DNA of 36,892 nt. Source: Succinivibrio dextrinosolvens DSM 3072 (GTDB lineage Bacteria; Pseudomonadota; Gammaproteobacteria; Enterobacterales; Succinivibrionaceae). Shown in pieces: positions 1-36,892 of this stretch. The position numbers and the translations under genes are program-made. Every line of letters begins with the position of its first letter. The first letter of the stretch is position 1. Below the pieces are notes generated by a model, which saw only the letters and a program-made list of their open reading frames with translations, did no database searches and had not been told where the DNA came from. The stretch lies in the NCBI RefSeq assembly GCF_900167015.1, contig NZ_FUXX01000025.1:1-36892 (forward strand). Reading direction: 5' to 3'.

Positions 1-282
1 ATAGTTATCTTTTGAATAGTCAACACTGTCCTCTAGGGCATAGATTTTATTGATAGCGTTGAATGCCGAGTAAATCAGATACTTGTCTGATGCTTCTTCT
101 ATATCCTTCATAACAAAGGCTCTGCATTCCTCATCATCAAGGACATCCAGCTTTTCACAGTAATTCTTAAAATCAAAGGCAACTATCAGATAGCGTCGCA
201 AATGGACCAGACAGTGCTGCAGTTTTGCTCCCGGATGCTCATCCAGCAGTTGCTCATATCCACTGAAGCCGTCAGTAACCGA
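1..282 (-). pseudogene. IS66-family transposase (tnpC) fragment, running off the left edge
   Basis: Read on the minus strand, an open frame gives VTDGFSGYEQL, then HPGAKLQHCLVHLRR, then a helical region with IYSAFNAINKIYALE. This is the central part of an IS66 DDE transposase, with the second catalytic Asp in the VTDGF block and the HxxxH/R-R stretch after it. The same protein segment recurs on the plus strand at 20200-20560 and in part at 9675-9750, so three copies of one IS family are present. Homology stops abruptly near 282, just upstream of VTD, so the N-terminal half is missing. The visible part is intact; the rest lies outside the window. Confidence 0.8.
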
Positions 283-305
283 CCAGGGTATTAAATTTAG
301 TAATA

Positions 306-340
306 GGTAAGAATCAGGTTAAATAGTTCTGATTTTTACC
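306..340. repeat. Inverted repeat (hairpin) next to the IS66 breakpoint
   Basis: GGTAAGAATCAG and CTGATTTTTACC form a 12-bp stem with one G-U pair and an 11-base loop. No T-run follows on either strand, so it is not a typical intrinsic terminator. It lies about 25 bp from where IS66 homology stops. The rest of 283-654 holds no gene that I can support. Confidence 0.5.
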
Positions 341-615
341 TAACCACTTACCATCCTTGCGGTGGAAATGTTCATTAAAAATTTAGTGTGACTATGTTCA
401 CGTTACCAGTTATAAATGCTTTTTTTATTGCTTTGAAAAAACACCTGTTAAACGCAATATAACGCTTTTTTAAAGAGGTCTTTTTTGAGGTGTCGAATTT
501 TGTCATTTAGAATGCTGTCGATCTCTACAGATCTGGAAATAGCCTTTACAGATCTTTTAAAGATGGTCAGACACTTAGAAATAAACCTTAAAAAAAATCA
601 ATAAAATCACTTTGT

Positions 616-647
616 TATAATACAGGTACAGGTATTGTAATAAAGGG
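616..647 (+). promoter_or_regulatory. Putative -10 box and ribosome binding site for the gene at 655
   Basis: TATAAT at 616-621 lies 34 bp before the GTG start, and AAAGGG ends at 647 with 7-base spacing to it. No good -35 is seen. The RBS supports GTG at 655 as the true start. Confidence 0.4.
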
Positions 648-654
648 AAAAAGA

Positions 655-1503
655 GTGGATATCAAAGAACTTAAAACTAGTTTTGATGAGATATCAAAGC
701 AGGTAAAAAAGGAGACTAAAGGTCAGCCTGTACTTGCCACTCTTTTTAATACATTATTAAGTCTTTTTAAAATTCTATTTGAGCTGTTCGCTGAACAATC
801 AAAGAGATTTGAAGAACAGAATAGGCTTATTGAGAAACTGACAGGACAATACGCCAATAAAGAATTCGACAGTCGAAAAGCCAATGATGAGAATATCAAC
901 GGGCGTCTCTCTGAAAAGAAGAAATGCGTCAATTCAGCTGACAAGAACCACGATAGAGATATTCCTAAAGAAGAAAAAGCCATGCCTCAGAAAGCTTTCA
1001 AGACCGAACAGCAGGTAAAAGTAATCGGCTATAACGGTGAAGAGCTTACAAAAGAAGAGGCAACTGATGAGGTCGGTTTATTGGGAATTGACTGTGTTTC
1101 CAATACTCCAAAAGCTCAGTTTGATACCTATTCGGAGAATAGGAATGTAGAGATTGTTGAAACTTCAAAGTTGGAAGGGGGCTTTGGATCGGTATTCTTT
1201 GGTAATAAAAAGAATTATTTTGAAATACCTGACGAGATGAAGGTATTCTACGGTGCTCATTTCTTATTTACCAGAAATATTCAGGCAGGGCACAAAAATT
1301 ACAAGATTTCTAATATTGGTGTTAAACATTTGAAATTTCTGTCATCTCACAGTTCTCCATTTATTGCTAAAATGTTTAAAAAAAACAGAAAGATGTGTTT
1401 TAAGTATAATGGAGTTGAACATCAGCATTTAAGCCTGCTACAGAGAATATTCTCAATAACAACTTATCATAATCATTATGTACTTTGTTTTTTAGGCTTG
1501 TAG
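655..1503 (+). CDS. Hypothetical protein with N-terminal amphipathic/coiled region
   Basis: Not recognised. It encodes 282 residues from a GTG start with a good ribosome binding site 7 bases upstream. Residues 20-50 are hydrophobic and Leu/Phe-rich, followed by a likely coiled coil (EQSKRFEEQNRLIEKL) and a charged, Lys-rich linker at about 75-115. Coil followed by a basic linker resembles the N-terminus of IS66 TnpC proteins, and IS66 debris lies 370 bp upstream, so this may be a transposase N-terminal piece. No zinc-finger or DDE motif is present. The last 30 residues look unlike the rest (Ser/Tyr/His then a hydrophobic tail) and may be out-of-frame sequence after a lesion. The start is credible; the C-terminus and function are uncertain. 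Confidence 0.45.
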   Translation: MDIKELKTSFDEISKQVKKETKGQPVLATLFNTLLSLFKILFELFAEQSKRFEEQNRLIEKLTGQYANKEFDSRKANDENINGRLSEKKKCVNSADKNHDRDIPKEEKAMPQKAFKTEQQVKVIGYNGEELTKEEATDEVGLLGIDCVSNTPKAQFDTYSENRNVEIVETSKLEGGFGSVFFGNKKNYFEIPDEMKVFYGAHFLFTRNIQAGHKNYKISNIGVKHLKFLSSHSSPFIAKMFKKNRKMCFKYNGVEHQHLSLLQRIFSITTYHNHYVLCFLGL

Positions 1504-1636
1504 ATGAAGTTTAAGATGAGGAATGCAGAGTAGATTGATAATTGTTGTATCTGAAATCTGAATTAACATTCTATAAGTGCTATTGTATGGTCATGTTTGC
1601 TTTACTACATAAGAATAGATAATTGGTTTATTAACA

Positions 1637-2035
1637 ATGAGACAATTCTACAATTACGATTTAAATTCAGTATCTGAAGAAGATGATGGCTTTTTTATTT
1701 CTTCCAAGGTGAAAATAAATCCTGAATCCATATTGGCTAGATTAGATTCTATAATCAGGCACTATGGTGAGGCCACTGAAGAGAATGAATTTGAATTTAG
1801 CTCTGATGTATCTGAGCTGGTTAGTCAGATTGAAATCTATGATCAGGCAATCATCAATAAATATAAAGCTTCAGAACCTAGAGAATTATCATCTTATTTA
1901 GGAAAGAATGATCATAGCAAAGATGCAATTGGACTCGTAGAAGAGTTTGTGGATGTTTTACAAGATATACCAGATGGATGTGCAGAGCTATTTCCGTTTG
2001 ATATGATTGATGAGCTTACCGAAGAGTTTCTGTGA
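1637..2035 (+). CDS. Hypothetical acidic 132-aa protein
   Basis: Not recognised. It is a small, strongly acidic protein starting MRQFYNYDLNSVSEEDDG and ending DELTEEFL, with no Cys clusters, membrane segments or catalytic motif. Codon use is ordinary for this AT-rich region. No clear Shine-Dalgarno precedes the ATG. A 20-bp stretch of the gene (1858-1877, encoding KYKASE) recurs exactly at 4963-4982 beside a transposon-like end, so a second, broken copy of this gene, or of a relative, existed there. It stands alone between gaps of about 130 and 220 bp. Confidence 0.5.
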   Translation: MRQFYNYDLNSVSEEDDGFFISSKVKINPESILARLDSIIRHYGEATEENEFEFSSDVSELVSQIEIYDQAIINKYKASEPRELSSYLGKNDHSKDAIGLVEEFVDVLQDIPDGCAELFPFDMIDELTEEFL

Positions 2036-2253
2036 GTTAATTAGTTATGTGAAGTAGAGTGTAACGCTGTTTTAGTTAATAATTTTTGGAAAAGTTTTTT
2101 ACGATAACAAAATCTAGACGATCATAATCTCAGATTTAAAATCCTTATTTATTATGGAGAGCTGGTGATTTGAGTCTGACAAAAAATATTTGTGAATTTA
2201 AAGATTTTTATTTTGAGTAGATTCCTTTCTGTTGCATTTTGGGAGGCTCCAAT

Positions 2254-2916
2254 ATGAAAAAAAAAACTTGGATTATAGATAAATATAATGAACTATCAAA
2301 TTGCTCTTCTCAAAAAAAGCTTATGTACACTCAAAGAGTGATAGATAGTTATTCTTCAGCAATTAATAATAAAATTTCATATTTGCTATTTTGTCTTCCT
2401 TATTTGTTTTCTTTGCTTTTTATTAAGTCTTCTTCGGGTGGAGAAATTTCTTTTTTACAAGGATTGCTTCTTTTTATAAACTTCGTTTTATGTGTGACAA
2501 GTGCAGTTATTATCTTATCAATCACAAGTAGAATTTTTGTTTTTTATGTATGGGGGATCTCGGGAATATTACTTGTAATTCTTTTGGTTGATTCTTATCT
2601 TCATGATTCTATATTGTATTTTTCTATCAATTTATCTCTTGTTACCATTGCAAGTATTTTTCTTATTGTAAAGATTTTTTGTGGAAAGAATAAGTTTAAA
2701 TTTTTGAAAGGAGAAGATTTTTATATTTCTATTTATCACGATATCTTGATTTCATCTGATAATTCTCAAAATAAAGAATGCTTTGATAAACTACTTGAAA
2801 GAGCAAATGAACTATATACTGTTGACAAGACCTCAAAAATAATCTTGATCGTTTCTTTAAACTTGTGGTTTCTTGTATTTATTCTTTATCTCCTTCAAAA
2901 AATCCAATGTGTTTAG
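2254..2916 (+). CDS. Hypothetical multi-pass membrane protein (220 aa)
   Basis: Not recognised. The ATG at 2254 is preferred because GGGAGG at 2241-2246 gives ideal 7-base spacing; an in-frame TTG at 2239 would overlap that site. The protein has a charged N-terminus of about 40 residues, then roughly four hydrophobic helices packed between residues 45 and 145, a soluble stretch of about 50 residues with Lys/Asp/Glu, and one more C-terminal membrane helix (IILIVSLNLWFLVFILYLL). Base composition is very AT-rich. Small membrane proteins of this kind occur as effectors in defence islands (for example SLATT-type), but no family motif is visible and the gene has no partner, so that is only a possibility. 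Confidence 0.55.
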   Translation: MKKKTWIIDKYNELSNCSSQKKLMYTQRVIDSYSSAINNKISYLLFCLPYLFSLLFIKSSSGGEISFLQGLLLFINFVLCVTSAVIILSITSRIFVFYVWGISGILLVILLVDSYLHDSILYFSINLSLVTIASIFLIVKIFCGKNKFKFLKGEDFYISIYHDILISSDNSQNKECFDKLLERANELYTVDKTSKIILIVSLNLWFLVFILYLLQKIQCV

Positions 2917-3592
2917 GGATGGTGTAATAAATAACTAACTTCTCAAACTATTTTTTTGATCTAATACTTTTAGAATTATAGAAAGTTATTGTATTCTTCT
3001 TGGTTTTAAGGGCTTTTTTATCATGAATATAGAGGAAACACCTCTAGATAAATTTATATTGTTAATCATGTCAATTACGATAAGAGGAAAAACAATTTGT
3101 TATTTTAATGAGCTTTGCCACTAATGATAGCCGTGCCTTAAGAGATTTTGGGTTTATGCTACCGTTCTGAGTAGTTACAAATTAGAATCCTATAAAAGGG
3201 AGCTAGAGTTTGCTAATAAGGAATTGCAATGTAAGAATGAGCAACAGAAAAAGACTATACGCAGAAAATAGTTTTTACCGAAACTCATTGAACCGCCTGA
3301 TGACGTTTTGGGTTATTCGACGGAAGGAAATCTTTCCCTCTTTCTTTATCACTGTCAAATCAATCAATTATTTTCATGTTTTGAAAATCCTCTTTTATGG
3401 TCAAAACGCAGTTATACTATAAGGAACAGATATATTTGCTGTATAGTTTATTAACAGATAGTTTTACGAATTAAATTTTTGATGACTTTATCTAAAGATT
3501 GACTGCTTGGTTGTAATTATATAGATACCTTCGATTTTCAATTGCATATCAAGATCATTGGAATGAAATTAATATAATAAGCTATTTTTTAT
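2917..3592. other. Gene-poor gap with one transposon-like inverted repeat
   Basis: About 675 bp without a supportable gene. It contains the left arm of a 27-bp inverted repeat (3156-3182). Just after it is a short degraded frame (about 3168-3265) reading SYKRELEFANKELQCKNEQ then a stop, coiled-coil-like as in transposase N-termini. A 70-codon frame at 3210-3422 lacks an RBS and similarity and is probably chance. Confidence 0.5.
3156..3182 (+). repeat. 27-bp inverted repeat, left arm (transposon-like end)
   Basis: It matches the reverse complement of 4992-5018 at 26 of 27 positions (only C/A at 3167). The core TGAGTAGTTACAAA resembles TGAATAGTTACAAA at 18036-18049, which lies directly after an IS66-like transposase C-terminus. 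If the tip is GTTAC, as that context suggests, this is a right end of an element lying to the left. Confidence 0.7.
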
Positions 3593-4795
3593 ATGGAAGT
3601 TATAAAAGCTTTAGAACTGTTGTTAGATAGAATACGCCAATTTCTAAGAAAAGACTCTGACATATATGGTCAATACGAGGTTCTACCTTCTTATTGTATG
3701 TATTCTAATGATAAGTTTTTTTATAAAGAAATACAAAGTTGTATTGATTTTATTAAAAACAATATAACTAATAAAGATTTGCTTGATTACATAAGAAAAA
3801 GTTATTTTTATAGTAAAAAAGACTGTCCTGAAAGTTGTTTTTCTATTTCTTCATCCAGAATAGACTGTTATAAGAAATTTCGTACCTTTAACTTTCATGA
3901 AGAGCAGTTTGATGATTATTATTTCTTCTCATTATTTGTTATTTCTTTTGACTATTACAAAGCAAACAATGATCATATTGTGCATAATAACGTACTTAGT
4001 AAAGATGATATTATCAAGCTATATGAAGAAAAAGGAGTTAAGATTTTAAACGATGAAGAATTTTATAAAAATGGCTTAGTTACATTTAATCCGGATTTTC
4101 ATTTGTTAGATGTGGATAATTATAACCGGATATTGACTGATCAAAGATTAGATAAATCCTTCAATCTAGAGATTGATTGGATTATTGCTAGAGAATTAAA
4201 AAAACTTTTAATACAAAAAAAAATTAAAAAATTATCATTTCGTCCTATAAGTATTTCTGAATGCATATTTGGTTTAGAGGAGTTTCAAACAGGACAACCA
4301 TTTAATTTAACTTATGATAATTTAAAAAGTCGTATAAATGTTTTATTTCTTGCGAATGATTACGAAGTATCCTTCAAAGATAAACTATTTGTTAAAACTG
4401 AAGCAAATTCGATAACTTTTGAAGAAATATACGATGAAGAACATGTTGAAACTATAGACAATTTCTATTTGACAAGGCTTGTTCATTTTCAGCTTGAAAA
4501 AAAAGATAATACTTATTATATAACTCACTTTGACTATGAAAAAATATACTATAGTAAGCGGAACTACTCTTTAAAATTAAATAAAATTAGTTTAAAGGGG
4601 GAGAAAAAGGTTAAGTATTTTAAAGTTGATTTTGCAAGGATTCCTCTTGATTATGAGATTACTGTTCCTTTATATAATGAACATAATAAAAAGGGGTTGT
4701 TTATTTACCTAATTGTTCATAACACATTTATTTATAAAGATCTTGTTAATGAATACTTTTCTAAATACTTTAATACTGGAATAGGACGCAGATAG
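3593..4795 (+). CDS. Hypothetical protein, 400 aa, between inverted repeats
   Basis: Not recognised. A soluble protein rich in Lys, Asn, Tyr, Phe and Asp with no signal peptide, membrane span, Walker motif or metal cluster. It begins MEVIKALELLLDRIRQFL and ends at a clean stop. Helical N- and middle parts are followed, from about residue 240, by a likely beta-rich C-terminal third with alternating hydrophobic and charged residues (YITHFDYEKIYYS, ITVPLYNE). Base composition is among the most AT-rich in the window, unlike metN or uvrC, which suggests recent transfer. No convincing ribosome binding site is seen before the ATG. It sits alone between the two arms of a 27-bp inverted repeat and next to an IS3-family relic. 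Defence-island cargo is plausible but unproven. Confidence 0.55.
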   Translation: MEVIKALELLLDRIRQFLRKDSDIYGQYEVLPSYCMYSNDKFFYKEIQSCIDFIKNNITNKDLLDYIRKSYFYSKKDCPESCFSISSSRIDCYKKFRTFNFHEEQFDDYYFFSLFVISFDYYKANNDHIVHNNVLSKDDIIKLYEEKGVKILNDEEFYKNGLVTFNPDFHLLDVDNYNRILTDQRLDKSFNLEIDWIIARELKKLLIQKKIKKLSFRPISISECIFGLEEFQTGQPFNLTYDNLKSRINVLFLANDYEVSFKDKLFVKTEANSITFEEIYDEEHVETIDNFYLTRLVHFQLEKKDNTYYITHFDYEKIYYSKRNYSLKLNKISLKGEKKVKYFKVDFARIPLDYEITVPLYNEHNKKGLFIYLIVHNTFIYKDLVNEYFSKYFNTGIGRR

Positions 4796-4830
4796 CGGAA
4801 CAAATTATCCCAAGAAAAATTTCCTAAAAC

Positions 4831-4920
4831 GGAAATCTTCTTTCGATATTGATAAGGAGACTGCATCCCTAAAGCGGAATGTGGTCTAAAGTCATTATAG
4901 GGGAGTTCTATAAATTAAGG
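4831..4920 (-). pseudogene. IS3-family transposase (orfB) C-terminal relic
   Basis: The minus strand reads LPYNDFRPHSALGMQSPYQYRK, the signature C-terminus of IS3-group integrase-type transposases (YN..RPHSALG..P..Y). Only about 25 codons survive, with no upstream catalytic core and no IS ends seen. A CCTGC-GAA-GCAGG mini-hairpin lies just beyond at 4934-4946. Confidence 0.75.
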
Positions 4921-4991
4921 AAAAGAAAAAGATCCTGCGAAGCAGGTCGTGTCAAATTTGCGTAAATATAAAGCTTCAGAACATACAGAAT

Positions 4992-5018
4992 ATTTGTAAC
5001 TACTCATAACGGTAGCAT
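4992..5018 (-). repeat. 27-bp inverted repeat, right arm (transposon-like end)
   Basis: Partner of 3156-3182. The bases immediately to its left (4963-4982) are a 20-bp exact copy of part of the gene at 1637-2035, so the element end at GTAAC (4996) appears to abut a target that was another copy of that gene. This supports GTAAC as the transposon tip. Confidence 0.7.
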
Positions 5019-5047
5019 TCACCTAAATTCGAAAATTTTACCGATCA

Positions 5048-6166
5048 ATGCGAGTGAGATCTATTCCTATGAATGATAAAAATTCAAAAGATTTTTTACT
5101 TGATTGTTATTTTGACCTTAGAAGTTGTTTTGACAACGTAAAGCAAGAATTTGTTTCATACAAAGGAATGCTTGTTCCTTTTACTCAAAATAAAATTCTT
5201 TATCATTACTGTACAATAGATGCTTTTTATAACATTATAAAATCAAATTGCTTTTGGCTATCTTGTCCAACATATCTTAATGACTTAACAGAATTTAAAT
5301 ACTCTCAAAAAATTTTTTTTGAGAATATTGCCAAATATAAGGAAAGTTTAGTTAAAACTAAAGTGTCAAAAGATGAATCCTGTTTCTCCAATATGTTGAA
5401 TGACATGCTTTCAAGGTTTTCTAATTACTTTGAAAATAGAGAGAAAGAACTGGATTATAACAATCAATCCTTTTTAATATGTTTTTCCTCTGAAGGGGAC
5501 TCTTTGGCAATGTGGAATAGCTATATAAGCAATAATACCGGAGTTTCTATCGGGCTTGATTTTTCCAAAGAGGACTACTTTATAGAGTTAAATTCCGCAG
5601 ACTTTAGGGAAAAGGTTTCTCCCTTTAACCAGTTACCAAAGGGGGCATTTTATGATATCAAGTATTTTGACAAGCCAGTGCTAGAAAATAAAATAGGTGA
5701 GCTTTTAGAAAATATCCGTGAGGTTTATCTCTTAGATTTGATGAAGTTAAAAAAAGCGGATAAATATAGCATAGACAATTTTAATGAATATTTTTCCTCG
5801 AACTGTTACTTAAATTTTCTTGATTTATCAATTTATATTAAAGATTCTAATTTTCAATTTGAAAAGGAAACAAGGTTTATATCCTCTAATTTTGAGAAGG
5901 ATGATATAAAGTTCAGAGTCAAGAATAATTTTATTGTGCCATATATTGAATTTCCAAAATTACCAAGTAATTACATGGAAGATAAGTCTGAAACTGAGCG
6001 TCGATGTTCATATAAAATTCCAATTGTTTCTTTGACACTATCTCCAGGCTGTTCAGAAGCTAATTTAGTTATACATAGTTTAAAATCATATCTGTTTTCA
6101 AAAGGTTATGATGTTAATAAAATTCAGTTTAAAGAATCTGAAATACCTTTTGTTTCTAGATGTTAA
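5048..6166 (+). CDS. DUF2971 family protein
   Basis: A 372-residue DUF2971 protein. Visible family features, in order, are YHYCTIDAFYNII followed by SCPTYLNDLTEF (about residues 51-82), CFSSEGDSLAMWNSY then GVSIGLDFS (about 145-180), and FEKETRFIS (about 275). DUF2971 proteins are of unknown biochemistry; several occur in defence islands and some are annotated as abortive-infection-like. No membrane segment or signal peptide is seen. An alternative ATG at 5069 (MNDKNSKDF) has a GAGTGAG-like site about 9 bases upstream and may be the real start. The gene begins 30 bp inside a transposon-like end and has no close partner, as an IS21 relic follows. The family call is firm; the role is inferred. 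Confidence 0.85.
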   Translation: MRVRSIPMNDKNSKDFLLDCYFDLRSCFDNVKQEFVSYKGMLVPFTQNKILYHYCTIDAFYNIIKSNCFWLSCPTYLNDLTEFKYSQKIFFENIAKYKESLVKTKVSKDESCFSNMLNDMLSRFSNYFENREKELDYNNQSFLICFSSEGDSLAMWNSYISNNTGVSIGLDFSKEDYFIELNSADFREKVSPFNQLPKGAFYDIKYFDKPVLENKIGELLENIREVYLLDLMKLKKADKYSIDNFNEYFSSNCYLNFLDLSIYIKDSNFQFEKETRFISSNFEKDDIKFRVKNNFIVPYIEFPKLPSNYMEDKSETERRCSYKIPIVSLTLSPGCSEANLVIHSLKSYLFSKGYDVNKIQFKESEIPFVSRC

Positions 6167-6618
6167 AGTTCTTTTTTAATACCTTGAATTATGACATCTC
6201 TATGATATAAGCCTATGGGGATGGGAGTAAAGGCTTTCATCTTGGGCAAATAAGTCCAAGAATCTTATTCATATCTTTATAAATAACGGTGCTCATGAAA
6301 CCGTCAGTGGTATGCCTACAGTTGCAGCAGATATTGATTGAGAGAAATTAAAAAAGAGCCTCACGGATCTTGTAACTGGTCCGCAGCGATCTTGTATGAG
6401 GTCATCAATAATCTTGTAGTCCTCACTGGCCGGAGGTAAGTCCGACCGTATAAATGAACTACAGTAGAATTTCTCTCCTTAATAAATCGCATTCTAACTC
6501 TTTTATCCTATATTCAAGCTCCTGGATTTGAGATTTTGCTCCCATATTCAACCTTAGTTGCTCATCTAAAGACTCTTTACTTTAAAGAAGCGCAGTACTG
6601 TTTCATTATAATTCTTGT
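6167..6618. other. Gap with unrecognised, slightly GC-richer debris
   Basis: No gene is supportable. A segment at about 6290-6450 is less AT-rich than its neighbours and open in one minus-strand frame (reading SDLPPASEDYKIIDDLIQD), but with no start, RBS or recognised family. It is probably decayed mobile-element sequence belonging with the IS21 relic to the right. Confidence 0.35.
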
Positions 6619-6843
6619 TCAGAATTGCGTCCTTTTCCAAAAGTATCTTTTTCTCCTGCTTGAGTTTACATAGAATCGAACCTCTTTTTTACGCTCAACA
6701 CTCTGAATGGAGTTGAGGTAATCACACATCAGATCTAGAAGTTGATATGAGGATGTATTAGTAAGCAACAGCTCTGCAGATAATGGGATCTGCTTACTGA
6801 TTACTTTGCTTAATACAGCATTGATACTTAATGTATTTATCAT
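6619..6843 (-). CDS. Small ORF overlapping the istB relic
   Basis: Encodes 74 residues beginning MINTLSINAVLSK. Its ATG overlaps the TGA stop of the istB relic (ATGA on the minus strand), suggesting translational coupling within one mobile element. The middle (SYQLLDLMCDYLNSIQSVERKKE) resembles the helical N-terminal region of IstB-type helper ATPases, so it may be part of a second, truncated istB. No Walker motif is present. It may not be expressed now that the element is broken. Confidence 0.35.
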   Translation of the reverse strand: MINTLSINAVLSKVISKQIPLSAELLLTNTSSYQLLDLMCDYLNSIQSVERKKEVRFYVNSSRRKRYFWKRTQF

Positions 6844-7265
6844 TTGATTTTCTCTCCTGACACTTCGTCAGCAGAACCTCTCCAGGAGTTGCCTTTTAAT
6901 GAAATTTCCCAGTCGCAGTCTCTAAAGAGGCGATCTGCAGGGGCATCTCTGATTGGAGATTAATCAATAACGCTTTTCAGTGCTTTCTTCTTCAGCTGTG
7001 ATGTAATAATGGTTGAACCAATCCCGTACCTGGCATCTGCAATCTCATTAAGACCTGCCACTACGCTGTCTGATATTTTTGTAAGTATGTAATCGTCGAT
7101 AATTACCAGGCGGATGCGTCCAAGTTTATCAGTAAATCTTGCCAGAGCAGACTTGTCCTTTGTTTCAATCAGAACCATCAGTTCATTCATTCTGAAAAAC
7201 ATGGCAGAATATCCTTTACTCATGGCCTCTATAGCTGTAGCACTGGCAAGCGCTGTCTTACCTTA
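6840..7265 (-). pseudogene. istB: IS21-family IstB helper ATPase relic
   Basis: The minus frame reads GKTALASATAIEAMSKGYSA, then a Walker B block LGRIRLVIIDDYIL, sensor-like STIITSQL, and the C-terminal IstB signature DAPADRLFRDCDWEISLKG followed by SWR. IstB is the ATP-dependent helper of IS21 transposases. The gene is broken: the N-terminus and the first glycines of Walker A are missing (a stop sits just before GKT near 7265) and an in-frame TAA interrupts it near 6960, after VID. No istA is found upstream, so this is a dead fragment. Confidence 0.8.
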
Positions 7266-7547
7266 ATGTAAAGCCTAACATTATGCAAAAACATACATCT
7301 CAAGCACTCTTGCAAATGCAGCAATGGAGCAGTTTTTAAATACAAATGTATCAGGTTGCCTGATTTAATTTAGGACTTTGAAGAAAGTCCAATTCAGAAA
7401 TGCACTTTAAAAGTTACTATTTTATATCTAGATAAGAATTCAAAATTAGAGGAATGATATAGTAAAATTCCTTTGAAATAATCCATCCTGCTGTAAATGA
7501 ATGGTAATGACAAATAAAGTGTTTTGTTGTGGATAGATGAAAGTATT

Positions 7548-8819
7548 ATGAATGATATTTTGATTGTAGGAAATGGATACGATTTAGCAAAAGGTCTTAA
7601 TACTCGCTTTAGTGATTTTTTTCTTCCAATTGTTCGTCAGTATGTAATTTGGTTAGAAAATGAGTTTAATAATCAGAATCTAGCACCAGATATTCAGAAA
7701 TATTGCTACGTCCTAAAACAAAAAATTCCTCATTTACCTGATTTTGTAGTAAAAAATGAAGATGAATTTTTTAATAACATTTTTATTCAAATTGTTCTTA
7801 ATAAATTTTTTCCAATTGTAAATTTATTGAATTCAGTTTTGAGCATAAATGACCAATTATTTGATGCGACTGTTTCTACTGTTTTGTCAGAAGGTATTGC
7901 ATATTCTCCTTATTATGACAATAAGGATATAAATTTTATCGTTACAAACATAAGAGAAGTTTGTTCTCTGTTACAAGATAATATTATAAGCTCTGATATT
8001 TTTTGGTTGGATATTGAGAGTCTGATAAAAGATATTGTTACTGACAACCTCACTAAATATCCTGTAAATTCAGATATCAATATAAATTGGAATTTATTGT
8101 ATGAAACAGTTAATCGTATTGAGAGTAAAACAAATTTAACGAAGAATAAGACTGAAGACTTAAAAAAATATAAACATGTTTCACTGAGCGAATGTTTGCT
8201 TGGACTAGATATGTTCAAGGAATTGTTTTGCGAATATCTCGAGATAGAAGAAAATAAATATAAATCAGGAAAGTCAAAAGAGATTTATTTAAAAGATAAG
8301 TTTTCTCATGTTATCTCTTTAAACTATACCTCGACATTTATGAATTCTTTAAAAAGCTCCGTTCCGTATAAGAGACAAGAAGACAGAATTTGTTATGTTC
8401 ATGGAGATCGTGTCTCCAAAAATATTGTCATTGGAACAGAATCTTTTTATTTTGAAGAGAATTCAAGAAGTGAAACAAATATTGAAAAGATACCTTTCTT
8501 TAAGTTTTTTCAAAAAGTCCTAAATAAGACCGATGATAAATATCTGCAGTGGTTAGTTGAGGATGAATTTTCTCTGACTTTCTTTGGTTTCTCTTTTTCT
8601 CAAAATGATTTTGATTTTATCCGTGAGCTAATTATTTACGACGACGGAAATTCTTCTTCAACAAATCATGGTCAGGTTAGAAAAGAGCTGAAGTCTATTA
8701 TTATCTACTGTAAAACCGAAAAGGATAAATTCCATTATCTTGTTAATTTAGCAGCATGCCTTGGAAAGAAGCATTTGAGTTCCATTAAAGGTATTCTTCA
8801 TTTTGAGCCTATTAAATAA
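7548..8819 (+). CDS. abiH: AbiH family abortive infection protein
   Basis: A 423-residue protein with the hallmarks of AbiH (bacteriophage abortive infection, Pfam AbiH). It starts MNDILIVGNGYDLAKGLNTRFSDF, with a glycine-rich nucleotide-binding-like loop directly after the start. Later come FSHVISLNYTSTFMNSL (about 255-270), CYVHGD and IVIGTES (about 285-305), and FFGFSFSQNDFDFI (about 345-358). The last three resemble the TNYD, HG and GYS.SD positions of SIR2-like folds. AbiH proteins stop phage multiplication by an unknown mechanism. The ATG at 7548 is chosen because family members begin within a few residues of the GNGYDLA loop; an upstream TTG (7524) is also in frame. The gene stands alone between IS21 and IS66 relics. 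Confidence 0.9.
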   Translation: MNDILIVGNGYDLAKGLNTRFSDFFLPIVRQYVIWLENEFNNQNLAPDIQKYCYVLKQKIPHLPDFVVKNEDEFFNNIFIQIVLNKFFPIVNLLNSVLSINDQLFDATVSTVLSEGIAYSPYYDNKDINFIVTNIREVCSLLQDNIISSDIFWLDIESLIKDIVTDNLTKYPVNSDININWNLLYETVNRIESKTNLTKNKTEDLKKYKHVSLSECLLGLDMFKELFCEYLEIEENKYKSGKSKEIYLKDKFSHVISLNYTSTFMNSLKSSVPYKRQEDRICYVHGDRVSKNIVIGTESFYFEENSRSETNIEKIPFFKFFQKVLNKTDDKYLQWLVEDEFSLTFFGFSFSQNDFDFIRELIIYDDGNSSSTNHGQVRKELKSIIIYCKTEKDKFHYLVNLAACLGKKHLSSIKGILHFEPIK

Positions 8820-8949
8820 AAATAATGAAGCGTAAATGTTGATTATCTTGTTCCTTGGTATTGTAGCCTGCTTTATTGGTATTTAATGTTGGCAATAAGC
8901 CATACTATGTAATCGTATCCAGGTAATCCCTTGATCAGGCAGCAGCACA

Positions 8950-9955
8950 GATAAACGCTCTTTCCGTTCCACAAAAGAAAGAGTCTCCAAAGAAAAATCA
9001 AAAGGAAGAATTGCTAAGAACAGAAATCCAGACAAGACTGTTCACGCCTCACTTAAAAATCATAACTGTAAAGACTGCGGCGGTAAAACTGTTTCATATG
9101 ACACAGGCAAGCTGGTTGATAACGTAATCGGAGCAAACCACAAACTTAATGAACTCCTTAGTGTGGTTAAGACTATCCATGATGTTGAAGTCTGTGAGAA
9201 TTGCGGTAATGTATCTATAGCAATCGCGGATAATAAGAATGTACCTGTAATACCAAACAGAGAAATCGGTATTGATTATATGCTGGCTGTGCAGATTTCA
9301 TCTGTCGAGGCATTGCTCTAAACAACTATATTCTACCTATGAAGGACATGTTTGAGCCTGGCAATAATACTATAAGCCATAACCTTTATGATTTTACCAG
9401 ATTTACATTAAGCCTTTATATGAAGGCATCATCAAGGCTGCAAAAGAAGCTCCAGTATTATTACTCGATGGAACTCCATTTGACTGTCTGGACTCTCAGG
9501 GAGTAAGAAAGAGTAAAGACAGAAATCCAGAAGATGTTGCTATCTGCAGATCTAATTACATTCTGTGCATGGCTTCACCTGCTCATTCAAAAGTGCTGTT
9601 TACGGTTTAAGGATATCTTTAGAAACACAATTTCGCGTCAATCAGAAAAATCATAACCACAGACTTCAAGTTCAAAACATTAGTTACTGATGGCTTTAGT
9701 GGTTATGAACAACTGATGGAAGAACATCCTGGAGCAAAACTGCAGCATTGTGGATGGACACTGCATAGCAAAAAAAAATTCACTGCGATTCCAAGGGTAA
9801 TCTGCTGATAACAAGAAATCTTCATCACAATAAATTCCAGCTATTACTTGCAAGAGCAAATGGTCCTGCAGCAGAACCTCTTACTGCTAAAGAATTAGAA
9901 TCCTATATGTATGGAGAACCTCTGGAGATAGCACGTACTTCTGTGCTTAAAGGAT
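8950..9955 (+). pseudogene. IS66-family transposase relic, several frameshifts
   Basis: Pieces of one IS66 TnpC can be read in changing frames. About 8960-9320 gives a basic linker and zinc-binding segment (CKDCGG ... CENCGN) ending VQISSVEALL then a stop. About 9423-9610 gives APVLLLDGTPFDCLDSQG, the first catalytic Asp region, and SPAHSKVLF. About 9650-9760 gives KTLVTDGFSGYEQLMEEHPGAKLQHC, the second catalytic region. A last piece reads ITRNLHHNKFQLLLARANGP then LTAKELESYM. At least three frame changes or stops make it dead. Its 9648-9715 segment is almost identical to 20179-20246. Confidence 0.85.
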
Positions 9956-10200
9956 AAAATATTTGTTGAGATAACTCACGGTGAACGCATTTTAGATCGA
10001 TCCACTCTCTTAAGGCACTTTTAAGAGCGCTGAGGATCTTTCACAAGATTCATGAGGAATTATTATATTTCTCTCAAATTATTACTCTATTGTTTTCAAA
10101 ACAATTGTGATCTCATATGTAAAAAGGTGTATTTCTTCTTCTTAGTTCTGTATGCCTTTATATACAATCCTTACATAGAGTGTTTTATAAAGGTTTGTTT
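9956..10200. other. Intergenic region upstream of the SIR2 gene
   Basis: Decayed sequence with stops in all frames after the IS66 relic. AAAGG at 10188-10192 gives an 8-base-spaced ribosome binding site for the ATG at 10201. No clear promoter hexamers are seen. Confidence 0.3.
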
Positions 10201-13200
10201 ATGGATTTGGAATCTGATTTAAAAAAGAAGTATGCAGAATCAAAGAGAATCATTAATGAAGCTCGTTTAAATAAACAACTGGTTATCTTTGTTGGGTCTG
10301 GTACTTCTATCTCCTCTGGAATGCCGTCTTGGCGTAAAGCAATTTCACAGATTTCTGAACGTCTTGAGCTTGATTCTGATTCTTTATCTTTGAACGAGTT
10401 TCTGCGCCTTCCTCAGTATTATTTCAATGCCCGTGGTAAAAAAGAATACACTCAGCTGATGCAGGATGTTTTTCTTTATAAAAAAAATCTTGAACCATCT
10501 CTTGTTCATGATCTTATTGTTCAATTCGGTACTCAAACTATTATCACAACTAACTATGATCATCTAATTGAACTTGCTGCTGAAAAAAACAGTGAAATGC
10601 TCAGAGTTATCAGCAAAGATTCAGATTTACCTTATCGAAAATCGGATCGTGAATTGATAAAAATTCATGGAGATTTCGAAAATGATAACTTTGTTCTTAA
10701 AGAAGACGATTATCTAAACTATTCACGAAATTTTAAGTTAATAGAGAATTATGTTAAATCTTTTATTGGTACCAAGGTGATTTTGTTTGTTGGATATTCT
10801 TTCAGTGATCCAGACGTTAAGCAAATTTTTTCTTGGGCAAAAAATATATTACACGGCGATTTTCAGCCAGCATATCTTATTGATTCGAATTCTGAATATG
10901 ACAAAAATGTTGATGATTACTATAGAAACTTTGGAATAAACATATTGTATTCATCCGTTCAACTAGGTATTGAATATAAGAAAGATGAACCTAGTCATAA
11001 TACAGAAGAAATGCTCAAATGGCTTCAAGCCCAAAACTCAGTACGAAAAATAGATGAACTGTATGATAATTTGAAAATATTTAAGGAATTCAATTATTCC
11101 TATGAGTTTTTTATCAGGAATGTTTTTCAGAAAGCCGGCGTTATATACAGAAATGGTTATTTATATGTAGAAAAAAGAGATAGCATCAATGATGATCAGT
11201 CAGATGATTTAGAAAAAATACTTGCTTGCATTGCATATGAAAGATACAAGCAATCTCCTGAATCTGTTTATTATCAGTGTGACGGTAAGAAATGTTCAAT
11301 TGAAATTAGTCCTGTTGAGATAAATGGCGTTGAAAGTATAAAAATACTGGATATTTTGTCTATATTAAATAAGTCATCAGTGTCAGGGATAGTTTTATTT
11401 AGAATTTTTGACAGTAAGACTCCTCGTTTACCTGGTGAGTTTTCCTATAAAGTAAACGCCCGTACTATTTTTGTTGATTTTGAAAGAGTTAAGATTCCAA
11501 AATGGATTGATTTAATTACTAGATTTAATGACAAAGAATTAAAAAAATTACTTAAATCAAACTCATCTCGTTTAAATGAAACAACCCCTGATCTGTATAT
11601 GGTGCAAGCTTGTATCTATGTGTATTTTAAGGATTTTCTGTTTGCCTATAACAGCTTAAAAATCGCAGCAAGTATTTATTACAAAAAGAGTGAAAGTGTT
11701 AAATATTTTATTGCTGAAGTTGATAGATATTATGTTGGAAAATTATTAATAAATTATCCGTTATCCAATGTTGATAAAAAAGATATAGAGCTTGTTAGAA
11801 AGGAATTAGATTTACTGAATCTAGAAAAGACATTAATGAGTTTGCCAAATTTGGGAAAAGGAATTGAAATTCTCAAAGATTTATCATCGTTTGATATATC
11901 GTATAAACTGTTTCAGAGAGCATATTCTACTTCAAACAAAGTTAAGGAGGAATCTTGTACAAATTATAACCTTTTTACTGGAGTTCCAGCCTTTTCAATT
12001 ATGAATAGAAGAATCCGTGACTTCTTCCTTTTTGAGCACATAAATTGCGTAACTGTTGATAGCTATGCTGAGAATATTCAAATATATACTCTTTATTTTC
12101 AAAGTATTCTAAATTCTGTTGTATCTTCCGAATTAAAAAACAAATCGGATAATTTTTTTAATATACATGCTGACTGTATTAGTGATTTTGATTTGACTGT
12201 CGCTCTTAAGTTTATTCCATACAAAGACCTAGAAAAGTTTTTCTATGGTTTGTCTAATGTTCCTCTTAGTGATGATGCGCTTTCTTATTTAAAAGAGGTA
12301 TTGTCCTGTATTGATAATTCAGTTGATTATTCCTCTGATTATTCTTTATTATCCGAGCCTGTGATATGGAAAATACTTGTTATCCTCAGTCATATAAATA
12401 TATCAGAAGATGTGTTTGGTATAGCAATTAGTAAGCTTAATCTTTTTCTTAATGTTTTTAATTTTATTTCAAAAAAAGAGTTAATTATTATTTTTCTTAA
12501 TAATGCTGATAGGTGTGGTTGCATTAATAACGATTTGATTGGAAATGTAAAAAGCTTGTTTGATCGGTATGTTGATATTACATTACAAAATGATAACTTT
12601 TCTCTTGGATTAAATTTTATAATAGGATTTCTTGCTTTTATATGTTCAAAGTTTGGTCTTAATTTTGATGATAAGGAAAAATGTGAAAAATTCATACAAG
12701 GAAATTTAAAAATACATTGTGCAACAATTTTTCCTTTTATGAGTGAGCCTTTGAAAAGACTTGTTGTTAATAGGTTTAAGACTTATAAGATTCAAAATAG
12801 TTTTGATGACTTTAATTTTTATTGTGTTGCAGTTAAAAACAAGATAATACAGCCAGATTCATCTGTAGAAGAGATGATTTTAAGTAAATGTGAAAAAGAA
12901 TGTGGTAAGAAAAAAAGTGTTGAAGTAATGGTTAGAAGTTCTTCGACAATTGTTAATCCAATTTTTCATGATAACGAATATATATACTTTGTTCGAAAGT
13001 TATGCATGTTAAAGGTTATAGGTTTAGTTAAAAATAAAAAAAGACTTTCTGAAGCTGTGTCTTGTATCAAAGATGATTGTTCTGAATGGTTGTTAAATCC
13101 TAACTCCTATGAATATAAGAATTTTGATGTTTCATGGCTTAATGAGTGTGCTGATGATGACGAATATTTGCAGAAAATTTTAAGGTTAAAAAAATGTAAA

Positions 13201-13293
13201 GAAAATATAAAAAATAGTCTGTTGGCTTACCTCGGATCCATAAAAATAGATAATTACGGAATAGTAAGAATATTAAAATACTTTAATAATTGA
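10201..13293 (+). CDS. SIR2-domain defence-associated sirtuin-like protein (1030 aa)
   Basis: The N-terminal SIR2 fold (about residues 25-225) shows FVGSGTSISSGMPSW (NAD-binding loop, 31-44), TTNYDHLIE (116-124, with the conserved Asn), KIHGDF (154-159, with the catalytic-type His156) and GYSFSDPDV (198-206). About 800 residues of mostly helical, unrecognised sequence follow. Size and layout match DSR2-type defence-associated sirtuins, which bind phage proteins through the long C-terminus and kill the infected cell by hydrolysing NAD+. The cytoplasm is the expected location, as no signal or membrane segment is seen. The ATG at 10201 (MDLESDLKKKY) has AAAGG 8 bases upstream and is preferred over an in-frame GTG at 10180. 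Sequence is AT-rich. No partner gene overlaps it. The SIR2 call is firm; assignment to DSR2 rather than another SIR2 defence family needs a C-terminal comparison. Confidence 0.88.
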   Translation: MDLESDLKKKYAESKRIINEARLNKQLVIFVGSGTSISSGMPSWRKAISQISERLELDSDSLSLNEFLRLPQYYFNARGKKEYTQLMQDVFLYKKNLEPSLVHDLIVQFGTQTIITTNYDHLIELAAEKNSEMLRVISKDSDLPYRKSDRELIKIHGDFENDNFVLKEDDYLNYSRNFKLIENYVKSFIGTKVILFVGYSFSDPDVKQIFSWAKNILHGDFQPAYLIDSNSEYDKNVDDYYRNFGINILYSSVQLGIEYKKDEPSHNTEEMLKWLQAQNSVRKIDELYDNLKIFKEFNYSYEFFIRNVFQKAGVIYRNGYLYVEKRDSINDDQSDDLEKILACIAYERYKQSPESVYYQCDGKKCSIEISPVEINGVESIKILDILSILNKSSVSGIVLFRIFDSKTPRLPGEFSYKVNARTIFVDFERVKIPKWIDLITRFNDKELKKLLKSNSSRLNETTPDLYMVQACIYVYFKDFLFAYNSLKIAASIYYKKSESVKYFIAEVDRYYVGKLLINYPLSNVDKKDIELVRKELDLLNLEKTLMSLPNLGKGIEILKDLSSFDISYKLFQRAYSTSNKVKEESCTNYNLFTGVPAFSIMNRRIRDFFLFEHINCVTVDSYAENIQIYTLYFQSILNSVVSSELKNKSDNFFNIHADCISDFDLTVALKFIPYKDLEKFFYGLSNVPLSDDALSYLKEVLSCIDNSVDYSSDYSLLSEPVIWKILVILSHINISEDVFGIAISKLNLFLNVFNFISKKELIIIFLNNADRCGCINNDLIGNVKSLFDRYVDITLQNDNFSLGLNFIIGFLAFICSKFGLNFDDKEKCEKFIQGNLKIHCATIFPFMSEPLKRLVVNRFKTYKIQNSFDDFNFYCVAVKNKIIQPDSSVEEMILSKCEKECGKKKSVEVMVRSSSTIVNPIFHDNEYIYFVRKLCMLKVIGLVKNKKRLSEAVSCIKDDCSEWLLNPNSYEYKNFDVSWLNECADDDEYLQKILRLKKCKENIKNSLLAYLGSIKIDNYGIVRILKYFNN

Positions 13294-13308
13294 ATCATCG
13301 TATGATAG

Positions 13309-13326
13309 GAATATTCTGAAATATTC
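13309..13326 (+). terminator. Weak hairpin after the SIR2 gene
   Basis: GAATATT-CTGA-AATATTC is a perfect 7-bp stem with a 4-base loop 16 bp after the stop codon, followed by an AT-rich tract (TTTATATTT). It is a possible weak intrinsic terminator; the stem is AT-rich. Confidence 0.3.
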
Positions 13327-13453
13327 TTTATATTTAAAACTAGAGAATGAAGTTATTTTTTGTACTTTTATATGTCTGAGCTAAGATAAAAAAAAGATGA
13401 GCGCATTTTTTTTTCTATAAATCGTTAAATAGCGTTCAATAAGGTTTATTCTC

Positions 13454-14314
13454 ATGGAAAAAAATAAGAATACCCTCTACATTTTAGATAAAAATGCTAT
13501 TATTCATATTTCCGCTTATAACAAGGACCACTCTGATAAAAGGTTTATTCAAGAAATTGATTTTCTAAAAAATATTGATGATTCAACCAATTATATTGGT
13601 TCTTTTTCATCTATAATTGAAGGTAATAATCTGTATTTTTTAAATAAACATATAACTTCTGAAGAACAGAGTGAAAATGATTTGAAATCAATCGGAGCTT
13701 TCTTTTGTAATGCTCGTACCGATTCACTTGATTTTTATAAAGAAAAACTAAAAGTTCTGAGTAATGCTATTTTTTTTAATTCTTTACAGGGGAAGAATTC
13801 TTACGATTTTTTATTTTTTGTGCATAAGGAATTTCATGATAAGAAAAATAACAAGGAGTTTACTATAAAAAATATAATAGAATATTATAAAAAAAATAAT
13901 GTTTCCCCCTATTTATTCCTAATCGTTTTATCGTGTATCTTTGGTAATACTAATGCAGTAAATTTACTAAAAATTAATAAGTCAAAATATGACGAAAAAA
14001 TAATTTATAACTCTTTAGCGGATCTTGTCCATATTCTTTTCACAATAACTGTTAGAGGAATATTTGTTAATAAGGAAAGTCGTTCTTATAAGAGAGTAGA
14101 ATTTGTATCTTTTGACAAGGGGCTAAAAGAAATTGAGAAAATAGCAAAAAGAATTATTGCCTTTAGAGATGAAATGGTTACTAATCAAGGAATAAGTACA
14201 AGATTTGGTATATGTGGTGCTATTCCAAAAGCATTAATTCCAGGTGCGAATAAAAGAGACATTGAATATTTAAATAATAGCTTAAGAGGAAAATTTATTT
14301 TTAGTACTGTTTGA
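13454..14314 (+). CDS. Candidate PIN-like nuclease, first gene of the methyltransferase/GHKL cassette
   Basis: No family is certain, but the acidic residues fall in a PIN-domain pattern over 286 residues: YILDKNAIIHI (Asp12) after the first strand, SFSSIIEGNN (Glu56), NSLADLVHI (Asp190) and EFVSFDKGL (Asp221, like the T-x-D motif of PIN nucleases). PIN domains are metal-dependent ribonucleases. The gap between Glu56 and Asp190 is long for a VapC-like toxin, so this would be a larger PIN-like protein with a helical insert. The gene is very AT-rich, starts at an ATG after AAGG (about 11 bases upstream), and ends 78 bp before the methyltransferase on the same strand, so all three genes may be one transcript. 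The PIN assignment is my inference from spacing and motifs. Confidence 0.6.
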   Translation: MEKNKNTLYILDKNAIIHISAYNKDHSDKRFIQEIDFLKNIDDSTNYIGSFSSIIEGNNLYFLNKHITSEEQSENDLKSIGAFFCNARTDSLDFYKEKLKVLSNAIFFNSLQGKNSYDFLFFVHKEFHDKKNNKEFTIKNIIEYYKKNNVSPYLFLIVLSCIFGNTNAVNLLKINKSKYDEKIIYNSLADLVHILFTITVRGIFVNKESRSYKRVEFVSFDKGLKEIEKIAKRIIAFRDEMVTNQGISTRFGICGAIPKALIPGANKRDIEYLNNSLRGKFIFSTV

Positions 14315-14392
14315 ATAAAAAAAACTATTTGGTTAATTTGTATTTAATATTTATTTGTGTTTTTGGTGTATATAAATTTTTTATAGAATATT

Positions 14393-15442
14393 ATGAATCT
14401 TCAATCATTCAAAGCAATAGACTTTTTTTGTGGTGGAGGTGGCATGACATGCGGACTACGTCAAGCTGGAGTAAATGTCATTGCTGGAGTTGATGTTGAT
14501 AAAGATGCAAAAGAAACTTATGAATATAATAATAAGGGGGCTGTTTTTATAGAGAAAGATATAAGAAAGCTCAGAAGTAATTTTTTTGAAAAAAATTTTA
14601 ATATAAATCCTAACGATGATAAGTTAATACTTGTTGGATGTAGTCCTTGCCAGTTTTATAGCATTATCAACACCGCTAAAGAAAATTCACTAAAAACTAA
14701 AGATCTTCTCAGAAATTTTGCCCGTTTTGTTGAATACTATAAACCAGGTTATGTTTTAGTAGAAAATGTTCCTGGCATTTTGACGAATAAGCAAAGTATT
14801 TGGCCTTATTTTAAAGCTAAGCTTGAGAAACTTGGTTATAAAAAAATGTTATATAAGATTGTGGATATGAGCTACTATGGTGTTCCTCAATCAAGACGCC
14901 GCTTCTCTCTAATTGCAACTCGCTTAAACGTTGATATAACTTTACCAAAACCAGATAAACATCAAGCTTTGTTATCTGATTTCATTGGAGAATCCAACGG
15001 GTTTAAAAAGGTTAATGCTGGGCATAAGGACCATTCTGATTTTAATCATACAGTCGCAGGTCTTAGTGATGTTTGTTTACGTCGTTTAAAAAAAACAAGA
15101 CATGATGGTGGAAGTCGTTTAGATTGGAAGAATGATCCTGACCTTCAACTTAAGTGTTTTATTGGTAAGGATAATAGTTTTATAGATAGTTATGGTCGTA
15201 TGTGGTGGAATAAACCTGCGCCAACAATTACAACCAAGTTTTTTAGTATATCCAATGGTCGTTTTGGTCATCCTGATGAGGATAGAGCAATTTCAATAAG
15301 AGAAGGCGCAACTCTTCAAACATTTCCGAAGGATTATGTATTTAAAACAAATAATATTGCAGTTTCTGCTAGATTAATTGGAAACGCTGTCCCATGTGAA
15401 TATGCAAGAAGGTTAGGTGAAGTAATTATTTCTAATTTATGA
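14393..15442 (+). CDS. Cytosine-5 DNA methyltransferase
   Basis: A 349-residue C5-MTase that transfers methyl from SAM to cytosine in DNA. Motifs in order: I, DFFCGGGGMTCGL (10-22); IV, VGCSPCQFYS with catalytic Cys86; VI, LVENVPGIL (123-130); VIII, VPQSRRRFSLIAT (164-176); IX and X, REGATLQTFP and ARLIGNAVP near the C-terminus. The target-recognition region between VIII and IX is only about 85 residues, so specificity cannot be guessed. Motif IV reads SPCQFYS rather than the usual PPCQxFS; Pro-Cys-Gln is intact. Its stop codon overlaps the next gene's start (ATGA), indicating translational coupling to the GHKL/HEPN protein. No restriction endonuclease of recognised type lies nearby; the upstream PIN-like gene is the only nuclease candidate. 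Confidence 0.95.
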   Translation: MNLQSFKAIDFFCGGGGMTCGLRQAGVNVIAGVDVDKDAKETYEYNNKGAVFIEKDIRKLRSNFFEKNFNINPNDDKLILVGCSPCQFYSIINTAKENSLKTKDLLRNFARFVEYYKPGYVLVENVPGILTNKQSIWPYFKAKLEKLGYKKMLYKIVDMSYYGVPQSRRRFSLIATRLNVDITLPKPDKHQALLSDFIGESNGFKKVNAGHKDHSDFNHTVAGLSDVCLRRLKKTRHDGGSRLDWKNDPDLQLKCFIGKDNSFIDSYGRMWWNKPAPTITTKFFSISNGRFGHPDEDRAISIREGATLQTFPKDYVFKTNNIAVSARLIGNAVPCEYARRLGEVIISNL

Positions 15443-17103
15443 CAACTATGACTGAGACTAATAATAAACAGAAAAAGTTACAGATGAGTTTTGACCCCCA
15501 GACAATTGAGCATTTGGGGGTCAAGATGTATTCTCAATTGCCTAATGCAATTGCGGAGTTAATCGCTAATAGTTATGATGCTGAGTCTCCAGAAGTTCAT
15601 ATTATTCTTACTGATAATGAAAAGGGTAAGAGTATTACAGTTTCTGATAAAGGAATTGGGATGTCTTTTGCTGAGATAAATGATAATTTCTTGAGAATTG
15701 GTCGTAAAAGGCGAGAATCTGATAATGGTTTAAGTCCTAATGGACTTAGGAAAGTAACAGGACGTAAAGGATTAGGTAAATTAGCATTCTTTGGTATAGG
15801 TGACTCGATACGAATAATTACTAAAAAGAATGGTTATTGTGTTAACTTTACTTTGAATTGGAATGATATTATTCATTCCAAAACGCCAAATTATGAACCT
15901 CAATATACAATAGACGACTGCGCTCCTCAAGAGCATGGAACAACCATAGTATTAACTAACCTTAAGCGTAAAACTGCATTTGATGCAGAAGGATTAGCAT
16001 GCAGTCTTGCCAGTCTTTTTGATTTCTTTGATGATGCGTTCAAAGCAGATATAAAACTAAACGATAATGCACCAATATCAATAGATAAGACTCTAAGATA
16101 TAGAAATATTGATTCACAATTTACTTGGTCTGTACCTGGTTTCATTGAGAATAGAGAACACTTTTTTTATAAAAAGAAAATTTCAGGAGAGCTATTAGCA
16201 ACCGAAAAACCATTGAAGCCTGGTTTAAGAGGAATAACCTTATATGCTCATGGTCGTATGGTGAATGCTCCTGAGTTTTTTGGTGTAGGTGAATCAAGCC
16301 ATTTCTATTCTTATCTAACAGGTTGGCTTGATGTCGATTTTATAGATGAGCAAGAAGAAGATATAATTTCAACAGATCGTCAGTCGTTAAGTTGGGATTT
16401 GCCTATAACTTCTGAACTTAGATATAATTTGAAACAATTATTGTCATCTGTTGAACGTAATTGGCGAGATAAAAGAAAAACAGATCGACAGCGCAATCTC
16501 GCTGAGAAAACAAAAATTGACGTTGAAAAATGGTATCCAACATTAACGAGTGACATAAAACAAGGGGTTGAAAAAATTGTTGACTCTGTTGTTGAAAGTT
16601 CAGAATTTGATAGTGACAAGCAAAAAGAGGTTGTTGAAGTATTGCATTCTCCTATTCCTGAATACGCACAATATCATTGGCGCCATTTACACCAAATAGT
16701 GAAAGGTGCTTCTTATTTATATTATAAAAATGCTGATTTTTACTGGGCTGTTTATGAGGCAATAAAGCGTTTTCAAGCAATTGTTCAGGAAAAATCTAAT
16801 AGTAATCAAGATGGGCAACGTCTTATGTTAGATGTCTTCGGAAGTAATGGCTGCTTATCGGTGTCTTCTAATTATAAGAAAAAGAATGGAGCAGATTTTT
16901 CTGAATCAACAAAAAAGAATATAGAAGAAGGTCAAAAGTTCATGTCTGCTGGTATGATGAGTGGTGTGCGAAATCCTATCGCTCATGAAGAAGTTGCAGA
17001 GTTACAGAATAGCGGCTTATTTACTGAGAATGATTGTTTAGATATGCTTAGTTTATTGTCACACTTGTGCAGACGATTAGATGATGCAATAAAGAAAAAA
17101 TGA
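15439..17103 (+). CDS. GHKL (MORC/MutL-type) ATPase with C-terminal HEPN-like (TIGR02391-type) domain
   Basis: The N-terminal GHKL ATPase shows the N-box NAIAELIANSYDAES (36-50), DKGIGMSF (70-77) and GRKGLGKLAFFGIGD (108-122), the three ATP-binding motifs shared by Hsp90, MutL and MORC. A second transducer-like region includes DIISTDRQSLSWD. The last about 150 residues resemble TIGR02391 (Ymh-type) proteins, with FYWAVYEAIKRFQ, DGQRLMLDVFG, and then GVRNPIAHEE, whose R511-x4-H516 is the HEPN ribonuclease motif. Family knowledge: MORC/MutL-like ATPases are found in restriction-modification loci, and HEPN RxxxxH proteins are often RNA-cleaving effectors. The ATG overlaps the methyltransferase stop, so the two are co-expressed. 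An ATP-gated nuclease answering to loss or absence of methylation is my inference. No membrane segment is seen. Confidence 0.88.
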   Translation: MTTMTETNNKQKKLQMSFDPQTIEHLGVKMYSQLPNAIAELIANSYDAESPEVHIILTDNEKGKSITVSDKGIGMSFAEINDNFLRIGRKRRESDNGLSPNGLRKVTGRKGLGKLAFFGIGDSIRIITKKNGYCVNFTLNWNDIIHSKTPNYEPQYTIDDCAPQEHGTTIVLTNLKRKTAFDAEGLACSLASLFDFFDDAFKADIKLNDNAPISIDKTLRYRNIDSQFTWSVPGFIENREHFFYKKKISGELLATEKPLKPGLRGITLYAHGRMVNAPEFFGVGESSHFYSYLTGWLDVDFIDEQEEDIISTDRQSLSWDLPITSELRYNLKQLLSSVERNWRDKRKTDRQRNLAEKTKIDVEKWYPTLTSDIKQGVEKIVDSVVESSEFDSDKQKEVVEVLHSPIPEYAQYHWRHLHQIVKGASYLYYKNADFYWAVYEAIKRFQAIVQEKSNSNQDGQRLMLDVFGSNGCLSVSSNYKKKNGADFSESTKKNIEEGQKFMSAGMMSGVRNPIAHEEVAELQNSGLFTENDCLDMLSLLSHLCRRLDDAIKKK

Positions 17104-17190
17104 TTATGTTTAGTAATATGTAACAGACATTGATCATTAAAAATTATAATTTTTCCTTTTCTCCTCTCAGGAAAGGCGTTTTTTAAAAAT

Positions 17191-17830
17191 TTATCCTAAG
17201 TACGTTCGATGGTAAAGTCCTATCGTGTAGTACTGGTACCTTTTGTCTCCAAGTGCTGAAAAGACTGCTGCTAGAGATGATCTCATATTTAAGAGCTTAA
17301 CTATTCCTGAATCAGGACATATGTAAAGGCATATGTTGCTGTTGGAGATGTACTGGTACAGTCTCATCAGTGTTGGTCTCTCTTGTTGTTCCTTATGATC
17401 AGGAGAAGGAATAGACAGCTTCTCTTCATCCATGCGTTTCCTTAAGAGATATTCTGTTGCAGTATAAATCAGCATCGCAAGGGAGAATATCCACATCAAT
17501 GCGGAAATGCGGTGAGGTGTTTTCAGTTACAGAGAGCAAACCATAATCTTTCTGTCATTAAAGCATTTCCAGTTGTGTTCAACAACACTCTGTCTTTTGT
17601 AAATGCCTAATAAATCCTTTTTAGTCCATTTACGCTCGACATCATTGGTACAGACTACATAATAAGAACCTTCCTGAACAGCCTGTTCCAGTTTATTTTC
17701 GGAAATCTCAATCTTTTTGCAGTAACGGCTACGGCTATAACTTCTCTTGCTGCATTCTTATTTGGACGACCTTTTCCTTTAAAGCCAAGAATGTCTTCAT
17801 AGTTTATGTCGCTCACGCTACAGAATTTCT
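17191..17830 (-). pseudogene. IS1634-type (DDE) transposase C-terminal relic
   Basis: The minus strand reads EQAVQEGSYYVVCTNDVERKW, then DLLGIYKRQSVVEHNWKCF, then TPHRISALMWIFSLAMLIYTATEYLLRKRM. This is the order seen at the C-terminus of IS1634/IS4-supergroup transposases (a Y..Q..VE block followed by the P.RI.AL membrane-like helix). A TAA after VCSL (near 17525) and at least one frame change upstream of EQAVQ break it. N-terminal catalytic parts are missing. Confidence 0.75.
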
Positions 17831-17904
17831 GTTTGTTTTATTACTATCTAACAAAGCAAAGCCTCATTTATAATATTCTTTACTCAATTATGTACAGAAA
17901 AAAA

Positions 17905-18049
17905 ATGGAGCTCAGACCTACCTAACGATAACATCATATCTCAGTACCGCCAAGAAGCATGGCTTAAATGCATTTGAAGCATTATCTCTCGCTTTCAAAG
18001 GCGAAACTGAGAAAGTTTTAATTTAGTGTAGGTCCTGAATAGTTACAAA
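17905..18049 (+). pseudogene. IS66-like transposase C-terminus with element end
   Basis: The plus frame reads TYLTITSYLSTAKKHGLNAFEALSLAF and then a stop at about 18022, the style of IS66 TnpC C-termini. Eleven bases later TCCTGAATAGTTACAAA (18033-18049) matches 15 of 17 bases of the 27-bp repeats at 3156 and 4992, and is taken as the right end of this element (tip ...GTTAC). Confidence 0.5.
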
Positions 18050-18165
18050 GAGTCATTAAAAAAGCTAATGACTCTGATTTAAGAATCCTAATGAAAAATT
18101 GGATATCAAACAGATATCGATGAAATTATATAAAAGCAGAACCTAATTTAGAAATTCTCTCGAAA
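18050..18165. other. Short gap before the AAA/PD-(D/E)XK gene
   Basis: It contains an imperfect inverted repeat, CTAATTT...AAATTAG (18145-18171), overlapping the 3' end of the minus-strand gene. It is a possible weak terminator without a strong T-run. Confidence 0.25.
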
Positions 18166-19788
18166 TTAGTTTTCAACTTTCTTGTACAAGGTAATCTGAC
18201 GTTTGTCCTTATCGCCATTAAAAACGCACGCGATCTGGATTAACTCTCTGTCTCCAAGATTTTCAAAACCATAGCGTTTTTCAATAATCTGATGCTCCGC
18301 ATCCTCAAGCTTTTTCTGTTCTTCACTATTTATATCCGTGTATTTCAGTTCAAGTACAACTCTGCGCTTTGGGAAGTTTACAAGAATATCACTTCTGCCT
18401 CTGCTGTTATGCTGTTCGACTCGAACATCATGATTCTTGCCAATCAGATAGACCTGCAGCAGTGCTCTTAGAACAGACTCATTATCAACAGGATATTTAT
18501 CATAAGATAGGGCAGCTAATACTTCATTGAAAAGCGAGATAATATCTTCAACAGAGCCTTGTTCAAGAACATAATTTTTACCGGTGGAATATGGAGAAAT
18601 ATTCTTCTGAAAGACTTTTAAACTTAAAAGTCTGAATAGAGCAGATTTAACTTCTAAATTTGCCGCACCAAGAATCACGTTATCATTTGGATCAAGGTCT
18701 GATTTTAAAGTTAAGTATCCGGTCTGACACATCAGAACATTTTCATTAATATCAATCAGAGAAGTTGGGTTCGCAAAATCGTTATAAGGAATTTCAATCT
18801 CTGAGGTCAGAAGATTCTCTATATTCAGATTGTGTGATTCCATATAGTTCATAAGAATAGATGGAAGTCCGCCAACTTCGTACCAGTAATCTCCGAAATA
18901 TACTTCTTTATCGGAAACAATACTATGAAGAAAATTATTGACAGAATAGGTAGAAAATACCTTGTTCCGATATTTTCTATCAAAGCAGTAACTATCATAA
19001 TGCGCTGCCATTCTATCGATGAATTCTTCGCAATCTGCATCTGTTACCTTATCGGTTGATTTATTCTTCTCGTAAGATACGCCGAGTCTTAGGTAATCAA
19101 TATAGAATTTTTTTATTTCATCTCTAGTGAAACCTATCATGTTAGAAAAGGCGTATTCATAGCTTAAATCCATAATATCTGAGCCAACAGAAAAGATAGA
19201 AACATCTTTGAGGCGAGTTACACCAGTAACGGCCATGAATTTAATCTGCTTTTTGCCTTTAATAGCGCCATAGAAATCTCTGATACAGATTCTGAACTTC
19301 TCATAAAGTTCTGGATTGTTAATATTGGCTGTTAGCTGACGATCATATTCATCAATTAGCAGAACCAGCTGCTCACCATCATTCATAGCATCAAAAAGAT
19401 TTGATATGTAAACATTTGGTTCTTTATCATCAAGAACATCTTGTATTTTTTGAGCTCTGGCGAATTTATAGATAGATAAACATAGCTGTCTTTTAAATTC
19501 AGATAAATCTGTTGCAGAGTATTCAAGAAAACTTAAATGAAGAACGGGATACTTCATTTGATCCCAATTGTCATAAATCCATGTTCCCTTGAAATAAGGA
19601 TCAACTCCTTTTTCAAAAAGAGTTCCGATGGTGTTTAGAGTCAGAGACTTACCGAAACGGCGAGGACGTGAAAAGAAAACTCTTTTATAATTTCTTGTAA
19701 GATTATAGATATATTCGGTCTTATCTACATAGATATAATCACTATCTAAAAAATCTTCAATGTTTTCTGACTGAGCAATATTTTTCAT
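18166..19788 (-). CDS. AAA-ATPase-like protein with C-terminal PD-(D/E)XK nuclease domain
   Basis: A 540-residue protein of the AAA-ATPase_like plus PDDEXK_9 family, common in gut Bacteroidetes and Succinivibrionaceae. The N-terminus has FLDSDYIYVDKTEYIYNL and the family's altered P-loop SRPRRFGKSLTLNT (about 40-53). Walker B is LVLLIDEYDRQL (about 141-152), followed by FMAVTGVTRLKDVSIFS. The C-terminal nuclease-like core is GRSDILVNFPKRRVVLELKYTD with Asp467 and E480-x-K482. The usual length is 520-580, so it is complete. The role is unknown; the family is large and often strain-variable, and mobile or defence functions have been suggested. The ATG has AGG about 11 bases upstream. Transcribed against all its neighbours and flanked by IS relics, it appears to be a single-gene cargo. 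Confidence 0.92.
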   Translation of the reverse strand: MKNIAQSENIEDFLDSDYIYVDKTEYIYNLTRNYKRVFFSRPRRFGKSLTLNTIGTLFEKGVDPYFKGTWIYDNWDQMKYPVLHLSFLEYSATDLSEFKRQLCLSIYKFARAQKIQDVLDDKEPNVYISNLFDAMNDGEQLVLLIDEYDRQLTANINNPELYEKFRICIRDFYGAIKGKKQIKFMAVTGVTRLKDVSIFSVGSDIMDLSYEYAFSNMIGFTRDEIKKFYIDYLRLGVSYEKNKSTDKVTDADCEEFIDRMAAHYDSYCFDRKYRNKVFSTYSVNNFLHSIVSDKEVYFGDYWYEVGGLPSILMNYMESHNLNIENLLTSEIEIPYNDFANPTSLIDINENVLMCQTGYLTLKSDLDPNDNVILGAANLEVKSALFRLLSLKVFQKNISPYSTGKNYVLEQGSVEDIISLFNEVLAALSYDKYPVDNESVLRALLQVYLIGKNHDVRVEQHNSRGRSDILVNFPKRRVVLELKYTDINSEEQKKLEDAEHQIIEKRYGFENLGDRELIQIACVFNGDKDKRQITLYKKVEN

Positions 19789-19905
19789 TTACACGACCTA
19801 TCAACTGATTTCAATATGATAATTATATCATTGATGACTAAACAATCAGATTAGCTCTTACTCATTTTATGAGTTGATGCGACTAATAGTAAAGCCAATA
19901 TTCCT

Positions 19906-19935
19906 CTAATTTAGGATTTCTAAATCCTAAATTAG
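19906..19935. repeat. Perfect 12-bp inverted repeat upstream of the AAA/PD-(D/E)XK gene
   Basis: CTAATTTAGGAT and ATCCTAAATTAG flank a 6-base loop, 118 bp upstream of the minus-strand start at 19788. There is no T-run, so an operator or cruciform is more likely than a terminator. The rest of 19789-20099 holds no gene that I can support. Confidence 0.5.
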
Positions 19936-20099
19936 AAAATAGAAATGAAAGTAATTACCCTTTATCAGCCTATACAAAGTGGATCTGATAGTTTGCTTAT
20001 TTTGTTAAGGATAGGAGTTATTCCTTAATTAACTTTTCCTGCCAACATAAAGGATTTGCCATAATAAGGAGAGTAGAGAAAATAAAATCCTTGTCCCCC

Positions 20100-21020
20100 T
20101 GAATTCACTTGTTCATTCAAAAGTGCAGTTCAATGCTTATAGATGTCTATAGAAACGTAATATCTAGTCAATCAAAAAAATCATAACCACAGACTTCAAG
20201 TTCAAAACATTAGTTACTGATGCCTTTAGTGGTTATGAACAACTGATGTAATAACATCCTGGGGCAAAACTGCAGCACTGTCTAGTTCATTTAAGACGAT
20301 AACTGCTACAGGCATTTGATTTTGAAAATTACTGTAAGCAGATGGATGTGCTTGATGAAAAGGAATGCAGAGAGTTTGTCATGAAGGATATAAAAGTCGC
20401 TTCTTACATGTATCTGATTTACTCTGCCTTTAATGCAATCAATAAAATTTATGCGCTTGAGTATAGCGTTAATTACAGCAGAGATAACTATCTGAAGCAA
20501 ACTGCGATAGTCAGAACAAAATGTCGAGAACTTCTGGAAAATGCAGACATAGTCATGGATTAGATGATTAAGCGACACATGAGCCCGAATAAGACTAACA
20601 CCGGACTGGTAGGAAAAAAGGAGAAGCTTATTCACGAGTCTGCGTCTATTGGTATCAGCAACGACCTTTTATACGACAGTTTTTAAATGATCCGGCGGTT
20701 CCGCCAGATACGAATATCGTGTAACTGGCTATAAGACCGATTACGGTATTCAGAAAAAATTCTAACTGGAATGCAACAATATCTTACATGGAAGATCTAT
20801 GTATGCTGTACAGTGTTTATATGACAGCTAAGAAAAACGGCATCAGCGATGTTTATGTCTGGCTTTGAACTTATTGTAGAGATTTATATGAATTCTGTCT
20901 GGAAAAGCAGAGGACAGCTTGTATAAAGGAAGGCAAGTCCTTCACAAAGAAAATCCTTGTCTGGGATATGGTCTCATTATCAACAGGTTTGATTTCAGTA
21001 AATATCAGCTAATGAAAAGA
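20100..21020 (+). pseudogene. IS66-family transposase relic (middle to C-terminus)
   Basis: Readable IS66 TnpC segments in shifting frames: HSKV near 20120; VTDAFSGYEQL, a stop, then HPGAKLQHCLVHLRR (20200-20300); MDVLDEKECREFVMKDIKV through LENADIVMD (20342-20563, open); RPFIRQFLNDPAVPPDTNIV (about 20665-20725); then TISYMEDLCMLYSVYMTAKKNGISDVYVWL and a C-terminal tail ending QLMKR at about 21018. Several stops and shifts make it dead. It is co-linear with the left-edge copy and with 8950-9955. Confidence 0.85.
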
Positions 21021-21032
21021 TAAACATATCAA

Positions 21033-21054
21033 TTCAACAAACGCGTTTGTTGAA
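21033..21054. promoter_or_regulatory. Perfect 22-bp palindrome with ACGCGT core (putative operator)
   Basis: CAACAAACGCGTTTGTTG plus TT/AA flanks is a perfect palindrome. The AACGCGTT core with a central CpG is like LacI/GalR-family operators. A second, looser copy with the same AACGCGTT core is centred 44 bp downstream. It lies 165 bp before the ABC-3C operon, just after the IS66 relic. Confidence 0.5.
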
Positions 21055-21077
21055 AATCCCGAAAAACTAAACCGAGT

Positions 21078-21097
21078 CCAGGAAACGCGTTCGTTGG
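21078..21097. promoter_or_regulatory. Second AACGCGTT-centred site
   Basis: An 8-bp perfect core, AACGCGTT (21084-21091), with matching CCA/TGG outer bases and mismatched bases between. Its centre is 44 bp (about four helical turns) from the first palindrome, so the two lie on one DNA face. Confidence 0.4.
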
Positions 21098-21119
21098 TAT
21101 GGAGTATCTGTTCACTTCT

Positions 21120-21168
21120 GTTTAACTTTAAAGTTAAACAAAACAGTAATTGGAACTTACGATATAAT
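21120..21168 (+). promoter_or_regulatory. Palindrome and -10 box upstream of the ABC-3C operon
   Basis: GTTTAACTTTAAAGTTAAAC (21120-21139) is a perfect 20-bp palindrome. TATAAT lies at 21163-21168, 51 bp before the ATG at 21219, and no good -35 is present at the proper spacing. The palindrome ends 23 bp before the -10, where an activator or repressor could contact polymerase. Controlled expression of the operon is inferred. Confidence 0.45.
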
Positions 21169-21218
21169 TGATATAAAAATGAAATAGAGAATAAATGTAT
21201 AGGTGTTGAAATATTTTT

Positions 21219-22442
21219 ATGTCTCAAACTCAAGTAAAGGCATTCGGGAATAACAAAACTCCAACCAAAACGATACTACACACGGCTATAGCGTCATGGA
21301 ACGGATTTATTTATCAGGGAATGTGCGCTTTATATGTAGCATTGGATATTCTTTATCACGGGGATGATAGCCATAAAGAATGGATGCTGGGGCTTGAAAG
21401 TTATGAGGATTTTGCAATATTGGACAATACTGGTCAAATTCAGTCTTTTCACCAGTGCAAGTGCTACAGAAATTCAAAGGACTTCACAGATGAGTTTGAG
21501 AAGATGGAAAGTAAGAGGAAATACTGGAATAGTGAAGGAAAGTGCGCGAATGATGCTCATCTATATTTTCATTGTAATTTAAACTTGAATTATTCCAACG
21601 GTGTAAGTGCATATAAATATCACAATGGAATGTTTTTAGCTTCGCCGAAAGACATTTATCTTTTGGTAAATGAGATGGTTCAATCAATTATGAACGCACA
21701 GAATATACCTGGGTCTCATGAGGCGAAAACAGAGCGTTTGATATCTTTGATTTGTACTCACGTGTCAAGTTTACATCAGTTGTTAATTGAATCTCCTGCA
21801 GAAACTAATAGTTTTAATAGTGTGTGTGCTCATCCTGTTAAATTACAAAAACTGATGGATCTAATTACAAATACAACGGTCCCATTGAATAAAAAAGAAA
21901 AAGCGTTTTGTTATCTCTACTATTTTGAACTATATCTTAACGAATGTATGACATTTACTCAGCATGTTAACGATGGTAGGTTAAATAGTTTTATAGATGT
22001 GTTGCAGACAATGGATTCGGATAACATTTTGAACTTAATACAGCGCATAAATCCTGACGTAAATGTAAATGACAGTAATGCAGAACGAGAACTTGAAGCA
22101 AGCGCTAGACCTAATAATTTTTATCAGGTTATGACAGACACTTTGGAGGAAATCAATTTACAAAAGATGATGTGGCAGCGTAAAGGTGTGCTTTATTCTC
22201 CAACAACTCTTGGTCAGGATATGGGAACAGCCCGACAGTGTGCAAAAATAGTTAGCAATGATAATATCTCGTCTCTACTTTGGGACTGTAACTGGCTTGT
22301 AGGTAATGTGAAAGAGTCTGTGGAAGATGTGCGAGAGGAATCAAATAAGATAACGACAATGTCCATTGACTATAGCAAGTTTACAAAGCCAGAAAAACTT
22401 GGATTGATTACTATTAAAGACTTTAACGATGGAAAGTATTAA
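21219..22442 (+). CDS. ABC-3C system effector: N-terminal PD-(D/E)XK-type nuclease candidate with C-terminal ABC-3C domain
   Basis: A 407-residue first gene of a three-gene operon. The N-terminus has SWNGFIYQGMCALYVALDIL (26-45), then LGLESYEDFAIL with Glu60 and Asp64, and FHQCKCY with Gln79-x-Lys81. This GFxYQ...ED...QxK order is that of Cap4/DUF4297-like restriction-endonuclease folds. The remaining about 320 residues are helical and match the idea of the C-terminal adaptor domain of ABC three-component systems, which couples an effector to a middle component and an ABC ATPase. In that scheme the ATPase senses invasion and releases the effector's DNase activity. The gene overlaps the next by 14 bp. 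The family is recognised from domain order and operon structure; nuclease activity is inferred. Confidence 0.75.
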   Translation: MSQTQVKAFGNNKTPTKTILHTAIASWNGFIYQGMCALYVALDILYHGDDSHKEWMLGLESYEDFAILDNTGQIQSFHQCKCYRNSKDFTDEFEKMESKRKYWNSEGKCANDAHLYFHCNLNLNYSNGVSAYKYHNGMFLASPKDIYLLVNEMVQSIMNAQNIPGSHEAKTERLISLICTHVSSLHQLLIESPAETNSFNSVCAHPVKLQKLMDLITNTTVPLNKKEKAFCYLYYFELYLNECMTFTQHVNDGRLNSFIDVLQTMDSDNILNLIQRINPDVNVNDSNAERELEASARPNNFYQVMTDTLEEINLQKMMWQRKGVLYSPTTLGQDMGTARQCAKIVSNDNISSLLWDCNWLVGNVKESVEDVREESNKITTMSIDYSKFTKPEKLGLITIKDFNDGKY

Positions 22443-23085
22443 AAAAATTATTTTTACAGAGTTCCTTAACTACGATTATGAAATCATCCTTAACCAGGGA
22501 ACTATATTTGTTTTTAAACACAAGGTATTTGATGATTTTTGGGCTGTGTGTTATGAAAAATTTGATCTTAGTCTACAACATGATATGTATGAAACAGTGA
22601 TTAAGGTCATTGCTGATCTTTACCCATGTGCAAAGAAAAACACCTCATTATTAGTTTTATCAGACTTAAATAAGGAGTACCTCTCCACTGACGAGATAGT
22701 TGAGTTGGAGAAAGATCCTTTTTTCTTTAAGAAATATGTACTGCCATATAGTGAAGAACTGAGCCAAAAATTGCAGTATTTGTTAATAAGTCATAATGCA
22801 AAATCTATATCCGATCTGATAATGTTGCAGGAATCTTTTAATGCACTTATCGAAGAGATTGACTATGGTATGTATCATTTGCTTTATTGCATTGCTCATA
22901 AGTTGCCTTTTATTCCTATTAAGGCTGAACAAAAGACTATGCAACAAAGAGATCTGTTTTTATCAGACAGTGATGAAATATCGGCATTGAATGAAGTATT
23001 GTCAATAAATGGTAATGTTCAGTCAGTATATGAGCAGCTGAAATTAAAGATAGAGCAAGAGTGTTATGAGCAACATAAAGATTAA
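22429..23085 (+). CDS. ABC-3C system middle component
   Basis: A 218-residue protein starting MESIKKIIFTEFLNYDYEII, overlapping the effector's 3' end by 14 bp and the ATPase's 5' end by 20 bp. Such overlaps mean tight translational coupling. No catalytic motif is seen. An N-terminal alpha/beta part with aromatic residues (FKHKVFDDFWAVCYEKFDL) is followed by helices (EELSQKLQYLLISHNAKSISDLI, EALIEEIDYGMYHLLYC-like) and a charged tail. Position and size fit the small middle component that bridges effector and ATPase in ABC three-component systems. It is assigned mainly from context. Confidence 0.65.
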   Translation: MESIKKIIFTEFLNYDYEIILNQGTIFVFKHKVFDDFWAVCYEKFDLSLQHDMYETVIKVIADLYPCAKKNTSLLVLSDLNKEYLSTDEIVELEKDPFFFKKYVLPYSEELSQKLQYLLISHNAKSISDLIMLQESFNALIEEIDYGMYHLLYCIAHKLPFIPIKAEQKTMQQRDLFLSDSDEISALNEVLSINGNVQSVYEQLKLKIEQECYEQHKD

Positions 23086-25311
23086 TTGGATATACTTGCA
23101 GAACTTTAAAGGATTCATTCACTTGAATCTTCAGTTTGACTGCAGTCATTCTGTTATCCTAGGAGGACCTAACGGATATGGTAAGACGACGGTTTTTGAT
23201 GCTCTAGAAATTCTGTTTACAGGCAAGATTCGAAGAATGGATAGTTATGTATCGTTACATAATAACTCCACAAGGATGGATCAAGATGAGCAGAAACCTC
23301 TTGTTTATAGCTCTAAGTCGAACCTAGCCGTTATTGTGAGAGCAGGTATTCAGTCTGGAGATCGGGAAATTATTCTGGAACGTCATGCTGATGTTTACGA
23401 GATGCGAAATCCGGTCGATTTCACTCCTTTTAATCGGCTGTATCTAAGTGAGAACGGTCCTGATGCAATTCATGAGATTTCACCTGATACCTTGCGTAAA
23501 TTTGGTATAGAAGATTTAGCGAAGAATTATGATTTTCTTTACTATCTGAGTCAGGAGGAAACTGTTTCATTCCTTAAAATGAAAGAGTCTGAACGTTCTC
23601 GTCTAGTACAGCAACTATTTGATACATCTCGCTATGAAGATTCGATACAAAGACTTGGTGACGCCATAACTCAGTGTTCAAAACTGTCTTCTGAGCATAT
23701 ACAAAAGAAGAATTCTGTCGATGAAGAAATAAAAAAACTGACTTCTTCAGTAGTAGGAGTACAGAATACTCATAGTCAGTATATCTCTCTTTCTCCTGAT
23801 AAGTCTTTGCTGTGGGATTGTGAGACTCCTAACTTTAGCCATGAGGACTTTAATCTGTGGCTGTCTGATGATGGTGTATAGATGGAATGTTGTATTTCTG
23901 TCAAAACAAGGTTGCTTTTAAACAGAATAATCTGAACAAATTCTTGAGAAGATTGTTGCAAGGAGATTTTATTAAGCAGATAGTCGTGTATTTCCAATAC
24001 AAAGGCTCCACAATTCTGAGTGAATATAAGCAGTATCTGAGGATTAGAACTCTGTTTGAACAACTTCGTTTAGAGAATATCGGAACTTTTACTGTAAATC
24101 TACCTCAAAATCTGATTGCTGATAATGTTATTGACGCTAACGTTTTGAAAGTCTTAGAGGCTGAGCGAGTTAGTCTGATTAGTGTCTATAATGCGACAAC
24201 TGAACTGGAAAATTTAAAGCGTGAGATAGTTCAACGGCGTGAAGAATTGGCAATAATTGTTGCGCATAATCAGGATAAGTTACAAACAGAACATTGTCCG
24301 CTCTGCGGAGCCAGATATGATGACTGTTCAGAGCTAGTTAAGCATATAGAGTCATACGGTACACAACTGTCTTAAAGCCTTGATAACATTACTCATAACC
24401 TTTTGAATCAGTTTGAAAAATACAGACATGAGTTTGTTTTGCAAGTGATAGATCCTTGCGAAGTATTTTATGCCTCAAAAGGAATGAATGATGAATTGGT
24501 GTCATTCTTCGACAGTATTAATATTAATCAGGTATTGAAAGATGCTGAATTAGTAGAGCGCATTTTAGGAAGGCCTATTGTGTATGCTCGACCTACGGAA
24601 GAATTGTTGACAGAATTAGTTAGAGAACTGTCTGCGAAAATAATACCTATTGACGCAAGAGTGAATGTGGGATGGCTTGAACAAATATATAACAGCTATC
24701 TGAAAGATCTTAACTGGACTAGTCTGACTGAAGAGCAAGTTAAAGCTAAACGAGACTATCTGAGAATGATCTGGAACAAGAAGGTATCAGAACTATTGAA
24801 GACAAAACTTGATGCAAGTGCTAGATTACAAGACTGCATTAAGCACTGCAGTCAGCGTTATAATTTGTATAAGAAAACTAAAAAAGCTCTGCAGAGCCAG
24901 CGTGACAAATATATTGATGAAATTATTTCAGACATGAAGATATTATTCTATATTTATTCTGGTCGAATTATGCAGGACTGCCATTATGGTCGAGGCTTAC
25001 TGATTAAACCTAATTTTCCAAAGAAGCGAATACTGTTCGTATCTGGTAGCTATAAGAGCGATGTGGATGCTCTTTACAACATGAGTAGTGGTCAGTTAGT
25101 GTCGCTTTCGATAGCTTTTCTTCTTACTCTGAATAAGTTGTATGCTCGTAGTCCAATGATTGCCATTGATGACCCTGTACAGACTATTGATGATATCAAT
25201 CTATGGGGACTAATTGAGACACTTCGTCACGATTTTAATCAACACTTCTTGTTGCTCTCTACCCATGAACAGGACTACAGTCAATTGCTGAGGGATAAGT
25301 TCCTTAAGTGA
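23066..25311 (+). pseudogene. ABC-3C SMC/RecF-like ABC ATPase, broken by a frameshift and a stop
   Basis: Together the pieces would make about 748 residues. Piece 1 (23066-23881) carries INWIYLQNFKGFIHL and Walker A GGPNGYGKTTVFDALEILF (33-51), plus the Q-loop-like YYLSQEE. Piece 2 (23887-24375) carries a zinc-hook-like CPLCG. Piece 3 (24403-25311) carries the ABC signature NMSSGQLVSLSIAF, Walker B MIAIDDPVQTIDD and the His switch LLLSTHEQ. Pieces 2 and 3 share one frame, separated only by a TAA at 24373-24375. Piece 1 ends in a TAG at 23879, and a -1 shift there joins it smoothly to piece 2 (GV|IDGMLYFCQ). Every catalytic motif survives, so the lesions are recent, or one may be a sequencing error. 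The ATPase should be non-functional while its two operon partners are intact. Confidence 0.88.
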
Positions 25312-25566
25312 GGAATAAATTCAAGACTGATAGATATGAGATCCATTAGAAGGAATAGCGATGAACAATAATATTAAAATAAGCCATAATAAGATGGCAA
25401 TATTTGGTATATGGTGCCAACACGATCGGTTCATTATCTCAAATCTGTTGAATCCTGATTTTTACAAATATGGCAGATGATTCCGCTCACTACAGTTATG
25501 AGATAAGAACAGCTTAATTAACCAGAAGTTTCATGCTTCAGTAAAACAGTTTGTTTATTTTTTGAA

Positions 25567-25663
25567 GCTGTGAATGTCATTACTTCTGTAAAGCCGCGAA
25601 TGTCTTGGCTTCAGTGACTCAGCGAATGTATTTGCTTCTTGAAGCTGTGAATGACATTGATTT
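25567..25663 (+). repeat. Four tandem degenerate repeats, about 26-bp period
   Basis: Copies start at 25567, 25593, 25619 and 25644. The first three share GCSGYGAATGTCWTTGCTTC-like sequence, with GAATGT and CTTC strongly conserved; the fourth is more diverged (GTGAATGACATTG). The spacings are 26, 26 and 25 bp. Possible roles include transposase-binding repeats of an IS21-type end or a remnant of a protein-binding array. Confidence 0.6.
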
Positions 25664-25684
25664 GAATGCACAAGACCATATTTA

Positions 25685-25724
25685 AAGGAGACTTTTTTAT
25701 CTCTGCAAAAGAGAAAGTCTCCTT
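25685..25724. terminator. Long hairpin, possible terminator of the minus-strand gene
   Basis: AAGGAGACTTT (25685-25695) pairs perfectly with AAAGTCTCCTT (25714-25724), and inner CTCT/AGAG bases extend the stem. It lies 41 bp past the stop of the gene at 25766-27781. The tract after it on the minus strand is only TTTAAATA, so termination would be modest; an IS end is an alternative. Confidence 0.45.
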
Positions 25725-25765
25725 ATCTCAAAACTAAATCAATCAGCCGAATCTTATAAAACTCT

Positions 25766-27781
25766 TTATAAAACTCTCAACAAACTCTCAGCTATAAAAT
25801 TAAATGACTGTGTCGCAAACAGCAGATCAAGCATCAGAAGAATCATCGTAATCAGCTGCACACTGCATACAACCTCAATACTTGCATTGATTCCCTTTGC
25901 ATAAATGTACTGACCTAAAACCAGTCTTGTAAATGCACAGATACCAATCATGGACAGGGCAATCTGCCATTCAACAATCATGAATGTTACAGCAACACAG
26001 AATACCAGTGACATTAATAGTCCTGTAAGTCCTAATGAACCATATGAGCTTACAGGATCGTCATTCTCGCCATAATTGATTGAGGTTGCACATAAGGCAG
26101 AGAGCATCACTACAACACCGAATCCAAAGCAGAAGGATAAATCTGGCTTTAGAACTGAAATGTAGTACTCAAAGCATGCAGTAAAGATTGCTGCTGTAAT
26201 AATAACAATTACAGCCTTTACATAAGTATCTGACTTTCTCTGTGAGAATTCACTTAAAAGTTTACCTATGCCTCTGAATCCATCACATCCAACCAGCAGC
26301 AGATATACAACCAGTACCAGCTGAGCACATAGTAAAGGATTTGTATAATCCTCAAGAATCAGAGCAAACAGACTGCAGATAAAGCCAATTCCAAAATATG
26401 GTATTGGCATAAAGCCTGGTTTTGAAGGACCTATCCACTGCAGTGCTGAGCGGGCAAAAACCACTCCAAGATTGGTGTAGTTAAAGAAGGATGCAAACAG
26501 CTGTCTTATGAACAGGAAGAAATATACTCCACCTGAGATATTTCTGTTATCAGCACCATTTAAAAGAGCTGCATCTTCTGTTTTATTAAAGGTAAATCCA
26601 TTAGCAGTTTCTGTATTTACACTGGTATCCTTTACATTGGCAAAGATAGATTTATTCAGTGTCTTCTGGATGTTTTTCTGCTCATAATCAGCTGTCTCTT
26701 TAAAGCGAGGCAGATCGTCAATAGAGTTAAGTTTCTCCTGAAGGTTACTCTCAGCGATTTTCTGTGCAGCACTTTCATTTAAAGTAGCTTTGTTTTCCTG
26801 TGCCAGCTCCTGCTGCTTTTTTCTCTGAGCATTCAGTCTGTCGCCTTCAGCGCCAGGGGTGATATAGATTGGCCCCTCATCATCCTTCTTATCAAATACC
26901 TTTGGTCTGGCACCTGGGGTTATGTATATGGAATCAGAATCGTCACTTACCTGAGCTTTCTTTGTATCCTTACGACTTAGAACAGTATTCAAAGAATCCT
27001 GATTTGAATCTGTAGTACTGTCTGCAACATCACGTTTATTTGCCTTTCTGTTTAAAGGTGCACCAGGGGCAATATAAGGAGAATCCTCTTCAGTCTCTGC
27101 ACTCTTATCAGTATTTTCAAGTGCTGATAGAACTTCACTTTCATCCTTATCATCAGAGGTTCTGATAATTGTATTCTGAGTTGCAAACAGGGGGGCCTTA
27201 TTCAGATCACGATTGTCATCACCGGTTGCCTTATTGTCAAAGAGCTTGGCATTCTCCTCGGCCTTGATTTCTTCAGGAGTCTTTTTCTTTTTAACCAGAG
27301 GCTCACCTGGGGCTATATATAGATGATCCTTATTTCTGCCTTCCTCATTCAGATAGGATTCATCAGATTTGTATTTGTAGTAGTTGTTTGAAATATCATC
27401 ATAATTATCAACCTTATTCTGCTTTGAATCAGCCTGATTATATGATGAGCCGTTAACTGAATCTAATCCCTGATTATTACTTCCATTCATAAATCCTGTC
27501 AGGGGATTATCTGAATTAAACTGTCCGTTATTTAAACTGTTATTTAGATTGTTTATAGAACCATCAGGAGAATTTACAGGAGTGTTATTCTGATATGCTG
27601 AAAAGGAACTGGTACCAAAACTTGGTTCATTATTTCTGAAATTATGGCTGACGCTCTTGTTCTGTCTGCCGTTTCCTCTGTTTGTTTTGATATTGCTTCT
27701 AATCTTTGTAAAAAGCGAAGCCTTTGCTTTTGCTTCTGAACTGTCACTTGATTTATCACGAGTAAACAAGCTAAATCCCAT
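25766..27781 (-). CDS. Large membrane protein with disordered N-terminus and four YI(A/T)PG motifs
   Basis: 671 residues, not recognised. Residues 1-150 are low-complexity, rich in Asn, Ser, Gly and Gln. Residues 150-420 are charged and disordered, with four repeats of a short motif: LYIAPGEPL (154-162), PYIAPGAPL (235-243), IYITPGARP (285-293) and IYITPGAEG (305-313), each preceded by acidic or Ser-rich sequence. From about 427 (YFFLFIRQLFASFF) to the end there are six or seven membrane helices, so the long tail is probably cytoplasmic. The repeated motif suggests multivalent docking to one partner. The membrane domain has no signature I trust. It is divergent from metN with a shared regulatory region and may be lineage-specific. 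Expression seems likely, as the frame is long and clean with codon use like metN. Confidence 0.7.
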   Translation of the reverse strand: MGFSLFTRDKSSDSSEAKAKASLFTKIRSNIKTNRGNGRQNKSVSHNFRNNEPSFGTSSFSAYQNNTPVNSPDGSINNLNNSLNNGQFNSDNPLTGFMNGSNNQGLDSVNGSSYNQADSKQNKVDNYDDISNNYYKYKSDESYLNEEGRNKDHLYIAPGEPLVKKKKTPEEIKAEENAKLFDNKATGDDNRDLNKAPLFATQNTIIRTSDDKDESEVLSALENTDKSAETEEDSPYIAPGAPLNRKANKRDVADSTTDSNQDSLNTVLSRKDTKKAQVSDDSDSIYITPGARPKVFDKKDDEGPIYITPGAEGDRLNAQRKKQQELAQENKATLNESAAQKIAESNLQEKLNSIDDLPRFKETADYEQKNIQKTLNKSIFANVKDTSVNTETANGFTFNKTEDAALLNGADNRNISGGVYFFLFIRQLFASFFNYTNLGVVFARSALQWIGPSKPGFMPIPYFGIGFICSLFALILEDYTNPLLCAQLVLVVYLLLVGCDGFRGIGKLLSEFSQRKSDTYVKAVIVIITAAIFTACFEYYISVLKPDLSFCFGFGVVVMLSALCATSINYGENDDPVSSYGSLGLTGLLMSLVFCVAVTFMIVEWQIALSMIGICAFTRLVLGQYIYAKGINASIEVVCSVQLITMILLMLDLLFATQSFNFIAESLLRVL

Positions 27782-27834
27782 TTTTTTTATCCGTATGTCT
27801 AATATATTAAGAATGAATTTATAATGTCATATCG

Positions 27835-27857
27835 TATAATAACACCACAATTGTGGT
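27835..27857. promoter_or_regulatory. Divergent promoter region with a 14-bp palindrome upstream of metN
   Basis: TATAAT (27835-27840) points toward metN, and ACCACAATTGTGGT (27844-27857) is a perfect palindrome just downstream, at the likely start site, as in a repressor operator. No tandem AGACGTCT-like MetJ boxes and no SAM riboswitch are seen. The 5' leader to the metN ATG is about 110 bases. Confidence 0.4.
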
Positions 27858-27967
27858 TATAAAAAGGTCTTTTTAATACAAAATTCCGAATTTTTATTAA
27901 ATAAAAGAGAATGTTGTAATAAAATAACAAACCTTATACACGTTTTTTAGCTAAAAACTTTTCAATA

Positions 27968-29023
27968 ATGATTAAATTAGAAAATATACATAAAATCTAT
28001 GAGTTAGATCATGGAAAAACTCTTCACGCCTTAAAAGGTATTGATCTTCAGATCAACAAGGGCGAGATTTTCGGTGTGATTGGTCTTTCTGGAGCTGGCA
28101 AATCTACTCTTATCCGTATCATCAATATGCTTGAGCTTCCTACTGATGGCAAGGTAATCATTGATGGTGAGGATATCACTTCCTATCGCGAAGCAAAATT
28201 AAGAAAAGTCCGTCAGTCAATCGGCATGATTTTCCAGCAGTTCAATCTTTTATCATCAAAGACTGTTTTTGAGAATGTCGCTTTCCCTTTAGAACTTGAT
28301 CAGACTCTATCTAAAGATGAGATTAAAAATAGAGTTCATGAGCTTTTAAAGATGGTTGAGCTTGATGATAAGGCTGATGTATATCCTGCTCAGTTATCCG
28401 GTGGTCAGAAGCAGCGTGTGGGTATTGCCCGTGCTCTTGCAACCAATCCTAAGATTCTTCTGTGTGATGAGGCTACATCAGCTTTAGATCCTAAGACTAC
28501 AAGTTCAATCCTAAAGCTTCTGACAACCTTACGTGACAAGCTGAATCTTACCATTGTGATTATTACCCATCAGCTTGAGGTGATTAAAGAGTGCTGTGAC
28601 CGAGTTGCCGTAATTGACGGTGGTCTTATCAGTGAGATGGGAAATACCATTGATCTCTTTGCAAATCCTCAGAAGGATTTAACCAAACGTCTTGTAAGTG
28701 CTGTAGTAAGAAAGGATCTTAATGATCTGCTTGAATACACTAAGCTTGATGACACTTATTCAGAAGGCTCAAGAGCCTGGTTTGAGCTTCTGTTCCTAGG
28801 TGACAAGGCGGAAGATCCTGTTATCGTTGAGGTTGCAAAAGAGCTTAATGTTAACATCAGTATTCTGGCTGGACAGATTAACCATATTCAGAATAAGCCA
28901 TTAGGCATTCTTATTGTTGCTGTCAAAGGCGATGAAGCACTAATCCAGAAGGCAAAGGAAGAGCTTGAGAAACGGGTATATCACGTACAGCTTTTAGGTT
29001 ATGAGGTAGAGAATAATGAATAG
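27968..29023 (+). CDS. metN: D-methionine ABC transporter ATP-binding protein MetN
   Basis: 351 residues. ATPase of the MetNIQ importer for L- and D-methionine at the inner membrane. Walker A GLSGAGKST (about 38-46), Q-loop QQFNLLSSKT, ABC signature LSGGQKQRVGIARAL, Walker B ILLCDEATSALD and the switch IITHQ are all present. The C-terminal about 100 residues form the NIL/ACT-like regulatory domain (IVEVAKELNVNISILAGQI) that senses methionine. It overlaps metI by 8 bp. Codon use and G+C are clearly higher than in the upstream island, as expected for a resident gene. metQ is not next in line: a DUF4143 gene intervenes. Confidence 0.97.
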   Translation: MIKLENIHKIYELDHGKTLHALKGIDLQINKGEIFGVIGLSGAGKSTLIRIINMLELPTDGKVIIDGEDITSYREAKLRKVRQSIGMIFQQFNLLSSKTVFENVAFPLELDQTLSKDEIKNRVHELLKMVELDDKADVYPAQLSGGQKQRVGIARALATNPKILLCDEATSALDPKTTSSILKLLTTLRDKLNLTIVIITHQLEVIKECCDRVAVIDGGLISEMGNTIDLFANPQKDLTKRLVSAVVRKDLNDLLEYTKLDDTYSEGSRAWFELLFLGDKAEDPVIVEVAKELNVNISILAGQINHIQNKPLGILIVAVKGDEALIQKAKEELEKRVYHVQLLGYEVENNE

Positions 29024-29705
29024 CTTTTTACTTTCTTTAGGTTTATCTACCTATAATGCCAAGATCATTCAGCTGCTTTTTGATGGCTCTGTTGATACCA
29101 TCTACATGGTACTTTTATCTACAGCAGTTTCTATTATTTTCGGTGTTCCTCTTGGAGTTATCCTGCTTGTAACCTCAAAAGGCTATTTCTGGGAGAACCG
29201 TCCATTCTATTCAGTATTGGGAACCGTAGTTAACGCTCTGCGTTCTGTTCCTTTTATTATTCTGATGGTGGCAATTATCCCTATTACCAAGCTGATTGTT
29301 GGAACAAGTATCGGTACAACTGCAGCGATTGTTCCTCTGACCATATCAACTATTCCTTTTTTAGGAAGACTTGTTGAAACTTCACTTAGAACTGTTCCTT
29401 ACGGTCTTATTGAAGCCGCTCAGTCCATGGGAGCAAGTCCATTCAGAATCATAAGAAAGGTTTTACTGCCAGAGGCTCTACCTGAACTGATTCAGAACTT
29501 TACCTTAACTGTAATTGTAATTATCGGCTGTTCTGCTATGGCTGGAACCATTGGCGGCGGTGGTCTTGGTGATATTGCTATCCGCTATGGCTATCAGCGC
29601 TTCCAGCTTCCAATTATGATTATGACTGTAATCATCCTGGTGCTGATGGTTCAGTTAACTCAGTTCATTGGTGATTACCTGACTAAGAAGGTTGATCACA
29701 GATAG
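29016..29705 (+). CDS. metI: D-methionine ABC transporter permease MetI
   Basis: A 229-residue inner-membrane permease with five hydrophobic helices (for example MVLLSTAVSIIFGVPLGVILL, FIILMVAIIPITKLIV). The cytoplasmic EAA loop is EAAQSMGASPFRIIRKVLLPEALPEL (about 134-159), which contacts MetN. The start overlaps the metN stop, so the pair is co-translated. A strong intrinsic terminator follows 30 bp after the stop. Confidence 0.96.
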   Translation: MNSFLLSLGLSTYNAKIIQLLFDGSVDTIYMVLLSTAVSIIFGVPLGVILLVTSKGYFWENRPFYSVLGTVVNALRSVPFIILMVAIIPITKLIVGTSIGTTAAIVPLTISTIPFLGRLVETSLRTVPYGLIEAAQSMGASPFRIIRKVLLPEALPELIQNFTLTVIVIIGCSAMAGTIGGGGLGDIAIRYGYQRFQLPIMIMTVIILVLMVQLTQFIGDYLTKKVDHR

Positions 29706-29734
29706 CTCTGTTCTATTAAGTCTTACTAAGATAG

Positions 29735-29780
29735 AGCCCAGAATATCATGTTTTAAGACATGGTTATCTGGGCTTTTTTA
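29735..29780 (+). terminator. Rho-independent terminator after metI
   Basis: AGCCCAGA (29735-29742) pairs with TCTGGGCT (29767-29774). An inner stem CATGT/ACATG closes the loop, and six Ts follow (29774-29779). It ends the metNI transcript before the inserted DUF4143 gene. Confidence 0.9.
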
Positions 29781-30060
29781 TTGTTTAATATTTTTTCTGA
29801 GAGCAAGTAATCCTCCTTCATTAATGTTTGTCACGATTGTTATATAAGTATCGTGACAATTTAATAATTGTGAGAACATACTTTGCGCTTTGCCGGCAAT
29901 TTCTTTATTAAGTACTTTGCTCTTTATCTAGACAGAAGAACCAAATTTTGTTCATAAAAGGCATAAGTATGCAGTTTTAGAAAGAGTGTCCACTTTTGAA
30001 AAAGAAATGCAATAAAAAGTTTTTTTCATGTCTACTTTTCTTAACTACTACAAAGTATTT
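29781..30060. other. Non-coding spacer with a perfect 10-bp inverted repeat
   Basis: No gene. TTGTCACGAT (29828-29837) and ATCGTGACAA (29850-29859) form a perfect inverted repeat around a 12-base AT-rich spacer. It is an operator-like or element-end-like site about 400 bp from any start codon. Confidence 0.45.
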
Positions 30061-30220
30061 AGAATTTTGTGAAAATTTTGTTTAAAAATATAAGAATTAT
30101 GTGAAAATTAAGTTTAAATGTTTAAGAATTATGTGAAAAAATAAATTTAAAACTTAAGAATTTTGTGAAAAATTAATCTTAATAATTAAGAATTATGTGA
30201 ATATATAATTAAAATTATTC
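30061..30220 (+). repeat. Five tandem repeats with exact 32-bp period
   Basis: AGAATTWTGTGAA starts at 30061, 30093, 30125, 30157 and 30189, every interval exactly 32 bp. The rest of each unit is A/T-rich and also related (consensus continues with A-rich bases and TTTAAA). There are no unique spacers, so it is not a CRISPR. The last unit overlaps the expected -35 region of the promoter at 30221. A 32-bp step is about three helical turns, placing all sites on one DNA face, as for cooperative binding of a regulator or an iteron-type protein. Confidence 0.9.
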
Positions 30221-30226
30221 TATAAT
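30198..30226 (+). promoter_or_regulatory. Putative promoter of the DUF4143 gene inside the repeat array
   Basis: TATAAT at 30221-30226, with TGAATA at 30198-30203 and a 17-bp spacer. The -35 lies within repeat 5, so a protein on the array would control or block initiation. The leader to the ATG at 30264 would be about 30 bases. Confidence 0.5.
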
Positions 30227-30263
30227 ATAAATAGATAATTTATATTTGTTGGTCTTGATTAAA

Positions 30264-31613
30264 ATGTATCGCAAAATAATAGATAAACTTGTAAAGTGGC
30301 ATGAGCAATCTGACAAAAAAGCACTTCTTGTAACTGGTGCTAGGCAGATTGGAAAAACGTACATCATTAGAGAATTTGCCAAAAAATACTACAGTAAGTT
30401 TGTTGAGATCAATTTTCTAACCCAGCATTCTGCTAAAGATATCTTTTCAGGAGATCTTGATTTCAATACTCTTCAGCTGACTCTATCTTCTTATCTGAAA
30501 ACCACTCTTGTAAAAGGAAAGACTCTGATTTTTCTTGATGAAATCCAGGAATGTCCTAATGCCAGAACTGCTATAAAATTTCTTGTTGAAAACGGCTCAT
30601 ATGACATTATCGAATCCGGATCCTTACTAGGTGTTCAGTATAAGAATGTTCCTTCATATCCGGTGGGCTTTGAGCAGGTTCTTCATATGTATCCAATGGA
30701 TTTTGAGGAGTTCTGTATTGCAAATGGAGTATTGCAGGATACCTTTGATTATCTTCATGACTGCTACTCCAATAAAAGAGAAGTATCCTTGGCAATCCAT
30801 CAGAAAATGCTTAATCTGTTTAAGTATTACACTATTGTCGGTGGTATGCCTCTGGTTGTGAAAAGGTTTGTTGAAACAAATGACCTTTATAAAGTAATTG
30901 ATACTCAAAAGGATATTGTCAGTCTATACCGTCAGGATGTTAATAAATATTCTAAGGATGGTCAGGCTAAGATTAAGAATATCTTTGATACGATTCCATC
31001 TCGTCTTGAAGATAAGAATCGCCGATTTACAGTTAATTCCATAAATTCAAATGCCAGATTGCGTGATTATATGGATTCTTTTCTATGGCTTAAGGATGCA
31101 GGTGTAGCTCTCCCTTCATTTAATCTATCTGAGCCTGTAATTCCTTTACAGCTTAATGAAAAGAATAATCTGTTTAAACTGTATTTAAGTGATACCGGGC
31201 TTTTATGTTCAATGTCACTTGAGAATATTCAGTTTGCAATATTAACAGATAATTTAAAGATTAATGCCGGAGGTATTTTTGAGAATGTTTTTGCTCAGAG
31301 TCTTAAATCAAATGGTTTTGAGCTTAGATATTTGAATCGTAAAAATATTGGTGAAGTTGATTTTATCGTCCAGAATTACGATAAGGTTATACCTTTGGAG
31401 ATTAAATCAGGGAATGACTATAAGAAACATTCTGCGTTAAATAATCTTTTAAACAATGAAGCCTGGCATTTAGCTCACGGATATGTATTCTGCAGAGGTA
31501 ATCTTGAGGAAGAGGGGAAGGTTACATATCTTCCATGGTATATGATTATGTTTTTTAAACAGGAAAAGCCTGATTTAAATTCAGTTCCAAAACTTGATCT
31601 GTCTGGATTATAG
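30264..31613 (+). CDS. AAA_14/DUF4143 family ATPase
   Basis: 449 residues. The N-terminal AAA_14 ATPase has ALLVTGARQIGKTYIIREF (Walker A GARQIGKT, 25-32), KTLIFLDEIQECPNARTAIKFL (Walker B) and IIESGSLLG. The C-terminal DUF4143 part ends with NIGEVDFIVQNYDKVIPLEIKSG, a PD-(D/E)XK-like arrangement (D-F...E-I-K). Such proteins are widespread single-gene units of unknown function. The ATG at 30264 (MYRKIIDKLVKW) is chosen as the family start; upstream in-frame TTGs (30246, 30249) would begin in non-family sequence. No strong RBS is seen. It sits between metNI and metQ with its own promoter and a 32-bp repeat array, so it looks like an insertion into a former metNIQ operon. Confidence 0.92.
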   Translation: MYRKIIDKLVKWHEQSDKKALLVTGARQIGKTYIIREFAKKYYSKFVEINFLTQHSAKDIFSGDLDFNTLQLTLSSYLKTTLVKGKTLIFLDEIQECPNARTAIKFLVENGSYDIIESGSLLGVQYKNVPSYPVGFEQVLHMYPMDFEEFCIANGVLQDTFDYLHDCYSNKREVSLAIHQKMLNLFKYYTIVGGMPLVVKRFVETNDLYKVIDTQKDIVSLYRQDVNKYSKDGQAKIKNIFDTIPSRLEDKNRRFTVNSINSNARLRDYMDSFLWLKDAGVALPSFNLSEPVIPLQLNEKNNLFKLYLSDTGLLCSMSLENIQFAILTDNLKINAGGIFENVFAQSLKSNGFELRYLNRKNIGEVDFIVQNYDKVIPLEIKSGNDYKKHSALNNLLNNEAWHLAHGYVFCRGNLEEEGKVTYLPWYMIMFFKQEKPDLNSVPKLDLSGL

Positions 31614-31710
31614 AATCAATATCAGCTTACTTTTTAATTTAAAACATCGGAAAACAAAAGTTATAGCTTTTTCTTATATCTCACTATTCTTAAATAGTAT
31701 TACGAATTTC

Positions 31711-31788
31711 TTGTAATTAAAGGAAAAAAATCGCATATTATAACCAACAGCTCTTAATGAGCATAAGGTAAGAATAATTTTTTTGGAG
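31711..31788 (+). promoter_or_regulatory. metQ promoter and ribosome binding site
   Basis: TTGTAA (31711-31716) and TATTAT (31736-31741) are plausible but have a long 19-bp spacer. GGAG at 31785-31788 lies 10 bases before the ATG. A separate promoter for metQ is expected because a terminator and a foreign gene separate it from metNI. Confidence 0.4.
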
Positions 31789-31798
31789 TTATAACAAA

Positions 31799-32593
31799 AT
31801 GAATAAATTAAATAAATTATTAGGAGCAACCGCTGCATTAGCTTTTGCTGTTTCTTCTTTCTCTGCTAATGCAAATGAGACCGTCAGTGTTGGCGCAACT
31901 CCAGTACCTCATGTAGAGATTTTAGAGGTTGTTAAGCCAATTCTTGCTAAACAGGGCGTTGATTTAAAGATTGTTGAATTCAACGATTACGTTCAGCCAA
32001 ATCTATCTGTTTCTGATGGTCAGCTAGATACCAATTATTTCCAGCACCGTCCATATCTTGAGTCTTTCATCAAGGATAGAGGTTCAGACTTAGTTGAGGT
32101 TGGTGGTGTTCACATTGAGCCTATGGGCTTATATTCTCACAAGATTAAGAAACTTGATGAATTAAAGGAAGGCTCAACTGTTGCTATTCCAAACGATCCA
32201 ACCAACGGTGCACGTGCTCTGCTTCTTTTACAGTCAGCAGGTTTAATTGAGCTTGAAGATCCTTCAAATATCACTGCAACCGTACTTGATATCAAGACAA
32301 ATTCAAAGAATCTTAACTTCAAGGAGCTTGAGGCTGCTCAGTTACCTCGCTCACTAGATGATGTTGATGCAGCAGTAATCAATACCAACTTTGCTATCAG
32401 CGCAAATTTAAATCCTCTAAAGGATTCAATTATCATTGAGAAGTCAGACTCTCCATATGTAAATGTTCTGGTTGCAAACTCCAAGTCAGCTCAGAAGGAA
32501 GGTGTTAAGGCTCTGGTTAAGGCTCTTCAGAGCAAGGAAGTTAAGGACTTCATCGAGAAAAAGTACAACGGTGCTGTTGTAGCTGCTTTCTAA
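31799..32593 (+). CDS. metQ: Methionine-binding protein MetQ (no lipobox seen)
   Basis: A 264-residue substrate-binding protein (NLPA family) that delivers methionine to MetNI. The signal peptide is MNKLNKLLGATAALAFAVSS with likely cleavage after SANA (about residue 25). The mature part begins ETVSVGATPVPHVEILEVV, and family blocks DGQLDTNYFQHRPYLESF, GLYSHKIKKLDEL and PNDPTNGARALLLL are present. Unlike most MetQ proteins there is no cysteine after the signal, so lipid anchoring is not predicted and the protein should be soluble in the periplasm. G+C and codon use match metN. A strong terminator follows. Confidence 0.95.
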   Translation: MNKLNKLLGATAALAFAVSSFSANANETVSVGATPVPHVEILEVVKPILAKQGVDLKIVEFNDYVQPNLSVSDGQLDTNYFQHRPYLESFIKDRGSDLVEVGGVHIEPMGLYSHKIKKLDELKEGSTVAIPNDPTNGARALLLLQSAGLIELEDPSNITATVLDIKTNSKNLNFKELEAAQLPRSLDDVDAAVINTNFAISANLNPLKDSIIIEKSDSPYVNVLVANSKSAQKEGVKALVKALQSKEVKDFIEKKYNGAVVAAF

Positions 32594-32656
32594 GGATAGA
32601 CAGTTAAAATAAACTTTAATCAATAACGATTGTCGTTCGATAAAATTACTCAAAAG

Positions 32657-32687
32657 CCTTTCAGATCATAGATTTGAAAGGTTTTTT
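32657..32687 (+). terminator. Rho-independent terminator after metQ
   Basis: CCTTTCAGATC (32657-32667) pairs with GATTTGAAAGG (32671-32681; one G-U) around a 3-base loop, followed by six Ts. Confidence 0.9.
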
Positions 32688-32728
32688 AATTTAAAATTAG
32701 GAAAAGTCTTTATTCTGAACAGTAGTTT

Positions 32729-34564
32729 ATGCCTGATATTATTTTTGATTATAAAAGTTTTTTAAAGACAGTTCCTAACCGTCCTGGTTCCTACCGTATG
32801 TATTCTGATGAGAATACTGTTATTTATGTAGGAAAGGCAAAAGACCTTAAAAAAAGACTGTCGTCATATTTTCTGAAGGAAATCAATCTTAAAACCAGAG
32901 CTCTTATTGAGCATATTCATCATATTGAATTTACGGTTACCTTTTCTGAGGCAGAAGCTTTTATTCTTGAAAACAACCTCATTAAAAAGTATCAGCCTCA
33001 CTACAACATTCTTCTGAGAGATGACAAATCCTATCCATATCTGGTGCTCTCAAAAGGTAAGCATCCCGGACTCTACTATTATCGAGGCAGAAAGAAGATT
33101 GACTGTGAGTACTTCGGTCCATATCCGGATGTTTCTGCTGCCAAGGATAGTTTAAAGCTTTTACAGAAGCTCTTTCCTATAAGACAGTGTGCCGATACTG
33201 TTTATTCTCACCGCTCAAGACCCTGTCTTATGGCTCAGATAGGAAAGTGTCTTGCTCCATGTGTTCCTATGAGCGAGGCTGCTTATAAGAACTACATGCA
33301 GCAGGTTGATTATGTCCGTATGTTTCTAAAAGGACAGAATCAGGATGTTCTAAATGATATTTCTTCAAAAATGGAACAGCATGCTGCTAATCTTGAGTTT
33401 GAAGATGCAGCAAAGCTTCGTGATCAGCTTTTATCATTAAGACGTGTTCAGGAGTCTCAGTCAGTATCAGGTGATCTGATGTTTGATATGGATGTGATAG
33501 GACATGATGAGGAGCAGGATTTATGCTGCAATCATGTTTTATTCATCAGAAAGGGCAGAATTATTGGAACACGTTCCTATTATTCTCAGTGTAATCTTAC
33601 CGACGATAACGATGCTCTTAGTGCCTTTGTAAGTCAGTTCTATTTATCTGATATGCGAGCAGGCATGTATCCTAAAGAGATTATTACAGATACACCTGTT
33701 GCAGATGATAAATCTCTTTGTGAGGCAATAAAAAAGATATCAGGTAAAGATGTTGTTTTTCTGTCTAATGTCCGTTCAGAGAGGGCAAAGTATTTAAAGC
33801 TGGCCAGAGAGAATGCCAGGGCCTCACTTACAGCTAAGCTTGCAGATAAGTCTACGGCAAAACGTCGAATTGATGATCTTGAGAAACTGATTGGTCTTCA
33901 GGGAATCGAGCATATGGAGTGCTACGATATTTCGCACACCATGGGCGAGAATACAGTTGCAAGCTGTGTATCCTTTAACCGTGAAGGACCTGACAGCGCC
34001 AATTACAGGCGATTCAATATTGAATGTATCACTCCTGGTGATGATTTTGCCGCCATGCATCAGGTTTTAACCAGACGCTTTAAAGATCCTACTGAAGGTA
34101 TTATTCCTGATGTTGTCTTTATTGATGGTGGTCGAGGTCAGTTAAAACAGGCTGAAGAGGTTATAGGAGATATCTTCTCAAAGGTCAAAGTTAAGCCCCC
34201 TTTAATTGTAGCTGTAGCAAAAGGCGAGGGCAGAAAGGAAGGTCTGGAGACTCTGATTCGCGGCTATACCAGAGAAGAGATTCATTTATCCCTATCTGAT
34301 CCGGCCCTGCAGATTGTGCTGCACATTCGAGATGAGTCTCACCGTTTTGCTATAACAGGACACAGACACAAACGACAGAAAGCCAGAAGTCATAGTGTAC
34401 TTGAGAATATACAGGGAATAGGACCTAAGCGCAGACAGGCATTACTAAAAAATCTTGGAGGAATTCGAGAGGTTATGAATGCCAGTGTTGAGGAGTTAAA
34501 GAAAGTTCCTGGAATCTCTGAGAGTATGGCTCAGATGATATATGATGAACTGCACTCTTTATAA
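32729..34564 (+). CDS. uvrC: UvrABC system protein C (excinuclease subunit)
   Basis: 611 residues, full length. UvrC makes both incisions in nucleotide excision repair after UvrB loads on a lesion. The N-terminal GIY-YIG nuclease includes GSYRMYSDENTVIYVGKAKD (20-39) and KKRLSSYF. A cysteine cluster, C-x11-C-x7-C-x3-C within QCADTVYSHRSRPC and KCLAPC (about 150-178), has the spacing of the E. coli 4Fe-4S ligands. The UVR motif binding UvrB is LEFEDAAKLRDQLLSL. The RNase-H-like nuclease includes MECYDISHTMGENTVAS and VVFIDGGRGQL. Two C-terminal helix-hairpin-helix motifs (IQGIGPKRRQALLKNLGG, VPGISESMAQMIYDEL) bind DNA. No good RBS is seen before the ATG. Confidence 0.98.
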   Translation: MPDIIFDYKSFLKTVPNRPGSYRMYSDENTVIYVGKAKDLKKRLSSYFLKEINLKTRALIEHIHHIEFTVTFSEAEAFILENNLIKKYQPHYNILLRDDKSYPYLVLSKGKHPGLYYYRGRKKIDCEYFGPYPDVSAAKDSLKLLQKLFPIRQCADTVYSHRSRPCLMAQIGKCLAPCVPMSEAAYKNYMQQVDYVRMFLKGQNQDVLNDISSKMEQHAANLEFEDAAKLRDQLLSLRRVQESQSVSGDLMFDMDVIGHDEEQDLCCNHVLFIRKGRIIGTRSYYSQCNLTDDNDALSAFVSQFYLSDMRAGMYPKEIITDTPVADDKSLCEAIKKISGKDVVFLSNVRSERAKYLKLARENARASLTAKLADKSTAKRRIDDLEKLIGLQGIEHMECYDISHTMGENTVASCVSFNREGPDSANYRRFNIECITPGDDFAAMHQVLTRRFKDPTEGIIPDVVFIDGGRGQLKQAEEVIGDIFSKVKVKPPLIVAVAKGEGRKEGLETLIRGYTREEIHLSLSDPALQIVLHIRDESHRFAITGHRHKRQKARSHSVLENIQGIGPKRRQALLKNLGGIREVMNASVEELKKVPGISESMAQMIYDELHSL

Positions 34565-34606
34565 TCGGTAAACAAATCATTATGTAGCTAATTACTCATC
34601 TTCCGT

Positions 34607-34822
34607 TTATGAAATGACTTCTTTTTTGTTTCTGACTGTTGCTTCCATCTGAGTGATAGATTTTCTTAAGCTATCCAAGTTCTCTTTTGAATAAAAAGGA
34701 TCTAATGAGAGCTCAAATGGGATTTTCTTTTCTCGACAGACCTTCCTTGCAAAAATAGTGAATGCTATTGATAGCAACTTTCCTATTTCTTCCATATGCT
34801 TTATATATACATTTACATTTTG
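34607..34822 (-). pseudogene. RelB/DinJ antitoxin relic
   Basis: The minus frame reads NVNVYIK, then SIAFTIFARKVCREKKIPFEL, then SLDPFYSKENLDSLRKSITQMEA, a classic RelB/DinJ antitoxin (ribbon-helix-helix N-terminus, IPFEL block, YS.EN...L..SI tail). About ten residues of the ribbon-helix-helix are missing between NVNVYIK and EEIGKLL, and the NVNVYIK frame has no usable start (the nearest ATG in frame is at 34793-34795, after the deletion). No RelE/YafQ-type toxin lies downstream, as uvrC ends only 42 bp away. It is best read as a decayed orphan antitoxin. Confidence 0.7.
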
Positions 34823-34895
34823 TTTATGTTCGCTATAATTTATAATAAAACAAAAAATCTGTTTTAATCTACAGCGTAATGATACAAGGATAGAG

Positions 34896-36092
34896 ATGAA
34901 AATATTCAATATAAGATTTGGAAAGAATTATTTATTTCCAAATGGATTTTTTATTGATTTTTGTACGGATGATGGAGTCAGAAGCAATGCTGGTAAACCA
35001 GAATTCTATATGCCTGCATTCAAAATAATACCTGCTTTATACTCTCAGGTTATCATCGGAGTTGTAGGATTAAATGCCACAGGAAAGACTACAATTCTGG
35101 ATGCTATTAGTCTTATCATGAGTATATTAATAGGTGATCAGAAGTTAAATGAAAGCAATGTAAGAACAAGACTGGATAAGTTTTTCTTATTCGATAGTTC
35201 CTCTACATTGGATTTTTGTGTTGAATTTCAGAATAACTCAAAAGTTTATAGATTAGAATCAACTGTCGAATATACTTCAGATTTATATTCTTATAAGCAG
35301 GAAAAGCTAAGCATAACAACAACTTCACAATATAAAAAGAATAAATATTTTTCAGAAGTTAGAACAAGAGATATTGAGAAAGCAGGTAATCATTATCTGA
35401 AGGATGACGTAAGTATTGTCTCTGCAGTTAATAAATGCAATGAAACATATAGTTCAAATCTTCCTTTTGTTAATTCAAATGTTCCTGCATGGTTGGGAAC
35501 AGCCCCAAATGAATTGGTTAAGTGTTTTGATTCGAGCATCAAGACTATCACTATGTTTAAGAATAGCGTATCTAATGCTTTAGAGGTTTCTGTAACATTT
35601 AACAGAAAGGCCGGAAACAAACGTCATTCGAATGAGTCAACGAATCAGAATAAAAAAATACCAATTGACAGCATACTATCTTCAGGAACTATAAAAGGAA
35701 TAACAATGCTGCCTTCTATTATTGAGGTTCTTAAAAATGGAGGCTATTTCATTGCAGATGAATTAGAGAATCATTTTAATAAAAAAATAATAGAGTTTAT
35801 TCTTGGGTTATTTAACGATAAAAGAACTAATCCTAAAGGGGCCTGTTTAATTTTTTCAACTCATTATCCTGAGCTTTTAGATTTTCTTTCTAGAAAAGAC
35901 AATATCTATATAACTACAAGGAATAATGACGATCTTCAGCTCACAAGATTATCAGACTGCAAAGAAGTTCCTAGAAATGATATTTCAAAGAGCAGGATTA
36001 TTCTGTCAAATATAATAAAAGGAACTGCTCCAAAGAAAATTGATTTGGATAATGCAAAAAGACATATTTCATCTTTAGTTGGTGGTATGTAA
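34896..36092 (+). CDS. AAA ATPase (AAA_15/21 type), first gene of an ATPase-TOPRIM pair
   Basis: 398 residues. Walker A is GVVGLNATGKTTILDAISL (55-73). A variable middle follows, then the ABC-like signature ILSSGTIKGITML, Walker B GGYFIADELENHFN and the switch IFSTHYPELLDFL. This is the architecture of SMC-like ATPases in OLD, AbiL and PARIS-type defence systems. The stop overlaps the start of the next gene (TAATG), so the two are co-translated. In known relatives the ATPase holds the TOPRIM partner and releases it on sensing a phage protein; applying that here is inference. Composition is more AT-rich than uvrC, consistent with a transferred module. Confidence 0.85.
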   Translation: MKIFNIRFGKNYLFPNGFFIDFCTDDGVRSNAGKPEFYMPAFKIIPALYSQVIIGVVGLNATGKTTILDAISLIMSILIGDQKLNESNVRTRLDKFFLFDSSSTLDFCVEFQNNSKVYRLESTVEYTSDLYSYKQEKLSITTTSQYKKNKYFSEVRTRDIEKAGNHYLKDDVSIVSAVNKCNETYSSNLPFVNSNVPAWLGTAPNELVKCFDSSIKTITMFKNSVSNALEVSVTFNRKAGNKRHSNESTNQNKKIPIDSILSSGTIKGITMLPSIIEVLKNGGYFIADELENHFNKKIIEFILGLFNDKRTNPKGACLIFSTHYPELLDFLSRKDNIYITTRNNDDLQLTRLSDCKEVPRNDISKSRIILSNIIKGTAPKKIDLDNAKRHISSLVGGM

Positions 36093-36571
36093 TGACTGTT
36101 TTATCTGAATATTCCTATATGTATATTGTTTGCGAAGGTACTAATGAGGAAGAAGTAATAAACTGGATATTAGAAAATAACTATTTTGTTATTGATTCTC
36201 TTAAGGTTAATACTGACTATTCCAGAGCCAGATCGAAAAAAAGTAGTGAAGAGATGGTTCATGAAATTACACAGTACGACTATGACGGCAAGGTTGCTGT
36301 TTTATATGTTCATGACAGCGCAAAAGAAAAATGGCATGGATTAATAAATAGAGCCTGTAATAATGAACTGCTTAATAGTCATATTGATGTTATTGATATC
36401 ATTACAGCTCCTGAAATAGAGGTTCTATATATTTATTCAAATGATGAGCTACTAAAAAAATGGAACAAAGGTTCTAAAGTCAAACCTTCAATTTTCTGTA
36501 AGCAGTATTTGAAATGTAACGATATAAAAAACAAAGGCAAGTTTTTAGAAAAATTTCCGGTTCTTCAGTAA
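36092..36571 (+). CDS. TOPRIM-like (RloB/AbiLii-like) partner protein, possibly C-terminally short
   Basis: 159 residues starting MTVLSEYSYMYIVCEGTNEEEVI. The strand followed by CEGTNEEEVINWIL (Glu15) is a TOPRIM-type opening, and VAVLYVHDSAKEKW holds the Asp expected at the second motif, although the usual D-x-D is reduced to one Asp. Glu in ITAPEIEVLYIYS and SIFCKQYLK follow. RloB-like proteins are usually near 200 residues and extend further past the IFCKxxLK block, so the end (FLEKFPVLQ, then stop) may be truncated. The ISL3 end lies only 57 bp downstream, making insertion damage a possibility. Together with the ATPase it resembles two-gene ATPase/TOPRIM nuclease defence systems. Confidence 0.65.
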   Translation: MTVLSEYSYMYIVCEGTNEEEVINWILENNYFVIDSLKVNTDYSRARSKKSSEEMVHEITQYDYDGKVAVLYVHDSAKEKWHGLINRACNNELLNSHIDVIDIITAPEIEVLYIYSNDELLKKWNKGSKVKPSIFCKQYLKCNDIKNKGKFLEKFPVLQ

Positions 36572-36627
36572 AACTGTGGCTTATGAAAAACTTCTAGTGA
36601 ATATTATCAAATAAATTAAACAAAAAA

Positions 36628-36681
36628 GGGCGTTTTCTCTTAAGATAAAAAAGCACAACAACACTTAAGAAGGAAACGCCC
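36628..36681. repeat. IS-end inverted repeat/hairpin covering the transposase RBS
   Basis: GGGCGTTTTCTCTTAAG (36628-36644) pairs with CTTAAGAAGGAAACGCCC (36664-36681), giving 15 paired bases with a small internal loop and a 19-base loop. The right arm contains AAGGA, the only ribosome binding site for the ATG at 36682. It is probably the left end of the ISL3-type element. Confidence 0.8.
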
Positions 36682-36892
36682 ATGTCTTGTATTGTATCTG
36701 ATTTTTTATCTAAAAACTTCTTTCCTGGCTTCAAGATTACAAATATTTCTTTTTCTGAAGTGTCTGACAGGGATATTACTATTGAGCTTGAACCAGCAGA
36801 ACCTCCAGTCTGTCCACACTGTGGAAGCCATAACGTTGTTGTTCACGAATACAGAGAGAGAGTCATCAAAGATGAAAAGCTGCTAGGCTGTT
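36682..36892 (+). CDS. ISL3-family transposase, N-terminal part, cut by the window edge
   Basis: The frame from ATG reads MSCIVSDFLSKNFFPGFK, then ELEPAEPPVCPHCGSHNVVVHEY and RERVIKDEKLLGC to the edge (70 codons). CPHCGS and the surrounding charged sequence are the N-terminal zinc ribbon of ISL3 transposases; the HTH and DDE domains would follow outside the window. The start directly abuts a hairpin that includes the RBS AAGGA. The visible part is intact. Confidence 0.85.
   Translation, partial: MSCIVSDFLSKNFFPGFKITNISFSEVSDRDITIELEPAEPPVCPHCGSHNVVVHEYRERVIKDEKLLGC

Follow-up and report, generated by a model that had tools for sequence, protein, structure and literature searches.

Arrays of direct repeats phased near whole helical turns lie beside the gene of their binder in plasmid iterons and partition sites, and Orc1/Cdc6 joins an AAA+ module to a winged helix. 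Of the experimental systems that I came across, RptR is the closest in having direct repeats in the promoter of defence genes: in the accessible text of PMC12255303, the repeats are bound by a protein made from the same promoter. This protein is a small dedicated repressor belonging to a defence island, and its site consists of three 9-bp repeats around a 6-bp palindrome (accessible text of PMC12255303). In the locus described here, by comparison, an ATPase-nuclease would itself be the binder, and its asymmetric repeats recur every 32-33 bp. Unlike the proteins of iteron and partition arrays, the protein has no replication or partition domain. It resembles archaeal Orc1/Cdc6 (2v1u, 2qby) and the ATPase 2qen in having an AAA+ fold with a further domain; however, the identity is 12-14%, the TM scores are low, and no replication-origin role is implied.

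The gene belongs to a family which is filed as PDC-S01. In the accessible parts of PMC12988326 and PMC13356809, PDC-S01 is described as a widespread, predicted system, and no upstream array is mentioned there. The accessible part of PMC12988326 calls it the fourth most common defence across prokaryotes and treats it as unvalidated, validation being pending for most PDCs. A Thermus gene with AAA_14 and DUF4143 appears in the accessible part of PMC4406477 only as an entry in an expression table. No mention of arrays upstream of DUF4143 or PDC-S01 genes was found in the abstract openings of the openly licensed papers listed for this family or in the passages of these three papers.

A 32-bp repeat array upstream of a DUF4143 gene

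The window, i.e. the whole stretch of DNA analysed in this study, is 36,892 nt of the forward strand of contig NZ_FUXX01000025.1 (assembly GCF_900167015.1) of Succinivibrio dextrinosolvens DSM 3072. As shown in Table 1, a gene with AAA_14 and DUF4143 domains lies between two genes presumed to be metN and metI on its left and a presumed metQ on its right. By direct reading, the motif AGAATTWTGTGAA occurs five times upstream of this gene with a period of exactly 32 bp, and TRF reports the array at 30057-30201 with a period of 32, 4.5 copies and a score of 156. Both bear out the five repeats and the exact period of a sequence-only reading of this DNA. Its further statement that there is no drift holds for the array copy in the window and not beyond it, because the spacings are 32, 33 and 33 in a syntenic relative (L102).

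Table 1. Coordinates of the repeats, promoter candidates and genes at the array locus of the window
Feature	Positions	Strand	Basis
Repeat copy 1, AGAATTTTGTGAA	30061..30073	+	sequence, TRF, genome pattern search
Repeat copy 2, AGAATTATGTGAA	30093..30105	+	sequence, TRF, genome pattern search
Repeat copy 3, AGAATTATGTGAA	30125..30137	+	sequence, TRF, genome pattern search
Repeat copy 4, AGAATTTTGTGAA	30157..30169	+	sequence, TRF, genome pattern search
Repeat copy 5, AGAATTATGTGAA	30189..30201	+	sequence, TRF, genome pattern search; shares bases with the -35 position of the second TATAAT
Two candidate -10 hexamers, TATAAT	30204-30209, 30221-30226	+	read from sequence
AAA_14 + DUF4143 protein, 449 aa, PDC-S01 family (predicted)	30264..31613	+	ORF, Pfam, PADLOC, alignment, model
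AAA_14 ATPase domain	30315..30716	+	Pfam match
DUF4143 domain	30933..31412	+	Pfam match
metN-metI (presumed names), left neighbours	27968..29705	+	ORFs; Pfam BPD_transp_1 for metI
metQ (presumed name; NlpA lipoprotein family), right neighbour	31799..32593	+	Pfam match

The five copies have a mean pairwise identity of 95% over the 13 motif bases and of 57% over the next 17. There are 68 near-identical 12-mer pairs in the 300 bp upstream of the gene, against 12 in the best of 60 dinucleotide shuffles, and the two-copy pattern is unique to this array within the 2.67-Mb genome. The last copy ends 62 bp before ATG 30264. This ATG is likely the start codon, since aligned relatives begin with M-x-R or nearly so; the ORF list also has an upstream TTG start at 30246. 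If a -35 box is placed 17 bp from the second TATAAT, it runs into the end of the last copy, which fits the earlier placement of this copy at the -35 region of a predicted promoter.

Two known kinds of element were rejected as identities of the array. A CRISPR array does not agree with a 13-bp motif and partly similar 19-bp spacers, and no cas domain was found in the 14 of 33 window ORFs scanned. Against a known RNA element, Rfam gave 0 matches at the gathering score between 29600 and 30400.

The protein is predicted to be PDC-S01, a widespread candidate phage defence. The PADLOC PDC-S01 models match its residues 7-443 of 455 (E 6.1e-176), and they also match 10 of 10 other members tested from several subfamilies. 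The AAA ATPase plus PD-(D/E)XK architecture of PDC-S01 is represented by the Pfam matches to AAA_14 and DUF4143. Walker and E-D-ExK residues are conserved over 109 proteins: E379 is found in 109 and K381 in 108, while residue 366 is D in 101 and E in 8. The C-terminus is called PD-(D/E)XK-like here on the basis of this motif and the accessible text of PMC12988326, not of a structure match. The AlphaFold model (pLDDT 84, pTM 0.85) has an AAA part, a helical middle with a hairpin, and a mixed C-terminus; in my reading, the middle part is compatible with a winged helix. The top Foldseek match is the Pyrococcus Walker ATPase 2qen (TMq 0.42), followed by RFC, ORC and Orc1/Cdc6 chains, and a single-sequence PDB search gave no relative at E up to 1. 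The sequence-only reading had called the function of DUF4143 genes unknown. That was right in so far as I found no shown function, but the family had already been filed as PDC-S01 with a predicted role in phage defence.

Defence-like genes are abundant in the window (7524-25311 and 34896-36571). They include AbiH, a SIR2-like protein matching ThsA models, an AbiLi-like ATPase, and a C5 methylase beside a HATPase protein matching restriction-enzyme models. They also include an ABC-3C/Lamassu-like set, whose SMC-like ATPase (23066-25311) is divided between two or more ORFs and so looks broken. At 18166-19788 there is a second family of ATPase-nuclease (AAA-ATPase_like and PDDEXK_9), with no adjoining TRF array.

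Arrays beside DUF4143 genes of the genus and of distant taxa

Do other DUF4143 genes have such arrays? The same genome has nine DUF4143 genes, and seven of them have an upstream TRF array, with units of about 33, 23, 32, 33, 40, 74 and 40 bp. The remaining two (L011 and L013) have no TRF array; inspection by eye shows short, inverted copies of a motif at both. The family is present in 18 of 19 genomes of the genus with up to 43 matches per genome, the 43 being found in G008 (about 3.3 Mb). From the matches listed, 99 distinct genes form the genus sample, with high-scoring ones favoured and all nine genes of the host genome included. In all samples, proteins needed a length of at least 330 aa, and those whose last 250 residues repeated another's were left out. 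Too little upstream DNA removed 3 of the 99 genes of the genus and, outside it, 2 of 119. The controls exclude ORFs within 500 bp of a DUF4143 start, in the genus and likewise in distant taxa.

At least ten near-identical 12-mer pairs in the 300 bp upstream were found for 39 of 96 genus genes and for 0 of 179 control ORFs, and all 60 dinucleotide shuffles were exceeded by 46 of 96 genes and 4 of 179 controls. A first test by TRF at score 80 had given 19 of 46 genus genes and 5 of 197 control ORFs. Four of these five controls start less than 1 kb from an opposite-strand DUF4143 gene and look like DUF4143 arrays viewed from the divergent ORF; this explanation does not extend to the fifth. The array label changes 25 times on the genus tree, against a mean of 31 for shuffled labels, of which 8 in 500 need as few changes; its presence is clustered, yet it changes often. 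Among 32 genes from other genera of the host family, ten pairs or more were found for 18, and 22 beat all shuffles.

The distant sample of 80 loci, found by protein similarity alone, covers Bacillota, Bacteroidota, Actinomycetota, spirochaetes, Fibrobacter, other phyla and archaea, as sorted by record title. At least ten pairs were found for 58 of 85 distant genes and for 16 of 198 control ORFs, these controls being less clean than those of the genus, and 74 of 85 genes beat all shuffles. The archaeal loci L193, L259 and L264 have copies at a 33-bp spacing, but their 8, 2 and 8 pairs fall short of the ten required. Thus, arrays with the same period are widespread upstream of homologues, where the sequence-only reading had proposed to look for them, but each subfamily has its own motif instead of one shared array. 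Many DUF4143 genes have no array. In the genus, 50 of 96 fail to beat all 60 shuffles, as do 11 of the 85 distant ones, and some of these genes carry inverted or scattered motifs instead (by eye).

Some genes without a TRF array (L014, L016, L011 and L053) have, by eye, one or two palindromic or inverted promoter motifs resembling TTCGGCTAAAA, TTTCGCAAA or GCGGATATCCGC. These may represent the same self-recognition in another format. In L045 of G001, a 33-bp array of 3.5 copies (about 4026-4139) lies upstream of an ORF without a DUF4143 match, and a DUF4143 fragment is found about 3.4 kb farther along.

In viral contigs, 26 of 28 loci were examined, of which four duplicate the upstream DNA of another, leaving 22 distinct. 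Ten pairs or more were found in 11 of the 22, with spacings that are mostly 32-33 bp or a multiple of this, a count that stands without a control set. Phage decoys with the exact two-copy pattern were rejected, as 0 such stretches occur in the viral contigs. A relative at E 1e-5 was found in 61 of 72,556 plasmid records. Four of these 61 were examined: L300 has a strong array, L298 has two copies 66 bp apart, L299 has none, and for L297, where the match starts only at residue 30, the tested stretch contains none. The array was rejected as plasmid iterons by this plasmid count, by the lack of a Rep domain, and by its site between met transporter genes; in G001, the met site lies on a single contig of 3,468,545 bases.

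Arrays are found upstream rather than downstream of the gene: 39 versus 4 of 92 in the genus, 17 versus 2 of 29 in the other genera, and 50 versus 9 of 76 in distant genes. From 153 genes with at least three copies, 460 successive spacings were obtained with a finder that is blind to spacings below 20; 171 of them are 33, 117 are 32, and 82 are 23. In total, 288 of the 460 spacings are 32-33. One clade has periods of 32-33 bp and another has 23 bp, with seven and ten copies in 300 bp, respectively. The distance from the last copy to the start codon has a median of 43 bp. TATAAT is 7.4-fold denser just past the last copy (22 in 3241 positions versus 26 in 28,421 elsewhere upstream), in a zone that was picked after viewing earlier data on the distance from array to -10, and an exact TATAAT lies inside this zone in only 21 of 109 genes. 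A fixed distance from array to -10 was sought, and the spacing varies between genes. From these sequence data, the repeats sit at the gene's own predicted promoter.

Could these be chance or slippage repeats without function? AT-rich intergenic DNA readily gives tandem repeats, and the positive control ORFs of the distant sample are in line with this. However, the period, place, orientation and core are common to many phyla, and the motif bases are kept while the spacers vary, so that this origin is barely conceivable.

The array and the gene as a probable unit

The site between metI and metQ was compared among 13 loci of the genus. In seven of them, including that of G002, metQ lies within 600 bp of metI. 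G000 and G016 have the array and the gene between metI and metQ, while G001 and G002 have a three-copy array at this site without the gene, its third copy having diverged. A tblastn search for the protein at the gene-less arrays gave no credible match (best E 0.62). Other insertions precede the gene-less array in G001. I read the gene-less arrays as cases of gene loss; insertion of the gene into a pre-existing array is the alternative. The earlier reading was to be refuted by the array at unrelated loci that lack DUF4143 genes. Two related genomes do have the array without the gene, but at this same locus, so that only half of the objection applies.

In L124 of G001 (2374-3687), a presumed toxin-antitoxin-like pair and a presumed IS630-like transposase lie between metI and metQ. 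They make the metI-metQ spacer a possible hotspot of insertion within the genus.

For six of nine pairs with at least 83% protein identity, the DNA homology comprises the array and the gene only: it starts inside the array or at its outer edge and stops no more than about 10 bp from the stop codon. The six pairs represent four groups, because three of them come from one trio. The remaining three pairs share their flanks too. From these comparisons I infer that the array and the gene are inherited as one unit. The sequence-only reading had suggested a mobile unit; what stands is the co-inheritance in close pairs, because no terminal inverted repeat or target duplication was seen at the unit ends of seven groups, inspected unsystematically and by eye only. 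The array might instead be an attachment or recognition site for movement of the unit, its upstream place being a by-product. The homology limited to array and gene, as well as the array remnants at the metI-metQ site of G001 and G002, would agree with this. Such a role is nevertheless highly unlikely, given the unit ends just described, the few arrays at the 3′ end, and the three pairs with shared flanks.

Motif, protein subfamily and proposed self-recognition

The motif comparison used 109 genes whose arrays have a period of about 32-33 bp: 39 of the genus, 10 of other genera, and 60 distant. Their motifs align in a single orientation on an AAAA-TGT core with variable flanks; the core information is 8.97, against a null maximum of 3.09 and an orientation-randomised maximum of 6.72. 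Similar motifs are found in 2-5% of the pairs below 40% protein identity, 7% at 40-50%, 30% at 50-60%, 62% at 60-80%, and 83% above 80% (of 12 pairs). Between the host family and distant taxa, 119 pairs with at least 50% identity have a mean motif similarity of 0.435 (null maximum 0.359; 0 of 2000 permutations). This test replaced a plain rank correlation over cross-taxon pairs after the outcome of the latter was known, which was 0.126 and inside the null (mean 0.115, maximum 0.185). By eye, units like GGAAAAACGTYGCA are shared by an actinobacterium, a methanogen and relatives in the Lachnospiraceae, and units like TTGGAAAAGCGGACAAA by Bacteroidota, Fibrobacter, Lachnospiraceae and the host genus. 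Judged from these alignments, motif and protein appear to diverge together, subfamily-matched across phyla, which is the expected trace of a protein reading its own array.

Partial correlation did not tell the specificity domain apart (AAA -0.03, wHTH 0.09, wHTH core 0.12, PDDEXK 0.14), each value lying within the largest of 200 permutations. In 52 pairs of paralogues from the same genome, motif similarity is no lower than between genomes.

Exact sites were searched for in four genomes. AAGAATTWTGTGAA matches the met-locus array only in G000 (4), G016 (1) and G002 (2), and two of its three matches in G001 are inside that array. All matches of GTCTTAAAAAATGT are in the L005 array (6) or in the counterpart of that array in G001 (2), and all matches of CCTCATAAAAATGTAA are in the L044 array of G001 (8). 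Altogether, 25 of 26 exact sites of the three motifs are inside arrays, four of them in gene-less ones, and a genome-wide regulon of exact sites was rejected on this ground. The same searches bear on whether another host protein binds the repeats, or whether they are generic AT-rich, UP-like promoter DNA. Many arrays are AT-rich and lie beside promoters, and the array outlives the gene in two genomes. However, the motifs track the DUF4143 subfamily between phyla and not the host, the seven arrays of one genome differ, and exact sites are almost absent elsewhere in the four genomes. This origin of the repeats is therefore quite unlikely.

The subfamily-matched upstream arrays suggest that the protein binds its own promoter. 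I consider it fairly probable, from sequence comparison, that the repeats are a private cis-acting array of the ATPase, which would bind it and control its own promoter. The earlier proposal that the dedicated binder is the ATPase itself is probably correct, as arrays track the protein subfamily across phyla; the cooperative binding and the iteron-like nucleation that it also raised are hypothetical. Copies of the ATPase would sit on the repeats head to tail, all on the same face of the DNA and spaced by about three turns, with the winged-helix-like part of DUF4143 as the probable contact. The bound array beside the promoter would set the expression of the gene, repression being more likely than activation. 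The array and the gene would be inherited and transferred as a single unit, and the motif and the protein would diverge together. The ATPase as binder, the binding part, autoregulation and its sign, and the defence role are all what I infer from these patterns. Against autoregulation, 7 or 10 copies per 300 bp are more than simple autorepression needs. Also against the preferred reading, the gene-less arrays of G001 and G002 persist, many family genes do not beat the shuffles, the distance from array to -10 varies, and paralogues in one genome show no extra motif avoidance.

Alternatively, the array may be a working part that nucleates an assembly of the ATPase-nuclease on DNA for storing or sensing, released or switched on by phage. 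The many copies with a common three-turn phasing, the nearly invariant catalytic residues of the 109 proteins, the predicted-defence status and the other defence-like genes in the window are consistent with it. On the other hand, the data do not separate such an assembly from plain autoregulation, and many family members have no detectable array, so that I regard this role as unlikely. It is equally doubtful that this family, among the commonest predicted defences in bacteria and archaea, is a two-part system of protein and cognate array, in which the array would nucleate a phased ATPase-nuclease assembly next to the promoter, acting as an infection-sensing DNA switch, with a private code for each horizontally moving unit.

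Under the preferred reading, self-recognition of the array by the ATPase, there would be consequences for the whole family. DUF4143/COG1373 ATPases are abundant, and a cognate site that can be read from the sequence would give a concrete ligand to test. The arrays would also help to classify subfamilies and give a clue to how such genes stay silent. The pairs of protein and DNA motif would be a natural set for learning a winged-helix-like specificity code.
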